DNA of 64,000 nt, from contig JAHBTB010000010.1 of the NCBI GenBank assembly GCA_019638795.1, positions 1-64,000 on the forward strand, read 5' to 3'. The stretch comes from Fimbriimonadaceae bacterium. GTDB taxonomy: Bacteria; Armatimonadota; Fimbriimonadia; Fimbriimonadales; Fimbriimonadaceae. The first letter of the stretch is position 1, and the number at the start of each line of letters is the position of its first letter. The notes beneath the pieces are model-generated. The model saw nothing but the letters and a program-made list of their open reading frames with translations, was not told the origin of the DNA and searched no databases. Positions 1 through 64,000 of this stretch are shown in pieces. The position numbers and the translations under genes are program-made.

Positions 1-335
1 TCGTAGACCAACACGTCCACCCCCTCCAGCATCGCCGGGGTCGGCTTGCGGTGCTCGCCGTACAGTGAATAGAAGCGCAGGCCCGTGCGCGGGTCGGTGT
101 AACCCTCCCACTCGATCATGTTGTCCTGCGTGTGGCCCCAAATGCCGTGCTGGGGGCCGAAGACCGCCTGCACACGCAGCTTCCCTGCCCGGTGCAGGGG
201 CAACAGGTGGTCCAGGATATGGACGTAGTCGGCGGCGACGCTCGCCTGATGACAGACCAGGCCGACCGATTTGCCCGCCAAGCAGGCAAACCCGTCGGCC
301 AGGCACCGGTCGAGTCCGGTCAGCACACGGGGCAT
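1..335 (-). CDS. NamZ-like exo-beta-N-acetylmuramidase (DUF1343), N-terminal part
   Basis: This is the first 111 residues of a gene that runs off the left edge. The translation starts MPRVLTGLDR and contains GKSVGLVCHQAS, FGPQHGIWGH and a 'TGLRFYSLYGEHRKPTP.MLEGVDVLVYD' pattern. These match the N-terminal half of DUF1343/NamZ (GH171), where the usual forms are GLVTNQTG, GPEHGIRG and SLYG..KPT..ML..vDvlvfD. The family removes terminal MurNAc from peptidoglycan fragments. The ATG at 335 is the first start in frame. It lies 43 bp behind the GSSGP-family gene on the same strand. The family call is firm; the function is inferred from the family. Confidence 0.85.
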   Translation of the reverse strand, partial: MPRVLTGLDRCLADGFACLAGKSVGLVCHQASVAADYVHILDHLLPLHRAGKLRVQAVFGPQHGIWGHTQDNMIEWEGYTDPRTGLRFYSLYGEHRKPTPAMLEGVDVLVY

Positions 336-378
336 GGCCCCATTGTGGCCGTGCCCGGACTCGGATTGCGTCCCCGGG

Positions 379-1077
379 TCAGGCCGCCTTCTTGCCCGCC
401 GTCCCGCCGAGGGAAAGGGACACCGTCTGCACGCCGATCTCTTGCAGGTCGGAGGCTTGCCCGGTCGCGGTGTTCACAAACCGGTAGGCCGCCGCCCAGT
501 AGCCCGACGAGACGGTGACGTCCTGGCTCAGCCCGCCCGCGGTGAACGCCACGATCGCCTTGCTGCGGTAGCCGCCCTTCTGCGGCTTGCGGTTGGCGCC
601 CGACAAGCGTTGCACGAGCAGTTCGGCCTTGACCCCCAGCGGCGTCGCCGCGCTGGCCGTGAACGTGACCTTGCCCGTCCCCCCCGCCGCCGTCATCGTG
701 ATGTCCGGCGGCGTGAAGCCGGTGGCCGGCGGCGTCGCCGGAGGCGTGCCCGTCGTGTTGGCTTGCAGCCACTTGGTCGCCAGGCCGATGTAGGCGTTGA
801 TGCCGTCGGCGAACTTGCGTGTGCCCGTGACCGGGTCGTGCTCGACGTGGCTCTGGGCATAGGCGTCCCACGCCTCCACCTGGGCGGCGGTCAGACCGCG
901 GTAGGTGGTCGCGGCGGTGGTGAACCGCCCGCGGGCGGCCTGCTGGGCCGCCGTGCCCGGGTTCGCCGGGCTCGTGCGCTCGCTGACGATGGTGCCCTCG
1001 CTGGTCAGCTTAAAGGTGACCGGGCCACTGCTGCCGCTCAGCCCGCCGACGATGACAGTGCGTTTCAACTTTGCCAT
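379..1077 (-). CDS. GSSGP-family protein of unknown function, full-length copy
   Basis: A 232-residue protein starting MAKLKRTVIVGGLSGSSGPV. The first 110 residues carry a GLSGSSGPV turn, a strand-like TFKLTSEGTIVSER, then NPGTAAQQAARGRF and a helix with LTAAQVEAWDAYA. The layout recalls the short structural-type proteins that have 'R..P.NP.T.AQ..R..F' and 'W..YA' motifs (for example DUF6266), but I do not recognise the exact family. The second half is beta-rich and Thr/Ala-rich. No signal peptide is seen. A fragment (2893-3037) and a diverged paralogue (6751-7416, plus strand) lie in the same island. The start is set by AGGAGA at 1087-1092, nine bases before the ATG. A structured leader precedes it. 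Confidence 0.8.
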   Translation of the reverse strand: MAKLKRTVIVGGLSGSSGPVTFKLTSEGTIVSERTSPANPGTAAQQAARGRFTTAATTYRGLTAAQVEAWDAYAQSHVEHDPVTGTRKFADGINAYIGLATKWLQANTTGTPPATPPATGFTPPDITMTAAGGTGKVTFTASAATPLGVKAELLVQRLSGANRKPQKGGYRSKAIVAFTAGGLSQDVTVSSGYWAAAYRFVNTATGQASDLQEIGVQTVSLSLGGTAGKKAA

Positions 1078-1150
1078 GGTTGTGCTTCTCCTTCATTGGA
1101 CGCTCGCCCCATCATTGGGACAGGAGAGGCCCGGCATTGCCGCCCTCGCC
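1078..1150 (-). promoter_or_regulatory. Structured 5' leader, copy 1 (SD-sequestering fold)
   Basis: Read on the minus strand, this leader has three parts. A small hairpin CGGC-AAT-GCCG comes first. A TCTCCT follows at 1122-1127, and then a hairpin GTCCC (1117-1121) with GGGGC (1106-1110). The TCTCCT is the exact complement of the Shine-Dalgarno AGGAGA (1087-1092) of the gene at 379-1077, so an outer stem would hide the ribosome site. The same arrangement with compensating changes is seen at 3038-3125, and a partial one at 4490-4590. A cis-regulatory RNA is inferred; no known riboswitch class is recognised. Confidence 0.5.
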
Positions 1151-1609
1151 TAGGCTTTATCATTGGAGGATCACTGGGCAATCTCCATGGGTGTTTTGAT
1201 ATGAAGCCTGCCTGCTCAACGGCGGGCAGAGCTCGACGATCTCACGCGCTACCAACTGTAGCCTATACAAATGGCATATACTCCCCGCTCCCAAGAAACG
1301 GGGCCATGTCCGACAATCACTCCTGTCTTCGGCGAAGTCGCGAACCAAGCCTTGGTGCCGCATGGCCAATCTCATATTCCGCCCCTTATCAAGGACTTGA
1401 TGACAACATTTTCAATCCAACAAGGCAACGTGAAGTTTCCTCTTTACGCTCAGTAAGCATGAGTGCTAAAGAGTGATTTTCGATCTTATAGCATGTCAGC
1501 CATAGCCAAACTTTCAGACACAATGCACAAACTAGATTCGCGTGCTCAATCATAGGTTGCCAAGTGTTCCACTTGGAGATACGAACTGCACGGGCTGGAA
1601 TGTCCCAAC
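1151..1609. other. Gene-poor stretch of the accessory island
   Basis: About 460 bases of mixed composition, lower in GC than the chromosome around it. Short open frames exist on both strands (for example plus 1271-1456 and minus 1160-1375). None has a convincing ribosome site, domain pattern or codon use. It may hold a decayed cassette, but nothing can be named. Confidence 0.4.
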
Positions 1610-1978
1610 TCATCCATTCCTGCTCGAATCGGTTAAGACATTGTAAGCTAACCGACATGCTTCTTGATAGGTGGCCAATTCGGGTGTTCCATATGCTGCA
1701 CACCAAGGCTTTCCATCCAGGATGGGAATCAAATTGTCATACGCGTCTCTGACCCGCTCCATCGCTCGCGCCTCCTGCGGGGAAGAAAGGACGTTACCAA
1801 CAAACGCATCTAGGGAAGATGTTTGTTCGATTGCCCAGGATAATGATGCTTCCGTATTGTCAAGCACCATCGCCTTGTCCGAATCCAGATATGTTTCAAG
1901 TCTGCTGATAGCGAATAGACAACCCACTGTCTCTTGCCTAATGTTCTCGCTTGAGTTTTTTGGAATATTCATGTTCAT
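1610..1978 (-). CDS. Hypothetical soluble protein, last gene of cassette A
   Basis: A 122-residue protein if the ATG at 1978 (MNMNIPKNSS) is used; the frame stays open ten codons further to a TTG at 2008. It is helical in character and acidic, with ETVGCLFAISRLETYLDSD and VRDAYDNLIPILDGKPW. There is no signal peptide and no family I recognise. It has lower GC than the core genes, like the other cassette genes. It is the third small gene after the tip at 2479-2790, so an immunity or accessory role is possible but not shown. Confidence 0.55.
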   Translation of the reverse strand: MNMNIPKNSSENIRQETVGCLFAISRLETYLDSDKAMVLDNTEASLSWAIEQTSSLDAFVGNVLSSPQEARAMERVRDAYDNLIPILDGKPWCAAYGTPELATYQEACRLAYNVLTDSSRNG

Positions 1979-2068
1979 GACATGTTCCCGTGCTTCCACA
2001 TATCCCAAACACTTCGCAGAATGTGACGCGTGCCCCTGATGCTGACCAGTGCGTCTGCCGAGCGGTCT

Positions 2069-2311
2069 CTACCCCTTTGCACCTTGCTCGTCATCCTTTC
2101 GGCCCGAGTGGTCGTCGCCCAAATCCTTGGACTTCGCCGCGTTAGTCGTTCCCTGCTTCGTGACTATCTTGTCGAGCAACTTGATGTCCTCCAGCATTTT
2201 CTTGTTACTTTCCGCCAGTGACAGTGTGAACTGTAAAGCCTGAATGGCATAGAGCAGGCTCACTCCTGAAAGGGCCAAGATGGCGATGAGCCGGCGCTTC
2301 GAAACTGTCAT
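2069..2311 (-). CDS. Small single-span membrane protein, cassette A
   Basis: 80 residues: a basic start (MTVSKRR), one membrane segment (LIAILALSGVSLLYAIQAL, about residues 8-26), then a charged coiled-coil-like stretch (LAESNKKMLEDIKLLDKIV) and a Lys/Asp-rich tail. Its ATG follows the stop of the 57-residue membrane protein (2313-2486) with one base between, so the two are probably translated together. Position and size suggest an immunity-type membrane protein for a membrane-acting tip. This is inference; no family is recognised. Confidence 0.6.
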   Translation of the reverse strand: MTVSKRRLIAILALSGVSLLYAIQALQFTLSLAESNKKMLEDIKLLDKIVTKQGTTNAAKSKDLGDDHSGRKDDEQGAKG

Positions 2312-2312
2312 A

Positions 2313-2486
2313 CTATGATTTGTCCCTTGCGTTCATCGCGTGGTACGCTTCGTTAAGGTCCTTCTGTGCCTGAAGGCACACCCTGCATGAAAATAGTTCA
2401 ATGCCGATAGTGAGCACAAGGATCACAATGGTCACGACATAGAGCCACTTGGACTGGTCGACGCCGTCGAGAGTCTCGTTATTCAT
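2313..2486 (-). CDS. Tiny single-span membrane protein, cassette A
   Basis: 57 residues beginning MNNETLDGVDQSKW, with one membrane segment (LYVVTIVILVLTIGIELF, residues 15-32) followed by CRVCLQAQKDLNEAYHAM. Its start ATGAATAA overlaps the TAA stop of the upstream tip (2479-2790), and GGAGGTGAGG lies just before it, so translational coupling is likely. It is too short for usual gene-calling cut-offs. A comparable pair of tiny membrane genes follows the tip at 6364-6528. Confidence 0.6.
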   Translation of the reverse strand: MNNETLDGVDQSKWLYVVTIVILVLTIGIELFSCRVCLQAQKDLNEAYHAMNARDKS

Positions 2487-2790
2487 CCTCACCTCCGCCC
2501 CTCACCTTACCGGCAAGATCAATTCCACTCGAGACACCCTTCCCAATAACATCACGTGCCTCTTCGATCAGGACGTCTGCAGGCCCAAGCCCATTTTCAT
2601 CAATTGAAACAAAACCTCCTGCAATGCTACCACCAGCCACCTCAATGGGTCCACTAATATATTGGCCTTTTGCCTCCTCTAGCGCGATCCTCCGTACGCC
2701 TCGTACGCCATCGGAAATGGCCACGCCGATGCAAACCGCGCGCACCCAAGGCCGCGGCTTGGCCGACGCCATTTCAGAAAGCAAGCTCAT
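2479..2790 (-). CDS. Toxin-tip-like ORF fused to the repeated start leader, cassette A
   Basis: 103 residues from the ATG at 2790. The first part (MSLLSEMASAKPRP...) is encoded by the repeated leader module (repeat A). From residue 25 the sequence is unique and Gly-rich, with YISGPIEVAGGSIAGGFVS and ARDVIGKGVSSGIDLAGK, ending GGGEDE. GGAG sits five bases before the ATG, downstream of promoter A. A GTG two codons upstream is a less likely start. Two tiny membrane genes follow with overlap. The C-terminal part may be a membrane-acting toxin tip brought under a common promoter. The function is inferred from layout only. Confidence 0.5.
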   Translation of the reverse strand: MSLLSEMASAKPRPWVRAVCIGVAISDGVRGVRRIALEEAKGQYISGPIEVAGGSIAGGFVSIDENGLGPADVLIEEARDVIGKGVSSGIDLAGKVRGGGEDE

Positions 2791-2892
2791 CCTCACTCCA
2801 AGCAGATGTCTGTTTCAAGTATAGGGGATTGCCCGACGGACGTCAATCGTCTTGACACCGCCTTGATGTCTCGCCGGCCACGCCCCGCCCGC
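2718..2892 (-). repeat. Promoter-plus-leader repeat, copy A
   Basis: About 175 bp nearly identical to 3664-3839. The promoter half is also present at 5585-5667 and the leader half at 6442-6504. The unit contains the promoter, a ribosome site and the first two dozen codons of the downstream frame. The sequence on the downstream side differs completely between copies. On its upstream side copy A joins directly to a GSSGP gene that it truncates. Confidence 0.85.
2818..2846 (-). promoter_or_regulatory. Near-consensus sigma-70-type promoter, copy A
   Basis: On the minus strand TTGACG (2841-2846), a 17-bp spacer and TATACT (2818-2823). The expected start of transcription is near 2811, giving a leader of about 20 bases with GGAG before the ATG at 2790. 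The same elements recur in copies B and C. Confidence 0.75.
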
Positions 2893-3037
2893 GAGCGGCC
2901 TGCGGGGCCGCCGTGTTCGGGTTCGCCGGGCTCGTGCGCTCGCTGACGATGGTGCCCTCGCTGGTCAGCTTAAAGGTGACCGGGCCACTGCTGCCGCTCA
3001 GCCCGCCGACGATGACAGTGCGTTTGAACTTTGCCAT
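2893..3037 (-). pseudogene. GSSGP-family gene, 5' fragment cut by repeat A
   Basis: Starts MAKFKRTVIVGGLSGSSGPV and is almost identical to the gene at 379-1077 for about 45 residues (to NPNTAAPQAARGR). It then runs straight into repeat A and stops after about 15 unrelated codons, near 2843. The complete leader with its AGGAGA site is kept, so it may still be transcribed. It looks like a duplicate whose 3' part was lost when the promoter module or a recombination endpoint arrived. Confidence 0.8.
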
Positions 3038-3125
3038 TGTTGTGCTTCTCCTTCGGTGGATGTTCGTCCCATCGGTGGGACAGGAGAGGCTTGGCGTCGC
3101 CACCCTCCCCTACGGCTGCTCTTGG
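3038..3125 (-). promoter_or_regulatory. Structured 5' leader, copy 2
   Basis: Same layout as 1078-1150. A hairpin TGGC-GAC-GCCA replaces CGGC-AAT-GCCG, so the closing pair has changed on both sides. TCTCCT (3082-3087) can pair with AGGAGA (3047-3052), and the inner hairpin is GTCCC/GGGAC (3066-3081). The paired changes support a conserved RNA structure. An additional shared segment, CTTGCCGCCAAGA, lies just upstream. Confidence 0.5.
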
Positions 3126-3152
3126 CGGCAAGCCAGGTGATCTTTACAACGA

Positions 3153-3527
3153 CTAGCAGTAGTTTAGAAGGCAGTTATCTCTAAACTTACGCCAAATCTC
3201 CAGACACGTTGGATCGCCATCGGTTAGCTTATCATAGAAGCTTTCATCACGGAAGAACTCTCCTGAATAGATCAATGATCTAACATAACTAAAATCGAAC
3301 ACGCTTAAACAGAACGAATCCGGAAACCTACCTTCAGTTATTGCAAATAGTTCAATGGGGTAGAACCGAGGATAAGGAATACCGTCTACTTCAACTAGCA
3401 ACATTGCCTCAGAGTTGATTATGGCCAGGCCAAACACATAATAATTATGACCGACAACAAGTGGCAAGTAATTTACAGGCCCATCACTGAAAAATACGTA
3501 TTCGTTCTTATTACATACAGCAGTCAT
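3153..3527 (-). CDS. Immunity-like small protein, cassette B
   Basis: 124 residues, AT-rich compared with the chromosome: MTAVCNKNEYVFFSDGP, then GHNYYVFGLAIINSE, LLVEVDGIPYPRFYPIELF and a C-terminal LEIWRKFRDNCLL. It is soluble, with alternating strands and helices as in many immunity proteins, but I cannot name the family. The start is nine bases after the stop of the degraded tip at 3537-3719, the usual toxin-immunity spacing. The pairing is inferred from position. Confidence 0.65.
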   Translation of the reverse strand: MTAVCNKNEYVFFSDGPVNYLPLVVGHNYYVFGLAIINSEAMLLVEVDGIPYPRFYPIELFAITEGRFPDSFCLSVFDFSYVRSLIYSGEFFRDESFYDKLTDGDPTCLEIWRKFRDNCLLNYC

Positions 3528-3536
3528 AGATAATCA

Positions 3537-3719
3537 TCACGGGTTCAAAGATGGAGGAGTGCCGTACACTGGGTTCTTGAACTTAAAGCCTGATCCAGCA
3601 CCACTACCGTTACCATTCCAATAGTGAATATCAATGGTGTCCCCGTTTGGAAGCTGAAAGCGGTGGCCACGCCGATGCAAACCGCGCGCACCCAAGGCCG
3701 CGGCTTGGCCGACGCCATT
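3537..3719 (-). pseudogene. Toxin-tip remnant, cassette B (out of frame with its start leader)
   Basis: An open frame of 61 codons without a start: NGVGQAAALGARGLHRRGHR, then FQLPNGDTIDIHYWNGNGSG and FKFKNPVYGTPPSLNP before the stop. It reads like the end of a secreted polymorphic toxin. The frame differs from the one begun at the leader ATG (3736), which yields an unrelated 63-codon product ending at 3545. The tip can therefore not be made from promoter B without a frameshift. The neighbour at 3153-3527 is its likely immunity gene. Confidence 0.5.
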
Positions 3720-3839
3720 TCAGAAAGCAAGCTCATATTCACTCCAAGCGGATGTCTGTTTCGAGTATAGAGGATCGCCCGACGGACGTCAATCGTCTTG
3801 ACACCGCCTTGATGTCTCGCCGGCCACGACCCACCCGCG
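3664..3839 (-). repeat. Promoter-plus-leader repeat, copy B
   Basis: About 176 bp matching copy A (2718-2892) with a few substitutions, including the promoter, GGAG and the MSLLSEMASAKPRP leader codons. The upstream flank is the gene at 3854-4267 and the downstream flank is the tip remnant at 3537-3719. Confidence 0.85.
3764..3792 (-). promoter_or_regulatory. Near-consensus sigma-70-type promoter, copy B
   Basis: TTGACG (3787-3792), 17 bp, TATACT (3764-3769) on the minus strand. It drives the leader ATG at 3736 and probably the immunity-like gene at 3153-3527. Confidence 0.7.
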
Positions 3840-3853
3840 ATGCCCGTCGGGAC

Positions 3854-4267
3854 TCAAGTCGGACGCCTCATCTTGCTTTCAGTGAATGAAAATACCGGAT
3901 TTCCCATACCCAGAACAGCAAAATCATCTCCATAGTTGGCAATTGTTACTAGCATCCACGTTGGAAGTTGGCTGACCGACTTTAAATGATTCCAGAAAAG
4001 CACGCCACTTGCATCATGTATCAAAGGTATATCCGATCCCGTCAACTTGCTTATGTCAAAAAGCACTAGGGTCGACACGATCAACGGAAAGACCATTCCC
4101 GACGCGACGATTACCGGGTCGTTTACACCTTCCACGACAAGATCATATTGCCTGTCTCGCTTTGTAAATGCCAGATTCACGCTTGAATCTCCTCTCCTGC
4201 AAATGCTTGCGAGTTCGGCGTCATGGAGCTCTCCAAAATAGAGTTGTAAGTGTTGGACAGCATTCAT
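3854..4267 (-). CDS. Immunity-like soluble protein, cassette IV
   Basis: 137 residues beginning MNAVQHLQLYFGELHDAELA. The 'LHDAEL..I' start followed by a beta-rich body (SVNLAFTKRDRQYDLVVEGV, VIVASGMVFPLIV, LVLFDISKL) resembles small immunity-type proteins that begin with an HDAE motif. I cannot assign a named family. It lies 32 bp behind the tip-like frame at 4300-4506 and upstream of promoter B. Its base composition is lower in GC than the core genes. Confidence 0.65.
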   Translation of the reverse strand: MNAVQHLQLYFGELHDAELASICRRGDSSVNLAFTKRDRQYDLVVEGVNDPVIVASGMVFPLIVSTLVLFDISKLTGSDIPLIHDASGVLFWNHLKSVSQLPTWMLVTIANYGDDFAVLGMGNPVFSFTESKMRRPT

Positions 4268-4299
4268 ATTACAAGTTTCTACTCAGTTAACCGGCCATC

Positions 4300-4506
4300 T
4301 CACCTATGGTGAGGGCTCTGCGGGTTCCTCCAAGGTACCGGAGGATCGCTCGGCAAAGGGGCTCTGCCGTCCAGGGCTCGCTTGCCGCCAACCCAGTCGT
4401 GGCTATGGTCTGGCATCGACTCATGACCACCGCTTGTGTCGTAGGCTCGATCAACAATGGGATGACCATCGTCACCATACCTTCGCGATGTATGCCGCCG
4501 TGCCAC
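4300..4506 (-). CDS. Toxin-tip-like fragment, cassette IV
   Basis: A 68-codon frame from a GTG. The part after residue 9 reads like the end of a secreted toxin: GDDGHPIVDRAYDTSGGHES, MPDHSHDWVGGKRA, then a Pro-rich tail PSDPPVPWRNPQSPHHR. His and Asp residues are clustered, as in metal-binding nucleases, but no named motif is complete. Two other frames are open across part of the stretch, so the choice of frame is uncertain. It is followed by the immunity-like gene 3854-4267. Confidence 0.35.
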   Translation of the reverse strand: MARRHTSRRYGDDGHPIVDRAYDTSGGHESMPDHSHDWVGGKRALDGRAPLPSDPPVPWRNPQSPHHR

Positions 4507-4590
4507 CCGGCCTCGTCCCGACTAGGGGACAGGAGAGACGCGGCACAGCCGCCGTCCCATATGTTTGTTCTTGGCGGCAATGCAAGTTGT
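4490..4590 (-). promoter_or_regulatory. Structured leader, copy 3 (without its GSSGP gene)
   Basis: Shares with the other two leaders the CGGC-TGT-GCCG hairpin, the TCTCCT (4531-4536) and the GTCCC/GGGAC hairpin (4515-4530). The upstream CTTGCATTGCCGCCAAGA block also matches copy 2. The downstream AGGAGA and the GSSGP start are missing and the sequence diverges into the fragment at 4300-4506. It is a decayed or recombined copy. Confidence 0.4.
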
Positions 4591-4648
4591 CTTTATGTAA
4601 CCTTGGCCCAACAACTCACGCCTTGCTCGTGAACCTCAGGCGCGGATC

Positions 4649-4963
4649 TTACTTTAGTTCCACGACAAACTCGGGGTGATAGTCCGTCACGGCTTTCATC
4701 ACCTCTGGCTTCAGATACTCACGACGCGTTGATTTGCCCGAGCGCCTTCCCCTAGCCTCGATTGAAAGCTTGTACCCTAGATAAACACGGGCGTAGGAGT
4801 AAGACATGGGCGATATCGGACGCTCTAGTCCTGCATCATTTACATATACATCGACTTCTTCGTCGGTGTAGTTGACTATGATTAGTCTGGTAAGGTGACT
4901 ACAACCCGCCAGAATTGTTCCGACGATCATCACACCGCACAACACAAGCGGCTTTCTATTCAT
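4649..4963 (-). CDS. Small lipoprotein, cassette III
   Basis: 104 residues from the ATG at 4963 (MNRKPLVLCGVMIVGTILAGC). A lipobox ILAGC follows one hydrophobic segment, so the mature protein should be lipid-anchored at Cys21. The body is short and beta-like (RLIIVNYTDEEVDVYVND, SYARVYLGYKLSIEARG). A start eight codons upstream is possible but places charged residues before the signal. It follows the membrane protein 5157-5585. A surface immunity role is possible; no family is recognised. Confidence 0.65.
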   Translation of the reverse strand: MNRKPLVLCGVMIVGTILAGCSHLTRLIIVNYTDEEVDVYVNDAGLERPISPMSYSYARVYLGYKLSIEARGRRSGKSTRREYLKPEVMKAVTDYHPEFVVELK

Positions 4964-5156
4964 TGCTCTTGGAATGGAGGCCTCCACTGGACATCAGTCC
5001 GATAGTTGTCCGCATCATTTTCCAATGACGCGTCGTCATGGGATCGTGTTATGACATATCCTCTAATGATTTCAAAAATGCATAGCACTTCTCCCATCTA
5101 CTTCATCTGCTGGATATGTTGATGTTCATGTTTCCGCTCGGACCACACGGCCAGCC

Positions 5157-5585
5157 CTAGACGTCCCTGACGAAACTGAGTGCTTTCGCGGCGGCCACGA
5201 CAAATACTGCTAAAACGACGATACTGGTCGTGTTAGGCCCATAGTCGCAGAATTCAGCAAACCCGTAGAAGAGCACTCCTGTGAAGAGGAGAATAGCACG
5301 AGTGGTGTGATTCTGACGCCGCCATGATACGCTCAGTATGACCATACTCAAAGAGCATAGGATATTGAATGCGATTGCCAGCCAGAGTTGCCCAGGAGTA
5401 CTTTGGCCTTGCCATATTTCACTGTCCGGTTGTGTAGTTTGACCTGCCGCGCGAGCCAGCTCGATGGCAGTTGGAAGCAGGGCCAGATTCAAGCATGCGT
5501 CATAAAGGCCAAGAAAGCCCAAGCCAAGGACTGCCATATAGAAACTCTTCTGTCGGTAGTCGCTCACTTGCACCGTTCTCGTCAT
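5157..5585 (-). CDS. Four-span membrane protein, cassette III, probably leaderless
   Basis: 142 residues from the ATG at 5585 (MTRTVQVSDYRQK). Four hydrophobic segments are seen: FYMAVLGLGFLGLYDACLNL, LWLAIAFNILCSLSMVILSV, AILLFTGVLFYGFAEF and TSIVVLAVFVVAAAKAL. The ATG lies only eight bases after the -10 of promoter C and no ribosome site fits between, so the message is probably leaderless. A TTG three codons upstream lies inside the promoter and is unlikely. The lipoprotein gene at 4649-4963 is downstream. The function is unknown. Confidence 0.65.
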   Translation of the reverse strand: MTRTVQVSDYRQKSFYMAVLGLGFLGLYDACLNLALLPTAIELARAAGQTTQPDSEIWQGQSTPGQLWLAIAFNILCSLSMVILSVSWRRQNHTTRAILLFTGVLFYGFAEFCDYGPNTTSIVVLAVFVVAAAKALSFVRDV

Positions 5586-5667
5586 CTGTTTCAAGTATAG
5601 GGGATTGCCCGACGGATGTCAATCGTCTTGACACCGCCTTGATGTCTCGCCGGCCACGCCCCGCCCG
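5585..5667 (-). repeat. Promoter repeat, copy C (no leader codons)
   Basis: About 83 bp matching the promoter half of copies A and B, from the base after the ATG up to GGCCGGCGAGACATC and the GC-rich block beyond. The leader codons are absent; instead a membrane protein starts directly behind the promoter. Confidence 0.8.
5594..5622 (-). promoter_or_regulatory. Consensus sigma-70-type promoter, copy C
   Basis: TTGACA (5617-5622), 17 bp, TATACT (5594-5599) on the minus strand. The predicted transcription start falls within one or two bases of the ATG at 5585. Confidence 0.75.
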
Positions 5668-5738
5668 TCGCCCGGCGACCGGACCGGCTGCACCAGTGGC
5701 GCCCATCCAGAGTCAAGCCAAAGTCGGGCCACCCGTCC

Positions 5739-6002
5739 TTAAGGTGGTTGTTGCCCAGCGAGCCGCTCAAGCTGAACTCGTTCTTCAGGCGACAAGGTCG
5801 CTCCGTGCACCAGGACAATCTGCGCCAGTCGGGCGTCCTTATCGGCAAGTGCAATGGACTTTGCGGATTCGCCGGACTCAAATTCAAGGTTAACGTCCGC
5901 CCCAAACTGCAGATAACGCTCTCTACAATTGTATTCTTTGCGAAGATCACATTCGCCAAATGGTTCATCGAGGATGTAAATTCCCCATACTGGCCTTGTT
6001 AT
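5739..6002 (-). pseudogene. Ankyrin-repeat-like C-terminal fragment
   Basis: An open frame of 87 codons without ATG, GTG or TTG at its beginning: PVWGIYILDEPFGECDLRKE, then LQFGADVNLEFESGESAKS and QIVLVHGATLSPEERVQLER, ending AGQQPP. The 'FGADVN...G.SA..IA......QIVLVHGA' pattern is that of one ankyrin repeat. Possible starts in other frames (for example MNNKASMG) suggest a frameshift or lost 5' end. Ankyrin proteins occur as immunity proteins in toxin cassettes; that role here is inference. Confidence 0.5.
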
Positions 6003-6068
6003 TCATACCGATCAAAGTCTTGGTGGACATCAGAAAGGGTCCCGTGACCCTGCGCCAAGACCAACATC

Positions 6069-6200
6069 TCAAAGAGCTTGGATTAACTCTTTAAGGCCTG
6101 ATTCGATCGGCCCAATCAAGACAATGAGGGTGGCCAACGCAATATCAAGGAGAACCAACAAGATAAGGAGCAGGACAATGTGCTTTGGGAGATTCTTCAC
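6069..6200 (-). CDS. Tiny membrane protein, cassette I, second gene
   Basis: 43 residues from a GTG: MKNLPKHIVLLLILLVLLDI, continuing to ALATLIVLIGPIESG and a short amphipathic tail. It is almost entirely one membrane segment. The start overlaps the stop of the 53-residue protein upstream (GTGA), so the two are coupled. It is too short for usual gene-calling cut-offs. It mirrors the tiny membrane pair in cassette A. Confidence 0.55.
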   Translation of the reverse strand: MKNLPKHIVLLLILLVLLDIALATLIVLIGPIESGLKELIQAL

Positions 6201-6358
6201 TGACGCGGTTTCCTTGTGATTTGTCGATCAAGACCGGACAGAATATGGTCTGACACAATAATCAGCCTATAGCCAAGGAGAGTCACAAGGAAGAGCGCGA
6301 CAATCGCAAGCCAGGTGGCGATACTCACGGCTTTCTGATCAGTTCGGTGTTCAGACAT
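6197..6358 (-). CDS. Tiny membrane protein, cassette I, first gene
   Basis: 53 residues: MSEHRTDQKAV, a membrane segment (IATWLAIVALFLVTLLGY, residues 13-30), then RLIIVSDHILSGLDRQITRK. The ATG is five bases after the stop of the tip at 6364-6528. With the next gene it forms a tip plus two membrane peptides unit, as at 2313-2790. An immunity role against a membrane-acting tip is a reasonable guess. Confidence 0.55.
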   Translation of the reverse strand: MSEHRTDQKAVSIATWLAIVALFLVTLLGYRLIIVSDHILSGLDRQITRKPRQ

Positions 6359-6363
6359 TAGAG

Positions 6364-6528
6364 TTACCTGAAGCGAGGGTCATATATCCCCTTGATTGCC
6401 TTAAAAACGGCATTAATGGCACCGATCCCTGGAATCTGTACGTGAAGGCGGTGGCCACGCCGATGCAAACCGCGCGCACCCAAGGCCGCGGCTTGGCCGA
6501 CGCAGAAACCGGCCCATGGCCCTATCAT
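6364..6528 (-). CDS. Toxin-tip-like fragment, cassette I
   Basis: 54 residues from the ATG at 6528. Residues 10-28 (VGQAAALGARGLHRRGHR) are the repeated leader segment in the same frame as the remnant at 3537-3719. The unique end is LHVQIPGIGAINAVFKAIKG then IYDPRFR, an amphipathic, possibly membrane-active helix. No promoter repeat lies upstream; the leader segment is joined to unrelated GC-rich sequence. It is probably the end of a once larger gene. Confidence 0.4.
   Translation of the reverse strand: MIGPWAGFCVGQAAALGARGLHRRGHRLHVQIPGIGAINAVFKAIKGIYDPRFR
6442..6504 (-). repeat. Leader repeat, copy D (no promoter)
   Basis: About 60 bp identical to the leader-codon half of copies A and B. 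Relative to them six bases are missing at its upstream edge (TTTCTG joined to CGTCGGCC), and no promoter follows. Confidence 0.8.
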
Positions 6529-6619
6529 AACCGGTGCGCCGCCGTGCCGTCGGCCCCCGGTGGGCGCACGGGCCGCACCAGCGGCGCCCGTCCCCGAGCC
6601 GTCGTCCGACCGTCGGTTT

Positions 6620-6652
6620 CCCGTCACCCTCCCGTCACCCTCCCGTCACCCT
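6620..6652. repeat. Three tandem 11-bp repeats
   Basis: The unit CCCGTCACCCT occurs three times head to tail, followed by a partial CCCGAC. It lies about 100 bp upstream of the plus-strand GSSGP paralogue. It could be slippage or an operator with one-turn spacing. Confidence 0.8.
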
Positions 6653-6750
6653 CCCGACTTCCCCACGAGGCGGGAAGACCGCGCGGGGCAGGCGCGGCCC
6701 CCGGGGGCGGCCCTCGTGACGACGGGCGCACCTGCCGATGATCAGAAGGG

Positions 6751-7416
6751 ATGGCCAAGGTCCAGGCGAGTGTGGCGGCGGGCGGGCTGAGCGGCAGCAG
6801 CGGGCCGTGCGTGTTCGTGCGCCGGCGCGACGGGTCGGTGGTGCTGCGCGAGAGGGTCGACCCGCGCGACCCGCGCACGGCGGCGCAACTGGCGGCGCGG
6901 GAGGCGATGCGCCGGGCCAGCGCGGCCTTCGCCGCCCTCGACCCCGCCCAGATGCAGGCGTGGCTCGACTACGCCCGGCTCCAGGCCGAGGCGGACTGGG
7001 CGCAAGGGGGCCGGGCGCAGCCGAACGCGCTGAACGCCTACCGCCGCCTGGCCCTCAAGGCCCTGCAGGTCGACCCATTGGCGGCCCTGCCCACGCTGCC
7101 CCCGTCCGCCCCCTTTGGCGGCGACGCGGTGACGTTCGCGGTCGGCGCGACCGGCGTCGGCGTCGTCTTCACCGCCAGCGGGCCCGACGCGCCGGGCGTG
7201 GTCACCGAGCTCCTTGTCCAGCCGCTGCGCCTGGCGGTCTCGCCCGTCGACCCGGCGAAGTACCGCAGCCGCGGGTTCGTCGCCTTCGCCTCGGCCGGAG
7301 AAGAGGCGCTCGCCCCGGTGCGGGCCGGCTGGGTCGCCCCGGCGGTGCGGTTCGTGCGCGCCGCGACGGGGCAGGTGTCGCCGCTCCTCGCCTTCGCGCC
7401 CGTCCGGGTGGGGTGA
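6751..7416 (+). CDS. GSSGP-family protein, diverged GC-rich paralogue
   Basis: 221 residues. MAKVQASVAAGGLSGSSGP keeps the signature, followed by RTAAQLAAREAMRRASAAF and LDPAQMQAWLDYARLQ at the same positions as in 379-1077. The second half is again beta-rich with a 'KYRSRGFVAFASAG' block matching KGGYRSKAIVAFTAGG. It is on the opposite strand, very GC-rich and lacks the structured leader. AGAAGGG sits close before the ATG. The function is unknown. The family marks both ends of the cassette array. Confidence 0.75.
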   Translation: MAKVQASVAAGGLSGSSGPCVFVRRRDGSVVLRERVDPRDPRTAAQLAAREAMRRASAAFAALDPAQMQAWLDYARLQAEADWAQGGRAQPNALNAYRRLALKALQVDPLAALPTLPPSAPFGGDAVTFAVGATGVGVVFTASGPDAPGVVTELLVQPLRLAVSPVDPAKYRSRGFVAFASAGEEALAPVRAGWVAPAVRFVRAATGQVSPLLAFAPVRVG

Positions 7417-7540
7417 GGGGTCCCGGTAGAATGGCAGACCTGGCTACCGGTCAGAAGGCCGACAAAGACTTTGCCATGTTTTCGGGCCCAAGGGAACTCT
7501 CCAGCATGTGGTCAGTTGAATTAGGGTGGACAAAGAGCCA

Positions 7541-8281
7541 ATGACGACGAAGCCCATCAAGTTGGCACGGGCCCCCATTGTCGAGGCAGTTGTCGATTTT
7601 AACTGTGAGCTTGACCCGGACTTCTCGCTCGCCTCGGTCCAAGGTGAGGCGTTGAGGACGTTTTCAGCCTCATACCCCACGGAAGAAAGGCAATGGGTGC
7701 AGGAGTTTCGTGTCCAGAAAGACCCGGACGGCACGAGCCACAGTAGCTCGGCGGCCCTCAATGCCTTGCAGTACCGGTCTCACGACGGCAAACAGATCGT
7801 CCAGGTCCGTAGGCAAGGCTTCGCGTTCAATCGCTTGGCACCCTACGAATCGCTTGACGCTTACCTGCCTGAAATGAAGTCGCGATGGGAAGATTACCAG
7901 TCCATGATCAATGTTGTGATCGTGAGACAGGTCGCCTTAAGGTACATTAACCACATCGTTTTACCCATTACAGGCGACACGTGGGAGACCAGTGACTATT
8001 TCAAAGTCTCGAGCAGCAATGTTTGGGGCGACACCGTGCTCATCACCGACTTTCTGTCTCGTTATGCCGGGAGCAGTTCGAAGTATCAGGCCCGGTGCCA
8101 AGTCTCACTTGCGCCGCTGACGCCTCAGGGCGTGGTCCTCGATATTGGGGTCGTGAGCGACGTCAGCCTTGAACCGACGCAATGGCCACAACTGCTTGAG
8201 ACCATCCAAACTCTGCGTAGCTTCAAGAACGAACTCTTTATGGGGGCCATGACCGACAAATGCTTGCAGTTGTTCCAATGA
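7541..8281 (+). CDS. TIGR04255 family protein
   Basis: 246 residues from the ATG at 7541 (MTTKPIKLARAPIVEAVVDF); a GTG five codons upstream is possible. The N-terminal 'K..RAPIVEAVVDF' and the later VRQVALRYINHIVLP and SLAPLTPQGVVLDIGVV are typical of TIGR04255, a sporadically distributed family of unknown function often found in accessory DNA. It is the first gene of a tight three-gene operon. Its GC is lower than that of the core genes, consistent with transfer. Confidence 0.75.
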   Translation: MTTKPIKLARAPIVEAVVDFNCELDPDFSLASVQGEALRTFSASYPTEERQWVQEFRVQKDPDGTSHSSSAALNALQYRSHDGKQIVQVRRQGFAFNRLAPYESLDAYLPEMKSRWEDYQSMINVVIVRQVALRYINHIVLPITGDTWETSDYFKVSSSNVWGDTVLITDFLSRYAGSSSKYQARCQVSLAPLTPQGVVLDIGVVSDVSLEPTQWPQLLETIQTLRSFKNELFMGAMTDKCLQLFQ

Positions 8282-8763
8282 CACTTCTGGCGCTTAAGGA
8301 TTCACCACACAAGTTTGGCCCGTCGGGCTTTTCTGAGGCGGCACTTGCCATGGAGTCTCGACTCAGAGGCCCCAGTTCGAGTAGCGACTTCTCCAGCGTG
8401 TCCAGCACAAGAGACAACGTCCTCAACACCGGTTTAGTGGAAGCGGTGGCTGATTCGGCAATTGCCATCGACGAGCAGACTGTCCGCCTTGCCAATCAGA
8501 TACTCAATTCACTGCCGTCGAATGTCATGGAACCCGAGTTCGTCATTGAGGACGACGGTGCGGTCGCTTTGGACTGGACACTGGGGAGGTTGCAGGCGAT
8601 TTCCGTGAGCATTTACGGGAACGGCCGCATCGGCTACGCATGGCTTAACGGCACTTCGAGCGGGCACGCCGTCACCAAGATCACCGGCGACAGGATTCCT
8701 GAGACAGTCCTGCAGCAAATCCGGGAGGTAGCGGGAGCCAGTGTTACCCTCCGGAATGCCTGA
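8278..8763 (+). CDS. Hypothetical protein, second gene of the TIGR04255 operon
   Basis: 161 residues starting MTLLALKDSPHKFGPSG. The ATG overlaps the previous stop (ATGA). It has a low-complexity Ser region (residues 30-45), a helix VRLANQILNSLPSN, then a beta-rich domain with FVIEDDGAVALDWTLG and IGYAWLNGTSSGHAV. No membrane segments are seen. It resembles small partners found next to TIGR04255 genes, but no named family can be given. Confidence 0.65.
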   Translation: MTLLALKDSPHKFGPSGFSEAALAMESRLRGPSSSSDFSSVSSTRDNVLNTGLVEAVADSAIAIDEQTVRLANQILNSLPSNVMEPEFVIEDDGAVALDWTLGRLQAISVSIYGNGRIGYAWLNGTSSGHAVTKITGDRIPETVLQQIREVAGASVTLRNA

Positions 8764-9142
8764 TGTCGTCGCTGACGACGAGCACCTCGCCCGGTTCGTT
8801 GCCGAGAGCAACAAGCGTAACCAAGAAGGAGCGACGTGGAGGGCGTTTGTGCCGCCTGCTTCGGGAGAATTGTCCACGGCCAGATGTGGCTCCGACATGG
8901 TCGAGCTTAAACGACTCGCCATTGTCTATCTCGGCCATCATGACACTTTGGGGGCGGCAATCTTCTCGGCAGGCTCAGTCCGCGGTTGCCGTCTTACACC
9001 GATAGCGAGCGAGCCACCGGATAAGCATTGCAACATTTGTGGATGGCCAAACGACGCCGACAGTGCGGTTCAAAAGGAGAAGCGTAAGGAATTGGCGATG
9101 AAGCTCCGTTCTACGGTTCTCCAATGGACACCGTTCGGTTAG
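8756..9142 (+). CDS. Hypothetical protein, third gene of the TIGR04255 operon
   Basis: 128 residues starting MPDVVADDEHLARFVAES, with FVPPASGELSTARC in the middle and a possible metal site HCNICGWP near residue 100. The ATG overlaps the end of the previous gene by eight bases. The 'DDEHLARF ... AF.PP..GELS..R' pattern recurs in proteins next to TIGR04255 genes as I recall it. Its role is unknown. The tight coupling of three genes suggests one complex or pathway. Confidence 0.6.
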   Translation: MPDVVADDEHLARFVAESNKRNQEGATWRAFVPPASGELSTARCGSDMVELKRLAIVYLGHHDTLGAAIFSAGSVRGCRLTPIASEPPDKHCNICGWPNDADSAVQKEKRKELAMKLRSTVLQWTPFG

Positions 9143-9148
9143 GCGTGT

Positions 9149-9256
9149 TTATGGGCTTCGAGCGTCGGTCACGGCCTCGGTGACACCGACCCCCTTGGCC
9201 CGCGCCAGATCGACGGCCAACTTGTAGGCACGCTCATTCTTGATATTGAGCACCAT
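9149..9256 (-). pseudogene. VapB-type (Rv0623-like) antitoxin, truncated
   Basis: 35 codons: MVLNIKNERAYKLAVDLARA then KGVGVTEAVTDARSP and a stop. The start matches the N-terminal DNA-binding half of Rv0623-like VapB antitoxins ('M.L.IKN..A..LA..LA...G.S.TEAV..AL'). The usual C-terminal half (another 40-50 residues) and any VapC gene are absent. AGGAAAT/GGAGG lies upstream. It is probably a remnant of a toxin-antitoxin pair. Confidence 0.6.
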
Positions 9257-9300
9257 GGAGGAAATCTATCAGATCATGGAGGAATTGTGGCGGCGGGCGG

Positions 9301-9762
9301 CTAGACCGCCTGGTCGAGCAGGCGTCTGCTCTGCGGGTCGAGGGCGTCGACGTCGGGGACTTCGAAGCGGTTGCCGTCCACGTCGATGATGAGCAGTTGG
9401 CGCGGGCCGAGCCACTGGGCGTTTTCCTGCAGGCTCTGGGTGACGAACTCTTTGTGGCCGCGGTCGGTCTCGACCGACCAGTACGTCGCGCCGAACTCCT
9501 CCTTGGCCTCATGGATTTTGGTCACCCGCCCGTTCAGGTAGCGGTGGGACAGCTCGTCGCTGACCAGGGCCCACTGTTCGGGCGACAGCTCTTTTTGGGG
9601 GTCGGTGAGCATGACGATCTGCTTGCCCTTGCCGTCCACCAGGCAGAGGTAGCGGCCGGGGTGGGTGAGGGGGGCGGCCCAGGCGGGCTTGACGGTCACG
9701 TAGCTGCGGTCGTCGAGGGTGAGGCGCAGGCGGCCTTCGGGTCTATAGAAGAGTTCCATCAT
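9301..9762 (-). CDS. DUF1854 family protein
   Basis: 153 residues: MMELFYRPEGRLRLTLDD, KPAWAAPLTHPGRYLCLVDG, the central ELSPEQWALVSDELSHRYL, WSVETDRGHKEFVTQS and LLIIDVDGNRFEVPDVDALD. These are the hallmark blocks of DUF1854. The ATG overlaps the stop of the GNAT gene upstream. The family is typically encoded next to an ABC exporter like the one at 10343-12523 and probably works with it; no biochemical role is known to me. Confidence 0.8.
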   Translation of the reverse strand: MMELFYRPEGRLRLTLDDRSYVTVKPAWAAPLTHPGRYLCLVDGKGKQIVMLTDPQKELSPEQWALVSDELSHRYLNGRVTKIHEAKEEFGATYWSVETDRGHKEFVTQSLQENAQWLGPRQLLIIDVDGNRFEVPDVDALDPQSRRLLDQAV

Positions 9763-10346
9763 GGTCGGGAGCCCCGGTGCGCGGGGTTGGTTTGGTCGTA
9801 GAGGTCGTGGTCTTCCCATCCGCCGGCGAGGCGCAGCGACCGCCGCATGGTGCCGACGCGCCGGAAGCCGCACTTTTCCAGCACGCGGACACTGGCGGCG
9901 TTGCGGGGCAGGACGCCGGCTTCCAGCCGCATGAGGTCGGCTTCTTGGAACGCCCAGTTGACGACGGCGGTGACGCCCTCGGTGGCGTAGCCCCGGCCCA
10001 TATGGGCGACGTCCACCGAATAGCCGAGCAGGGCGCACTGGACAGGGCCGCGGACGACGTTGTAGAGGTTCACCAGGCCCACCAATTGGTCAGGGTCGGC
10101 CAGCGACCAGGCAGCGAACCGGTATTCGGTGTCGGCCATGGCGCGCCCGGGGACAGGGCCGAGGGCCCGCCGCCAATAGTCGGCGGTGAAGTACTCCTCG
10201 GCCCGGGGCGGCTCGGTCCAGCCGTGGGCCTCGCGGTTGCGCAGGCGGTAGGCGGCGAACTGCTCCGCGTCGGCTTCGGTCGGGGTGCGCAGCACCAACC
10301 TTTCGGTCAGGACGTGCACCCCGCCTTCGGCCCAAGGGGCCGTCAT
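9759..10346 (-). CDS. GNAT-family N-acetyltransferase (RimJ/RimL type)
   Basis: 195 residues. LTERLVLRTPTEADAEQF at the start and the acetyl-CoA loop VDVAHMGRGYATEGVTAVV around residue 120 are typical, as is the C-terminal LEAGVLPRNAASVRVLEKCG followed by FRRVGTM. The enzyme would transfer acetyl from acetyl-CoA to an amine; the substrate is unknown. Its start overlaps the stop of the ABC exporter (ATGA) and its stop overlaps the DUF1854 start, so the three form one operon. Confidence 0.85.
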   Translation of the reverse strand: MTAPWAEGGVHVLTERLVLRTPTEADAEQFAAYRLRNREAHGWTEPPRAEEYFTADYWRRALGPVPGRAMADTEYRFAAWSLADPDQLVGLVNLYNVVRGPVQCALLGYSVDVAHMGRGYATEGVTAVVNWAFQEADLMRLEAGVLPRNAASVRVLEKCGFRRVGTMRRSLRLAGGWEDHDLYDQTNPAHRGSRP

Positions 10347-12523
10347 CCCACCGCCCCCACGCCGATGACCTCGTTGATCTCCGTCTGGGTCTTGACCAAA
10401 CGGTAGAAGACGCCTTTCTTCTCCATCAGCTCCTCGTGGGTGCCGATCTCGGCGATCTTGCCTTTTTCGAGGACGACCAGGCGGTCGGCGTTGCGCAGGG
10501 TGCTCAGCCGGTGGGCGATGGCAAAGGTCGTGCGTCCCTTGACCAGGTGGGCGATGGCGGCCTGGATCTGCTTCTCGGTCTCGACGTCGACACTGGAGGT
10601 GGCCTCGTCGAGGATGAGCACGCGGGGGTCGTGGAGGATCGCCCGGGCGATGCTGATGCGCTGCTTTTCCCCGCCGCTGAGTTTCGACCCGCGCTCGCCG
10701 ACGAGCGTGTCATAGCCGTCGGGTTTGCTGAGGATGAAGTCGTGGGCGTTGGCGGCGACGGCGGCGGCGACCGCCTCCTCGAACGACGCCTCGGGGTTGC
10801 CGTAGGTGATGTTCTCAAGGATCGTGCCGTGGAAGAGGAACGGTTCCTGGAGGACGATGCCGATCTGCGACCGGTAGTGGCGCAGGTCGAGCTCGCGGTA
10901 GTCGGTGCCGTCGATGCGGATGACGCCGGCGTCGGGCTCATAGAAGCGGCTGATGAGGTTGATCGTGGTGGACTTGCCCGCGCCGGAGTGGCCGACGAGG
11001 CCGATCATCTCGCCGGGGGCGACCTTGAAGCTGACCCCGTTGATGACGGGGTTGGACTTGTCGTAGCCGAAACGGACGCCGTCGAACTCCACTTCGCCGG
11101 TGACGGGGGTCTTTTTGCCGTCGTCGTCGACGGGCTCGGGGGCCATGTCGATGATCTCGAAGATGCGTTCAGCACCGGCCATGGCGCGGGTGAACCAGTT
11201 GTTGAGCATGGCGAACCACTGGAGGGGCCCGTACGCCATCGCGAGGTAGGCGTTGACGACGTAGAACTGGCCGAGGGTGAGCTTGCCCGTGAACATGAGG
11301 TAGCCACCGTAGGCCCAGTGGACGACGGTGCCGAGGGCGACGCAGAAGGTCATCGCGCCGAAGGCGGTGTTCCAGGTCATGTCGGCGCGGGCGGCGGCGT
11401 CACGCAGCTCGTTCGACCGGACGAGGAACCGCTCGTACTCGTGGTCTTCTTTGGCGAAGGCCTTGACGACGCGGATGCCGGTGAGCGACTCGTTGAGGTG
11501 CATGTGCACCCGGGCGACCTTTTGGCTGACCTTGTGGAAGAGGTTGCTGACCGGCTTCCACAGGCTGCTGCTCATGACGGCGACCACGGGGATGGGCGAC
11601 AAGATGGCGAGGGCGAGGGGCCAGTTGATGAGGAACAACTGGACGGCGACGGCGGCGAGGAGGAGGAAGTTCAGCCCCATCCACGGGAGGCCGTCGACGA
11701 GGAAGAACCAGACCCGTTCGGTGTCCTGGGTGACCCGGCTGGCGATGGCGCCGACGGGTTTTTTGTCGAAATAGGACAGCTTGAGGAACTCGATGGCCCG
11801 GTACACCGCGGTGCGCAGGTCGCTGGAGATGTAACAACCCAGCCAGGTCGTCGTGCGTCCGTTGACGATTTGGAGCAGGCTGGCGACGAGCACGGTGAGG
11901 GCCCAGAGTCCGACGAACTGGAAGAGGGTGGGCACGCTCTTCTCGCCACTGGTGAAGTTGTCGAGGATGAGGCCCTGGATCTTCGGCGGGGCGAGGTTGA
12001 TGAGGGTCGAGCACGTCGCGGTGACGCCGAGGAGCAGGGCGCGTTTCCAGTACGGCTTGATGAAGGCGAGGATGCGGAGCATCGTCTTGCCGCGGCGGAC
12101 GCAACTGGGGCACACGCCGTCTTTTTCGGGCAGGAGCCTCCCGCACTTGTCGCACCTCGTCTTCTCGACCTTGAGGTTGATGTCGAAGGGCTTGCCCTCA
12201 CAGAGTTGTTCGATGCCGCGGGCGGCCTCGCTGAAGAGGTGGGCCCGGGTCATGGAGTAGGTGACGAGGGGGATCTCTTCCCCGGTCTTGGTCTGGACGA
12301 CGAGTCGGCCTCCCGAGACGAGCGGTTCGTTGCGGGCGCCGCGCGCCTCGGCGACGGGCACCTGGGCGAGGGTGACGCCCTTGGGGTCGCGCACGGTGAC
12401 GTGGGTGGCGGTGACCTCCAGGGTGCGACTGCCGAAACGGGCGTCCTCGGTCAGGTCTGCTTCGAGCGAGACCAAGACCTCTTCAGAGACAGGTATGGCT
12501 ATGGCTGTGTCGTTCAACTGCAT
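10343..12523 (-). CDS. ABC exporter (fused permease and ATPase) with N-terminal extension and zinc ribbon
   Basis: 726 residues. Residues 1-125 are a beta-rich extension not found in ordinary exporters. Residues 128-145 carry CDKCGRLLPEKDGVCPSC, a probable zinc ribbon. Six membrane spans follow (about 150-450). The ATPase has Walker A GHSGAGKST, the signature LSGGEKQR, and Walker B VLILDEATSSVD. It is related to multidrug/lipid exporters of the MsbA type. Linkage to DUF1854 matches a recurrent association. Substrate unknown. A 176-bp gap upstream should hold the operon promoter. Confidence 0.85.
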   Translation of the reverse strand: MQLNDTAIAIPVSEEVLVSLEADLTEDARFGSRTLEVTATHVTVRDPKGVTLAQVPVAEARGARNEPLVSGGRLVVQTKTGEEIPLVTYSMTRAHLFSEAARGIEQLCEGKPFDINLKVEKTRCDKCGRLLPEKDGVCPSCVRRGKTMLRILAFIKPYWKRALLLGVTATCSTLINLAPPKIQGLILDNFTSGEKSVPTLFQFVGLWALTVLVASLLQIVNGRTTTWLGCYISSDLRTAVYRAIEFLKLSYFDKKPVGAIASRVTQDTERVWFFLVDGLPWMGLNFLLLAAVAVQLFLINWPLALAILSPIPVVAVMSSSLWKPVSNLFHKVSQKVARVHMHLNESLTGIRVVKAFAKEDHEYERFLVRSNELRDAAARADMTWNTAFGAMTFCVALGTVVHWAYGGYLMFTGKLTLGQFYVVNAYLAMAYGPLQWFAMLNNWFTRAMAGAERIFEIIDMAPEPVDDDGKKTPVTGEVEFDGVRFGYDKSNPVINGVSFKVAPGEMIGLVGHSGAGKSTTINLISRFYEPDAGVIRIDGTDYRELDLRHYRSQIGIVLQEPFLFHGTILENITYGNPEASFEEAVAAAVAANAHDFILSKPDGYDTLVGERGSKLSGGEKQRISIARAILHDPRVLILDEATSSVDVETEKQIQAAIAHLVKGRTTFAIAHRLSTLRNADRLVVLEKGKIAEIGTHEELMEKKGVFYRLVKTQTEINEVIGVGAVG

Positions 12524-12699
12524 GGGACAGGGGCGCGGGGCCGCCGGGTGACGCGGCTCTGGCGCGGTGTCGGTCGTGAGTCCACAGGTGGGCGCACCGA
12601 GAATGGCGCGCGAGAACGATGAGGGTTCGGAGTCCTGGGCCGGACAGGACTGGCGGATGCGGAAGTTACCAGCCCGGAGGCGTCAGGGCGCGAATGGTC

Positions 12700-14556
12700 C
12701 TAGGACGGGCTTTGCGTCTCGACGGGGGGCAGGTTCTTGCCCCAGGCCAAGTCCAGCAAAAAGGCGCGGACGCGGTCGGCGTCGCCCTCGTCGCACAGTC
12801 CGGCGAGCATGTCGAGTTGGGGGCGCAGGACAGCCCACCCGGTCGTGTTGGGGTCGCTGACGCGCAGTATCTTGGGGTTCTCGCACGGGGTGATCTCTTC
12901 GGCGGCGTAGCTGAGTTCCTCGTGCATCTTTTCGCCGGGGCGCACGCCGATGTATTTGATCTCGATGTCACGCCCGGGCTCCAGCCCGTGCTTGCGGACA
13001 AGGTCGTAGGCGACGTCGATGATCTTGACGGGCTCGCCCATGTCGAGGATGAAGACGTCGCCATTGCTCCCCGCCGCGCCGGCCTGGACGATGAGTTGGG
13101 CCGCCTCGGGGATCGTCATGAAGTAGCGGGTCATGTCCGGGTGGGTGATGGTGACCGGCCCGCCCCGTTCGATCTGCTTGCGCAGGATGGGGATGAGGGA
13201 GCCCCGGCTGCCGAGGACGTTGCCGAAGCGCACGGCGGCGAAGCGGGTGTCACTGCGCTCGGACATCGCCCCGACGACCATTTCGGCGACCCGTTTGGTC
13301 GCGCCCATGACGTTGCCTGGGTTCACGGCTTTGTCGGTGCTGACGAGGATGAACCGCTTGACCCCGTGGCGGACGGCGGCCTCGGCCAGGTTCAGAGTGC
13401 CGAAGACGTTGTTCCGGACGGCCTCGACAGGCATGGCCTCCATGAGGGGGACGTGTTTGTGGGCGGCGGCATGGAAGACGATGGTGGGGCGGAACTGGCG
13501 GAACACGGTCTCGACGGCCTGGCGGTCGCGCACGTCGCAGATGACCGGGGTGGGGATGAAGAGGCCCTGGTGGCGCAGCTCTTGCTCGATCTCGAAGATC
13601 GAGTTCTCGCCTTTGCCGAGGAGGACGAGGTTGGCGGGGGAGAGGGCGGCGACCTGGCGGGCGAGTTCGGAACCGATCGACCCGCCGCCGCCGGTGATCA
13701 GGACGGTCTCGCCCGAGACGTAGCGGGCCGCGACGGCGGGCGACGTCTCGACGCTGCGGCGTTGGAGCAGGTCTTCGACGTCCACCCGGCGCATGATGGG
13801 GAGCATCTCCCGGTCGCCGGCGACGAGCATCGAGATCGACGGCATCATGCGCACCCGCGCCCCGGTGGCGGCACAGGCGGCGAGGAGCCTTTGCTGGTCG
13901 GACGGGCTGGCGCTGGGGACGGCGACGAGGATGTCGGTGACGCCGAGGTCGTCGACGAGCCGCTTGACCAGGGTCAAGGGGCCGTAGACGGGGAGGCCGT
14001 GCATCCGGCCGCCGATCTTTTTGGGGTCGTCATCGACAAAGCCGAGCACTCGGAGCCCGTGGTTGGTGGAGGCCCTGAGTTCGCGGAAAAGGATGTCCCC
14101 GGCCCCTCCCGCCCCGACGATGAGGGCGGCGCGGCCCTGGGCGGCCTTCTGCTTCGGGAACAGCGACTTGAGGGGCATCCGCACGGCGACGAGGAACGTG
14201 TAGGAGAAGAACCCGGCGAGGAACGACATCGCCAAGTGGCCGCTGGCGGGGGACTTGCCGCTGAAGGCGAACACGACCAGGCAGGAGACCACGGTGGACA
14301 CGGCGACGCCGCCCAGTTCGAGGAGGTCGGACATGCCGAGGAAGCCGACGTTGGGCCGGTATGTCCGCCGCCACACGGTGACGAGCAGGCCGGAGAGCCC
14401 GGCGGCGAGGAGCGTCCAGCCGAAGCCCGCGACGCGGGCGGAGTCGTAGACCGGGCCGCCACGCAACAACGAGGCCAGGGACACCGCCAAGACAATCAGG
14501 ACGACGTCGCGGACGACGGTCCAAACAAACCTGGTGTCTTGGGGAGGGGTCTTCAT
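12700..14556 (-). CDS. CapD/FlaA1-type nucleoside-diphosphate sugar 4,6-dehydratase
   Basis: 618 residues from the ATG at 14556 (MKTPPQDTRFVW). Four membrane spans fill the first 130 residues. A first Rossmann-like domain follows (LIVGAGGAGDILFREL) and then the extended SDR domain with VLITGGGGSIGSELARQ, FHAAAHKHVPLME and STDKAVNPGNVMGATKR. The Met in place of the usual SDR Tyr is normal for this membrane-bound subfamily. It probably makes a UDP-4-keto-6-deoxy sugar for surface glycan. The start is one base after the stop of the exporter gene 14558-15934; the two form an operon. Confidence 0.9.
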   Translation of the reverse strand: MKTPPQDTRFVWTVVRDVVLIVLAVSLASLLRGGPVYDSARVAGFGWTLLAAGLSGLLVTVWRRTYRPNVGFLGMSDLLELGGVAVSTVVSCLVVFAFSGKSPASGHLAMSFLAGFFSYTFLVAVRMPLKSLFPKQKAAQGRAALIVGAGGAGDILFRELRASTNHGLRVLGFVDDDPKKIGGRMHGLPVYGPLTLVKRLVDDLGVTDILVAVPSASPSDQQRLLAACAATGARVRMMPSISMLVAGDREMLPIMRRVDVEDLLQRRSVETSPAVAARYVSGETVLITGGGGSIGSELARQVAALSPANLVLLGKGENSIFEIEQELRHQGLFIPTPVICDVRDRQAVETVFRQFRPTIVFHAAAHKHVPLMEAMPVEAVRNNVFGTLNLAEAAVRHGVKRFILVSTDKAVNPGNVMGATKRVAEMVVGAMSERSDTRFAAVRFGNVLGSRGSLIPILRKQIERGGPVTITHPDMTRYFMTIPEAAQLIVQAGAAGSNGDVFILDMGEPVKIIDVAYDLVRKHGLEPGRDIEIKYIGVRPGEKMHEELSYAAEEITPCENPKILRVSDPNTTGWAVLRPQLDMLAGLCDEGDADRVRAFLLDLAWGKNLPPVETQSPS

Positions 14557-14557
14557 G

Positions 14558-15934
14558 TCAGCGCCGGATGATGGTCTCAAGGATCAGGAACGACTGGAGG
14601 GCCTGGGTCGCGCCCTGGATGGTCAGGCCCTTAGGTTGGCCGACCATGATGACGTCGCCTGGTTCGAGGACGGGGTTTTGGGTCAAGTCACCGTTCTTCA
14701 GGAAAAGGTCGAGGTGGAACTCGGTGACCTTCATCGTCCCGTCCGGTTGCTTGCGGCCCAGGAAGACGTGCCGTTGGCTGCCGTTCGGCCCGATCCCGCC
14801 CTTGGCGGCGATGGCGTCGGAGAGCCGCATCACAAAGCCCGGACGCAGGGGCAACGCCCCAGGGGCCTGGACTTCGCCGAGCAAGGTGACGCGCTTGAGG
14901 TTGAGCTGGACCCAGATGATGTCGCCGTCTTGGACGGTGAAATCGACGAGTTTGCCTTCGGAGAGGATCTTGCCGGTGTCGATGATGTAGGTCTCGCCCT
15001 TGCGGAAGACAAGGACGTTCTCGTAGCTGCCGCCGCCACTGATGCCGCCGGAGCTTTCGATGACCTGCATCAAGTTGGTGCCCTCGCGGACGCGACGCTC
15101 ACCGGCCGTCACGATCTCGCCGCCGATCGTGATCTGCAAGGTCTTGGGGGTGTCGACGAAGAGGGTGTCTCCGGGCTCCAGGGGCAACCCTTTGGCCGTG
15201 GACGACACGTCGACGTCCATCATCTGGGGCCCGCGCCGGAGCTTGACGGTGTAGAAGTTGGTGTTTTCGAGGTTTTCCTTGACCCCGCCGCTTTGGACAA
15301 GGAGTTGTTGGGCGGTGGTGCCCTCGACGACCCGGTACATGGCCGGTTGCTTGACCGCTCCGGTCGCCCAGACCCGGATGACGGGCCGGTCGAGCACCGA
15401 CACCACGTCTTGCGGCTTCATCTCCAGGGCCCCGTCCGCGCTCGAACCGTTGATGACGTCGATGAAGGGGACCTTGACGATCAGTTTGCCTTCGCGGAAG
15501 ACCCTGACCTCGTAGTCCTCCTTCCGGTCGGGGACGACGACCAAGGCGGCGACCTGGCGCAGGGTCATGTCGGGGACATAGGTCAGCGGGCCGATCACCT
15601 GGCCCGTCACCGATGTGACGTACACGAACAGGGGACGGATCGAGTCGATCAGGACCGTGATGTGAGGGTCTTTGATGATCTTGACCAAACCTTTCGTGAC
15701 GTGGGCTTTGATCTGGTCCACCGTCAGGCCGTCGGCGACAAACCGGTCGAAGCCGTAGCCCAAGACCGTGCCGTCGGGCAGGATCGAATACGAGCGGGTG
15801 TATTCGGAGAACCCGTCGACGATGACCTGGAACGAGTCGCCGATCTTCAGCTTGATTCCCGGCGGCACCGTCTGGGGCCGGTTTTGGACACCGCCTCCCG
15901 CCATCACCAGGGCAATCAACGCAAGCGCCTGCAC
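14558..15934 (-). CDS. Polysaccharide export protein (Wza-like, SLBB repeats)
   Basis: 458 residues. A short hydrophobic start (MQALALIALVMAGGG) is a likely signal peptide, without a clear lipobox. The Poly_export domain begins at IKLKIGDSFQVIVDGFSEYT and SILPDGTVLGYG. Several SLBB-type units follow, each with 'G.V..P..Y.V..G.T..Q.L...GG' spacing (AVKQPAMYRVVEG, GEVQAPGALPLRPG). The protein should form the outer-envelope exit for the polysaccharide. It is divergent, 48 bp, from the oxidoreductase gene at 15983, so a shared promoter region lies between. Confidence 0.85.
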   Translation of the reverse strand: MQALALIALVMAGGGVQNRPQTVPPGIKLKIGDSFQVIVDGFSEYTRSYSILPDGTVLGYGFDRFVADGLTVDQIKAHVTKGLVKIIKDPHITVLIDSIRPLFVYVTSVTGQVIGPLTYVPDMTLRQVAALVVVPDRKEDYEVRVFREGKLIVKVPFIDVINGSSADGALEMKPQDVVSVLDRPVIRVWATGAVKQPAMYRVVEGTTAQQLLVQSGGVKENLENTNFYTVKLRRGPQMMDVDVSSTAKGLPLEPGDTLFVDTPKTLQITIGGEIVTAGERRVREGTNLMQVIESSGGISGGGSYENVLVFRKGETYIIDTGKILSEGKLVDFTVQDGDIIWVQLNLKRVTLLGEVQAPGALPLRPGFVMRLSDAIAAKGGIGPNGSQRHVFLGRKQPDGTMKVTEFHLDLFLKNGDLTQNPVLEPGDVIMVGQPKGLTIQGATQALQSFLILETIIRR

Positions 15935-15982
15935 ACCGCCAGATTACCAGAGGCCCCGTGGCAGGCCAGGTAGCCTCGTCAC

Positions 15983-16969
15983 GTGGCGACGCGGGTGGGA
16001 GTTTGGGGGACTGGTTCGATCGGTTCCCGCCATCTCAGGGTGCTCCGCTCCCTTCCCGACGTGACCCCGGTCGCCGTGCCGACCCGCGCGGAACGGGTCG
16101 CCTTCTGGGAAGAGCAAGGCTACGCCGCCACCGCCGACTGGCGCACCGCCGGGCTTGACGCCCTCGTCCTGGCCACCGACACCGGACGTCACGCCGCCGA
16201 CCTGGCCACCTTGGGCCGTCTGCCTGTCTTGGCGGAGAAGCCGCTCTTCGCCGACTACACCGACGAGTTGGCCCGTCAGTTCGCCGCCCGCCCCGGCCTC
16301 TACGTCGGTTGTTGCCTGCGCTTCCACCCTGCCGTCGGCGCGTTCCGGGCGGCCCTGCCCGCCCGGGAGGGACTGCAGTCCGCCCATGTCTCGTGCGAGA
16401 CCGACCTTTCGGCGTGGCGGCCCGACCGACCCTACCAGGACGCCTACTCCGGCCAGGCCGGACAAGGCGGGGCGCTGCGCGAGCTGATCCACGAGGTGGA
16501 CTTGGCCGGTTGGCTTTTTGGATGGCCCTCCGCCGTGACGGGAAGCGTCGAGCACCACTGGCGGATCGAGATCCCCGACGAGACGTGGGCGTACTACGCG
16601 GACGAGCCCGGCGCGACGGTCCGGGTCAGGCTCGACCTCGCCGCGGAAGAGACCAAGCGGGGCGTCCATGCGACTTGGCATGGCTTCGGGTCTTTGACCC
16701 TCGACCTGGTGAAGGGGACCGTCCACCGGGCGCAAGGCACGAGCCTCGAAACGGTGTTTGACCGTCCCGTCGACCGGGACGAGATGTACCGGCGTCAGGC
16801 CGAGGCGTTTGTCAACGCGGTACGGGGCGACGGTGACCCCGGCGTCCTCGCGACCGGTGCCGAAGGTCTCCGGGCCTTGGCTGTCGTCGAGGCGGTACGA
16901 TCCAGTTCGGCGACCGGCCGCCCAACTCCCGTGCCATGGCCCGACCTCTCCACCCCGTCCTCGCCCTGA
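15983..16969 (+). CDS. Gfo/Idh/MocA-family oxidoreductase of the nonulosonate cluster
   Basis: 328 residues from a GTG. The NAD(P)-binding start VGVWGTGSIGSRHLRVL and the conserved LAEKPLF are clear. The C-terminal half carries GGALRELIHEVDLAGWLFG, typical of the family's second domain. It is the first gene of the nonulosonic-acid operon and overlaps the CMP-transferase gene by 34 bp. Similar oxidoreductases accompany legionaminic/pseudaminic gene sets; the exact step is not settled. Confidence 0.8.
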   Translation: MATRVGVWGTGSIGSRHLRVLRSLPDVTPVAVPTRAERVAFWEEQGYAATADWRTAGLDALVLATDTGRHAADLATLGRLPVLAEKPLFADYTDELARQFAARPGLYVGCCLRFHPAVGAFRAALPAREGLQSAHVSCETDLSAWRPDRPYQDAYSGQAGQGGALRELIHEVDLAGWLFGWPSAVTGSVEHHWRIEIPDETWAYYADEPGATVRVRLDLAAEETKRGVHATWHGFGSLTLDLVKGTVHRAQGTSLETVFDRPVDRDEMYRRQAEAFVNAVRGDGDPGVLATGAEGLRALAVVEAVRSSSATGRPTPVPWPDLSTPSSP

Positions 16970-17658
16970 TCCCCGCCCGCGGCGGAAGCAAAGGGTTGCC
17001 CGGCAAGAACATCCGCCCGCTCGCGGGCCGACCCTTGCTCGCCCACTCTGTCGCCCTCGCCAAGATGTGCCCCGCCGTCGCCGAAGTGGTCTGCAGCACC
17101 GACTCGGAGGAGATCGCCGCCGTCGCCCGTGAGGCCGGGGCCAGTGTGCCCTGGCTCCGCCCGGACAGCCTGAGCGGCGACACCGCCGCCATGTGGCCGG
17201 TGGTCCGCCATGCTCTGGAGAACACCCCCGGCGACTTTGGGTCTGTCCTGCTCCTGGACCCAACGAGCCCCGGGCGCGTGCCCGAGGACATCGCCGCCTC
17301 GGTCCGTCGGCTGGAGGCCGACGACGCCGCCGACGGCGTGGTCGGCGTGTCCGAGCCCGAGTTCAACCCGATCTGGCACTGCGTGGTCGAGCGTGACGGC
17401 CGCATGGCCGACCTCGTGCCTGAGGGACGGACGTACACGCGACGGCAAGACTTGCCGAGGGTGTTCCGCATCAACGCTTCCTTGTACCTGTGGCGCGCCG
17501 ACTTCGTCCGGTCATGCGACAACTGGCGTGACGGGCACATGCTCCTGCACGAGATCCCCGAGTCACGGGCGATCCACATCGACACGATCGACGAGTTCGA
17601 CGCCGCCTCGCGGGCCATTGCGGAGGGACGGGTCACTCTCCCGTGGTTGGCCCGATGA
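16936..17658 (+). CDS. legF: CMP-nonulosonate cytidylyltransferase (NeuA/LegF/PtmB-like)
   Basis: 240 residues. The nucleotide-binding signature IPARGGSKGLPGKNI is at the start, then VVCSTDSEEIAAVA, LLLDPTSPGR and FRINASLYLWRADF. The enzyme joins CTP to a nonulosonic acid, giving the CMP-activated sugar. The neighbours (LegI, LegG, LegB, LegC) favour legionaminic-type acid over neuraminic acid. It overlaps genes on both sides. Confidence 0.85.
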   Translation: MARPLHPVLALIPARGGSKGLPGKNIRPLAGRPLLAHSVALAKMCPAVAEVVCSTDSEEIAAVAREAGASVPWLRPDSLSGDTAAMWPVVRHALENTPGDFGSVLLLDPTSPGRVPEDIAASVRRLEADDAADGVVGVSEPEFNPIWHCVVERDGRMADLVPEGRTYTRRQDLPRVFRINASLYLWRADFVRSCDNWRDGHMLLHEIPESRAIHIDTIDEFDAASRAIAEGRVTLPWLAR

Positions 17659-18410
17659 GCGACGTCCGCGACCTTATGTCCCTCGACGGCCGGGTGGCGT
17701 TGGTCACCGGCGGGGACGGCCACTTGGGCCGGGTCGTCTGCACGACCTTACGCGGATTGGGTGCCCACGTCGTCGCCCTGGACCGCGCCGCCTCCGAGGG
17801 CGTCGTCGCCTGTGACTTGGCCGACCAGGGCGCCGTCGAAGCCGTCACCCGGCAGGTGACCGCCGACCACGGCCGGCTCGACGTCGTCGTCCATTGCGCC
17901 GCGTTTGTGGGCACCACCAAGCTGCCGGGATGGGCCGAACCGGCCGAGTCCCAGTCTGCCGAGGTCTGGGGGCAGGCCCTGGCCGTCAACGTCAGTTCGC
18001 TTTTCACCATCGTCCAGACCGCCCGGCCCTTCCTCGCCGCCAGTGGCAAGGGTTCAGTTGTGGCGGTGTCGTCGATCTACGGCAAGCACGGCCCCGACAT
18101 GCGCCTTTACGAAGGGACGTCGATGGGCAACCCGGCTGGATACGGGGTCACCAAGGGGGGCCTTGAGCAACTCGTCCGCCACATGGCGGTCACGATGGCG
18201 CCCGACGTCCGTGTCAACACGATCAGCCCCGGCGGCATCTTCCGCGGCCAGCCCAGCACCTTTGTGGAACGCTACGAGCAACGCACCCCCATGCGGCGTA
18301 TGGCCACCGAAGCCGACATGGCCGGTGCGGTCGCCTACCTTTGCACCGACCTTTCCCTCTACGTGACGGGGATCGACATCCCGGTGGACGGCGGCTGGGG
18401 GGCCTGGTGA
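17655..18410 (+). CDS. ptmA: SDR oxidoreductase (PtmA-like)
   Basis: 251 residues from the ATG at 17655, which overlaps the previous stop. It has a classical SDR pattern: VALVTGGDGHLGRVVC, the NAG-like VVHCAAFVG, VAVSSIYG and the catalytic YGVTKGG, ending YVTGIDIPVDGGWGAW. In Campylobacter, PtmA belongs to the legionaminic route supplying amino-sugar precursor. Here it sits between the CMP-transferase and the synthase, which supports the same role. The exact substrate is inference. Confidence 0.75.
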   Translation: MSDVRDLMSLDGRVALVTGGDGHLGRVVCTTLRGLGAHVVALDRAASEGVVACDLADQGAVEAVTRQVTADHGRLDVVVHCAAFVGTTKLPGWAEPAESQSAEVWGQALAVNVSSLFTIVQTARPFLAASGKGSVVAVSSIYGKHGPDMRLYEGTSMGNPAGYGVTKGGLEQLVRHMAVTMAPDVRVNTISPGGIFRGQPSTFVERYEQRTPMRRMATEADMAGAVAYLCTDLSLYVTGIDIPVDGGWGAW

Positions 18411-19411
18411 GCTGCTTCATCATCGCCGAGGCCGGGGTGAACCACAACGGATCGCTTGACTTGGCCATGAAGCTGGTCGACGTCGCCGCCGACTCTGGGG
18501 CGGACGCGGTCAAGTTCCAGACGTTCAGTGCCGACCGGCTGGTGACCAAATCGGCCCGCAAGGCGGCGTACCAGGCCGAGACCACCGGCGCGGGCAACCA
18601 ATACGAGATGCTCAAGGCCCTGGAACTGACCGCCGACGACTTCCGACAGCTCGCCCGCCACTGCCGCGAACGCCATGTCGAGTTCATGTCCACCCCGTTC
18701 GACCTGGAAGACGCCGACCTGCTCGCCGACATCGGCGTGCGGGCCTTCAAGACACCGAGCGGCGAACTGACCAACCTCCCCTATTTGGAGCACGTGGCGC
18801 GGAAAGGCAAGCCCATGTACGTCTCCACCGGCATGGCCGACCTCGGCGAGGTCGAACGCGCCGTCTCAGTGGTCCGCTCTGCCGGTAACGACGATCTCAC
18901 CCTGCTCCACTGTGTCAGTTCCTACCCGGCCCCGTTCGACCAGGTGAACCTCAACGCGATGGCGACGATGGAGTTGGCCTTTGGCGCACCTGTCGGGTTC
19001 AGCGACCACACCCAAGGCATCGAGGCGTGCGTGGCCGCCACCGCTGTCGGGGCCGCGTGTCTGGAAAAGCACTTCACCTTGGACCGGAGCCTGCCCGGAC
19101 CCGACCACCAAGCGTCGCTCGAGCCTGACGAGTTGAGGCGGCTGGTCACGGCGGTCAGGAATGTCGAGGCGGCCCTGGGCGACGGGGTCAAGCGACGGAT
19201 GCCGTGCGAAGAAGACACTGCGCGGGTCGCGCGCCGGAGCGTCACCCTGTCGCGTCCAGTAAGCTCCGGGCACGTACTGGGCGCAAGCGACCTTGTCCTA
19301 CGCCGCCCCGGCGACGGCGTCACGCCTGACCGGATGTCGGAATGCGTGGGGCGGACGGTCGCCCGTGACCTGCCCGAAGGAGCAACCCTCCAGTGGGCCG
19401 ACCTGAAATGA
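18407..19411 (+). CDS. legI: N-acetylneuraminate/legionaminate synthase
   Basis: 334 residues from the GTG at 18407, overlapping the previous stop (GTGA). The TIM-barrel start FIIAEAGVNHNGSLDLAMKL, DAVKFQTFSADRLVTK, KTPSGELTNLPYLEH, HCVSSYPAPF and ACLEKHFTLDRSLPGPDH are those of the NeuB family. A C-terminal SAF domain follows (about 275-334). It condenses a 6-carbon amino sugar with phosphoenolpyruvate to make the 9-carbon acid. An upstream ATG at 18341 lies inside the previous gene and is unlikely. Confidence 0.88.
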   Translation: MSCFIIAEAGVNHNGSLDLAMKLVDVAADSGADAVKFQTFSADRLVTKSARKAAYQAETTGAGNQYEMLKALELTADDFRQLARHCRERHVEFMSTPFDLEDADLLADIGVRAFKTPSGELTNLPYLEHVARKGKPMYVSTGMADLGEVERAVSVVRSAGNDDLTLLHCVSSYPAPFDQVNLNAMATMELAFGAPVGFSDHTQGIEACVAATAVGAACLEKHFTLDRSLPGPDHQASLEPDELRRLVTAVRNVEAALGDGVKRRMPCEEDTARVARRSVTLSRPVSSGHVLGASDLVLRRPGDGVTPDRMSECVGRTVARDLPEGATLQWADLK

Positions 19412-20547
19412 GGCGTGTCGGCGCGGTCACCGTCGCCCGGAGCGACTACGGGCTCTACACCCCGGTCTTTGACGAGGTCCTGGCGCGCGGCATGGACCTC
19501 GGCGTCGTGGCGGCCGCCGCCCACCTCAGCCCTCGGTTCGGCCACACCGTCGACCAGATCGTGGCCGACGGCTATCCGGTCGTCGAACGCCTCGACTTCA
19601 CGCCGGAAGACGACTCGCCGGCAGTGGTCGCGGCGGCGGCGGGCCGGGCCACCGCGATGTTCGCGGAAGCCTTCGCCCGCCAAGGGTTCGACATCCTCCT
19701 CCTGCTCGGCGACCGCTACGAAATGCACGCGGCGGGCGTGGCGGCCGTCCCCCTCTTGCTCCCCCTCGCCCACATCCACGGGGGAGAGGAGACCACGGGG
19801 GCGATCGACAACGTGTACCGGCACAGCCTGACCAAGCTGGCCCACCTTCACTTTGCCAGCACCGAGTCCCATGCCCGGCGCATCCGGCAAATGGGCGAGG
19901 AGGACTGGCGGGTGACCGTCAGTGGCGCCCCGGCGGTCGACCGCATCATGCGCGCCGGTCCGGTGCCCTTGGAACAGGTGGAGGCCCGACTGGGGCATGC
20001 GTTCCCAGAGGGTTCGGTCGTCGCGACGTTCCACCCCGTCACGACCGAGCCCGGTGAGGCCGAGAGTCAAGCGGAGACCTTCCTGCGCGCCCTCAAACGG
20101 TTTGGAAGGCCGGTCGTCTTGACCATGCCCAACGCCGACCCGGGCGGGCTGGCCGTGCGTCGTGTGGTGGCCCGATGGGCCGGGGAACCTTGGCTTCACA
20201 TCCACGAGAACTTGGGGGCCAAGTTCTATGTCGGCGTGATGTCCCATGCAGGGGTCATGGCGGGCAACTCCTCCAGCGGCATCATCGAGGCGGCGTCCTT
20301 TGGCCTGCCCGTCGTGAACGTCGGTGACCGCCAACAGGGCCGGGAGAGGAGTGGCAACGTCATCGACGTCCCATGTCAGGAAGAGCCCCTGCTCGCCGCC
20401 CTCCACCAGGCCGCCACAGACCCTGCGCTCAGGGGATGTCAGAACATCTACGGCGACGGCCAGGCGGCACGGCGCATCGTCGACGTTTTAGAGTCGGTCA
20501 CGCTGGGACCTGGACTCATCAAGAAGCCGTTTGTCGACCGTTTGTAA
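19408..20547 (+). CDS. legG: Hydrolysing NDP-sugar 2-epimerase (NeuC/LegG-like)
   Basis: 379 residues from the ATG at 19408 (MRRVGAVTVARSDYGLY). LLLLGDRYEMHAAGV, AHIHGGEETTGAIDN and GNSSSGIIEAASFGLPVVNV are the family signatures. The enzyme releases the nucleotide and inverts C2, giving the substrate of LegI. It overlaps LegI (ATGA). An internal 190-bp gap separates it from the next gene, so a second promoter is possible there. Confidence 0.88.
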   Translation: MRRVGAVTVARSDYGLYTPVFDEVLARGMDLGVVAAAAHLSPRFGHTVDQIVADGYPVVERLDFTPEDDSPAVVAAAAGRATAMFAEAFARQGFDILLLLGDRYEMHAAGVAAVPLLLPLAHIHGGEETTGAIDNVYRHSLTKLAHLHFASTESHARRIRQMGEEDWRVTVSGAPAVDRIMRAGPVPLEQVEARLGHAFPEGSVVATFHPVTTEPGEAESQAETFLRALKRFGRPVVLTMPNADPGGLAVRRVVARWAGEPWLHIHENLGAKFYVGVMSHAGVMAGNSSSGIIEAASFGLPVVNVGDRQQGRERSGNVIDVPCQEEPLLAALHQAATDPALRGCQNIYGDGQAARRIVDVLESVTLGPGLIKKPFVDRL

Positions 20548-20738
20548 GGGAAAGTCCTGGAACACCGGTGGCTTGTATGCCGTCCATCAGGTAAAGATTC
20601 ACTTATCGCCTTTGGCGGATGGTTTGACATGATTGGGATCGACGGTGGGAGGCCCGGCTATTTCCCGGGGGTGAGGCAATAGCTCGGCTTCGGAGTATCG
20701 ACAATATCGCGACGACGTCCACGTCGACGATCCGCGAT

Positions 20739-21752
20739 TTGCTCGGCATGATCAACCGGAACACCACGGGGATCGCCATCGTGGTGGACGCCGACCAGCG
20801 ACTCGTGCGCACGGTGACCGACGGTGACATTCGCCGCGCCATCCTCTCTGGGGCCCGACTGGACGTCCCGATCGCCAAGCTTCCCACCCACTTCCCGAGC
20901 CAAGTCGCCGTCACCGCCCGGCAGGGCACCAGCGACAAGGACATGCTCGCCCTGATGCGCGAGCGACAGGTGCAGCAGTTACCCGTCCTTGACGAGGATG
21001 ACCGCCTTGCCGGCGTCGTCACCATGCACGACCTCGTCCCGGAGCCTCCGCCGACGCTGGGGGCGGTGGTCATGGCGGGCGGCTTCGGCACCCGCATGCG
21101 GCCGCTGACGAGCGACCTCCCTAAGCCGATGTTGCCCATCGGCGACCGACCGCTGTTGGAGCGGATCGTCTCCCAACTGCGCGAGTCCGGCATCCGCGAA
21201 GTCAGCCTGACCACCCACTACCTGCCCGAGATCATCGAGGCCCACTTTGGGGACGGCAGCCAGTTTGGCGTGACGATCAACTACGTCAACGAACAGACCC
21301 CTCTCGGCACCGCGGGGGCCCTCCGGCTTCTGGACCGGCCCACCTTCCCGTTGCTCGTGATCAACGGTGACATCCTGACGAACGTCGATTTCCGCTGGAT
21401 GAAGCGGTTCCACGAGGAGCATCAGGCCGACCTCACCCTCGCCGTGCGCCCACATGAGACGACCATCCCATATGGCGTGGTCGAGACGGACGGCCCCATC
21501 CTCACCTCGCTTGTCGAGAAGCCGACGGTCCGCCACTTTGTCAACGCCGGCATTTATCTGCTCGGCGAGAGGGCGTTTGACCACATCGGCGACGACGGGC
21601 GCCTGGATATGACGCAGTTGGTGGACGCCATGCTCGCCGTCGGGCGGCGGGTCGCCACGTTCCCCCTTACCGAATACTGGATCGACATTGGCCAAATGAG
21701 TGACTACGAACGCGCCCAAACTGACTTCGCCAACGGGGTCATCGCCCTTTGA
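20739..21752 (+). CDS. ptmE: CBS-domain nucleotidyltransferase (PtmE-like)
   Basis: 337 residues from a TTG at 20739. Two CBS units (VVDADQRLVRTVTDGDIRRA; LPVLDEDDRLAGVVTMHDL) precede a sugar-nucleotidyltransferase domain with VVMAGGFGTRMRPLTSDLPK and INGDILTNVDF. In Campylobacter, PtmE makes the GDP-activated amino sugar used by the legionaminic pathway. CBS homology runs on upstream to about 20694 (SIDNIATTSTSTIRD) in the same frame. No ATG, GTG or TTG is found between there and the stop at about 20626, so the true start is unclear. Confidence 0.8.
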   Translation: MLGMINRNTTGIAIVVDADQRLVRTVTDGDIRRAILSGARLDVPIAKLPTHFPSQVAVTARQGTSDKDMLALMRERQVQQLPVLDEDDRLAGVVTMHDLVPEPPPTLGAVVMAGGFGTRMRPLTSDLPKPMLPIGDRPLLERIVSQLRESGIREVSLTTHYLPEIIEAHFGDGSQFGVTINYVNEQTPLGTAGALRLLDRPTFPLLVINGDILTNVDFRWMKRFHEEHQADLTLAVRPHETTIPYGVVETDGPILTSLVEKPTVRHFVNAGIYLLGERAFDHIGDDGRLDMTQLVDAMLAVGRRVATFPLTEYWIDIGQMSDYERAQTDFANGVIAL

Positions 21753-22732
21753 ACTGGTCAGGACGCCGCGTCTTGGTGACGGGGGCGGGCGGGTTCATCG
21801 GCAGCCATTTGGCCGAGCGGCTCGTCGAGGAAGGCGCGTCAGTCCGGGCCTTCGTCCACTACAACGGCGCGGGACGTCGAGGTTGGCTGGACAGTTCTCC
21901 ACATGCCGATGCGATGGAGTTTGTCGCCGGTGACGTCGCCGACCAAGAGTCGGTCTGGGCCGCCGTCAGCGGGTGTGACACCGTGTTCCACCTGGCCGCG
22001 TTGATCGCGATCCCCTACTCCTACGTCGCTCCCCGCTCCTACGTCCGGACCAACGTCGAGGGGACCCTGAACGTCATGGAGGCCTGTCGCCGACTCGACG
22101 TCGGCCGGGTCGTCCACACTTCGACGAGCGAGGTCTACGGCACTGCCCTCCACGTGCCCATCGACGAAGAACACCCCCTTCAGGGCCAGTCACCCTATTC
22201 GGCCAGCAAGATCGGGGCGGACAAGGTCGCCGAGTCCTACCACCTCTCCTTCGGCCTGCCCGTCGTCACGGTGCGGCCCTTCAACACCTACGGCCCGCGC
22301 CAGTCAGCCCGGGCGGTGATCCCCACGATCATCTCCCAGTGCCTTGCCGGGCAGACGGTCAAGCTGGGCAACCTCGACCCGACCCGCGACCTCAATTTCG
22401 TCACCGACACGGCGTCCGGGTTCCTCGCCGCCGCGTCGGCGGACAACGCCTCCGGCCAGACCTTCAATATTGGGACCGGCCGCGAGATCAGCATCGGCGA
22501 CCTCGCTCGCTTGATCGGTGAGATCGCGGGACGACCCGTCGACATCACGACCGACGCCCAGCGTGTCCGCCGCACCGGCAGTGAAGTCGAGCGGTTGCTG
22601 GCCGACACCACCAAGTCCAAGCGCGAACTCGGCTGGTCGTCCAAGGTCACTCTGGAGGAGGGGCTGGCGCGGACCATCGAATGGCTGCGTGCCAACCAGG
22701 GCCACTACCGCGCGGGTGTCTATGCCGTCTGA
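21749..22732 (+). CDS. legB: NAD-dependent sugar 4,6-dehydratase (LegB-like)
   Basis: 327 residues from a TTG overlapping the previous stop (TTGA). Extended SDR: VLVTGAGGFIGSHLAERL, VFHLAALIAIPYSY, HTSTSEVYG, catalytic YSASKIGADK and RPFNTYGPRQSARAVIPT. It is the first committed step, making a 4-keto-6-deoxy amino sugar. Position between the PtmE-like enzyme and the aminotransferase fits the GDP-linked legionaminic route. Confidence 0.88.
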   Translation: MNWSGRRVLVTGAGGFIGSHLAERLVEEGASVRAFVHYNGAGRRGWLDSSPHADAMEFVAGDVADQESVWAAVSGCDTVFHLAALIAIPYSYVAPRSYVRTNVEGTLNVMEACRRLDVGRVVHTSTSEVYGTALHVPIDEEHPLQGQSPYSASKIGADKVAESYHLSFGLPVVTVRPFNTYGPRQSARAVIPTIISQCLAGQTVKLGNLDPTRDLNFVTDTASGFLAAASADNASGQTFNIGTGREISIGDLARLIGEIAGRPVDITTDAQRVRRTGSEVERLLADTTKSKRELGWSSKVTLEEGLARTIEWLRANQGHYRAGVYAV

Positions 22733-23876
22733 GGCGTTGACCCGGGTCCCGCTCAGCGTCCCCGAGATCGGGGGCAACGAATGGGCCTATGTCAAGGAGT
22801 GCCTCGACACCGGCTGGGTCTCGTCGGCGGGGCCGTTCGTCGACCGGTTCGAGCGTGAGTTTGCCGCCAGGTTAGGAGTCAAGCACGCGGTCGCTTGCGC
22901 CAGCGGCACCGCCGCCCTCCATGTCGCCCTTATCTGCGCCGGGGTGAGGCCAGGCGACCTTGTCCTCACATCGACGGTGACCTTCATCGCGTCAGTCAAT
23001 TCGATCGTCTATTGCGGTGCCGAGGCCGTCCTGATCGACGCCGACCCACGTTCGTGGCAAATGGACGTTCCCGGCGTCGTCGCGTACCTCGAGACCCAAT
23101 GCGAGCGACGGGCCGACGGCCTGTATGAAAAGGCCTCGGGAGCCCGGGTCGGGGCCGTCATGCCCGTGCACATCCTTGGGTGCCCGGTCGATATGGACCC
23201 CCTCATGGAGGTCTGCGGCCGTCTCGGCGTCCCGGTCGTCGAGGACGCCACCGAGAGTCTGGGCGCCACCTACCGCGGCAAGAACGTCGGCACCCACGGG
23301 GTGTCCGCCTGCTTCAGCTTCAACGGTAACAAACTCCTGACCACCGGCGGGGGTGGCATGATCGTCACCGACGACGACGAGACCGCCCGAAGGGCGAAGC
23401 ACCTGACCACCCAGGCCAAGCTCGACGAAGTCGAGTTTGTCCATGACGAGGTCGGCTTCAACTACCGACTACCCAACGTGGCCGCCGCGATCGGCGTCGC
23501 CCAGTTGGAGCGTCTCGACGAGTTCCTCGCGACCAAGCGTCGGATCGCCGACACCTACACCCACGCCCTCGCCCCTCTGGGGTTTGAATCCCAAACACCG
23601 CCCGAAGGGGCCCACTCCGCATGGTGGCTCTACACCACCAAGGTGCCCTTCGAGTCGAGCCGCCCGGCGATGCGCGCCCTGCACGAGGCCGGTGTCCAGA
23701 CCCGCCCCTTGTGGCAACCCGCCCACCGCAGCCCCGCCCATCCCCGACTCCACCGGTTCGCCTGCCCTGTCGCCGACGAGCTCAACGCGAGGTGCCTGAG
23801 CCTGCCCTGCTCGGTGGGCCTTACCGAGGCCGACCAAGGGCGCGTCGTCGAAGTCCTCCGCAACCTCACTAGGTAG
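22722..23876 (+). CDS. legC: PLP-dependent sugar aminotransferase (LegC-like)
   Basis: 384 residues from the ATG at 22722, overlapping the end of LegB by 11 bases. DegT/DnrJ/EryC1 family: VACASGTAALHVAL, VEDATESLGATYRG and the lysine motif FSFNGNKLLTTGGGGM. The phrase PLSVPEIGGNEWAYVKECLD is typical of the LegC branch. It adds the C4 amino group that is then acetylated. An open frame continues 68 codons upstream inside LegB but lacks the family start. Confidence 0.9.
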   Translation: MPSEALTRVPLSVPEIGGNEWAYVKECLDTGWVSSAGPFVDRFEREFAARLGVKHAVACASGTAALHVALICAGVRPGDLVLTSTVTFIASVNSIVYCGAEAVLIDADPRSWQMDVPGVVAYLETQCERRADGLYEKASGARVGAVMPVHILGCPVDMDPLMEVCGRLGVPVVEDATESLGATYRGKNVGTHGVSACFSFNGNKLLTTGGGGMIVTDDDETARRAKHLTTQAKLDEVEFVHDEVGFNYRLPNVAAAIGVAQLERLDEFLATKRRIADTYTHALAPLGFESQTPPEGAHSAWWLYTTKVPFESSRPAMRALHEAGVQTRPLWQPAHRSPAHPRLHRFACPVADELNARCLSLPCSVGLTEADQGRVVEVLRNLTR

Positions 23877-23888
23877 ACTCCTCGACCA

Positions 23889-24875
23889 ATGGCGGGCGCC
23901 GGCGGGACATTGACTTCGGCCCCGGGACGCCGCTCGGCGCTCTCCGACTTCCATCTGTACGTCATTCTCGCGTCGGTTCTGTTCGTCGCGCTCAACCTGG
24001 TCCTCAAGAAGTCCATGTTCGCCATGGGCGTCCAAGACGGCTTCTTCATCCAGATCACCACGGTCCAGGACATGTGGATGAAGGACTCGCGCGAGATCTT
24101 CACCGACCCGCTCTACATCCTGCACTCGGTGCGGCTCGTCATCGTCAGCCCGTTCTTGCTCAGTTGGGTCCGCAACTGGCCACCGTTCCTTGAGTCCATC
24201 TTCCTCCTGCCGTTCCTCCTGCCGATCGCCCTGGCGAAGTTCAACGGCAAACAACACGTCGCCCAGCTTTGTGTCTTCCTCGTCCCCTACGCACTCAGCT
24301 TCCGGACCTCCCTGATCGTCTGCGGCTTCGCCTATCTCTATCTCCACCTGTTTTCCGACAAGCGGTCTCTTTGGTACTTCGTGATGAGCGCCCTCTTGTC
24401 GTTCCTGAGTTCCGGCGTCGCCCTTGCCTGGCTGATCGTGTTCTGGTTATGCCAGGCAAAGTTCAAGGTCGGCACATTCGCCAAGGCCACGACGTGTCTC
24501 ATCGTCGCCACCGGACTGACCTTTTCGGCAATCCAAAAGCTGGCGTTCTTCTCGGGTGACACCGTCGGCTACACCAAGTCAAAGGGGATCGCCGCGGCGA
24601 TCGAGCGCAACACGATCACGGTGAGCTACGTCGTGAACGACACACCAAGGTTCGCCGTCTATCTGCTCCTCGCCGCGTTCTCCGCCTTCTTCCTCTTCCT
24701 CTTGCTGAACAACCGGCGGACACCCAAGTTCTTGCTCTTGTTCTTCTTGGCCTCGGTCCCCGGATTCTTCTTCGAGGGCCTTTCCGTCGCCGCCTACATC
24801 ATGCCGATCGTGTGGGCGATGGTCGGGGCATACGTCGTCCAAACGAACGGCCCGTCGCCGGCCCTGCCGACATGA
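23889..24875 (+). CDS. Polytopic membrane protein, possible polysaccharide polymerase
   Basis: 328 residues with about eight or nine hydrophobic segments, among them LYVILASVLFVALNLVL, FLLPFLLPIALAKF, YALSFRTSLIVCGFAYLY and LLLFFLASVPGFFFEGL. There are no catalytic motifs that I recognise. Wzy-type polymerases are poorly conserved and usually look like this; no other Wzy candidate is in the locus. It overlaps the acyltransferase gene (ATGA) and follows LegC by 12 bp. The polymerase role is inference. Confidence 0.55.
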   Translation: MAGAGGTLTSAPGRRSALSDFHLYVILASVLFVALNLVLKKSMFAMGVQDGFFIQITTVQDMWMKDSREIFTDPLYILHSVRLVIVSPFLLSWVRNWPPFLESIFLLPFLLPIALAKFNGKQHVAQLCVFLVPYALSFRTSLIVCGFAYLYLHLFSDKRSLWYFVMSALLSFLSSGVALAWLIVFWLCQAKFKVGTFAKATTCLIVATGLTFSAIQKLAFFSGDTVGYTKSKGIAAAIERNTITVSYVVNDTPRFAVYLLLAAFSAFFLFLLLNNRRTPKFLLLFFLASVPGFFFEGLSVAAYIMPIVWAMVGAYVVQTNGPSPALPT

Positions 24876-25942
24876 ACAAGCCGAAGGCCAGGGTCGAGTC
24901 CGTCGACGTCTTGCGGGGGTTGTTCGCCGCCGCGATCATGGTCTATCACTCCCTGACGTGGACGGAGCTTGTCCATGCCGATTGGGGCACGCGGTTGCTC
25001 CACTTTGTCGGGATCTACGGCGTCGAAGCCTTTTTTATCATCTCGGGCTTCAGCATGGCCTACGTCTACGGCGGCAAGGACTTCAAGAAGCGGTCGACGT
25101 GGGCGGACTTCGGCCTGAAACGGTTCGCCCGGATCTGGCCGCTTTACGTCTGCGCGACTCTTGTGGCCACCACGTTTCGGCTCGTCCAGAAGAGCGACCA
25201 CGGCCTCGACCCCGCCAACCTGGCCCTGAACGCGACCCTTCTGTTTGGGTTCGTCGACCCGGCACGGTCGTCCATTGTCGGAGGTTGGTCGATCGGGGTC
25301 GAGATGGTGATGTACGCCCTGTTCCCGTTGCTCGTGCTTGCCCGGCAAGCCGGGCGGGCCCCGTTCGTCATCACGGTCGGGGCACTGGCCGGACTGTCCG
25401 CGTGGATGACTTCCCGACTCGACCCCGCCCTGCCCCTCGCCGACCAGTGGTCTGCCTATGTCCATGTCGCCAACCACGCCGTGCTCTTCGCCCTGGGCAT
25501 GGCGGTCGTCGACATCACGTCCGCGAGGACAAGTCAGACCTCCGCCAAACCCTGGCTGGGAACGGTCCTCGCCACCGCCCTTCTGGTCGCCCTCGCCCTT
25601 CTATTCGGTGGCACGGAAACCGCCGTGGTCACGGGATGGGCCCGGCTGCTTCTTGTCGCTTCAAGCCTCGCCCTCGTCATCGCAGTCGTGCCCGTCCCTG
25701 TCGGGCCTGGTCCACTTGGCAAAGCGGGCACGCGTTTGGGAGCACTCAGCTACGCCGTCTACCTGTTGCACCCGTTCGTCTTCAACGGGCTCAGGCTGGT
25801 GGCCAAGGGCTTGCCGGCTATGGCCTTGGTCGGCGCGACATGGCTCCTCACCCTTGTCCTCGCCCAAGCGGTCTACACCTACCTAGAGATGCCCGCCCAG
25901 AACTGGATCCGTCGACTGGGGACGGCTAGATCGGCGCCATAA
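24872..25942 (+). CDS. Membrane acyltransferase (Acyltransf_3 / OafA family)
   Basis: 356 residues from the ATG at 24872. It begins RVESVDVLRGLFAAAIMVYH with the family histidine, then VGIYGVEAFFIISGFSMAYV, KRFARIWPLYV and VGGWSIGVEMVMYALFPL. About ten membrane spans. It probably O-acetylates the surface glycan. It is the last plus-strand gene of the cluster; its end overlaps the end of asnB on the other strand by 17 bp. Confidence 0.88.
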   Translation: MNKPKARVESVDVLRGLFAAAIMVYHSLTWTELVHADWGTRLLHFVGIYGVEAFFIISGFSMAYVYGGKDFKKRSTWADFGLKRFARIWPLYVCATLVATTFRLVQKSDHGLDPANLALNATLLFGFVDPARSSIVGGWSIGVEMVMYALFPLLVLARQAGRAPFVITVGALAGLSAWMTSRLDPALPLADQWSAYVHVANHAVLFALGMAVVDITSARTSQTSAKPWLGTVLATALLVALALLFGGTETAVVTGWARLLLVASSLALVIAVVPVPVGPGPLGKAGTRLGALSYAVYLLHPFVFNGLRLVAKGLPAMALVGATWLLTLVLAQAVYTYLEMPAQNWIRRLGTARSAP

Positions 25943-27743
25943 GGGCGTCGACATCGACCGGCGCGGAACCGTCAGAGTCGAGGAACGTGCGGCACCACAG
26001 TTCGAAGGCCACAAGCTGGCGGATTTCGCGCGTGTGGTTGGCCGAGCCCCCTTCGTGACGCGCCAAAACGTCAGTGACCGTCTGTTGGTCGAAGACCCCC
26101 CGGTCGAGGAACGGCCCCTCGGTCAGGAGGGTACGGGTCAATGGCCGCAGGGTGTCCTTGAACCATTCGCCGATCGGTACCGTGAACATGCGCTTCTTGC
26201 GGTCGGTCAGGGTCGGCCCGAGCAAGTCTCGCACTGCCTCCTTGTACGCCCACCGCGTCACATTGCCCTGCAGCTTGAGGTCACCCGGCACCTGGAAGGC
26301 AAACTCGGCCAGGGCCCGGTCCAGGAACGGTTCACGTGCCTCCAGCGATACCGCCATCGCCATGCGGTCGGGCTTGACCAAGTTGTTCCCCGGCAGGAGG
26401 AGGGCGACGTCCAACCACATGGCTTGGTTGCGCCGGTCCCAATGCGGCACCTGGTCAAGGGCGGCCCGGGTCACCGTCCGGGTGTCCCAGTCCGACGCCA
26501 CCCGCCGCTGGGCCGGAGAGTAGAGCGACCTCTTCAGGTCCTCGGTGAAGAGGGAGATGTGGTCGTGGTACGTGTCGCCAAACTGGCGGTCACTGAGCCC
26601 AGCGACGTCCTTGACGAAGAAGTCGGTGTACTTCTCATAACCCCCGAACAACTCGTCGCCACCGTCCCCGGTCAGCACCATCTTGACGTGTTCCACCGCC
26701 AGTTGGGAAAGGCGCATCGTCGGCAAGAACGAAACGTCGCTGTGAGGCTGGTCGCAGTGGTAAACCGCCTTCGCCCAGTCGGCGACGATCTCCGGCCCGA
26801 CAAAGTCCAGGGTGTGGTCGGTGGCGAACCGGTCCGACGCCTGCCGCGCGTATTCGCTCTCGTCAAACCGCTCGTCGTGAAAGCCGATCGAAAACGTCCT
26901 CACCGGCTTGTCGGTGTGGCGGCCCATCAAACCGACGACTGTGCTGGAGTCCAGGCCGCCGGAAAGGAACGCGCCGAACGGCACGTCGGCGCGCATCCGG
27001 ATCTCGACCGAACGGCTCAGCAATGACTGGAACGTGTCCTTGAACTCGTCGATGGTCCAGGGGCGTTGCTCCTGCTTGGTCAGGTCCCACCAGCGCCTGA
27101 CCTCGGTCTTGTGCGCCGAGACCTCGATCAGGCAACCGGGCATCAGATGCCTGACACCCTTGAACAGCGTCCATGGCGCGGGAACGTAGCCGTAGCTCAG
27201 GTAGTGGTGGAGGGCCTCGTCGTCCATCTGCCGGGGCACCCCGGCCCGCAGCAGTGATTTGATCTCCGAGGCGAAGAGCACCCGGTCGCCGTCGTCGGCC
27301 AGGAAAAGCGGCTTGACCCCGATGGGGTCGCGGGCGACGAGCATGGTCCCCGTCCGCCGGTCCGCGACCGCTATCGCGAACATGCCGCTCAGCTTGTCGA
27401 GGAACGCGGCACCGTGGCGGAGGTAGAGGTGGAGCAACACTTCGGTGTCGCTGTGGGTGCGGAACACGACGCCGGCCGCCGCCAATTCTCGACGCAACTC
27501 CACGTAGTTGTAGATTTCCCCGTTCTGGACGACCGACACCGCCCCGTCGTCACTGAAGAAAGGTTGGTCGCCGCCCTCGACGTCGATGATCGCCAGGCGC
27601 ATGTTCCCGACGGCGCACGCCCCCCGGTGGTCCTCGCCGCGTCCGTCCGGCCCCCGGTGGCGTAGGGAGACAGCCATGTCGTCCACCAATGCCTGGGGCA
27701 TCCCCCTCCCCTTGCGGTCAAAGTAGCCGTAAACGCCGCACAT
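25926..27743 (-). CDS. asnB: Glutamine-hydrolysing asparagine synthase (AsnB-type amidotransferase)
   Basis: 605 residues. Cys2 in MCGVYGYF is the glutaminase nucleophile; RLAIIDVEGGDQPF and QNGEIYNY follow. The synthetase half has the pyrophosphate loop FLSGGLDSSTVVGLMG and LTGDGGDELFGGYEK. In polysaccharide loci such enzymes often amidate uronic-acid or other carboxylate groups rather than aspartate. It is last in the minus-strand operon, six bases after the sugar transferase. Confidence 0.88.
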   Translation of the reverse strand: MCGVYGYFDRKGRGMPQALVDDMAVSLRHRGPDGRGEDHRGACAVGNMRLAIIDVEGGDQPFFSDDGAVSVVQNGEIYNYVELRRELAAAGVVFRTHSDTEVLLHLYLRHGAAFLDKLSGMFAIAVADRRTGTMLVARDPIGVKPLFLADDGDRVLFASEIKSLLRAGVPRQMDDEALHHYLSYGYVPAPWTLFKGVRHLMPGCLIEVSAHKTEVRRWWDLTKQEQRPWTIDEFKDTFQSLLSRSVEIRMRADVPFGAFLSGGLDSSTVVGLMGRHTDKPVRTFSIGFHDERFDESEYARQASDRFATDHTLDFVGPEIVADWAKAVYHCDQPHSDVSFLPTMRLSQLAVEHVKMVLTGDGGDELFGGYEKYTDFFVKDVAGLSDRQFGDTYHDHISLFTEDLKRSLYSPAQRRVASDWDTRTVTRAALDQVPHWDRRNQAMWLDVALLLPGNNLVKPDRMAMAVSLEAREPFLDRALAEFAFQVPGDLKLQGNVTRWAYKEAVRDLLGPTLTDRKKRMFTVPIGEWFKDTLRPLTRTLLTEGPFLDRGVFDQQTVTDVLARHEGGSANHTREIRQLVAFELWCRTFLDSDGSAPVDVDALMAPI

Positions 27744-27749
27744 GCGTGC

Positions 27750-28304
27750 CTAGTATCCCCCGCGCGAGACAACCTGCTTCACCGTCAGGGCCAATATCTT
27801 GAAGTCAAGGGCCAATGACGGTGCCTCGGCGTACTCCAGGTCCGCGGCCAGCCGTTCCTGGGGTGTGGCGGTGCTCCGCTTGGTCGCTTGGGCAAGACCG
27901 GTGATGCCGGGCCTCACGCTGCACCGCTTTTGCCATTCTTCGGGGGTGTAGTCGGCCTCTTGCGCCGGGGTGTCCGGCCGCGGCCCGACCAGGCTCATGT
28001 CGCCGACCAGAACGTTCCAGAACTGGGGCAGTTCGTCCAGGCTGGTCTTGCGCAGGATCCGTCCCGCCCGCGTGATCCGGGCGTCGCCCACGGACGTGCG
28101 GTGCGATCCTTTCTTGTCCGCGTCCGAGACCATGCTACGGAACTTGAGGATCGTGAACACGCGCCCCCCCTTACCGACGCGCCTTTGGCGGTAGAACGGC
28201 CCGCCAGGGCTGTCTAGGGAAACCCATACCGCCAGCAACACCATCAAGGGAAACAGCAACACCAAAAAAAACGTGCTGCAGACAATGTCAAACAGTCTCT
28301 TCAA
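27750..28304 (-). CDS. Initiating sugar-phosphate transferase (PglC/WcaJ catalytic domain)
   Basis: 184 residues from a TTG at 28304 (LKRLFDIVCSTFFLVLLF). One re-entrant membrane segment, then FTILKFRSMVSDADKKG, the catalytic SLDELPQFWNVLVGDMSLVG followed by PRPDTP, and RPGITGLAQ. It moves a sugar phosphate onto undecaprenyl phosphate to start the repeat unit. It is the short, monotopic form. The start lies inside the end of the aldolase gene (17-bp overlap). Confidence 0.88.
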   Translation of the reverse strand: MKRLFDIVCSTFFLVLLFPLMVLLAVWVSLDSPGGPFYRQRRVGKGGRVFTILKFRSMVSDADKKGSHRTSVGDARITRAGRILRKTSLDELPQFWNVLVGDMSLVGPRPDTPAQEADYTPEEWQKRCSVRPGITGLAQATKRSTATPQERLAADLEYAEAPSLALDFKILALTVKQVVSRGGY

Positions 28305-29154
28305 CGCGGCTCCGCCGCTCGGCACGCCTCCGGTCCGCGACGTCCTGGACGACCGAGCACAACCGGGCCCGGTCAAGGGCGATCTGTTCCGCCGACCGCT
28401 CGAAATGCAGGGCCAGGGCGTCTCGCACCTTTCGGACTTCGGTTTCTAAGTCTAGACCACCAGGAAGGTCTTCCAGACGCTTCGCACCGCCAAAAAACGC
28501 GCGGGAAAGGATCACGATCGACGAGCCGGTGCGGGCGTGCTCGCCCAGGACCAACTCGGCGGGAAGCTCACCGCTGCCGACCCGGCTGACGCCGCCGAAT
28601 CCGAACGGCTTGCCGGCCGCCTTGGCCTCGCTCGCCATCAAGTCAACCAGGCCACCCGACAACACCTCGAACAAGAAGTCGAGCCCCAGGGCGAGGTGGA
28701 GGTCGTTGAGGCCAAAGTAGACCTCGTCCAAACCGTCGGTCCTCACCACCGACCTCAGGCGGGTCATCGCCGCCGGGGTCTCCACCAAAGCGATGGTCCG
28801 CGCCCGCCCCCCGACCGCGTCGACAAACGACCGGACTTCCTCGGAGGTCGTGAACATCGGCAACATGACGGTGTCCGCCCCGGCCCGCACCACCTCGTCG
28901 ATCTGCTGCGCCGACTGGTCGTGCCACGGGTCCACCCGGACCAGCAACTGGCCCTCGTCCACGGCCTCGCGGATCCGGACGACGTCGGCCAAGGTGTGGC
29001 GGCTGATCACCGTGTCCAGGTGACCCTGCCGCTCGGTCTTCCCCAAAAACTCCAGGTCAACGAAGATCCGGTCCACCCCGGCGTCGGCCGCCACCCGGGC
29101 CAGGCCAGGGTCGGCGGTGATCATCATCAGCCGCATCTGTCGTTCCTGTGTCAT
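28288..29154 (-). CDS. HpcH/HpaI aldolase / citrate lyase family protein
   Basis: 288 residues: GVDRIFVDLEFLGKTERQG, ISRHTLADVVRIREAV, VRAGADTVMLPMFTTSEEV, IALVETPAAMTRL and LDEVYFGLNDLHLALG. These include the metal-binding Glu and Asp positions of the family. It would make or split a C-C bond with pyruvate or a related keto acid. Genes on both sides overlap it (flippase upstream by ATGA, transferase downstream), so it belongs to the glycan operon, an unusual setting. Confidence 0.8.
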   Translation of the reverse strand: MTQERQMRLMMITADPGLARVAADAGVDRIFVDLEFLGKTERQGHLDTVISRHTLADVVRIREAVDEGQLLVRVDPWHDQSAQQIDEVVRAGADTVMLPMFTTSEEVRSFVDAVGGRARTIALVETPAAMTRLRSVVRTDGLDEVYFGLNDLHLALGLDFLFEVLSGGLVDLMASEAKAAGKPFGFGGVSRVGSGELPAELVLGEHARTGSSIVILSRAFFGGAKRLEDLPGGLDLETEVRKVRDALALHFERSAEQIALDRARLCSVVQDVADRRRAERRSRVEETV

Positions 29155-30659
29155 CTGTTACCTTTCAGCTTGCCCTTGATGGTCCACAAAAGCTTGCCCC
29201 TCGTGTCGACGTCTGTGGTCAAACCGACGGCTCCGGCGACGACCCCGATGACGACCGAACCGAGCACGCCGACCACGGCGGGCCCGTGCATCGAGCGCAG
29301 CGGCCACGCCAGTGCGACGAACACGAGGCCCGTCACCGCCGCCTGGACGACAGGGGTTTTACCAAAGACCGCCTGGAAGAGGTCGGCCCCGTGCCGGCGC
29401 CGGGCCACGGCGAGCAAGGACACCAACATCGCCCAGTGCACTCCGGCGGTCACCCACGCGAGGCCCGGCAGGTTGCCTTGTTGGACGGCAATGGCCGAGA
29501 GCCCGCAGGTCGCGAGCAGTCCAGCCCCGGTCACGACCAACGGCGTGGCCATGTCGCGCAACGAGTCGAAGACGGTCAAGACCAACGTGTTGAGCGCCTG
29601 GGGCAACAGACCGACCATCAGCACCGCGGCAAACATGCCGATGGGCGCGGTCTCCGCCGGGGTCATCTTGCCGTGCCCGTAAAGAAGCCGCGCCCAATCC
29701 AGAGCGAAGAACCCCATGCCGAGCGCGATCGGCAGACCGAGCGAGAAGACCACGCGGAGCCCTTGGGAAGCCAGGACGAGCCCGTCCTGGCGCGTCTCCG
29801 TGATGGCGAGCCGTTCGGCGACCACGGGAAAGAGGGCGACGCTCACCGATGTCAGGGCGACCCCCAAGGGCAGGTCCACCAGCTTGCTGGCGAGGTGCGC
29901 CAACGTCATCCCGCCGTCCCCGAAACGCGACGCGAACGACCGCAGGACCACCGGCATGGTCAAGAGCATCACCCCCGCCCCAAGGGCCTGGAAGAACCGA
30001 AGGACCATGCTTCGTCCGATCAGCCACCGCGCGTCTCCCCCCGGTTGGCGGTACTTTCGGGCCGGAGAGAGTTGCACGGCCAAGCCCAGGCACGCGCCGA
30101 CCACGACCGCGACCGACACGGCTTGGAGCCGGAACACCGAGCCAAAGGCCAAGGCGACGACAAGGGCCAGGTTGTAGAGGAACGACGAGACGGCCGGCGG
30201 GCCGAACCGGTCGTGGCTCTGCAGGAACGCCCTGCTCACCGCCACCATCGCCGTGACGGGCACCGCCCACAGGCAGGTGGCGACCAGCGGACGCGCGGTG
30301 GCCATCGCACTTTCGGCGACGCCCGGAGCGACGATCCGGACCACCCAGGCCGATCCCAACGAGAGCACCAGGGTCAAGGCGACCGCCATGCCCAAGACAA
30401 GCCGGGTGGCCTGGACATACAGTTGCCATGCCTCTTGGGGAGGACGACGTTTGAACTCCGGGATCAGCGCGGCGCCGATCGCGCCGCCGACGAGGATCGC
30501 CAAGAGAGCGTCGGGGACGGTCATCACCAGGACGGCGACGTCGGCCTGCACCGTCCGACCGAACATGGCGGAGACGAGCAGGTCGCGGACAAAGCCCAAG
30601 AGCCGCCCGGCGAGGACACCGCCAAAGACGACGAGCCCCGCCCGGACGTGACGGCTCAT
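29151..30659 (-). CDS. MurJ/MVF-family lipid-linked oligosaccharide flippase
   Basis: 502 residues with about 13-14 hydrophobic segments. VFGGVLAGRLLGFVRDLLVS at the N-terminus, DALLAILVGGAIGAALIPEF and FLQSHDRFGPPAVSSFLYN are MurJ signatures. Placed inside the polysaccharide operon it may serve as the Wzx-like flippase rather than as the lipid II flippase; a second murJ elsewhere would support this. ATGA overlaps on both sides. Confidence 0.82.
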   Translation of the reverse strand: MSRHVRAGLVVFGGVLAGRLLGFVRDLLVSAMFGRTVQADVAVLVMTVPDALLAILVGGAIGAALIPEFKRRPPQEAWQLYVQATRLVLGMAVALTLVLSLGSAWVVRIVAPGVAESAMATARPLVATCLWAVPVTAMVAVSRAFLQSHDRFGPPAVSSFLYNLALVVALAFGSVFRLQAVSVAVVVGACLGLAVQLSPARKYRQPGGDARWLIGRSMVLRFFQALGAGVMLLTMPVVLRSFASRFGDGGMTLAHLASKLVDLPLGVALTSVSVALFPVVAERLAITETRQDGLVLASQGLRVVFSLGLPIALGMGFFALDWARLLYGHGKMTPAETAPIGMFAAVLMVGLLPQALNTLVLTVFDSLRDMATPLVVTGAGLLATCGLSAIAVQQGNLPGLAWVTAGVHWAMLVSLLAVARRRHGADLFQAVFGKTPVVQAAVTGLVFVALAWPLRSMHGPAVVGVLGSVVIGVVAGAVGLTTDVDTRGKLLWTIKGKLKGNR

Positions 30660-31852
30660 CGCGCCCTTTGCAAGACCAATTCGTCAGCGAGCTCCGCGAC
30701 CCGGTCGGCGGCCGAGCCCAACGGCGGGAACGGCAGGTCGCCGACGACCGGACGGGCGACATGGGCGTCGAGGAGTTCGAGGCAATGGTCGAGGTCCCGC
30801 GCCCAATGGCCCGCGCCGACGGACGGGTAGTCGATGGGCCCGGCGGATACTGGAAGGTCGACCTGGACCAGCAACTTGCCCATCAACGCGGCCTGCAAAC
30901 CCACTGTCGACGACACCACGACGACCGCGTCGACCGCCTTGAGGAGGGCGGCAAGGTCGTCGTCACGCCCACTGGTCTCGATGCCTGGGTCAAGGGCGTC
31001 GGCCCCCGACCTCTCGTTGGGGTGGGGCCGGTAGACCATCCGCCACCCAGGGCGGGTGCTGACCGCTTTGGCCAAGGTGCGGGCGATCTTGGCTCCCCAG
31101 TCAGGGTCGGTCGGCTCGGGTTGGGACGCCCACAGGATGACCTTGTCCTGCCCCCAACCCTTACTCTCCCGCAAGTGGGCGGCGTCCACGGCGACCTGTG
31201 GCCCGCCCATCTCGTCAAACGCGGGGTTACCCGTCACGACGACTTCTTCCGGCTGTCGCCCGGCGTCGATCAACGCCTTGCGGACGAGGTCGGCGAGCAC
31301 ACACACCTTGGTGCCGTAACCGGGGCGGCGCAAACGGCTTTCATTGCCGCAGACCATAAGGTCGAGCACGACGACAGACGGGACTCCCGCCTCCGCGGCG
31401 ACTTCAATCGCGGCCTGCTCTGACCGGGGGCTGTTCGTCGCCAAGACGAGGTCCGGCTGCACCTTGTCGATGACCCGCCGCATGAACCGCTTCGGCAGGA
31501 ACGCCTGACGTCGATTGCTGGCATAGAGGGAAGCGGCCCGCTCGGCGCCATGGTCGGCCACGAGTTCGGAGTAGCAGATCCCCAGGTAGGCCTCTGTCTC
31601 ACCCGGGCGCACGTCCGGATGAGGAGGATGCCCGGCGGCCAGGCGCTTTCCGGTCTCCAGGGCCTCCGCGTCACCGGGTTCGATGAAATCGACGTAACCC
31701 AGGCTGCTGATACCTTTGCGGGCCAAGAGGCCGGCCGCCGTTGTCAACGCCATGACGACGACCTCGTGACCGCGTTCGACCAGCTTGGGCACGACGCTGG
31801 CGACGATCTGGGCGTGGCCCGCGCCATAGGTGACGCACAAGACACGGCTCAT
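30656..31852 (-). CDS. GT-B-fold glycosyltransferase, candidate nonulosonate transferase
   Basis: 398 residues. The N-terminal VLCVTYGAGHAQIVASVVPK resembles GT-B enzymes. The C-terminal half has VTGNPAFDEMGG, the HP motif in WRMVYRPHPNERSG and VVVSSTVGLQAALMGK. HP and S-S/T motifs are shared by bacterial sialyltransferases and CDP-glycerol-type transferases. As the only clear glycosyltransferase in a locus that makes a CMP-nonulosonate, it is the best candidate to transfer it. The donor is inference. Confidence 0.65.
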   Translation of the reverse strand: MSRVLCVTYGAGHAQIVASVVPKLVERGHEVVVMALTTAAGLLARKGISSLGYVDFIEPGDAEALETGKRLAAGHPPHPDVRPGETEAYLGICYSELVADHGAERAASLYASNRRQAFLPKRFMRRVIDKVQPDLVLATNSPRSEQAAIEVAAEAGVPSVVVLDLMVCGNESRLRRPGYGTKVCVLADLVRKALIDAGRQPEEVVVTGNPAFDEMGGPQVAVDAAHLRESKGWGQDKVILWASQPEPTDPDWGAKIARTLAKAVSTRPGWRMVYRPHPNERSGADALDPGIETSGRDDDLAALLKAVDAVVVVSSTVGLQAALMGKLLVQVDLPVSAGPIDYPSVGAGHWARDLDHCLELLDAHVARPVVGDLPFPPLGSAADRVAELADELVLQRAR

Positions 31853-33096
31853 CTCTTTCGGCCCTTCCTGACCGCCACGACCGAGCCGATGAACCCGCCC
31901 AGCACGAGCCCGGCAAGCATGTTCAGTCCGTATTTTTTGTTGACCGGCTCCTCAAGCAAGTAGGGCTCGTCCAGCACCGACCACTGCAACTTCTCGACCT
32001 TGTTGCGGACATCCTCCTGACGGAACGCGGCGAGGGTGGACTCGTAAGCCGAGTTTGTCGTCCGAATGTCGCTGAGCAACGACCGGTACCGACGGGCTTC
32101 CTCGGGGGCGACCTTGGCCCGCTCGGCCGCGTCTTCGGCCAACCAGCGGGTCGTCAGCTCGGCAGCAAAGAGGGCGGCGGCCGACTCGTCGATCCCCTTT
32201 TGGACCGATGTCACCTTCGCCTGCACTTCTTGTTTGATGGAGTTCTGGGTGAACCGAAGGTTGTCCTCGGCGTCCTTGACCTGCTGGGTACCCGGTTGGT
32301 ACCGCGCCCGCGCGGCGTCCAGGTTGTAGCGCGCCTTGAGCAGGTCCTTGCGCCAGTCGGCGATCTGCGAGTCCCCCGTCGGCAGGTTCAGGTCCATCGC
32401 CTGGCCGATCTTGGCCGCTTGCGTGATCTTCGCCTGCAGGTTCCGGCGGGCCCCTTCATGTTCGATACGGGCCGACTCCGCACGGCGCAGGTACTCCGAG
32501 CCGGTGAAGTCCTCGGTCGAGGAGGGCGAGGTCTTGGCGGTCTTCTGGAACTCCGCCAGCCGAGCTTGAGCCTGGTCAAGCGCGGTCTTGTTGGCTTCGA
32601 CCTCCTTGGCTAGGTCGCTGCTGATGCGGTCGCTGACATTGAAGAGGAGGCGCTGGTCCAATTGCTTGAGCCGGTCCAGTACGGCGACCACCGCGGCCAG
32701 GGTCTTCTTGTCTGAATATCCGCGGAAGGCGACTTCGAGTTGCCGTCTTTCGGGCATCTCGTTGATGTCCATCGAGTTCTCGACGTCTTTGACTCTGACC
32801 TCGGCCTTCTCCGAGATCAGTTTCCGCATGTCGTGGCTCTTCACCACGCCGCCGAGATACTGGACGTCGCTGGACGTGTTGATCGCCAATTGGACGATGG
32901 TCCCCGCACCGGTGCTCTGGGCCCGGGGGAAAAGGACAGAAAACCGTGCCTCGTACAAGGGCGGGACGATGAATGTGAAGAGCCCGACCAACAAACACAG
33001 GCCAAGGGCGACGCTCCCGACCAACTTCCACGATCGCAGGAGTATGTGAAGCGTGTCGCTGACGTCGATCACGTCTTCCGTCGGCGTCGCGGCCAT
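31849..33096 (-). CDS. Wzz/GumC-type chain-length determinant
   Basis: 415 residues from the ATG at 33096 (MAATPTEDVIDVSDTLHILL). First membrane span LVGSVALGLCLLVGLFTFIV, a periplasmic part with long coiled coil (residues 180-330, for example LAKEVEANKTALDQAQARLA), and a last span near the C-terminus (GLNMLAGLVLGGFIGSVVAV). There is no kinase domain. It controls chain length or export with the Wza-like protein. It heads the minus-strand operon that ends with asnB. The gene at 33146 diverges 49 bp away. Confidence 0.85.
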   Translation of the reverse strand: MAATPTEDVIDVSDTLHILLRSWKLVGSVALGLCLLVGLFTFIVPPLYEARFSVLFPRAQSTGAGTIVQLAINTSSDVQYLGGVVKSHDMRKLISEKAEVRVKDVENSMDINEMPERRQLEVAFRGYSDKKTLAAVVAVLDRLKQLDQRLLFNVSDRISSDLAKEVEANKTALDQAQARLAEFQKTAKTSPSSTEDFTGSEYLRRAESARIEHEGARRNLQAKITQAAKIGQAMDLNLPTGDSQIADWRKDLLKARYNLDAARARYQPGTQQVKDAEDNLRFTQNSIKQEVQAKVTSVQKGIDESAAALFAAELTTRWLAEDAAERAKVAPEEARRYRSLLSDIRTTNSAYESTLAAFRQEDVRNKVEKLQWSVLDEPYLLEEPVNKKYGLNMLAGLVLGGFIGSVVAVRKGRKR

Positions 33097-33145
33097 GACC
33101 CGGTATTTTAACCTTAACCCCGGGTGGGCAGGTAGGATTCCTCCC

Positions 33146-33952
33146 ATGTCGCGGGTCAAGGTTTTATGCCTCGCCAGCTTGTTGTCCCCTTCGGCGTTGG
33201 CCTTGGCCCAATTCGGCGGGTCTGGTGAGTTCCCCAGCTTTCGGAACATGTCCGCCCTCCCCGGATCCGGGTTTGGCGTGACCGCCCGGGGCCAAGCCGG
33301 GTTTCGTGGCGCGATGGCCTATTCGACACCGGTCGCCTACGCCCTCGCGCCGTGGGAAGTGGTGACGGGTATGACGATCGTCTCCCACGACTGGGGGTTT
33401 GCCTTTCAGGACGCTTCAAGTGGCGACTCGACCTCAGGGAACGGCTCGGTGCAACTCCAGTTCGGGCTACCCGTGGGCAAGTTCGGCGCCCTGTCTTACG
33501 GTGTCCTCGTCAAGAGTTCCCACGGCGACAATTCGGGAACGGTCCAATGGACTCCTCCCGGCCAGTCGGGACCGGTCCGCTTTGCCATCGGCGTGCAGGA
33601 CTGGCGAGGGCGGGGCGGCTCGTCGGGGTTTGGCCAGCCCGACGACCGGGCGTGGTCCCGGTCGGTCTATGCAGTGGGCACCTGGCAGGCCCTCGACGAC
33701 ACCTACGTCACCCTGGGTTACGGCGACCAGCACCGCTTTCGTGGTGTCTTCGGCAGCGCCAGCCACGCCGTCACGCCCCGCCTGAAAGCGGTCGCGGAGT
33801 ACGACACGTTCAACTGGAACTGGATCGTCGCCTATGACCTAGGCAAAGTGGCGGGCCCCGTGATGAAAGACCGGCGTCCCGTCCAGGTCGTCGCCTTTGT
33901 CGGCCAAGAAGCGGGCAAGTTCGGGTTGTGGGGATTCAACGTCCGGTTCTAA
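33146..33952 (+). CDS. Secreted, probably outer-membrane beta-barrel protein
   Basis: 268 residues from the ATG at 33146. Signal peptide VKVLCLASLLSPSALALA, likely cleaved before QFGG. The mature part alternates polar and hydrophobic residues with aromatic strand ends (AMAYSTPVAYALAPWEVVTG, RSVYAVGTWQALDDTYVTLG, FNWNWIVAYDLG) and ends WGFNVRF, with a terminal aromatic as in outer-membrane barrels. It recalls YjbH-like exopolysaccharide-associated barrels in part. Divergent from the Wzz gene. Function unknown. Confidence 0.6.
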   Translation: MSRVKVLCLASLLSPSALALAQFGGSGEFPSFRNMSALPGSGFGVTARGQAGFRGAMAYSTPVAYALAPWEVVTGMTIVSHDWGFAFQDASSGDSTSGNGSVQLQFGLPVGKFGALSYGVLVKSSHGDNSGTVQWTPPGQSGPVRFAIGVQDWRGRGGSSGFGQPDDRAWSRSVYAVGTWQALDDTYVTLGYGDQHRFRGVFGSASHAVTPRLKAVAEYDTFNWNWIVAYDLGKVAGPVMKDRRPVQVVAFVGQEAGKFGLWGFNVRF

Positions 33953-34017
33953 GGGCCAGGGGTCCACGGTCGACAAGGCACCGGCACCGCGTCGCTGTGC
34001 CATAATGGGCGTCGAGC

Positions 34018-34091
34018 GCGGGTGTAGCTTAGTGGTAAAGCTCCAGCCTTCCAAGCTGGCCATGTGGGTTCGATTCCCATCACCCGCTCCA
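34018..34091 (+). tRNA. tRNA-Gly (anticodon TCC)
   Basis: Acceptor GCGGGTG pairs with CACCCGC; the anticodon arm is CCAGC-CTTCCAA-GCTGG; the T-loop is GGTTCGATTCC. CCA is encoded. A -10-like CATAAT lies at 34001-34006, but no good -35 is seen. Confidence 0.95.
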
Positions 34092-34104
34092 ACCAGACCA
34101 GTCA

Positions 34105-34179
<75 letters not shown>

Positions 34180-34189
34180 GAGGTCCGCT

Positions 34190-34810
34190 TTGACCCCACG
34201 GATCGCCATCATCGGTGGTGGCGGGCATGCCCGTGTGGTCGTCGATCTGGCCCGCGCCCTGGGCCGGACCATCGTGGGGATTTTTGACGACCGTCCCGGA
34301 CAGCAGGGCCAATCCGTCGACGGTTGCCCGGTCGTGGGGACACTCATGGACCTGGTCGGTCGTCCGCGGGACGACTTCGAGGCCGTCGTCGCCATCGGTG
34401 CCAACGACGTGAGGCTCCGCGTCGCTTCAGAATGTCCGACCAAGTGGGCCACCCTCGTCCATCCCGCCGCCACCGTCTCGCCGTCGGCGACCCTCGGCCA
34501 CGGCACCTTGGTCATGGCCGGCGCCGTCGTCCAGCCGGGCACGACCCTGGGTGACCATGTCGTGGTGAACACCCGGGCCAGCGTCGACCACGACGGGGTC
34601 GTCGCGGACGGGGTCCACATCGCCCCCGGCGCGACGGTGTGCGGAGGCGTCCACATTGGTGACGGTGCCTTGGTGGGGGCGGGGGCGGTCCTTCTTCCCG
34701 GGGCAAGGGTCGGCGCCTGGGCCGTGGTCGGGGCGGGGGCCGTGGTCCGCGACGAGGTACCTGCCGCCGAGACGTGGGTCGGCGTACCCGCGAAGAGGCG
34801 CGTCGTTTAG
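34190..34810 (+). CDS. legH: NeuD/PglD-type N-acetyltransferase, candidate LegH
   Basis: 206 residues from a TTG at 34190. PglD-N start RIAIIGGGGHARVVVDLARA, then a left-handed beta-helix with hexapeptide repeats (LVHPAATVSPSATLGHGTLV, VVNTRASVDHDGVVADGVHI) and the end GVPAKRRVV. The catalytic His of SVDHD is present. It fits the 4-amino acetylation missing from the cluster at 16-24 kb. AGAGG at 34179-34183 overlaps the tRNA end, so the gene is likely co-transcribed with the tRNAs. Confidence 0.8.
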   Translation: MTPRIAIIGGGGHARVVVDLARALGRTIVGIFDDRPGQQGQSVDGCPVVGTLMDLVGRPRDDFEAVVAIGANDVRLRVASECPTKWATLVHPAATVSPSATLGHGTLVMAGAVVQPGTTLGDHVVVNTRASVDHDGVVADGVHIAPGATVCGGVHIGDGALVGAGAVLLPGARVGAWAVVGAGAVVRDEVPAAETWVGVPAKRRVV

Positions 34811-34815
34811 CAGCC

Positions 34816-35256
34816 CTACACCAACTCGGCGACGGGTTCCTGCTTGACCATCTCCGCCAGCAAACCGCTGTGCGACTCCATCACGTGACGCAACGCCTCG
34901 CGCGAGTTCGGCACCCCGTAGCGCAAGTGCACGTCGTGGGCATGGCTGGCCGCCTCGAGGGCCGCCGCCCCGCCGTTGAAGAGGTTCTCGGCGTCTGATA
35001 TGTCGAGTTCTTGCCCGTTGACCGCCAAGAACCCCGCTGTGGCGGCGAGGGCGGTCGCACGGTTTCCGCTGGCGAAGGGGGCCAACTTGGCGAACCCACC
35101 CAAGAGCCGGGCAGCTTGGCCAAAGACGTCGGTGCTCGTGCCGTAGGCGTACTGGTAGAAGACACCTTCCTCCAGTGTCGCGTAGTTGTATTTCTGTGGC
35201 GTACCCGTGAGCTGCAGGTTCAGCCAGACGAGGTCGGGGACGGTCAGGTAATGCAC
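34816..35256 (-). CDS. Fic/Doc-like protein with altered active-site motif
   Basis: 146 residues: MHYLTVPDLVWLNLQLTG, YNYATLEEGVFYQYAYG, QAARLLGGFAKLAPFASGNR followed by ATALAATAGFLAVNG. The layout is that of small Fic/Doc-fold proteins. The position of the catalytic His (usually HPF..GN) is Ala here (LAPFASGNR), so AMP- or phosphate-transfer activity is doubtful. It is last in an operon with an RHH protein and an SPFH protein. It ends five bases from the opposing legH stop. Confidence 0.65.
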   Translation of the reverse strand: MHYLTVPDLVWLNLQLTGTPQKYNYATLEEGVFYQYAYGTSTDVFGQAARLLGGFAKLAPFASGNRATALAATAGFLAVNGQELDISDAENLFNGGAAALEAASHAHDVHLRYGVPNSREALRHVMESHSGLLAEMVKQEPVAELV

Positions 35257-35265
35257 CGGATCAGC

Positions 35266-35478
35266 TTATACCTCGTGGGAGGCAGGTTCGGGCTGGTCTT
35301 CGTCATGGCCGCCGTCATGGCCGGTCGGCGGACCCGAGGCAAGGCGACGCCTGAGCGACTCGCGGAGAAGGAGTTCGATCTGCGCGTTGACGCTACGTAA
35401 ATCGGCCGCGGCCGACCGTTGGATCTGCTCCCAAAGGTCGGCCGGCAGCCGTAACAAGTAGCTCTTGCGTTCCGCCAT
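35266..35478 (-). CDS. Arc-like ribbon-helix-helix DNA-binding protein
   Basis: 70 residues: MAERKSYLLRLPADLWEQIQ, then RSAAADLRSVNAQIELLLRE and a polar, His/Asp-rich tail. The 'K.YLLRLP..LW..I...A....RS.NAQIE.LL' pattern is that of Arc-type RHH proteins, which bind as dimers to direct repeats spaced about one helical turn. Seven bases behind the SPFH gene and nine before the Fic-like gene. It probably regulates this operon through the three GATATC sites at 36362-36389. Confidence 0.8.
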   Translation of the reverse strand: MAERKSYLLRLPADLWEQIQRSAAADLRSVNAQIELLLRESLRRRLASGPPTGHDGGHDEDQPEPASHEV

Positions 35479-35485
35479 CCGGGTG

Positions 35486-36349
35486 TCAGTTGTAGAGTGT
35501 GCCCGCGTTGACGACCGGTTGGGCGGAATGCTCGCTGCAAAGGACGACCATCAGGTTTTGCACCATTGTCGCTTTACGCTCTTCGTCCAATTGGATGACG
35601 CCTTCGGCGTCCATGCGGTTGAGGGCCATCTCTACCATGCCCACCGCACCGTCGACGATCCGCTGGCGGGCGGCGATCACCGCCGCCGCTTGCTGGCGGC
35701 GGAGCATGGCACCCGCGATCTCCGGGGCATAGGCGAGGTGCGAAAGCCGGGCCTCCAACACTTCGACCCCCGCCACAGCCAGCTTCTCACGGAGTTCGGC
35801 GAGCAGGTGGTCGCTCACTTCACTGGCGTTGCGGCGCAGGCTCGGCTGGTCGTCGTCGGCGTCATAGGGATAGCTGCTGGCGGAGTGCCGTAGGGCGGTC
35901 TCGCTCTGAAGCCGGACATAGTCCTCGTAGCTGTCCACGACAAAGCTGGCCTTAAATGTGTCGCTGACCTGCCAGACGATGATCGCCGCGATCTCGATCG
36001 GGTTGCCGACCAGGTCGTTCACCTTCAGCTTCTCCCCGTTCAACGTCCGGACGCGAAGCGACATGTTGCGCTTGCTCTGGAACGGGTTCGTCCAGTAGAA
36101 GCCTTGTTCCCGCACCGTGCCCGCGTATTTTCCGAAGAGCAGCAAGACTTTGGAGCCGTTCGGCTCGATGACCATGAAGCCACCGAGCAAGAGCGACCAG
36201 ACGACGATGCCGATCACGCCCGGCAGGACAAGGTCCTCCTTGTTTTGTGACGCGGCCACGATGATCGTCGCTAGGGATCCAAAGAAGAGCGCCAAGCTGA
36301 CGACAAGCATGACCCCGCCCGGCAGTGCGCTAATGTGTTTTTCCTTCAC
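35486..36349 (-). CDS. SPFH/Band 7 (stomatin-type) membrane scaffold protein
   Basis: 287 residues from a GTG. Two hydrophobic segments at the N-terminus ([39 protein letters not shown]), then the SPFH domain: [40 protein letters not shown] and a helical C-terminal part with [20 protein letters not shown]. It would form a membrane microdomain scaffold. Its pairing with an Arc-like RHH gene is one I have met before in this family. Confidence 0.85.
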
Positions 36350-36361
36350 CGATGTAACCTC

Positions 36362-36389
36362 GATATCAATATGATATCACATCGATATC
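36362..36389. promoter_or_regulatory. Three GATATC sites in 11-bp phase (operator)
   Basis: GATATC begins at 36362, 36373 and 36384, exactly one helical turn apart, 12 bp before the SPFH start. The spacing is typical for RHH repressors, and an RHH gene is second in the operon. Confidence 0.65.
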
Positions 36390-36420
36390 ACGGCGGGTAG
36401 GACGGCAGGTTGCAAGAGTC

Positions 36421-37476
36421 TCAGGACCTGGCGCGGCGGACCGCGGCGGCCAACTCGTCGAGCAGCGGGACGGTCTCGTCAAATGCAAGGCAGGCGTCGG
36501 TGACGCTCTGGCCATAGACGGCCTGCCCCGGCACGTAGTCTTGCCTTCCCCCGACCAAGTGGCTTTCCAGCATGACCCCCATCACGTGAGGCGAGCCTCC
36601 GGCGACCTGGGCGGCGACGGCGGCCATGACGACTTTCTGCCGTTCGGGGTCCTTGCCGCTGTTGCCGTGGCTGCAATCGACGACCACGCGGGACGGCAAG
36701 CCGGCCGCGCCAAGCTTCGCGCTCGTCGCCGCGACGGTCTCGGCGTCGTAGTTCGGCCCACCCGCGCCTCCCCGGAGCACGACGTGGCCGCAGTCGTTGC
36801 CGGTGGAGTAGCTGAGGGCGGCGACGCCGTCCTTGGTCGCGCTGGGGAACCAGTGGGGCATCCGCGCCGCCTGGACGGCGTCCACCGCGGGCTGGATCCG
36901 TCCGTCCGTGCAGTTTTTGAACCCGACCGGCATGGAGAGGCCGCTGGCCAACTCCCGGTGGGTCTGGCTCTCCACTGTCCGTGCCCCGATGGCCCCCCAG
37001 CTGACAAAGTCGGCGATGTGCTGGGGCACCGTCGTGTCCAAAAACTCGGTCGCACAGGGCAGGCCCAAATCGGTGATGTCACGTAGAAGCGTCCGCGCCA
37101 ACCTCAGGCCCTTGTTGATCCGAAACGACTCGTCTAGGTCCGGGTCGTTGATGAGGCCTTTCCAACCACCGACAGTGCGGGGCTTTTCAAAGTACGCCCG
37201 CATCACGACGAAGAGGTCGCCCGCGAGACGGTCTGCGTGGGGCTTGAGGCGTTGCGCAAATTCGAGGGCCGCATCGACGTCATGGACACTGCACGGGCCG
37301 ACGAACACGGCAATGCGGTCGTCAACCCCCAAAAGGATGTCCCGCAACGATTCACGCGAGCTGGCGACCGTCTCGGCGGCGGAAGCGCCCTGGGGCACCT
37401 CCTCGATCAAGATCGCCGGCGGCAGCAAGGGTCGCGTGGCCTGGATGCGCAGGTCGTCGACGGGTCTTTGCATCAT
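36421..37476 (-). CDS. aroG: 3-deoxy-7-phosphoheptulonate synthase (class I, AroG/AroF-like)
   Basis: 351 residues. FVGPCSVHDVDAALEFAQRL, VVMRAYFEKPRTVGGWKGL, FRINKGLRLARTLL, ESQTHRELASGLSMPVGFKN and VVVDCSHGNSGKD are the class I DAHP synthase blocks, including the Cys, His and Glu metal ligands. It condenses erythrose 4-phosphate and phosphoenolpyruvate at the entry of aromatic amino-acid synthesis. It is a single-gene unit; an ATG-ATG doublet is at the start. Confidence 0.92.
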   Translation of the reverse strand: MMQRPVDDLRIQATRPLLPPAILIEEVPQGASAAETVASSRESLRDILLGVDDRIAVFVGPCSVHDVDAALEFAQRLKPHADRLAGDLFVVMRAYFEKPRTVGGWKGLINDPDLDESFRINKGLRLARTLLRDITDLGLPCATEFLDTTVPQHIADFVSWGAIGARTVESQTHRELASGLSMPVGFKNCTDGRIQPAVDAVQAARMPHWFPSATKDGVAALSYSTGNDCGHVVLRGGAGGPNYDAETVAATSAKLGAAGLPSRVVVDCSHGNSGKDPERQKVVMAAVAAQVAGGSPHVMGVMLESHLVGGRQDYVPGQAVYGQSVTDACLAFDETVPLLDELAAAVRRARS

Positions 37477-37546
37477 CTGCCATCAATAAACCCGGTCCAC
37501 GCTCGCTGAAGAGCACACGCGCGGGCCGATTGGGCCAGAATCAGCC

Positions 37547-38566
37547 ATGACACGGGTCCGCTCACTTGCAATGGCTTCGGCCTTGGCGTTTCTCGGCTTT
37601 ACCGTCGCCACGTCATACGCGACCGGCCAAGAGCAGGAGAAGAAGGCCGAGGAAGTCTATAAGAACATCAAGACCTTCAAGGGTCAGCCCGCCAGCGCGA
37701 TCATGCCCGCGATGCATGCGATGAGCCAGGCGTTGGGCACCGACTGCGCCCACTGCCACGAGGGCCAGGACTTCGCCAAGGACGACCTTCAGCCGAAAGA
37801 CACCGCACGCGAAATGGTGGAGCTCACCAAGGAGCTGAACGACAAGTACTTCAACGGTCGGCCCGAGGTGACGTGCTTCACCTGCCACCATGGCCAGGGG
37901 CACCCCGACGGCACCGCGAGCCCCTTCCCGGTCGCGCCGCGCCTACGAGGTGCCGGTAGCAGCGCCGAGCCAGTCCTTACCGCGTTTGTCGAGGCGACCA
38001 AGAAGCCGTCGGGGACCACCCAACTCAAGTTTGTCGGGACGACAGAAGGGGACGGAGAATCCCACGAGGTGACGACTTACCAGGCATCAGACGGCCGGTT
38101 CTATGAGTCCGAAAAAGGTGGGTATACGATTGGATACGACCTCAAGGACGCCTGGTTCGACGCCGGTACGGGCCGCTCTGTGGTCCCGCCACCCGACAGC
38201 GACGCCTTAGTCCGCTTTGGCCGCACCTTCTGGTCTGGTCTGCCGTCGCTCGAGAAAGCCACGTCCGGCACCGAGACGGTGGACGGAAAACCGGCAAAAG
38301 TCGTCCGGGCGACGGTCGGTGCGACCCCGGTAAAGCTGTTCTTCGACCCGACGACAAAACTCTTGTTCCGTGTCGTGTACTTCGACCGTTCGATCGTCGG
38401 CCCAATGAACGACATCTACGAGTACGGTGATTACAAAGCGGTCGGCGGGACGATGGTGCCCATGACGATGTCGCACTGGGAGTCTGCGACGAAGAAGGTC
38501 TCGCGCAAGTACACGTCGGTCACTGTCGAGTCGTCGGTGGACGCGAAACAGTACTCGGTGAAGTGA
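37547..38566 (+). CDS. Diheme c-type cytochrome (reaction-centre cytochrome c-like)
   Basis: 339 residues with signal peptide (SLAMASALAFLGFTVATSYA). FKGQPASAIMPAMHAMSQAL, heme site CAHCH and a second CFTCHHG follow within the first 125 residues, as in the PSCyt/CytoC_RC type family found in many non-phototrophs. The last 200 residues form a beta-rich domain (SEKGGYTIGYDLKDAWFDAG, PVKLFFDPTTKLLFRVVYFD) of lipoprotein-carrier-like character. It is probably an exported electron carrier; the partner is unknown. Confidence 0.8.
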   Translation: MTRVRSLAMASALAFLGFTVATSYATGQEQEKKAEEVYKNIKTFKGQPASAIMPAMHAMSQALGTDCAHCHEGQDFAKDDLQPKDTAREMVELTKELNDKYFNGRPEVTCFTCHHGQGHPDGTASPFPVAPRLRGAGSSAEPVLTAFVEATKKPSGTTQLKFVGTTEGDGESHEVTTYQASDGRFYESEKGGYTIGYDLKDAWFDAGTGRSVVPPPDSDALVRFGRTFWSGLPSLEKATSGTETVDGKPAKVVRATVGATPVKLFFDPTTKLLFRVVYFDRSIVGPMNDIYEYGDYKAVGGTMVPMTMSHWESATKKVSRKYTSVTVESSVDAKQYSVK

Positions 38567-38577
38567 CGGGACAAAAA

Positions 38578-38609
38578 AAGAGCACCCAGCCGTTAGACTG
38601 GGTGCTCTT
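38578..38609. terminator. Intrinsic terminator, 16S rRNA and cytochrome (convergent)
   Basis: GAGCACCCAG (38580-38589) pairs with CTGGGTGCTC (38598-38607) around an 8-base loop. On the minus strand it is followed by seven T, so it should end the 16S transcript about 90 bases past the mature 3' end. On the plus strand a short T run follows, so it can also serve the cytochrome gene. Confidence 0.85.
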
Positions 38610-38695
38610 CACACTTTGAAAGCTCCATGCTTCAGTGACACGCGACCGACCTGAGTATGTTGGAGTTCCCCGGTGGGGTTCCAAGTTCTTACTCT

Positions 38696-40208
<1,513 letters not shown>

Positions 40209-40404
40209 ATTTGCGATCCCGTTTCCGGGTTCGTGTTCTTTTTTGAGTTGACCTCTACTTGTGAATTTGGGTTCACGAGCTTTTGGTTCTAGTTTCCTTT
40301 GTCACTTCGCATTGCTGCGTCGAGCCAAAGGCTGTTGCGCTGTGTCACTTTCTGCTATGGAGCTTTCAATGTGCGGCCTCCGGGTCACCCCGAGGGCAAG
40401 GGAA

Positions 40405-40434
40405 ATTATAGGCAGGCACCACGGGCCCCGTCAA
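40405..40434 (-). promoter_or_regulatory. Promoter of the 16S rRNA gene
   Basis: On the minus strand TTGACG (40429-40434), an 18-bp spacer and TATAAT (40405-40410). The transcript would have a leader of about 190 bases before the 16S 5' end. That leader (40209-40400) holds no gene. Confidence 0.65.
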
Positions 40435-40524
40435 GGGGTCCCGGTCAGTTTTTCTCTTTCCGGGTCCATTTCCGTGGATAACACCGTCTGGAAAGATGTA
40501 TTGGCCGTTCCCGCCCCAGGTTCC

Positions 40525-41709
40525 CTAGGGGCTTTGCCTGATCTCTCGGACGGCCTGCGCCGCCGGCCCGGCGAAGGGACCCATCGGCCACCTCCGCACC
40601 ACCTCCTCATAGAGGCGCGCCGCGTCCTCAGACCGCCGCGACCGCCGTTGCTTGAGCTTGGCCAGGCGGAACGTGGCGACTTCCAGGTCGGCGTCGGTGG
40701 CGTGCCGCCACTGGCGGACGGCAAGGTAGACCGTCTCCAAATGGTTGCTCACGCCCTTGGCTTCCAGCGAGGCCGCGGCGCCCATGATCGGCCCGGCCGG
40801 GAGGACCACCGGGCTCGTGCAAAGGGCGGCAAGGGTCCCGGCCAAGGCTTCGGGGTCCTCTTCGTCGACCAACTCCGGCAAGAGGCCCAAGAAATGCGCC
40901 AAGCATTCCTTGGACACCTGGCGACGTTGCAGGCTCTGCCACATCCACGAATGAGCCAGGTATGTGTCGTGCGGCGATCCCTCCGCTAAGTCGCGAAGCT
41001 CCCACGGTGCCAAGAGCCTGATGTCCTTCGACTCCGCCCAAGTGCTCTTGGACGTGCTCGTCTGGGAACTGTCCCTGCGCTGGCGGAGGACGGCCACGGT
41101 CAAGAAGCCCACGACCGCGCCTCCCACATGGGCCCAGTGGGCGACGCCCCCGCTTGCCCCGCCCAACGACATGAGGCTGCCCAAGAGGAAGTCGACCCCC
41201 AGGTAGTAGAGACCCACCAACCACAGGGAGGCTTCGTAGATCCCGTACCACCACCAACTGAAGAAGTAGACGACGTCGATCTTCGCGTACGGAAACATCC
41301 AGAGGCCTGCACCAAGGACGCCCATGATCGCCCCGCTTGCCCCCAGGCTGGGAACGCTCCTCGCTCCCTCGCCCAACGCCCACTGGAACAGGTCTCCCGC
41401 GACCCCGGAGAGGAGGTAGACCGGCAGAAACCGATACCACTTCAGCCGTCCTTCGACGGCGAACCCGAACAAGTAGAGGAACCACATGTTCCCCGCCAAG
41501 TGGAAGAAGTCGGCGTGCAGGAACATCGAACTGAGAAAGGTGAGGGGGCTGGCGTTCTGGACGGTCAGTCCGCCTTCCCGCAGCGCGCTGTCCCGGATCT
41601 CCCCGCCTTCGCTGGTAGCCAGGAACATGACGACGTTGAGCCCGATGAGCGTGCACGTCGCCCACGGTATGGACTCGGGAGGGTTCTTCGACCGAATCGG
41701 CAGGATCAT
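40525..41709 (-). CDS. Rhomboid-family intramembrane serine protease
   Basis: 394 residues from the ATG at 41709 (MILPIRSKNPPES). Six membrane spans in the first 230 residues, with MFLHADFFHLAGNMWFLYLF, the catalytic Ser in GASGAIMG and His in HWAHVGGAVVG. The last 170 residues are a soluble helical region (LAHSWMWQSLQRRQ; RRSEDAARLYEEVVRR) with TPR-like character. It cleaves membrane proteins within the bilayer; the substrate is unknown. A start eight codons upstream is less likely. Confidence 0.88.
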   Translation of the reverse strand: MILPIRSKNPPESIPWATCTLIGLNVVMFLATSEGGEIRDSALREGGLTVQNASPLTFLSSMFLHADFFHLAGNMWFLYLFGFAVEGRLKWYRFLPVYLLSGVAGDLFQWALGEGARSVPSLGASGAIMGVLGAGLWMFPYAKIDVVYFFSWWWYGIYEASLWLVGLYYLGVDFLLGSLMSLGGASGGVAHWAHVGGAVVGFLTVAVLRQRRDSSQTSTSKSTWAESKDIRLLAPWELRDLAEGSPHDTYLAHSWMWQSLQRRQVSKECLAHFLGLLPELVDEEDPEALAGTLAALCTSPVVLPAGPIMGAAASLEAKGVSNHLETVYLAVRQWRHATDADLEVATFRLAKLKQRRSRRSEDAARLYEEVVRRWPMGPFAGPAAQAVREIRQSP

Positions 41710-41754
41710 CGCCGCATCTGCATGATGCGACAATGCGAAGCCTAAGGGCGACGG

Positions 41755-42288
41755 TCAGGCGGTCAAGTCAAGCGGTCCGGCGGGTGGGGCCGACACCAGA
41801 CCCGCCACCCGCTCCTGCCATTCGTGGAGAGATTCAACCCGGGCAGGGTTCAGGCCGCCTGAGGCCACTTGGTCGAGGAACCCCCGCAGCCCCGCCACCT
41901 GTTGCCGGACGTCCGCCAGCCAGGCGCGGCTCGCCGCGACCGGAGCGCCCCCTCCATAGACAAGGCGGGGACGGACGTCACCGGCCAAGGGCCGTTCCTC
42001 GCCGACACGCGTGTGCTCGACCAAGTCGGCCATGACCGCCGAGGCTCCCTCGAAAAGGCGCTGGTCAGCGACCGGAGGCCGGTGGTTCGCCCGGTTCGCC
42101 TCGACGCCTGCGGCCACCGACTTGAGCAGGTCCACCACTTGGCCCAAGACACCTTCGACGACCCGCGCGGTCGCGTCGACCGTCGCGGCCCTTCCTTCGG
42201 AGGGCGTCGGGTTCACAGGCACCGTCCGGCGAACGGCGGGGTCGTGACCGTTCGTCCGCTGGCCATAAAGCCCGGTGAGAATCTGCAT
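41755..42288 (-). CDS. Hypothetical protein, helical, Val/Ala-rich
   Basis: 177 residues: MQILTGLYGQRTNGHDPAVR, then TARVVEGVLGQVVDLLKSVA, LFEGASAVMADLVEHTR and WLADVRQQVAGLRGFLDQVA. There is no signal peptide and no membrane segment. Codon use and GC agree with the surrounding genes. No family is recognised. It lies between the rhomboid and GT39 genes on the same strand, with 130 bp to the latter. Confidence 0.5.
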   Translation of the reverse strand: MQILTGLYGQRTNGHDPAVRRTVPVNPTPSEGRAATVDATARVVEGVLGQVVDLLKSVAAGVEANRANHRPPVADQRLFEGASAVMADLVEHTRVGEERPLAGDVRPRLVYGGGAPVAASRAWLADVRQQVAGLRGFLDQVASGGLNPARVESLHEWQERVAGLVSAPPAGPLDLTA

Positions 42289-42423
42289 CGTGCCTCTAGG
42301 GTCAGACGTCGCCAGGTCCGCCGCGTTCCCCGCAAGGGGACGTGTCTTATGCGGTCCGGGCCTCAGGATGTCGTCAAACCTCCGTCCTGAAGGTGCGGCA
42401 CAAACCGTGCCAATTACCGGGGT

Positions 42424-43995
42424 TCAGCGGAAGAGCCGGGCCTGGGCCCAAAAATCGGGGACGCTCGACTTAAGGCCCCGGACGATATAGATCGGAGCGT
42501 GGGCCTCCTCGGTGACGGCAAGCCTCTCGTCCAACCGCCCGACCAAGGCGACCGATTTGAACTGGGCGAGGAGCGTTGGCGGCATGTCGCCGACCACGAC
42601 CGCTGTCTGGCCGTCCCAGTCCTTGGTCCCCCACATCCAATAGTTGTTGTGGCGACCGACCACCCGGTCACGGACGGAGCCCGTCGCGAACCTTTGCACG
42701 GCGGCGGCCTCGCCATAGTTCGCCGCGATGACGACGGCCCTTCGCCGGTCTGCCTCGGGCAGGCTGCCCCATGTGGCTTCGACGGCCCGGGCCATGTTCC
42801 GCCAGCCGAACATGTCCGCGAACCCATAGATGGGGCTCTGTCCGCTCTTCTCGCTCGCGGGGGTCGCGACCGGCTTCAGCGCGTAGACCTCGGCCAGCTT
42901 CTGCACGGGCAGCAGGGGCAGGGTGAGGACGGCCATCGCCGGCAATGTCGCCGCATAAGCCCCGCTATAGGCCTTGGCCAGGCCAGGGCGCTTGGCCAAC
43001 CAGCGTTCCACCGCGACCACCCCGGGGGCGAGGACAAAGACGTATGCCGGGGTGAGATAGTTTTCCCGGCTCCTCCCGTTCAGCAGAAGGACGGCCAAGA
43101 CGGTCAAGAACACCAGAGTCGTCCCCCGCCATTTGGGTTCGCGGAGCCCCACCACCGCCCCGACGACCCAGAACGGCACAGCGAGAGGGTTGAAGACAAA
43201 GACTTCCCGGGCCAGAAACATCCACGGTTCGATCGGGGTGAGCTTGGTGTCGTTGGCGTTCCGTGCGAACTCAAGGGTAGGGAACCCGTTCTGGACCTGC
43301 CAGATGATGAACGGGCTGGCGACAAGGAGCGCGGTGACGAGCGCAGCCCATGGCCACGGGGACCGCAGGTCCTTGCGCCGGTCTGTCGCGACCACCGCGA
43401 CGGCGAGGCCCGCCATCAACCACAGGACGCTTAATTTGTTGAGCAGTCCGAGCCCGAGCAGCCCGCCCAACAGCAACCAGAGGGCCGGCGAGGGCTTTTT
43501 CGTGAGCTTGGCAAAGACCAAGGCCGTCAGCGCCCACAGGAGGACGTCGACCCCGTTCATCGAATAGAGGTGCGTGACCACCAGGACGGTCGGGGCCGCG
43601 GCGACGGCGAGGCCCGCCATTCCCTGCGCCCACGCCTTGCCGCCGTGCTCACGGGCGACCAGGCCCGCCACCCAAACGGAAAGGAAGCCCGCCACCACCC
43701 CGATCGATCGGACGGCGACCAACGAGTCGCCGAAGAAGTCGGTCACAAGGCGGAGGAGCCCCACACACAGGGGGGGGTGGTCGACGTAACCCCACGCAAG
43801 GTGCTTGGCGCAAGCCAGGTAGTACAGCTCGTCGCGGAAGTAGCCGTACTGGCTGATGCAGACGATGTGCAGGACCGCGACGGCCACGGAGGCCAGTGCG
43901 AGAGGGAGGACGGCGACGGCCGGTTTGGCGACCGTGGCACGGGAGCCGGTCACCACCGCGCTCCGCGTGCGGTCTATCGTCTGCGACAGTCCCAT
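42424..43995 (-). CDS. GT39-type membrane glycosyltransferase (ArnT/PMT-like)
   Basis: 523 residues. The first luminal loop has YGYFRDELYYLACAKHLAWG then YVDHPPL, with the acidic DE pair and the DHPP motif of the PMT_2 family. About eleven membrane spans follow, then a soluble C-terminal domain (WRNMARAVEATWGSLPEADR). Such enzymes transfer a sugar from polyprenyl phosphate to lipid, glycan or protein on the outer face of the membrane. The acceptor is unknown. Confidence 0.85.
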   Translation of the reverse strand: MGLSQTIDRTRSAVVTGSRATVAKPAVAVLPLALASVAVAVLHIVCISQYGYFRDELYYLACAKHLAWGYVDHPPLCVGLLRLVTDFFGDSLVAVRSIGVVAGFLSVWVAGLVAREHGGKAWAQGMAGLAVAAAPTVLVVTHLYSMNGVDVLLWALTALVFAKLTKKPSPALWLLLGGLLGLGLLNKLSVLWLMAGLAVAVVATDRRKDLRSPWPWAALVTALLVASPFIIWQVQNGFPTLEFARNANDTKLTPIEPWMFLAREVFVFNPLAVPFWVVGAVVGLREPKWRGTTLVFLTVLAVLLLNGRSRENYLTPAYVFVLAPGVVAVERWLAKRPGLAKAYSGAYAATLPAMAVLTLPLLPVQKLAEVYALKPVATPASEKSGQSPIYGFADMFGWRNMARAVEATWGSLPEADRRRAVVIAANYGEAAAVQRFATGSVRDRVVGRHNNYWMWGTKDWDGQTAVVVGDMPPTLLAQFKSVALVGRLDERLAVTEEAHAPIYIVRGLKSSVPDFWAQARLFR

Positions 43996-44118
43996 GCCTT
44001 CCTTGCCTTCAAAACCGTAGACGTCCTAGCCGTGGGAAACGCGCCGGAACCCCGTCGGAAGGATCGCGTACAATGTGGTGGACGTCGTTTCCCCCGTGTC
44101 CAAACCCCCACGTCCAGC

Positions 44119-44931
44119 ATGAGCGTCTCGCCATCCCACGTCCGCGCGGCCTTTGTCTCTGATATCCATCTGGGCAGCCACGGTTGCAAGAGCGCGCGAG
44201 TCCAGGACTTTCTGCGCAGCTACAGCTACGAGCGGTTGTACCTCGTCGGTGACCTCATCGACGGCTGGGTGGGCAAACAGGACAAGAAGTGGAAGCAGGA
44301 GCACACTGACGTCATCCGCACCATCCTCGGGGCGGCCAAACGGGGCTGCCAGATCTTCTACACCCCGGGTAACCACGACGACTTTGTCCGTCGCTTGAAC
44401 GGGGGCGAACTCGGCAACGTGGTCATCGACCACTCGTTCATCCACACCACCGCCGACGGCAAGTCGTTCCTCGTCGTCCATGGCGACCTCTTCGACGCAA
44501 GTGTCACCAAGTACCGGCCCCTCGCCTACATCGGGGCCTACATGAACGAGTACCTGGCCGTCATCAACACCGCCGTCAACAAGAACCGCGAGGCTAAGGG
44601 CAAACGCCCTCTCGACATGGCCGCGTCGGTCAAGAAGGGTGTCAAGTCGTTCATCGCCAAGAAGTCCGACTACGAAGGCCAGATCATCGCGTTTGCCCGG
44701 GAAGGCGGGTTCGACGGGGTGATCTGCGGACATGTCCACCGGCCACGTATCTCGGTCGAGCCCGACGGGTTCGTCTATGTCAACACGGGCGACTGGGTCG
44801 AACACTCGACCGGAGTCGTCGAGCATGACGACGGCCGCCTGGAGTTAGTCTGGTGGACAGACCCCGACGAACAGGCTGACGAGGCTCTCGCCGCCCCGTT
44901 GTTCAAACGCTTCCGGACGGGGATCAAGTGA
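44119..44931 (+). CDS. LpxH-like calcineurin-type metallophosphoesterase
   Basis: 270 residues from the ATG at 44119. All five metal blocks are visible: FVSDIHLGS, VGDLIDGW, TPGNHDDFVRR, VVHGDLFD and GHVHRPRI. It resembles UDP-2,3-diacylglucosamine hydrolases and their paralogues in genomes without classical lipid A. It leads a three-gene run with a membrane protein and a GT28 lipid glycosyltransferase, so phospho-lipid or glycolipid metabolism is likely. Confidence 0.85.
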   Translation: MSVSPSHVRAAFVSDIHLGSHGCKSARVQDFLRSYSYERLYLVGDLIDGWVGKQDKKWKQEHTDVIRTILGAAKRGCQIFYTPGNHDDFVRRLNGGELGNVVIDHSFIHTTADGKSFLVVHGDLFDASVTKYRPLAYIGAYMNEYLAVINTAVNKNREAKGKRPLDMAASVKKGVKSFIAKKSDYEGQIIAFAREGGFDGVICGHVHRPRISVEPDGFVYVNTGDWVEHSTGVVEHDDGRLELVWWTDPDEQADEALAAPLFKRFRTGIK

Positions 44932-44935
44932 CGAA

Positions 44936-45784
44936 ATGGTGTGGCTTCGGATCCTCGAACTCTTGGGCATCCGGTTCGTCTACCGGCTGACCGGCGGGGA
45001 CATCTCGGGGCAACTCCTCCCCACCGCCTCGCGTGCGGCGGAGACGCCCGGCTGGAGCAAGTCCGACCTTGATGAACTCTTCGAAGGCGCCCGGTACTTT
45101 GGTATCGCCAATTTTGTCCGACTGATCTTGCACTTGCCCGTGTTGGTGTTCTTGGCCCAAAACCAGGCCCGGGGATTCCTCACCGTCTTCTCGGTGATCG
45201 TCGCGTTCCATGTCCTCTGCGTGGTGCTGGAGGTTTACAAGTCGGGAGTCGCCCGGCGGATCACCCCGGACGAGACCGCCGTCTCGCACTCCGAGCACTC
45301 CGTGCTGACCGTCGGCGAAGCCCTCCCCTGGGGCAACTGGTTCTGGAAGAACCGCAAGTGGGAGACCGAGACGCTCTACCACTGGCTCGGTATGGGCTGG
45401 TTCCAAGAGGTCGTGACGACGTACGTCGAGATCACCCGCCTCAAGCGGGTCGAGCGGAAATCCGGCGAAAAAGTCGAGTACCTGGGCAAGCAGTCACCTG
45501 CCGACCTCGCACGGTTTGAGGCCGGCACCCGCCTGGGTGAGCTCGCCCACTGGGTCTTTGCCGTCCTTGACCTCGGCCCTGTCGTGGTCTGCGCCCTGCA
45601 CTTCAAGACCGAATGGCCGTGGATGGTCTACCTTGGGTTCCTTCTCTGGGGCGACAGTTGGCTGGCCCTGCTACAACGGTTCCACCGGCTACGCGTCACC
45701 GGTCTCCTTGAACGCTACCGGGCAAGGGAACAACGAAAGCTGCAAAAAAAAACTGAGCGGACCGGAGCGGCCAGCCTGAGATGA
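44936..45784 (+). CDS. Membrane protein of unknown function
   Basis: 282 residues with about four hydrophobic stretches (FGIANFVRLILHLPVLVFLA; FLTVFSVIVAFHVLCVVLEV; WVFAVLDLGPVVVCALHF; WMVYLGFLLWGDSWLALLQR). Conserved-looking features are ALPWGNWFWKNRKWETETLY and a basic end. A run of nine A (45744-45752) near the end could be slippery. It starts four bases after the phosphoesterase stop and overlaps the GT28 gene. No family is recognised. Confidence 0.65.
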   Translation: MVWLRILELLGIRFVYRLTGGDISGQLLPTASRAAETPGWSKSDLDELFEGARYFGIANFVRLILHLPVLVFLAQNQARGFLTVFSVIVAFHVLCVVLEVYKSGVARRITPDETAVSHSEHSVLTVGEALPWGNWFWKNRKWETETLYHWLGMGWFQEVVTTYVEITRLKRVERKSGEKVEYLGKQSPADLARFEAGTRLGELAHWVFAVLDLGPVVVCALHFKTEWPWMVYLGFLLWGDSWLALLQRFHRLRVTGLLERYRAREQRKLQKKTERTGAASLR

Positions 45785-46863
45785 TGGCCCCCCGCCTCCT
45801 GGTGCTGTCCGCTTCGACGGGAAACGGCCATCTCAGCGCGGCAGACGCGATCGTTGCCGAAGCTCGGGGCCGAGGTCTCCACGCCGACCATGTCGACACC
45901 CTCGATTTCACGCCGAAGGGCTTCCAATCGTGGTACCGGGGAGGCTATGAGACCCTGGTGCGCCGCCGGCCAGAGGCGTGGGGCCACCTCTACCGGACCT
46001 CCGACCGACCCCTGTTCAACTACTGGTTCCAAACCCGACTGGACTCGACGATGTGCCGCGGCCTGAGGAGGCTGTTGACCGACCAGGCGCCGGACTGGGT
46101 GGTCTGCACCCACTCTCTACCCCAGCCCACCCTGGCCACCCTGCGCCGGCAGTTCCGCTACCGCACCGCCGTCGTCGTCACCGACCTCTACCCCCACCGG
46201 ATGTGGCTCCGGGGCCGCCCCGACTGGTACTTCGTCCCCCAGGAATGGACCCGCGATATCCTGGAGCGCCGTGCCCCATGGTCCAAGGGGAAGGTCACCG
46301 TGTCCGGCATGCCGGTGTCCAAGCTGTTCAGACGCACCAAGGCCGCGCCGGAGGCACCGGTCACCGTCCTCATGACAAGCGGCGGTATCGGCGGCGGGCC
46401 ACTCCTAGCGGCCACCCAGGCGGTGGCCCAGACCGGCGTCCGGCTCCTTGTCGTCACCGGCCGCAACGAGGCGCTCCGGCAGGCGGCGAGTGCCGCATTT
46501 GCCGCTGACCCCCATGTCGAGGTCTTCGGACACGTCGACCAGGCCGCGATGGCGGGGCTGATGGAGCAAAGCCACTTGATCGTCGCCAAACCGGGGGGCC
46601 TGACGACCTTTGAGAGCCTGGCGATGGAGCTCCCGTTCGTCGTCTACCGGCCGTTCCTTATCCCGGGCCAAGAAGAGGGCAACGCTGATTTCCTCGTGAA
46701 GTCGGGCGCCGGCGTCATCGTCGACGACCCGGACGGACTCGGCAAGGCGGTCGCGGGCCTTGTCTCGGACCCTGGCCGACGTCTGCGCATGGCGGCACAG
46801 TCGAAGGCCCAGGCCATGCCCGACGCGACGGCGAAGATCGTCGACGGACTTGTCAGCCTCTAG
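45781..46863 (+). CDS. GT28-type lipid glycosyltransferase (MGDG synthase/UgtP-like)
   Basis: 360 residues: LLVLSASTGNGHLSAADAIV at the start, TAVVVTDLYPHRMWLRGRPD, then the donor site MTSGGIGGGPLLAAT and KPGGLTTFESLAMELPFVVY. This is the MurG/MGDG-synthase pattern for adding a hexose to a lipid acceptor. It overlaps the upstream membrane protein (ATGA) and the last base pairs of the convergent gene 46860-47606. Confidence 0.85.
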   Translation: MMAPRLLVLSASTGNGHLSAADAIVAEARGRGLHADHVDTLDFTPKGFQSWYRGGYETLVRRRPEAWGHLYRTSDRPLFNYWFQTRLDSTMCRGLRRLLTDQAPDWVVCTHSLPQPTLATLRRQFRYRTAVVVTDLYPHRMWLRGRPDWYFVPQEWTRDILERRAPWSKGKVTVSGMPVSKLFRRTKAAPEAPVTVLMTSGGIGGGPLLAATQAVAQTGVRLLVVTGRNEALRQAASAAFAADPHVEVFGHVDQAAMAGLMEQSHLIVAKPGGLTTFESLAMELPFVVYRPFLIPGQEEGNADFLVKSGAGVIVDDPDGLGKAVAGLVSDPGRRLRMAAQSKAQAMPDATAKIVDGLVSL

Positions 46864-47606
46864 CCGCGCCCGCCGCCCGTCTGGTGGGCGACGCAGATGG
46901 CCCGGTACCGCTCCGCGATTTCCGGCGCGTACTTCTCAAAGAAGTCACTCATGTTCCGTACAAACGGCGCGCTGATCATGAGGAACTCGACCACGGTCAT
47001 GATCACGGGGAACGGCACCTTCTGGGCGATCTTGTGGCTGAAACTGTCCACTGCCCAGATCACAATCGGCTGGGTGACGGTGAGAAGGAAGTAGAAGAAC
47101 AGGGCGTAGCGGAACGACGCCTTATGCACGGGCCACAGGTCACGCTCCATGGCCATGAACCGCGTCCCGAAGTTGCCCGGTAGCCAAGCGTACAGCTTAC
47201 GGTTCTCGTAGGCCCATACCGCCTGGTAGGCGACCGCGGTTGTGATGTAGCACACGACCGGCATGAGGAGCGCCATGTAAGGTAGGCCGCTCGCAATCTG
47301 GATCAGAGACGTCAGGCCGATGCCGACGAGGTTCGACGGCCCGCTCAGATAGAAGGTGCCGAGCAAGCGTCCGCGAAAGAGGTCCTCTAGGTCGCTGTGG
47401 TCGCCCTCGTGCAACAACCGCTGGCGGTTGGCCATCGCCAGCTTGAAGGCGCCCATGTCCTCCTTCATCTGGCGGACGTGATAGGCAGGGTTGAGCATCT
47501 CCCCAAGGCGGCGAAGGGATTTCATCGCGGCACCCTCCCGATTGACGGGGGTCACATCCGCATTTGTCGCCGCGTCTTGCTCCATGAACGCCTTGCCCTC
47601 CACCAC
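46860..47606 (-). CDS. Membrane protein of unknown function
   Basis: 248 residues; the true start may be MEQDAATN at 47585. Hydrophobic segments are near IGLTSLIQIASGLPYMALLM, VCYITTAVAYQAVWAY, FRYALFFYFLLTVTQPIVIW and FPVIMTVVEFLMISAPFV. The N-terminal 80 residues are soluble and helical (YHVRQMKEDMGAFKLAMANR). No motif points to an activity. Divergent by 113 bp from the E1-alpha gene. Confidence 0.6.
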   Translation of the reverse strand: MVEGKAFMEQDAATNADVTPVNREGAAMKSLRRLGEMLNPAYHVRQMKEDMGAFKLAMANRQRLLHEGDHSDLEDLFRGRLLGTFYLSGPSNLVGIGLTSLIQIASGLPYMALLMPVVCYITTAVAYQAVWAYENRKLYAWLPGNFGTRFMAMERDLWPVHKASFRYALFFYFLLTVTQPIVIWAVDSFSHKIAQKVPFPVIMTVVEFLMISAPFVRNMSDFFEKYAPEIAERYRAICVAHQTGGGRG

Positions 47607-47719
47607 GTGTCGACAGCCCGTGTCTTATTGTCGGCGAGGGGCCATCTTACCTCTCCTCCTGACTACGCCTGTCCCGCCGCGAGGCTTCAGGCGACCCCGG
47701 CCAAGGGTATTGTTACCCA

Positions 47720-48706
47720 GTGCCACCCGCCAAAAAACCGCGCGCAAACCTGACGCGCGACGACCTGCTGGGGCTGTTCGGACAGATCGCCTTGATGGTG
47801 CGGTTTGAGGAGCGCCTCCTCGCCGAATCCCAGGCCGGGAACCTCCGGGGCTCCCTTCACTTGGCCCGGGGACAAGAAGCCCTGCCCGCGGGGGCGTGCA
47901 AGGCCTTGCGTCAGACCGACTACCTGACGATGACTTATCGGGGCCACGGCTATGCCCTGGCCAAGGGCGTCGATTTGAACCGCGTCGCCGCCGAAATCCT
48001 CGGCCGACGCGACGGGCTCTGCGGCGGACAAGGCGGCAAAATGCACCTCTTTGACCCGAGCCACGGCCTCCTCGGCGCCAATGGGATCGTCGCCGGTGGG
48101 ATCCCTACCGCTGTCGGCGCGGCGTGGTCGTCGGCACACCAAGGTCTCGGCAACGTCGCGTTGACCGTCTTCGGTGACGGGGCCGTCAACCAAGGCGTGG
48201 CGATGGAGTGCTTCAACCTTGCCGCCGTCATGAAGCTGCCCGTCATCTTCCTGTGCGAGAACAACCTCTATGCGGAGATGACGCCCCTCAGCCGGAGCAC
48301 GGCCGAAGAGGACCTTGCCAAGCGGTTCGCGTCCTTTGGCATGCGCACCGCGACCTTCGACGGCAACGACGTCCTTGAGGTCTATGACCAAGTCGCCCAG
48401 GCCGCCGCGGGTTGCCGTGCGGGCGACGGGCCGTACTTCTTGCAGGCGATGACCTACCGGACCTGCGGCCACTACCAACTCGACCCTGGCGTCGGCTACC
48501 GGACCAAGGAGGAGGTCGCGAAGTGGGAGGCGGCTTCACCCACCAAGCGCTTCGGCGACTGGCTTGTCCAGGAGAAACTCACCGACAAGAAAGGGCTCGC
48601 CCAGCTCGACGCCCAAGCAAAGGCGACGGTTGACTCCGCGTTTGAGTTTGCCCTGGCGTCGCCAGAACCCGCCGTCGACCGGATCCTCGCGGGGGTGTTC
48701 GTATGA
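47720..48706 (+). CDS. Thiamine-diphosphate-dependent 2-oxoacid dehydrogenase E1, alpha subunit
   Basis: 328 residues from a GTG. FEERLLAESQAGNLRGSLHL, TYRGHGYALAKGVD and the ThDP motif GDGAVNQGVAMECFNLAAVM ending in CENN are those of PdhA/AcoA. It forms a heterotetramer with the beta subunit encoded next. No E2 or E3 gene is present. The following SDR, VOC and Gfo/Idh genes suggest a dedicated catabolic substrate rather than house-keeping pyruvate. Confidence 0.85.
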   Translation: MPPAKKPRANLTRDDLLGLFGQIALMVRFEERLLAESQAGNLRGSLHLARGQEALPAGACKALRQTDYLTMTYRGHGYALAKGVDLNRVAAEILGRRDGLCGGQGGKMHLFDPSHGLLGANGIVAGGIPTAVGAAWSSAHQGLGNVALTVFGDGAVNQGVAMECFNLAAVMKLPVIFLCENNLYAEMTPLSRSTAEEDLAKRFASFGMRTATFDGNDVLEVYDQVAQAAAGCRAGDGPYFLQAMTYRTCGHYQLDPGVGYRTKEEVAKWEAASPTKRFGDWLVQEKLTDKKGLAQLDAQAKATVDSAFEFALASPEPAVDRILAGVFV

Positions 48707-49692
48707 GCGTCGCCGGTGCCGTGGAGACGATGACCTACAGCCAGGCTGTCAGAGCCGCGGTCGCAGTCGAGATGCGGCGTGACCCCCGGGTCGTCCTCCT
48801 GGGAGAAGACGTCGCCCACCACGGCGGCATGTTCCAGGTCACGAAGGGGCTGATCGACGAGTTTGGCGCGCAGCGCGTCCTCGACACGCCGATCTCGGAG
48901 GCCGGGTTCATCGGCATGGCACTTGGCGCCGCGATGACCGGCCTGCGTCCGGTGGTCGAACTGATGTTCTTCGACTTTTCCCTGGTCGCGATGGACCAGC
49001 TGGTCAACCAACTCGCCAAGACCACGGCGATGTCGGGTGGCCTGCCCGTGCCGCTCGTCATCCGGACGCAAGGGGGCGGCTACAAAGGCGCTGCGGCCCA
49101 ACACTCCCAGATGCTGGAGGCGTTGTTCCTCCACATTCCCGGGCTGAAAGTCGTCACCCCCGGCACTCCGGCAGACGCCCATGGACTCCTTCTCGCCGCC
49201 ATCCGTGACGACAACCCCGTCCTCTTCATCGAGCACAAGCAACTGTACGGGACGTCGGGGCCGGTGGCGGTGGGGGCCGAGCAGCCCCTAGGTCAGTGCC
49301 GGGTCGTCCGCGAAGGACGCGACGTCACCATCGTCAGCTATTCGTACACCGTCCATCTGGCTCTCCAAGCCGCCGAGTCCCTCGCCGCCGACGGCGTCGA
49401 GGCCGAGGTCGTCGACGTGCGGACCCTCAATCCCCTCGACTTGGAGACCGTGGGGGCGAGCCTTCGCCGGACCCACCACCTTGTCGTGACCCACGAGGCC
49501 CACGCCCGGTGCGGATTTGGCGCCGACCTGGCCGCCCAGGTGCAAGAGAAGTGGTTCGACGAACTCGACGCCCCCGTCCTGCGCCTGTGCGCCGCCGATG
49601 TGCCCGTCCCGTTCGCCAAGAACCTTGAGGACGCTGTGCTGCCTTCGGCCGACAAGATCAAGGCCCGCGTCTTGGAGTGCCTCGGAAGATGA
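48703..49692 (+). CDS. Thiamine-diphosphate-dependent 2-oxoacid dehydrogenase E1, beta subunit
   Basis: 329 residues; the ATG overlaps the alpha stop. TMTYSQAVRAAVAVEMRRD, VVLLGEDVAHHGGMFQVTKG, DTPISEAGFIGMALGAAMTG and RTQGGGYKGAAAQHSQMLEA are the PdhB/AcoB blocks. The C-terminal transketolase-like domain has VEAEVVDVRTLNPLD. The alpha-beta pair needs an E2 lipoyl partner from elsewhere unless it acts alone as a decarboxylase or ligase. Confidence 0.88.
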   Translation: MSVAGAVETMTYSQAVRAAVAVEMRRDPRVVLLGEDVAHHGGMFQVTKGLIDEFGAQRVLDTPISEAGFIGMALGAAMTGLRPVVELMFFDFSLVAMDQLVNQLAKTTAMSGGLPVPLVIRTQGGGYKGAAAQHSQMLEALFLHIPGLKVVTPGTPADAHGLLLAAIRDDNPVLFIEHKQLYGTSGPVAVGAEQPLGQCRVVREGRDVTIVSYSYTVHLALQAAESLAADGVEAEVVDVRTLNPLDLETVGASLRRTHHLVVTHEAHARCGFGADLAAQVQEKWFDELDAPVLRLCAADVPVPFAKNLEDAVLPSADKIKARVLECLGR

Positions 49693-50453
49693 CCCTGACT
49701 GCCCGCGTCGCCCTGGTGACCGGCGCCGGCCAAGGCATCGGCGCGGCGGTCGCCCGTCGGCTCGCTGCGGCGGGGGTCAAGGTGGCCTGTCTCGACCGTA
49801 CCGCGGAGACGGCCCGCGTCATCGCCGACACCGTCGGTGGCCGGGCCTATGCGGCCGACGTCGCCGATGTGGCCCGCTTCCCCGCCCTCCTGGCCGACAT
49901 CGAAGCCGACTTGGGGCCGGTCGACGCCCTCGTCAACGTCGCCGGGGTCTGCCTGACCCGGCCAGTCGACAAGGTGACGCCGGAGGAGTTTGCCTTGACC
50001 TTCGCCGTCAATGTCCACGGGCCGTTTTTCCTCAGCCGCGCCGTTGCCGACCGACTCGTCAGCCGAGGCGCACCGGGTGCCGTCGTCAACATGGCGTCGG
50101 TGTCGGCGTTCTTGCCCAAACTCGAACAAATCGACTACGGCGCCTCAAAGGCCGCCCTCGTGAGCCTCACCCGGTCGCTGGCCCTTGTCTATGCCGGGCA
50201 CGGGGTGCGCTTCAACGCGGTCGCCCCCGGAATGATCGACACGCCGATGACCCAGGCCAACGCCCAAAACCGGGCGCTGGCGCGCGGCACGACCCCACAA
50301 GAACAACTCGATTTGCTCCTCAAGACCGTCCCCATGGGGCGCGTCGGCACCCCCGACGACGTCGCCCAAACGGTCGCGTTCCTCCTCAGCGAGGAGTCCA
50401 GCTATGTGACCGGCCAGACCATCGACGTCTGCGGCGGCACCCTCATGAGATGA
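49689..50453 (+). CDS. SDR-family dehydrogenase
   Basis: 254 residues from the ATG at 49689, overlapping the E1-beta stop. VALVTGAGQGIGAAVARRLA, LVNVAGVCLTRPVDKV, NMASVSAFLPKLEQIDYGAS with the Tyr/Lys pair in YGASKAA, and YVTGQTIDVCGGTLM. The sequence is close in style to sugar-alcohol or keto-deoxy-sugar-acid dehydrogenases. The substrate cannot be read from sequence; the operon suggests a step in sugar-acid breakdown. Confidence 0.82.
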   Translation: MTLTARVALVTGAGQGIGAAVARRLAAAGVKVACLDRTAETARVIADTVGGRAYAADVADVARFPALLADIEADLGPVDALVNVAGVCLTRPVDKVTPEEFALTFAVNVHGPFFLSRAVADRLVSRGAPGAVVNMASVSAFLPKLEQIDYGASKAALVSLTRSLALVYAGHGVRFNAVAPGMIDTPMTQANAQNRALARGTTPQEQLDLLLKTVPMGRVGTPDDVAQTVAFLLSEESSYVTGQTIDVCGGTLMR

Positions 50454-50456
50454 CCC

Positions 50457-50966
50457 ATGGCATACAACGGCGTTTGGCACACCAGTTTCACCGTCTCGGA
50501 CATCGAAACGTCCGTAGCCTTCTACTGCGACTTGCTCGGGCTTGAGCTCTACCACCAGCAAGTCCAGCACAACGAGTACACCGCCAAGCTGGTCGGCTAC
50601 GAGGGCGCCCATCTCAAGGTCGCGATGCTCCGGATCCCCGGAGCGTTTGTCGGTCCCTCGAACCACCATTTGGAGTTGGTGGAATACGTCCACCCCCGAG
50701 GCGACAAGACCGACGTGGCGACGAACCGGCCCGGTTCGCCCCACCTGTGTTTTGTCACCGACGACATCCACGGCGACTACGAGCGGCTCAGCGCCGCGGG
50801 GGTCCGGTTCCGCGCCCCTGCCCCCGTCGAGATCGTCGCCGGTGTGAACAAGGGCGGCTACACGGTCTACTTCCTTGACCCTGACGACATCACCCTGGAA
50901 ATGTTGCAACCGCCACCCGGCCGGCCTTGGGGCACGATGGACGGCCGCGAAGTCACCAAACCATGA
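50457..50966 (+). CDS. VOC-family (glyoxalase/dioxygenase fold) protein
   Basis: 169 residues: WHTSFTVSDIETSVAFYCDL, GAHLKVAMLRIPGA, HHLELVEYVHPRG, PHLCFVTDDIHGDYERL and YTVYFLDPDDITLEMLQ. These give two beta-alpha-beta-beta-beta units with His and Glu metal ligands. Such proteins act as lyases, isomerases or dioxygenases on small metabolites. It is three bases after the SDR stop and overlaps the next gene. Confidence 0.82.
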   Translation: MAYNGVWHTSFTVSDIETSVAFYCDLLGLELYHQQVQHNEYTAKLVGYEGAHLKVAMLRIPGAFVGPSNHHLELVEYVHPRGDKTDVATNRPGSPHLCFVTDDIHGDYERLSAAGVRFRAPAPVEIVAGVNKGGYTVYFLDPDDITLEMLQPPPGRPWGTMDGREVTKP

Positions 50967-52045
50967 CGTTGCGTCAGCATCCTGACCTTTTGGTCAAGCC
51001 CCTGCCGATCAAGTCGATCGGCGCGGGCGGGATCGTCAGGCACGCCCACCTCCCCGCCTACGCCATGTGCGGTTGGAAGGTCGAGGCGATCTGCGACGTC
51101 GACCGGCCCAGGGCCGAAGAACTGGCCAAGGAGTTCGGAGTCCCCCTTGTCGCCGGCACGGTGGAAGAGATCGTCGCCGCTGGCTCCCAAGACTGCGTTT
51201 ACGACCTGGCCGTCCCCGCCAAGGCCACCGCCGACGTCCTGCGGCAACTGCCCGACCAGTCCCTCGTCCTCATGCAAAAGCCGATGGGCGAAGACCTCGG
51301 ACAGGCCCGAGAGATCCACGACATCTGCCTGACCAAACGGTTGAGGGCGGCGGTCAACTTCCAACTCCGGTCCGCACCCTATGCGTTGGCCGCTCGGGAC
51401 GCTGTCGGCCAAGGGCTCCTCGGCGACCTCGTCGAGGTCGACATCAAGGTCCACGTGCATATGCCCTGGGCGATCTGGCCGTTCCTTGAACTGTCGCCGA
51501 GGATGGAAATCGTCTACCACTCCATCCACTACCTCGACTTCGTGCGGGCGCTCCTCGGCGAACCCCGGTGGGTGAAGGCGACCACCCACCGGCACCCCGC
51601 CAGCCCCAAATTGCATTCGAGCCGGTCGGCGGTGCTCATGGACTTCGGGGCCTCGCCCCAAGGGCATGCCGTCCGCGCCCAGGTCGTCACCTTCCACGCC
51701 CACGACTACGGGCTCAAGCACCAGACCAGCCGGGTCGCCCTTGAGGGCACCGAGGGCGCGCTCCATTTCCAAATGGGACTGAACATGGACTACCCCACTG
51801 GCGCACCGGACTGGCTGGAGGTCAACACCGGGGCCGGCTGGGAGGCGGTCCCGCTTGAGGGGAGTTGGTTCCCCCACGCTTTCCGCGGCCCCATGGCCGC
51901 CATGATGCGATGGGCGGCCGACCCACAGGCCGTCCCCGAGACCCACTTTGAGGACGCTTTCCGCACGATGGCCTTGGTCGAGGCGGCTTACACCGACGCG
52001 GCCACGCCCGGGGTCGACCCCCGCTCCTACTGGCCGAGCCCGTAG
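50963..52045 (+). CDS. Gfo/Idh/MocA-family oxidoreductase
   Basis: 360 residues from the ATG at 50963, overlapping the VOC stop. IKSIGAGGIVRHAHLPAYAM, VEAICDVDRPRAEELAKEFG, the LMQKPMGEDLG lysine motif and YHSIHYLDFVRALLGEP. It probably oxidises or epimerises a sugar or inositol-like substrate with NAD(P). It is the last gene of the plus-strand operon; its end overlaps the amidohydrolase on the other strand by 19 bp. Confidence 0.85.
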   Translation: MTLRQHPDLLVKPLPIKSIGAGGIVRHAHLPAYAMCGWKVEAICDVDRPRAEELAKEFGVPLVAGTVEEIVAAGSQDCVYDLAVPAKATADVLRQLPDQSLVLMQKPMGEDLGQAREIHDICLTKRLRAAVNFQLRSAPYALAARDAVGQGLLGDLVEVDIKVHVHMPWAIWPFLELSPRMEIVYHSIHYLDFVRALLGEPRWVKATTHRHPASPKLHSSRSAVLMDFGASPQGHAVRAQVVTFHAHDYGLKHQTSRVALEGTEGALHFQMGLNMDYPTGAPDWLEVNTGAGWEAVPLEGSWFPHAFRGPMAAMMRWAADPQAVPETHFEDAFRTMALVEAAYTDAATPGVDPRSYWPSP

Positions 52046-52842
52046 AACCGGGCCGCGTTCAGTCCCATGACACCGTCGCGGTCGGTCCCCGAGAGGCAGG
52101 ACTCAAGCGATCCGACCACCCGTCCGTAAGAGCCGGCCGGCAGACACACCGGCCAGTCGGAACCGACCATGCACCTACCCGGGCCGAAACATTCCAACAC
52201 GTGATGCACGTAGGGGCCGAGGGTCGCCTCGTCCCACGTCGGCCAGTCCGCTTCAAAGGCCAGGCCCGAAACCTTGCACCACACGTGCTCGCGCCGAGAC
52301 AACTCGCGGACGTGGGTCGCCCACGGCTCCCACTCGCCGCGCCTGATCCCAGGCTTGGCACAATGGTCCAAGACGAGCGGACAACTGACCGCGTCGGCAA
52401 ACTGGCAAGTCTCGACCAACTGGTCGGCATAGACCAACAGGTCGTAGGTGAGCCCGTGCGCCGCCAGCCGCTTCGCCCCGGCGATGAACTCGGGGCGCGT
52501 CAAGAACCCAGGAGGTTCGCCCTGGGCCGCCTCCCTGACCCCGCGGAAGCGCGGTCGGGAGGCCCACTTGGCGAGCCGGTCGTCCACGTCGCGGGACGTC
52601 AAGTCCACCCAGCCGACGACGCCAAGGACCGAGTCGTCGAGGCCGAGCAGGAAATCGTTCTCGACCTCTGACGACCGCGCCTGCACCGCGACCGACCCGA
52701 CCATCCCGGCCTCGGCCAAGAGCGGCGCGAGGTCGGCAGGCAGAAAATCACGGCGGCACACCGCCATTTCGTCCGTGATCCACGCGAACTCGACCGGGTC
52801 GTAGCGCCAATAGTGTTGGTGGGCGTCGATCCGCACGGTCAC
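52027..52842 (-). CDS. Amidohydrolase family, sugar lactonase-like (fuconolactonase type)
   Basis: 271 residues from the GTG at 52842 (MTVRIDAHQHYWRYDP). AHQHYWRYDPVEFAWI, FRGVREAAQGEPPGFL, CPLVLDHCAKPGIR, VWCKVSGLAFEADW and MVGSDWPVCLPAGSYG are the amidohydrolase_2 pattern of L-fucono/L-rhamnono-lactonases. It opens a sugar lactone. The start overlaps the permease stop, so import and lactone opening are coupled in one operon. Confidence 0.82.
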   Translation of the reverse strand: MTVRIDAHQHYWRYDPVEFAWITDEMAVCRRDFLPADLAPLLAEAGMVGSVAVQARSSEVENDFLLGLDDSVLGVVGWVDLTSRDVDDRLAKWASRPRFRGVREAAQGEPPGFLTRPEFIAGAKRLAAHGLTYDLLVYADQLVETCQFADAVSCPLVLDHCAKPGIRRGEWEPWATHVRELSRREHVWCKVSGLAFEADWPTWDEATLGPYVHHVLECFGPGRCMVGSDWPVCLPAGSYGRVVGSLESCLSGTDRDGVMGLNAARFYGLGQ

Positions 52843-53801
52843 TCGGCCCCGGCCGCCGCCGCTCGGGCCAGCCGCCACCGGTCGAGGGCCACCGCCGTGA
52901 GGATGATCGCGCCGGTCACGATCTCCTGGACCCAGTTGGGCCAACCGGACTGAGAGCCTCCCGACGCGATCGTGGTCATGATCAGCGCCCCGACCAGCGA
53001 GCCGAAGATCGACCCCTCGCCCCCGTTCAAACTCGCTCCTCCGATGACCACGGCGGCGATGACCGAGAGTTCCAGTCCGACCGCGACGGTGGGGTCACCC
53101 ACCGTCAACCGCGAGAACTGGGTGAGGCCGGCAAGCCCGAAGCACAACCCGGCGAGGCCGAACACCCACAGGCTCACCCGGTCGGTGTTGATCCCGCACA
53201 TCCGCGCCGTCGCTTCGTTCGAGCCCGTCGCCACGACGTGGCGGCCGAAAACGGACGAGTTGAGCACCCAGTGGGCCAGCACCCCCAGGGCGATGACCAT
53301 CCATCCCCCTGGCGGCAGGATCTGCCACCGTTGGTCTGGGGGCAGCGCACCGGTCATGTTGCGCAGCCAGTTCATTGGCACGTCGATCTTTTGTTCGTTC
53401 GCAACGCCCTTGGCGATGCCCCGGAACGCCAACAAGGTCGCAAGGGTGACAATGAACGATCCGACCTTTAGTTTGGTCGTCAGGAACCCGTTCGCCCATC
53501 CGGCTACCCCTCCCGACAGAACACCGACCAATGCGGAAGGCAATGGGGCCATCCCCGACTTGAGACAAAAGGCAATGACGACCGTGACCAAGGCCACTAA
53601 GGACCCGACCGAAAGGTCGATCGCCCCCGTGATGATGATGAAGGTCATTCCGATGGCGGTGAAGCCGGTGATGACCGTCTGCCGGATCATGATCTCGAAG
53701 TTCACCGGCGTGGCGAACGATCCGTTCAACGCCACGTTGAAGGCGATGACAATCGCCACCCAAACCAAGACCAGTCCAAGAGCTTTCTTCCACGCCTTCA
53801 T
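52839..53801 (-). CDS. Sugar ABC importer, permease (RbsC family)
   Basis: 320 residues from the ATG at 53801 (MKAWKKALGLVLVWVAIVIA). About nine spans. GMTFIIITGAIDLSVGSLVA, VPMNWLR and FGRHVVATGSNEATARMCGI are the RbsC/BPD_transp_2 signatures, as is VIGGASLNGGEGSIFGSLVG. Overlaps on both sides (ATGA with the ATPase, GTGA with the lactonase). With its binding protein it should import a monosaccharide or related compound. Confidence 0.9.
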   Translation of the reverse strand: MKAWKKALGLVLVWVAIVIAFNVALNGSFATPVNFEIMIRQTVITGFTAIGMTFIIITGAIDLSVGSLVALVTVVIAFCLKSGMAPLPSALVGVLSGGVAGWANGFLTTKLKVGSFIVTLATLLAFRGIAKGVANEQKIDVPMNWLRNMTGALPPDQRWQILPPGGWMVIALGVLAHWVLNSSVFGRHVVATGSNEATARMCGINTDRVSLWVFGLAGLCFGLAGLTQFSRLTVGDPTVAVGLELSVIAAVVIGGASLNGGEGSIFGSLVGALIMTTIASGGSQSGWPNWVQEIVTGAIILTAVALDRWRLARAAAAGAE

Positions 53802-55246
53802 GCGCCAGTGCACCACCCGAGCAACGTCTGTTCGTCCGTCGCCCTCCCGTCCAAAACCGTCACGACCTCGCCGCGCCGGAAGACGGCGATGCGGTCACAG
53901 AGACCCAGCAACTCCGGAAGGTGGCTACTGACCAGCAACACCGCCTTCCCTTCGCACGCCCCCCGGTCGATGATCTTGTAGATCTCTGCCTTGCTCCCCA
54001 CGTCGATCCCGCGCGTCGGCTCGTCCAAGAACCACACCGACGAAGACTGGTCGAACAGCCTCCCGATCGCGACCTTTTGCTGGTTACCCCCGCTCAGCGA
54101 CCCGATCGGCTGCCAAGGCGAACGGCACTTGACGTTGAGCGCGGTGACGACGGCGTCGGTGCGTTGCCGCAAGTCGGATTCGCGCACGCTCACCCGGCCC
54201 GGACGCGGCAATGTCAGGTTGTCGGCGATGCTGAGCGCCTGGGCGAGCCCCTCGGTCTTACGGTCTTCGCTGACCATACCGGCCCACGGCCATCCCACCG
54301 CCCGGCCCGTCGCCGTCGAGACCTTCCCGGCCTTCAGCCGGTCGAGACCAAAGAGACACCGGACGTACTCCGTGCGGCCCGACCCGTTAAGCCCGGCAAG
54401 CCCGAGCACCTCGCCCGAGCGAAGCTCTAGGTCAACTCCGAGGGGCAGCCGGGGGCCGTGCAGGCCGGATGTCGACAGCACCACCTCGCCTGGCGAGCGG
54501 TCCGACCGGACGTACATCTGCCCGATCTCGCGCCCCGCCATCAGCCGGGTCATCCCGTCGGTGTCAGTCTCCGAGACCTCGACGTGGCCGACCAAGACCC
54601 CGTCGCGAAGGAAGGTCGCCCGGTCACAGACCTCCTTGACTTCGTCCAAGAAGTGACTGATGTAGACGACCCCCTTGCCCAACGAGGCCAACCGCTTGAC
54701 GACTTCGAAAAGGTGGCCGACGTCTTTCTGGCCCAGACTCGACGTGGGTTCGTCAAAGAGCACCACCCGTGCGTCTGACATCATCGCCCGCGCGATCTCG
54801 ACGAGCTGGCGCTGGGCGGGCGACAGGCTGGACAGCATCCGGTCCGGGGCGAGGTCTCCCACCCCAAGGGCCCCCAGGTGCCGGCGGGCCTCCGCGTCCA
54901 TCTTACGTCGGTCGCGCAACAGGCCGCTCCGGACCTCTTGTCCCAGAAAGATGTTCTCGGCCACGGTGAGGTGGGCGCACACGGCGAGTTCCTGGTGGAC
55001 CAGGGCGACCCCCGCCTCGCGGGCGTCCCCGACCGAGCGTGGCGCGTATGGCTTGCCGTCAAGGGTAAGGGTCCCCGCGTCAGGGGCCAGTTCCCCGTGC
55101 AGTATCCGCATCAGAGTGCTCTTGCCGCTGCCGTTCTCGCCAACAAGAGCGTGGATCTCACCCTGGTCAAGGGTGAAATCCACGTTGTCTAGCGCAAGGT
55201 TGGCGCCAAACGCCTTGCGGATCCCGCGGGCCTCCAGCAGAGCCAT
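53798..55246 (-). CDS. Sugar ABC importer, ATP-binding protein (RbsA family)
   Basis: 482 residues with two ATPase domains. The first has GENGSGKSTLMRILHG, LSPAQRQLVEIARAM and VVLFDEPTSSL. The second has the degenerate GLNGSGRTEYVRCLFG, LSGGNQQKVAIGRLF and FLDEPTRGIDVGSKAEIYK, as in RbsA/MglA. It powers the permease at 52839-53801. The start is four bases after the binding-protein stop. Confidence 0.92.
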   Translation of the reverse strand: MALLEARGIRKAFGANLALDNVDFTLDQGEIHALVGENGSGKSTLMRILHGELAPDAGTLTLDGKPYAPRSVGDAREAGVALVHQELAVCAHLTVAENIFLGQEVRSGLLRDRRKMDAEARRHLGALGVGDLAPDRMLSSLSPAQRQLVEIARAMMSDARVVLFDEPTSSLGQKDVGHLFEVVKRLASLGKGVVYISHFLDEVKEVCDRATFLRDGVLVGHVEVSETDTDGMTRLMAGREIGQMYVRSDRSPGEVVLSTSGLHGPRLPLGVDLELRSGEVLGLAGLNGSGRTEYVRCLFGLDRLKAGKVSTATGRAVGWPWAGMVSEDRKTEGLAQALSIADNLTLPRPGRVSVRESDLRQRTDAVVTALNVKCRSPWQPIGSLSGGNQQKVAIGRLFDQSSSVWFLDEPTRGIDVGSKAEIYKIIDRGACEGKAVLLVSSHLPELLGLCDRIAVFRRGEVVTVLDGRATDEQTLLGWCTGA

Positions 55247-55250
55247 GCCG

Positions 55251-56246
55251 TCAGAGTTTGGGGTGCAGGAGGTCGTTGATCTCAGGGGTCTTCATGTTTT
55301 CCTTGTCGACCACCGCCGCGCCCGTGTCGATGCGCTTCTCGACCTTCTCACCCTTCAGGTGGGCGACGAGGGTCTTGACCGACAGGTAACCCATCTTTTC
55401 GGGGTTTTGCACCACCAAGGCGTCGATCTCGCCCTTCTCCAGCGCGGTGAGCAACTGGTCGCTGGCATCAAAGCCGACAAACTTGATCTTTCCGGCCAGC
55501 CCGGCGTTTTGGAGCGTCCGGAGCATGCCGAAAGCGCTTGACTCGTTGGGACAGAAGATGCCCTCCACGTCCTTGAACCGCTGCAGCAGGTTCTCGGCAA
55601 CCTGTTGGGCCGACTCCACCGACGCCCCGGCGTGCTGGTTCTCACTGATGACGGTGATCCCGGGGTTCTCCTTCATCGCTTCCATAAAGCCGTCCTCACG
55701 TTCCATCGTGCTCGCCGAGCCCTCCATGTAGCGGAGGAGGATGACCTTGCCCTTACCACCCAAGAGCTTGGCCAGACGTTCGCCGCCGAGCTTGCCCGCC
55801 GCCTTGTTGTCGGTGGCGACAAAGCTAACTGTGTCGACGTCTTTCAGGCCGGAGTCGAAGATCAGCACGGGAATGCCGGCGTCTTGGGCGTTGGTCACCG
55901 GCACGCGCAGGACGCTGTTGTCCAGCGGGGCGAGGCCGATAGCACTCACCTTCTTGGCGGTGAAGTCTTCGACGACTTTGACTTGTCCGTCCTTGTCGTC
56001 CTCCTTCAGGGGGCCTTTCCAAATCACCTCGACGCCCAACTCGTCGCCCGCCTTCTTGGCCCCGGCCTCGACCGATTTCCAAAAGACGTGGGAGGTGCCC
56101 TTGGGGATCATCGCGATCGTCAGCTTGCCCGAGGCGGCAGGCTTTGCCGCCGCCCCGTCTTTCGCGGGTTCGGCCGGCGGATTGCAGGCGGTCAGGAAGA
56201 GGCCGGCCAGCCCGACCAGGGCCAGCGGCAATGCGAGCCGTTTCAT
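55251..56246 (-). CDS. Sugar ABC importer, substrate-binding lipoprotein (RbsB family)
   Basis: 331 residues from the ATG at 56246. Lipobox LFLTAC after a hydrophobic segment. The mature part has LTIAMIPKGTSHVFWKSVEA, IWKGPLKEDDKDGQVKVVED, SAIGLAPLDNSVLRVPVTNA, IFCPNESSAFGMLRTLQNAG and LVVQNPEKMGYLSVKTLVAH. This is a type I periplasmic-binding fold. It is first in the importer operon. The ligand is not evident; the lactonase downstream points to an aldose or deoxy sugar. Confidence 0.9.
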   Translation of the reverse strand: MKRLALPLALVGLAGLFLTACNPPAEPAKDGAAAKPAASGKLTIAMIPKGTSHVFWKSVEAGAKKAGDELGVEVIWKGPLKEDDKDGQVKVVEDFTAKKVSAIGLAPLDNSVLRVPVTNAQDAGIPVLIFDSGLKDVDTVSFVATDNKAAGKLGGERLAKLLGGKGKVILLRYMEGSASTMEREDGFMEAMKENPGITVISENQHAGASVESAQQVAENLLQRFKDVEGIFCPNESSAFGMLRTLQNAGLAGKIKFVGFDASDQLLTALEKGEIDALVVQNPEKMGYLSVKTLVAHLKGEKVEKRIDTGAAVVDKENMKTPEINDLLHPKL

Positions 56247-56343
56247 GGTGAAGCCCAGTTTGCCCGATTTTGGGCTCAGATCGCCGCATTCTCCGTGAAT
56301 CGGACCGCCGCGGCCGCCCCGTGGCCGGAGGTACAAGCGCAAG

Positions 56344-57045
56344 ATGAGAATTGACGAGTGCAACTGGCGGCAGGTTGAGTCTCGGCTGGCCGAGGACGAC
56401 CGGTGCGTCGTCCCGCTGGGCTGTACCGAGCAGCACGCCTACCTCAGCCTCGCCACCGACAGCACCTTGGCGTTCCGGGTCGCCGTCGAGGCTGCCGGGC
56501 CTCTTGGCGTGCCCGTGTTCCCCGTCCAGCCTTACGGTGTCACACCGGCCTTTTCCGCATATCCAGGCACGGTGAGTCTCCGCGTCACCACATTGGGGGC
56601 GATCATCGTCGACATCCTCGAATGCCTGTCGGGCCAGGGCTTCCGCCGGTTCCTCTTTGTGAACGGCCACGGCGGCAACACCCCTTGTGCCGCGACGGCT
56701 TACGAATGGGCGGCGGCCTGCCCGCTCCCGGGAGTCCGCGTGGCCTGGCACGACTGGTGGAACGCCCCTTTGACCCGGGCGAAGGTGGACGAACTCGACC
56801 CCCAGGGCACCCACGCCAACTGGATGGAGAACTTCCCCTGGACCCGGGTCGAGGGTGCCGAGCCCCCCGACAATCCCAAACCAATGGTCGACTACGCCCG
56901 ACTCCGGGGACAGGGCGCCGATACCGTCCGCCAGGGCCTCGGTGACGGATCATTCGGCGGGGCGTACCAAAGGGCCGACACTGACATGTTCGCCCTCTGG
57001 GAGGTCGGCGTGGCCGAGACCAGGGCGGTCATCGAGTCTCTGTGA
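56344..57045 (+). CDS. Creatininase-family amidohydrolase
   Basis: 233 residues: VVPLGCTEQHAYLSLATDST, the metal motif FVNGHGGN, and THANWMENFPWTRVEG. The His/Glu/Asp ligands of creatininase-type enzymes (E..H...D, H) are present. The family splits cyclic or linear amide bonds; the substrate is unknown. Divergent by 97 bp from the importer operon, so joint control is possible. Confidence 0.82.
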   Translation: MRIDECNWRQVESRLAEDDRCVVPLGCTEQHAYLSLATDSTLAFRVAVEAAGPLGVPVFPVQPYGVTPAFSAYPGTVSLRVTTLGAIIVDILECLSGQGFRRFLFVNGHGGNTPCAATAYEWAAACPLPGVRVAWHDWWNAPLTRAKVDELDPQGTHANWMENFPWTRVEGAEPPDNPKPMVDYARLRGQGADTVRQGLGDGSFGGAYQRADTDMFALWEVGVAETRAVIESL

Positions 57046-57058
57046 CCCGTGCCCGAGG

Positions 57059-58315
57059 TCACGGGCCGTATGGTATGGCCTCGGTCAGGTTGAGCGGTGC
57101 GGCGTCGGTGACGACGACGGTGTCTTCGCACCGACACCCGCCGTGGCCCAACCAGGCCGTGGCCCGGTCGAAGTCAACCTGGTCGGCCCACTTGGCCCGA
57201 CGTTCTTCGCTGGTCAGAAGGGCAGGGTTGAAGTAGCACCCCGGCTCCACCGTCACCGCGTAGCCCACCTCAAGCGGCATGTCGATCCGCACCCTGACCC
57301 CGGCGACCGTGCGGTCCCGGTCCAGTCCGGGCGGCTGGGCCATCGCGTCGCGCACGCCGAGCCCGACGGTGTGCCCGACCCCGTGGGGGAAGAAAAGTGA
57401 CATGACGCCGCCCGCGACCGCTTCGTCGGGCGACACCCGCAACACCTTCAGGTCGACCAACGCCTCGGCCATCCGCCGCGCGCAAAGCGCGTGGACGTCG
57501 TGCCACTCCCGACCGGCCGTGCATGCGGCGACACCGGCCTTCTCTGCCGCGACGACCGCCGCCTGCAACTTGGCCTTTTCATCGGTCAGGCCACCGCAGG
57601 CGAAGGTCCGGGTGACGTCGACGACATACCCCTCCACCTCCGCGCCCGCGTCGACCAACAAGAAGTCGCCTTCTTGGAGCGCCCTGGCCCCCGGGGTCAG
57701 GTGGAAGACGGCCGAATCGGGCCCGGCCCCGACGATGGAGGCATATCCCGGCCCGTCGGCTCCGGCCTTGGCGATCGCGTACTCAAACTCGATCTGGATG
57801 TCACGCTCGGTGACCCCAGGGCGGACGGCCCGCCTGATCGCCTCGTAACCCGCCAGCGTCGCCGCGGCCGCGCGGCGCATCAGCGCGACCTCACCGGCGT
57901 CCTTGGGGCGGCGGACGTGATGGAGAATGCGGCTGAGGGTCTCCGAGAGCTTCGGGTCCGCGTGGGGGTCTGCGTAGCAGCCCAACGCGGCCAAGGGTCT
58001 TCCGGCACGCTCTTCCAGCCAGGGCCCAAACTCAGCGACCGGCCGACCGACGGGAGCCGGCCCTGGCCCCCAGACGCACTCGGCTTCGCTCACCGGCGGC
58101 TCGAAGTGCGCCCAACCCGTCTTGGGGTCGTAGGCGACGATCCCGCCTTCCCGGCGGCAGTCGGTCAGCCAGCGGTACTCGGTGTGAGGGACATAGGGAT
58201 AGCATTGGTCGTGGTATCCCGGTCGGCCCTGAGGGTCGCCTGCTCCCACGACCACGATCTCGTCCGTCAAGTTCCACGCCGCCGCCGCCTTCGCCTGTCT
58301 CGCCTCGACACCCAT
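57059..58315 (-). CDS. M24-family metallopeptidase (Xaa-Pro aminopeptidase-like)
   Basis: 418 residues from the ATG at 58315. The pita-bread domain shows LLVDAGAEVEGYVVDVTRTF (two Asp), HGVGHTVGLGVRDAM (His), VEPGCYF (Glu) and CRCEDTVVVT (Glu), the five metal ligands. An N-terminal domain of about 150 residues precedes it. It should remove an N-terminal residue before Pro or cleave a related amide. Convergent with the creatininase gene and divergent from the glycosidase gene. Confidence 0.85.
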   Translation of the reverse strand: MGVEARQAKAAAAWNLTDEIVVVGAGDPQGRPGYHDQCYPYVPHTEYRWLTDCRREGGIVAYDPKTGWAHFEPPVSEAECVWGPGPAPVGRPVAEFGPWLEERAGRPLAALGCYADPHADPKLSETLSRILHHVRRPKDAGEVALMRRAAAATLAGYEAIRRAVRPGVTERDIQIEFEYAIAKAGADGPGYASIVGAGPDSAVFHLTPGARALQEGDFLLVDAGAEVEGYVVDVTRTFACGGLTDEKAKLQAAVVAAEKAGVAACTAGREWHDVHALCARRMAEALVDLKVLRVSPDEAVAGGVMSLFFPHGVGHTVGLGVRDAMAQPPGLDRDRTVAGVRVRIDMPLEVGYAVTVEPGCYFNPALLTSEERRAKWADQVDFDRATAWLGHGGCRCEDTVVVTDAAPLNLTEAIPYGP

Positions 58316-58417
58316 AGTCCGGATTCTTACACTTTCCGAACCGTAAGAAGTTCCTTTGGCACTGTCGTCGCGGCGGTGTCGCACGACGAGGTGAGAAAGC
58401 CGCAGTAGACTTCACCC

Positions 58418-60838
58418 ATGTCCATGTCCCGCCGTTCGATGTTGAAGCAGGCCGGAGCGGTCACCACCGCGACGTGGGGCCAACGCCTCGAGGCGTTCGC
58501 GGGGCCGTTTCAAGTCGACGAGGCGCACCTGGTCCCTGCCGACAAGAAGTTTTCCGCCGCTTGGCTCCAGTCGCTGACCGACCGGGGCAAGCCCGCCGTC
58601 CTGAGGGGCGACGAGCTCAAATTCGTCGGTATGCCGGTGGGAGGTTGCTTTGCGGGGACCGTGTACCTTGGCGGCGACGGACGCCTCTGGAACTGGGACG
58701 TGTTCAACCAACACCACCAGGGCACCGTCGCGCACCAGGCCAAGTACGGCAAGGAGACCCTTAATGAGTCGAGTGGGGCCAACTACGTCGACCCACCGTC
58801 CAATGTCTCGCCGTTCCGTATCCAGTTCAGCTGTGACGGCGTGCCCCTTGAGTCGGGACACTGGGACGAGACGACCTTCCTCGGCCAATACCCGGTCGGA
58901 ACCGTCACCTACACCGGACATGGCCTGAGGGTGGTGCTCGAGGCCTTCTCCCCGTTCATCCCCTTGGACATCGAGCGCTCGTCCTATCCTGCCGTGGTCA
59001 TGAAATACACCGTGACCAACCTGGGCTCGACCCGGCGCAAGGTCGTCGTCGCCTGCGCCTGCGAGCACCCGGCCCTCCTCTATTCGAAGGACGTCGCCGA
59101 GCATGTCACCCTTACCGTCGCCAGGCGGCAGGCGCGGGACAAGTCCGCCGACACGGGGTCCCGGTGGACCGGCGCGTCGTTCGAGACCGTGCCCGACGCC
59201 ACCGTCCGCCTTGCCCCGACACCGGACTGGGGCAGTTTCGCCGTCGGCGTCACCGAGGGAGAGGTCATGGAGACCCCGGGCACGCGCCCTTCGGCGACCG
59301 TCTCGACCCCGCTGGACCTTGCCCCGGGACAGACCGCGTCACGCCATGTCTTTGTCGCGTGGCACTTCCCCCATGCCCAGGTGAACGGGTTCAAGGAGCC
59401 CACCCGGCGGTGGTACGGCACACGGTGGAGCGACGCCGGCGACGTCCTCGACGACCTTGTCGAGAATTGGTCCGACCTGGAGGAGACCACCTTCAAGTGG
59501 CGGGACACCTGGTACGACTCGACCCTTCCCTACTGGCTCCTCGACCGGACTTTTGCCAACACCTCGATCCTGGCGACCAACACCTGTTACCGGTTCGACG
59601 ACGGTCGGTTCTGGTTCTGGGAAGGGGTCGGCTGTTGTCATGGTTGCTGCACCCACGTGTGGGGCTATGCCCAGGCGATCGGGCGGGTCTTTCCCGAGGT
59701 CGAGCGGTACCTGCGCGAGAAGGTCGACTTCGGGCGGTTCTTCCATGCCGACACCGGCGCGATCGATTACCGTGGCGAGTTCGGACGTAGCGTGGCCCAC
59801 GACGGCCAGGCCGGATGCATCCTGCGCGCATACCGCGAGCATCTCATGTCCCCGGACGACGACTTCCTCAAGGGGGTCTATCCCCAGGTCAAGAAGGCGA
59901 CCCAACTCCTGATGACCCAAGACCCCGACCGGGACGGCATCCTCGAGGGAGGGCAGTACAACACTCTTGACGCCGCTTGGTATGGCAAGCTAGCCTGGAT
60001 TTCGGGCCTGTACTTGGCCGCGGTCAAGGCTTGCGGGGCGATGGCCGGAGAAATGGGGGACACCGCGTTCGCCGCCGAATGCTCCGCGGTCTGTCGCGCG
60101 GGTGAAAAGTCGATGGTCGCCCAACTCTTCGACGGGGAGTACTTCGTCAACATCACCGACCCGGCCCACCGCGACCGGAACAACACCAACAAGGGGTGCC
60201 ACATCGACCAACTCTACGGCCAGCAATGGGCGCACCAGTTGGGCCTCGGCGGCATCGTGCCCGCCCAAGAGGCGCGGTCGGCGATGGCCGCCCTCTTTCG
60301 TCACAACTTCGCCCCGGACGTCGGGGTTTACCGCCGGGGCATGAAGACGATCCCAGGCGGGCGCTGGTACGCCTTGCCCGGCGAAGCCGGTCTTATCATG
60401 ACGACCTTCCCTAAGGGCGGCGCTGACCAAGCGGTCGGCAAGGGCCAGGACGCCTGGGCCGGCATGTACTTCAACGAGTGCATGAGCGGGTTCGAGCACC
60501 AGGCCGCCGCGGGAATGATCTACGAGGGCCTCGTCACCGAGGGTCTTGCCGTCGAACGCGCCGTCCATGACCGCTACGCGCCCCATAAGCGCAACCCCTA
60601 CAACGAGATCGAGTGCAGCGACCATTACGGCCGGGCGATGGCGTCGTATGGGGTGTTCGTCGCCCTCACCGGGTTCTATTGCCACGGCCCACGCAACGCC
60701 GTCTCGTTCCGCCCCCGCACGGGCAAGGCAAAGAACCGGTTTCCCTTCATCACCGCCAACGGCTGGGGCACCGCCCATGTGGACCGCCAACCGGACGGGA
60801 CCTGGAAGGCGACCATGACCTACCGACACCAGGTCTAG
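58418..60838 (+). CDS. GH116 glycosidase (GBA2-like), Tat-exported
   Basis: 806 residues. The start MSMSRRSMLKQAGAVTTAT carries a twin-arginine motif (SRRSMLK). An N-terminal beta-domain follows (VGMPVGGCFAGTVYLGGDG, LGQYPVGTVTYTGHGLRVVL), then an alpha/alpha-barrel catalytic domain with GVGCCHGCCTHVWGYAQAIG and DPDRDGILEGGQYNTLDAAW. GH116 enzymes are beta-glucosidases, beta-xylosidases or glucosylceramidases. It acts outside the cytoplasm. A 102-bp divergent gap separates it from the M24 gene. Confidence 0.85.
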   Translation: MSMSRRSMLKQAGAVTTATWGQRLEAFAGPFQVDEAHLVPADKKFSAAWLQSLTDRGKPAVLRGDELKFVGMPVGGCFAGTVYLGGDGRLWNWDVFNQHHQGTVAHQAKYGKETLNESSGANYVDPPSNVSPFRIQFSCDGVPLESGHWDETTFLGQYPVGTVTYTGHGLRVVLEAFSPFIPLDIERSSYPAVVMKYTVTNLGSTRRKVVVACACEHPALLYSKDVAEHVTLTVARRQARDKSADTGSRWTGASFETVPDATVRLAPTPDWGSFAVGVTEGEVMETPGTRPSATVSTPLDLAPGQTASRHVFVAWHFPHAQVNGFKEPTRRWYGTRWSDAGDVLDDLVENWSDLEETTFKWRDTWYDSTLPYWLLDRTFANTSILATNTCYRFDDGRFWFWEGVGCCHGCCTHVWGYAQAIGRVFPEVERYLREKVDFGRFFHADTGAIDYRGEFGRSVAHDGQAGCILRAYREHLMSPDDDFLKGVYPQVKKATQLLMTQDPDRDGILEGGQYNTLDAAWYGKLAWISGLYLAAVKACGAMAGEMGDTAFAAECSAVCRAGEKSMVAQLFDGEYFVNITDPAHRDRNNTNKGCHIDQLYGQQWAHQLGLGGIVPAQEARSAMAALFRHNFAPDVGVYRRGMKTIPGGRWYALPGEAGLIMTTFPKGGADQAVGKGQDAWAGMYFNECMSGFEHQAAAGMIYEGLVTEGLAVERAVHDRYAPHKRNPYNEIECSDHYGRAMASYGVFVALTGFYCHGPRNAVSFRPRTGKAKNRFPFITANGWGTAHVDRQPDGTWKATMTYRHQV

Positions 60839-60855
60839 GCCGCCGTCGTCGCCCG

Positions 60856-62271
60856 CTAACCCTTGGCCGCAAACGAGGCGTCGATGTCAAACCCGAAGTG
60901 GTCTCGGGCGTTGGTGTGGCACACCTCGCGCACCAATGCCCCGACAATGTCAAAGTCGCGGGGGAGGAGCCCGTCCCGCATCTCGGCCCCCAGCACGTCG
61001 CACAAGACGCGCCGGAAGTACTCATGCCTGGTGTACGAGAGAAAGCTCCGCGAGTCGGTGACCATGCCGACAAACCGCCGCAACAAGCCGCAGTTCGAGA
61101 GCGCGTCCAACTGCATCCGGATCCCGTCGCGCTGGTCCAGATGCCACCACCCGGACCCAAGTTGCACCCGACCCGGCACACCCTCCTTCGGAAAGTTCTG
61201 CGCCATCGTCGCGAAGACGTAGTTGTCGGCCGGGTTGTTGTTGTAGAGGACGACCTTTGGCAGTCGGCCCGCTGCCTCAAGCTCGCCCAGAAACGACGCT
61301 AACCCGATGGCGTGGCGATCGTCGCCGATGCTGTCAAAGCCCGTGTCGGGGCCGAGACCGGCGAAGGCCCGGGGGTTAGCGTTTCGCAAGGGCCCCAGGT
61401 GAAACTGCATGGTCCACCCTTTCTCGGTGTTCCACGCGGCGACTTCGCCCAGGACAAACCGCATGAACCCCCGTTGCTCTTCTGGCGAGGCGGCGTGCCC
61501 CGTGGCGGCGCGGACGAAGACCCGCTGCAACTCAGAGTTCGTCAGCGTCTCGGTCGGCAGGGTCGTCACCCCGTGGTCGGAAAGCCGGCCACCGACGGCA
61601 TGGAAGGCGTCGTGACGTTTCTTCAATGCCGCCATCAGGTGGCCGAGACTGAAGATCTTTTCGCCCGACGCCTCACTCAGGCGCTGGATCCAGGGGATGA
61701 AGGCTTCGGGCCGGTCCACCCCGGTCGCCCGGTCGGGTCGAAAAGTGGGGAGCACCCGCGTCTTGAGCCCTCGGCAAGCCTCGTGGTGGGCCAAGGAATC
61801 GGCCGGGTCGTCGGTGGTGCAGACCACGGCCACCCGGTCTCGGGCGAGGATGGCCCGTGTCGTCAGGCTTCCGAGCACTTCGTCCGCCCGGTCCCAAAGC
61901 TCGTCGGCCCGTTCCGGCGTCAGTGTCCCGGTGACGCCGAAGTACCGCCATGCCTCCAGGTGCGACCAATGGTACAAGGGGTTGCGCAGGGTGTAGGGCA
62001 GGGTCTCCATCCACGCCTGGTGCTTCTCCCGCGGTGCGGCGTCGCCGGTGCAGAACCGCTCGGCCACCCCGTTGGCCCGCATCGCCCGCCACTTGTAGTG
62101 GTCACCCTCCAGCCAGACCTCGGCCAAGTCACGGAACCGGTGGTCGGCGGCGATTTGGTCCGCGGGCAAATGACAATGGAAGTCGATGATCGGCAGCCCC
62201 TCCGCATAGTCGTGGTAAAGGCGGCATGCTTCGTCGCTGCCCAAGAGGAAGTCTTCGTCTACGAAGCCCAT
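60856..62271 (-). CDS. uxaC: Uronate isomerase (glucuronate isomerase)
   Basis: 471 residues from the ATG at 62271 (MGFVDEDFLLGSDEACRLYH). LPIIDFHCHLPADQIAADHR has the metal-binding HCH; HWSHLEAWRYFGVTGTL, VVCTTDDPADSLAHH, MQFHLGPLRNAN and LYNNNPADNYVFATM are UxaC blocks. It converts glucuronate to fructuronate or galacturonate to tagaturonate. It overlaps the end of the alcohol dehydrogenase gene by 13 bp. Confidence 0.93.
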   Translation of the reverse strand: MGFVDEDFLLGSDEACRLYHDYAEGLPIIDFHCHLPADQIAADHRFRDLAEVWLEGDHYKWRAMRANGVAERFCTGDAAPREKHQAWMETLPYTLRNPLYHWSHLEAWRYFGVTGTLTPERADELWDRADEVLGSLTTRAILARDRVAVVCTTDDPADSLAHHEACRGLKTRVLPTFRPDRATGVDRPEAFIPWIQRLSEASGEKIFSLGHLMAALKKRHDAFHAVGGRLSDHGVTTLPTETLTNSELQRVFVRAATGHAASPEEQRGFMRFVLGEVAAWNTEKGWTMQFHLGPLRNANPRAFAGLGPDTGFDSIGDDRHAIGLASFLGELEAAGRLPKVVLYNNNPADNYVFATMAQNFPKEGVPGRVQLGSGWWHLDQRDGIRMQLDALSNCGLLRRFVGMVTDSRSFLSYTRHEYFRRVLCDVLGAEMRDGLLPRDFDIVGALVREVCHTNARDHFGFDIDASFAAKG

Positions 62272-63386
62272 GGATCGACCACCAGTTTGAACACCCCCTT
62301 CTTCCCTTCGCCCGTGTTCTCGCGGAAGAGGCGCGGGAGGTCGGCAAGGGTCGTCTTCGTCTGCCACTCCTTGACGCGGAACCGTCCCTGTTCCAGCCAT
62401 GCCAACGCCCGGGGATAGTCGCCGACTTCAAAGTTGCAGCTGGTGACGATGCTTCGCTCCGAACCAAGGCGCAAGAAGTTGACGGGCACCGGTTCGTCGT
62501 GTACCGCGAGGTTGACCAGCGTGCCAGCCTTGCCTAGGATTCTCACGCCAAGGTCCAACGTCTCCGCCTTGCCGACCGTGTCAAACACCGAGCCAAACCC
62601 CTCCGGGGCCAATCCGGACAGCGTGGAGAGCAAGTCTGCGTCGGACAGGCCGCGGGTGTCCACCGCGACGCCCACGCCCTGCCGCGTGGCGATGTCCAGG
62701 GCCACCGGTGATTGGTCGAGAAGCACGGCGTGGCTGGCCCCCAGCGCCAAGGCCGCCTGGGCGACGCCGTTCCCCGCCGGCCCTGCCCCGACACAAAGCA
62801 CCGGCCGCCCGGGCTGGACCCGCCCCTGCTCGGCGACGTGGAGACAGACCGCCAAGATGTCCATCATCGCCGCTTCCTCAAAGCTCAGCGAGTCGGCGAT
62901 CTCAAAGCAACTCTGGCCCCAAGACGGGGCAAACCGGGTGTAGGCACCGGGAAAGTAGTCTTGGTCGCCCCAGCCTTGGCCATGGCCCATATGGACGGTG
63001 TCCGGGCACAGCCGCGACCGGCCGGCCTGACAATCCGGGCATCGCCCGCAGACCTTGGAACAGACTGGCGCGACGCGCTTGCCCAAAAGCCGCCGGTTCG
63101 CTTCGGACTGCACCGCCACGACGACCCCGGCGTACTCGTGTCCCAGCACGATGTTCGGGGGGTTCGGCACAAAGCGGCCGAGGGTGTGCTGGGCCCACGG
63201 GTTCTCGCCCAGGTAGTAGCGGAAGTCTGACCCGCAGACGCCGCACGCCTTGATCTGGACCAGGACGATGTCGGGGTCGCCGTAGGAACCGACCGGCCAC
63301 ATCGGGATGTCCATGACACTCAAGTCGCGTGGCCCGACCAAGACCCCGGCGGGCATGGACGCCGGAAGTTCGACGATGGATTCCAT
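62259..63386 (-). CDS. Zinc-dependent alcohol dehydrogenase family protein
   Basis: 375 residues from the ATG at 63386 (MESIVELPASMPAGV). Catalytic zinc ligands in KACGVCGSDFR and GHEYAGVV; structural zinc Cys cluster CSKVCGRCPDCQAGRSRLC; cofactor loop VLCVGAGPAGNGVAQAALAL. It probably oxidises a polyol or aldonate, in keeping with UxaC and the SDR next to it. The start overlaps the SDR stop (ATG/TGA). Confidence 0.85.
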   Translation of the reverse strand: MESIVELPASMPAGVLVGPRDLSVMDIPMWPVGSYGDPDIVLVQIKACGVCGSDFRYYLGENPWAQHTLGRFVPNPPNIVLGHEYAGVVVAVQSEANRRLLGKRVAPVCSKVCGRCPDCQAGRSRLCPDTVHMGHGQGWGDQDYFPGAYTRFAPSWGQSCFEIADSLSFEEAAMMDILAVCLHVAEQGRVQPGRPVLCVGAGPAGNGVAQAALALGASHAVLLDQSPVALDIATRQGVGVAVDTRGLSDADLLSTLSGLAPEGFGSVFDTVGKAETLDLGVRILGKAGTLVNLAVHDEPVPVNFLRLGSERSIVTSCNFEVGDYPRALAWLEQGRFRVKEWQTKTTLADLPRLFRENTGEGKKGVFKLVVDPWAS

Positions 63387-64000
63387 CACAGCCCCCACCA
63401 TGAACAAAACCCGCCGTCGACCGTCAGGACGGTGCCGTTCACAAACTTACTGGCGTCACTGGCCAGGTAGAGGACCGCGCCCACCAAGTCTTCCGGGACA
63501 CCAAACCGTCCTGCCGGCGTGTGGTCGATGATCTTCCTACCCCGTTCAGTCAGTTCACCAGTCGCCTGGTCGGTGAGGAGGAAGCGGTTCTGCTCAGTGA
63601 TGAAAAAGCCCGGCTGGACCGCGTTCACTCTCACCCGTCCCCCCGTACGCCCACCCCACTCGACGGCGCACCAGCGGGTCCAGGTGTCCAAGGCCGATTT
63701 GGCGGCCGCATAGGCACCGACCCGGCTGATCGGCAGTTCGGCCGCCACCGACGTCACCGTGACGACACTCGCGCCCTCGGGCCGGACGTGGGGCCCAAAG
63801 GCGAAGACCGGGTGCACCGCGCCCGTGAACAGGTTCAAGTCAAAGGTCTCCTTGGCCGCGTCCAAATCCCAGTCAAAGAAGCCTTGGTCGGGCCGCAGGG
63901 TCGCCTCCGGGCGGTTGCCGCCGACGGCGGCAAGCAAGACGTCGACCGGGCCCTGTCGGGCCGCGACCTCGCCGGCCACCCGGGCCAAGTCCTCGAAGTC
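63386..64000 (-). CDS. SDR-family oxidoreductase (mannonate/fructuronate oxidoreductase-like), 5' end outside window
   Basis: At least 204 residues, running off the right edge. VLLAAVGGNRPEATLRPD, LNLFTGAVHPVFAFGP, VTSVAAELPISRVGAYAAAK with the Tyr/Lys pair, VNAVQPGFFITEQNRFLLTD and FVNGTVLTVDGGF. The GGNRP and 'PGFFITEQNR.LL' blocks are those of SDRs that work on mannonate or fructuronate in uronate breakdown. Linkage to uxaC supports this. The dinucleotide-binding start is not in the window. Confidence 0.82.
   Translation of the reverse strand, partial: DFEDLARVAGEVAARQGPVDVLLAAVGGNRPEATLRPDQGFFDWDLDAAKETFDLNLFTGAVHPVFAFGPHVRPEGASVVTVTSVAAELPISRVGAYAAAKSALDTWTRWCAVEWGGRTGGRVRVNAVQPGFFITEQNRFLLTDQATGELTERGRKIIDHTPAGRFGVPEDLVGAVLYLASDASKFVNGTVLTVDGGFCSWWGL

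Follow-up and report, generated by a model that had tools for sequence, protein, structure and literature searches.

Gene content of the locus

The window, the whole stretch of 64,000 nucleotides that was analysed, contains genes for a flippase, an aldolase, an initiating sugar transferase (phosphoglycosyl transferase, PGT) and an AsnB-type amidotransferase, arranged head to tail (Table 1). These genes are real, and the coordinates confirm the arrangement described in a sequence-only reading, in which the aldolase gene overlaps both the flippase and PGT genes and AsnB follows six bases after the PGT. The aldolase and flippase genes share 4 bases. The overlap with the PGT gene is 89 bases if translation starts at the first TTG, or 17 bases if it starts at TTG 28304; the latter is probably the true start, as it matches the 184-residue PGTs of two relatives. 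The order flippase-aldolase-PGT-AsnB is found again in relatives from other genera, and so is not a chance neighbourhood.

Table 1. Features of the window considered here, with strand and supporting evidence.
Feature	Position	Strand	Evidence
FlmA/CapD-type UDP-GlcNAc 4,6-dehydratase	12700..14580	-	PF02719; PseB model 188 bits, below cut-off 407.75
Legionaminic-acid-type set: Gfo/Idh, cytidylyltransferase, PtmA-like SDR, NeuB, NeuC, PtmE-like, LegB, LegC	15983..23876	+	profile scores
Membrane acyltransferase (Acyl_transf_3), convergent with AsnB	24812..25942	+	Pfam
AsnB-type glutamine-dependent amidotransferase, 605 aa, Cys2 and SGGLDS	25926..27743	-	asn_synth_AEB 444.6 bits
Initiating sugar transferase (PF02397 phosphoglycosyl transferase)	27750..28376	-	Bac_transf 220.7 bits
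HpcH/HpaI-superfamily aldolase, 288 aa	28288..29154	-	Pfam HpcH_HpaI 5e-13; AlphaFold and Foldseek
MurJ-like flippase	29151..30659	-	Pfam MurJ 155.5 bits; TIGR01695 183.7 bits
GTepi (glycosyltransferase / UDP-GlcNAc-2-epimerase-like protein)	30656..31852	-	weak Pfam matches below cut-off
Wzz-like chain-length protein	31849..33249	-	Wzz 25.7 bits (cut-off 25.5)

The rounded Pfam scores of the PGT, AsnB and flippase are 221 (Bac_transf, cut-off 27), 311 (Asn_synthase) and 156 bits (MurJ). The PGT contains the sequences KFR, DELPQ (at 114) and GPRP, which we take to be PGT motifs, DELPQ presumably being the catalytic one. The flippase falls short of the lipid II flippase MurJ model TIGR01695 (cut-off 235.55 bits) and is therefore named MurJ-like only. 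AsnB lies well above the cut-off of 267.1 bits for glutamine-hydrolysing asparagine synthase (TIGR01536) and features an N-terminal MCG (Cys2) and SGGLDS at 261. In the legionaminic set, LegC (444.7 bits, cut-off 420), NeuB (447.7, cut-off 399.65) and NeuC (362.5, cut-off 235.9) pass their thresholds and LegB (449, cut-off 475) does not; the name PtmE-like for one gene is our assumption. The 4,6-dehydratase is the only PF02719 match in the genome (E up to 1e-30).

A divergent aldolase with conserved metal and arginine positions

By sequence, the window aldolase is a divergent HpcH/HpaI protein. It scores 49.2 bits against the HpcH/HpaI aldolase/citrate lyase superfamily (PF03328, gathering cut-off 25). 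We rejected assignment to a named aldolase, as no enzyme model reached its cut-off; the HpaI equivalog (4-hydroxy-2-oxoheptanedioate aldolase, TIGR02311) gave 25.4 bits against a cut-off of 368.8. An AlphaFold model (pLDDT 96.1) retrieved HpcH/HpaI aldolases and CoA lyases in Foldseek, with a best E of about 1e-10. VIA-align returned pyruvate kinases at Z of about 20, a shared barrel superfamily from which we claim no function.

The HpcH/HpaI family is best known from the breakdown of food molecules. The class II pyruvate aldolases HpaI, YfaU and GarL, whose genes lie in catabolic operons, share the barrel fold of the window aldolase, which is instead encoded in a glycan operon. Glu125 and Asp151 align with the Glu and Asp of YfaU, and together with Arg73 they are invariant in all 62 aligned members. 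The corresponding residues of the HpaI/YfaU/GarL class bind metal and pyruvate; we take Glu125 and Asp151 to be metal-binding and Arg73 to be the pyruvate-binding arginine. A GKxxRQ loop presumably stands in place of the EHxP-type motif of the HpaI class. Residue 36 is histidine in one of the 62 members; we assume, reading by eye a loop outside the printed alignments, that it occupies the place of the HpaI general acid His45 (DGEH motif). This histidine seems to be absent from the subfamily.

The CitE/citramalyl-CoA lyase group is among the top Foldseek matches at about 20% identity (9nzb, 8khl), and we read a DLE motif followed by Lys and Arg as a further likeness. Unlike that group, the aldolase has no CoA ligase or thioester gene among its annotated neighbours (including 25 families). 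No member of the subfamily has, to our knowledge, a measured activity, and we recognised no description of such an aldolase in a glycan locus in the open-access literature searched.

Relatives lie beside initiating transferases

One scan gave 399 relatives of the aldolase, and the best 80 of these 399, which were analysed, span many phyla. Of 86 loci, 75 had a countable aldolase gene; in the other 11 it is part of a fusion assigned to another cluster or was overlooked by the greedy ORF picking. The 75 contain one contig twice (L030 and L072). In 56 of the 75, a PGT gene is no more than five genes away from the aldolase. An aldolase-transferase pair unique to this genome would have counted against the sequence-only reading; the pair is in fact widespread, and since it recurs across relatives we rejected a unique or chance neighbourhood. 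The GTepi cluster, present in 29 of the 86 loci examined, often travels with the module.

Aldolase fusions were seen as PGT-aldolase (two), PGT-GT4-aldolase, GT4-aldolase, aldolase-decarboxylase and aldolase-dehydratase. A similar arrangement is known from Neisseria PglB-type proteins, in which one polypeptide combines a PGT with the enzyme acylating the sugar that this PGT transfers. The likeness lies in fusing a PGT to an enzyme that finishes the donor sugar; the PglB-type partner is an acetyltransferase or ATP-grasp domain, whereas here it is an aldolase.

At most one of four partners near the aldolase

Within five genes, the aldolase is accompanied by at most one of four partners, and none of the 75 loci has two: AsnB (29 loci), a D-2-hydroxyacid dehydrogenase (16), a class IV aminotransferase (10, eight of them with a LysA-like decarboxylase) or a malate/lactate-type dehydrogenase (3), with none of the four in 17. 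Dereplication by removing L030 and L112 (a near relative of L096) leaves 73 loci: 28 AsnB, 29 keto-acid and 16 without a partner. In a test set freed of L151, L154 and L156, which are copies of L099, L096 and L100, 6 of 22 loci have none of the four. The exclusivity is local: across the full 20 kb of L055, AsnB and the aminotransferase occur together, and a distant AsnB relative accompanies the D-dehydrogenase in 3 of the 75 loci and in L161.

Two class samples gave 7/369 and 20/391, each including the genome chosen as its centre; the class names clostridial and gammaproteobacterial, for the G291 and G292 samples, are our reading. They were compared with hand-picked short PGTs from genomes lacking an aldolase match, some genomes being used twice; 58 of 60 fetched control loci had an anchor. 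In this separate sample, the keto-acid enzymes (the three partners other than AsnB) accompany 11 of 16 clostridial aldolases but 0 of 38 control PGTs (p = 5e-8); the partner HMMs were built from aldolase neighbours.

In a quick aldolase tree, in which 27 of the 74 inner branches are weak, the 28 AsnB rows all sit in one 33-row set (SH-aLRT 99). In the remaining 44 rows the other three partners interchange (12, 7 and 2 changes); well-supported branches require 7, 3 and 2 of these changes. FastTree was used for AsnB and the PGTs. One AsnB clade (support 98) holds 35 of 37 aldolase-near AsnBs, the remaining two being second copies, and none of the only 5 control AsnBs that passed the length filter. 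AsnB also occurs beside PGTs without an aldolase in 5 of 20 gammaproteobacterial controls, so its presence alone says little, and its association with gammaproteobacterial aldolases (4/6 versus 5/20, p 0.14) is not significant. The near-exclusive clade is the better evidence for a link. XrtA/PEP-CTERM and EPS amidotransferases resemble the window AsnB in lying near PGT genes; the latter scores 494.8 bits against the XrtA/PEP-CTERM model TIGR03108 (cut-off 816.9), and the aldolase-linked clade is separate from the five AsnBs of control loci. G170 and G171 have kept the aldolase, with no match to the window-type AsnB.

Proposed function

Because relatives lie beside, or are fused to, the chain-initiating enzyme in many phyla, the role of the aldolase is probably to make an unusual decoration of the sugar and not to digest anything. 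Our main reading, at about even odds (0.5), is that a dedicated aldolase subfamily provides the first glycan sugar with an alpha-keto acid, which AsnB amidates here and other enzymes reduce or transaminate elsewhere. The aldolase would run forwards, in synthesis, using the metal-held pyruvate enolate of its superfamily to form a new carbon-carbon bond. The product would be an alpha-keto acid, probably a 4-hydroxy-2-keto acid, destined for or built directly on the sugar on which the adjoining transferase acts. In the window lineage, the dedicated AsnB would use glutamine-derived ammonia to turn the carboxylate into a carboxamide. Elsewhere its place may be taken by a 2-keto-acid reductase of D or L type, or by an aminotransferase that may be paired with a decarboxylase. 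Gene order, fusions, the one-of-four pattern, conserved residues and the AsnB clade are observed, and from them we infer direction, substrates, product and order of steps. Several points weigh against this reading: the apparent loss of the HpaI histidine, the loci with none of the four partners, the merely local exclusivity, the non-significant AsnB association in gammaproteobacteria, partner HMMs that derive from aldolase neighbours, and the aldolase of G170 and G171 without a window-type AsnB.

The gene patterns are consistent with the biosynthetic role, and the amidation of a carboxylate by AsnB, suggested earlier. Among the decorations suggested with them, a keto-acid group gains ground from the keto-acid enzymes that often neighbour the aldolase outside the AsnB lineage, and a pyruvyl-derived group does not. 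Nor does an acyl group: no acyl ligase recurs in keto-acid-type loci, though ATP-grasp ligases occur in three partnerless loci.

Two rival readings, both less likely, specify how the keto acid reaches the sugar. In the bolder one, the aldolase would add pyruvate to carbon 4 of the 4-keto UDP-6-deoxy sugar made by the FlmA/CapD-type dehydratase, giving a branched sugar whose side chain is amidated, reduced (D or L) or transaminated, with or without decarboxylation, before the PGT loads it onto the lipid carrier; a family of aldolases making branched-chain sugars for surface glycans in this way, with an exchangeable tailoring slot, would need no ligase. G170 and G171 argue for this, as their aldolase replaces the membrane half of a dehydratase and forms one protein with its catalytic half; motifs are intact in the fusion copy checked (L039), and the fusion is the sole PF02719 match of its genome. 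Among the 29 keto-acid-type loci, in which no acyl ligase recurs, 12 also have FlmA no more than five genes from the aldolase. Ketone acceptors, however, are rare in the superfamily. FlmA enrichment was not found beside aldolases relative to control PGTs (3/16 versus 6/38 and 1/6 versus 9/20), and the dehydratase fails to discriminate between genomes: PF02719 is present in 35/35 aldolase genomes tested (of 42 with strong matches, all but G001, G122, G153, G167, G173, G310 and G779), but also in 35/39 controls. Equally doubtful is a small free hydroxy-keto acid that first undergoes amidation, reduction or transamination and is afterwards attached, as an acyl group, to an amino sugar or a hydroxyl. 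The window does encode an Acyl_transf_3 protein, and 80 neighbours from non-AsnB loci (picked from 128) include 6 Acyl_transf_3 matches, tallied in aldolase loci only, and 3 of ATP-grasp_3. In L096, L112 and L153, three loci that lack all four partners, the PGT is followed by a ligase-type ATP-grasp protein, and a glutamine-synthetase-like cluster occurs in 3 AsnB-type loci. Against it, no ligase or acyltransferase cluster appears in at least 4 of the 29 keto-acid-type loci, although strict clustering would split distant ligases.

The aldolase and AsnB might also merely share an operon, the former serving a nonulosonic-acid branch and the latter amidating a uronic acid. The adjoining legionaminic genes, the DegT-AsnB-aldolase-NeuB order in L023, a NeuB link like that in Roseobacter-group plasmids, and AsnB near PGTs lacking an aldolase are all compatible with such a division. 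We nevertheless think it somewhat less likely still, given the single AsnB clade and a NeuB on the same strand within five genes in only 3 of 75 loci. Least likely is reuse of the fold as a non-catalytic or degradative (retro-aldol) helper, such as one that clears incorrect nucleotide sugars: the apparent loss of the HpaI histidine, at what we presume to be the equivalent position, would suit it, but the metal and arginine positions are fully invariant and the partner genes look biosynthetic.

If the main reading is right, these widespread genes, for which the plasmid records give no annotation beyond 'aldolase/citrate lyase family protein', would mark glycan loci whose first sugar bears a C-C-linked or keto-acid-derived group. 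The exchangeable slot would make the product predictable from neighbouring genes, and an aldol step would be added to the known chemistry of bacterial sugar synthesis.

Finally, one scan of viral contigs confirmed no viral carrier of the aldolase. The one match in a phage collection, the unannotated faecal 'Bacteriophage sp.' scaffold MT835705.1, carries a PGT-aldolase pair and may, we guess, be bacterial rather than phage.

Sequence and predicted structure of the aldolase

By sequence, the 288-residue protein is a divergent member of the HpcH/HpaI superfamily. It matches Pfam HpcH_HpaI with 49 bits and no named NCBIfam enzyme, the HpaI model giving 25.4 bits where 368.8 are needed. The closest solved sequence is YfaU (phmmer, E = 5e-4). 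A structure model built from 62 sequences has a mean pLDDT of 96.1; Foldseek matches it to, among others, HpcH/HpaI aldolases, citramalyl-CoA lyases and pyruvate kinases. Invariant in all 62 aldolases are D33, E35, K39, R42, Q43, R73, E125, N150, D151, E205, H206 and R218; E125 and D151 align with one Glu and one Asp of YfaU, which we take to be metal ligands. The position that we equate with the HpaI histidine, by our own reading and not by a tool alignment, is His in 1 of the 62, so that the proton-transfer part of the active site seems to have been rebuilt.

Gene order and distribution

The sequence-only reading had the aldolase gene overlapping those of the flippase and the initiating sugar transferase (a PF02397 phosphoglycosyl transferase, PGT), with the amidotransferase AsnB six bases on, and the gene coordinates bear this out. 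The overlaps are 4 bases with the flippase and 89 bases with the PGT, or 17 by our own count if the PGT starts at the likelier TTG at 28304; the gap between PGT and AsnB is 6 bases. A legionaminic-acid-type gene set lies on the plus strand ahead of the module.

Genes of the aldolase module in the window
Gene	Position	Strand	Basis
Wzz-like gene	31849-33249	-	domain call
Glycosyltransferase/epimerase-like gene	30656-31852	-	weak Pfam matches under cut-off
MurJ-like flippase	29151-30659	-	domain call
Aldolase	28288-29154	-	domain call
PGT	27750-28376	-	domain call
AsnB	25926-27743	-	domain call

The aldolase represents a variant, widespread and linked to glycans, of a known superfamily; we found no description of it in the open-access literature searched, and its forward direction, substrates and product are putative. 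A phylum sample gave matches in 20 of 291 genomes (E < 1e-30 in 12 of the 20), and evenly drawn samples of two classes, each counting its own centre genome, gave 7/369 and 20/391. Scanning 84,980 species genomes yielded 399 relatives; the best 80, which were retained, span Armatimonadota, Pseudomonadota, Nitrospinota, Bacillota, Bacteroidota, Planctomycetota and others. Judged by record titles, the nearest include Armatimonadetes and Fimbriimonadaceae. Two Roseobacter-group plasmids carry the order DegT-AsnB-aldolase-NeuB. At locus L033 (genome G167, 6982-11673) the module seems to be decaying, as its MurJ-like, aldolase and AsnB genes are each broken into pieces.

Neighbouring genes

Among 86 loci, the PGT cluster occurs in 59, AsnB in 31, a MurJ-like protein in 30, the gene type found at 30656 in 29, and the FlmA/CapD-type 4,6-dehydratase (FlmA, PF02719) and LegC in 22 each. 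An aldolase gene was picked in 75 loci, to which the five-gene neighbour counts refer. The PGT lies at most five genes away in 56 of these and directly adjoins in 35; the aldolase-transferase pair, which the sequence-only reading proposed to look for elsewhere, is widespread. The aldolase is also found fused with the PGT (L070, L083), with PGT and GT4 (L086), with GT4 (L107) and with a LysA-like decarboxylase (L106), an aminotransferase gene following the last.

Within five genes, AsnB is present in 29 of the 75 loci, a D-2-hydroxyacid dehydrogenase in 16, a class IV aminotransferase in 10 (eight also with a LysA-like decarboxylase) and a malate/lactate-type dehydrogenase in three; 17 have none of these four partners, and no locus has two together. 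This exclusivity is local, as the whole L055 stretch contains AsnB and the aminotransferase. In three loci the D-2-hydroxyacid dehydrogenase occurs together with a remote AsnB relative, which scores 37.6 bits with TIGR01536 and matches no Pfam family at 1e-5. The neighbours suggest the role of the aldolase: because two unrelated keto-acid reductase families and a transaminase occupy the same place, gene order points to an alpha-keto acid as its product.

One set of 33 rows in the aldolase tree contains every one of the 28 AsnB rows, together with three rows that have none of the four partners and two fusions. The three other partners interchange among the remaining 44 rows: 12, 7 and 2 changes are counted, of which 7, 3 and 2 are required by well-supported branches. 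Three Acetivibrio-type legionaminic loci (L096, L112, L153) have none of the four partners and show FlmA, aldolase, PGT and then an ATP-grasp protein of the D-Ala-D-Ala ligase type. A glutamine-synthetase-like cluster lies near the aldolase-AsnB module in L048, L052 (member checked) and L064, and could possibly supply an extra amide-forming step.

A separate sample of 22 aldolase loci (three copies removed) was compared with PGT loci of the same class lacking the aldolase (38 clostridial, 20 gammaproteobacterial). A keto-acid enzyme (either dehydrogenase or the aminotransferase) lies within 7.5 kb of 11/16 clostridial aldolases and 0/38 control PGTs (p = 5e-8). In gammaproteobacteria, aminotransferase plus decarboxylase accompany 1/6 aldolases versus 0/20 controls, and the AsnB association is not significant (4/6 versus 5/20). 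MurJ-like genes are near 3/6 gammaproteobacterial aldolases versus 0/20 controls, and 0/16 versus 1/38 in the clostridial class; LegC is less frequent beside the gammaproteobacterial aldolases (0/6 versus 13/20). One clade of the AsnB tree holds 35 of 37 aldolase-near AsnBs and 0/5 control AsnBs. L079 and L080 each contribute one of the two outside, a second copy; their PGT-adjoining copy is inside. Aldolase-near PGTs also cluster in their tree (12 changes versus 47.8 when shuffled).

The putative acceptor

A free keto acid, joined to the sugar later, would need a ligase. Under strict clustering, no ligase or acyltransferase cluster recurs in at least 4 of the 29 keto-acid-type loci, and we consider such a product unlikely, although Acyl_transf_3 (6) and ATP-grasp_3 (3) proteins are scattered among 80 neighbours hand-picked from 128 in non-AsnB loci. 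No ligase would be necessary if the acceptor were already on the sugar, pyruvate being added to a 4-keto UDP-sugar. Consistent with this, at L039 and, alike, L040 (10016-11908; genomes G170 and G171) the aldolase is fused to a 4,6-dehydratase, where it precedes the catalytic half and replaces the membrane half. This fusion is the sole PF02719 match of each genome, and neither matches the window-type AsnB. Of 42 aldolase genomes, 35 were tested and each has a PF02719 dehydratase, but 35 of 39 control genomes have one too, and beside aldolases FlmA shows no enrichment over controls; we therefore hold a branched sugar, made by addition to a 4-keto sugar, to be rather improbable.

Other features of the window

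A 16S rRNA gene lies at 38696-40207 on the minus strand and is the only match to an rRNA family in the window, and two tRNA-Gly genes (anticodons tcc and ccc) stand side by side at 34018-34091 and 34105-34179. Small proteins of 232 and 221 residues, encoded at 379-1077 (minus) and 6751-7416 (plus), stand on either side of a 4-kb region with low G+C content (52-53%); both start with a GGLSGSSGP stretch and may be paralogues.
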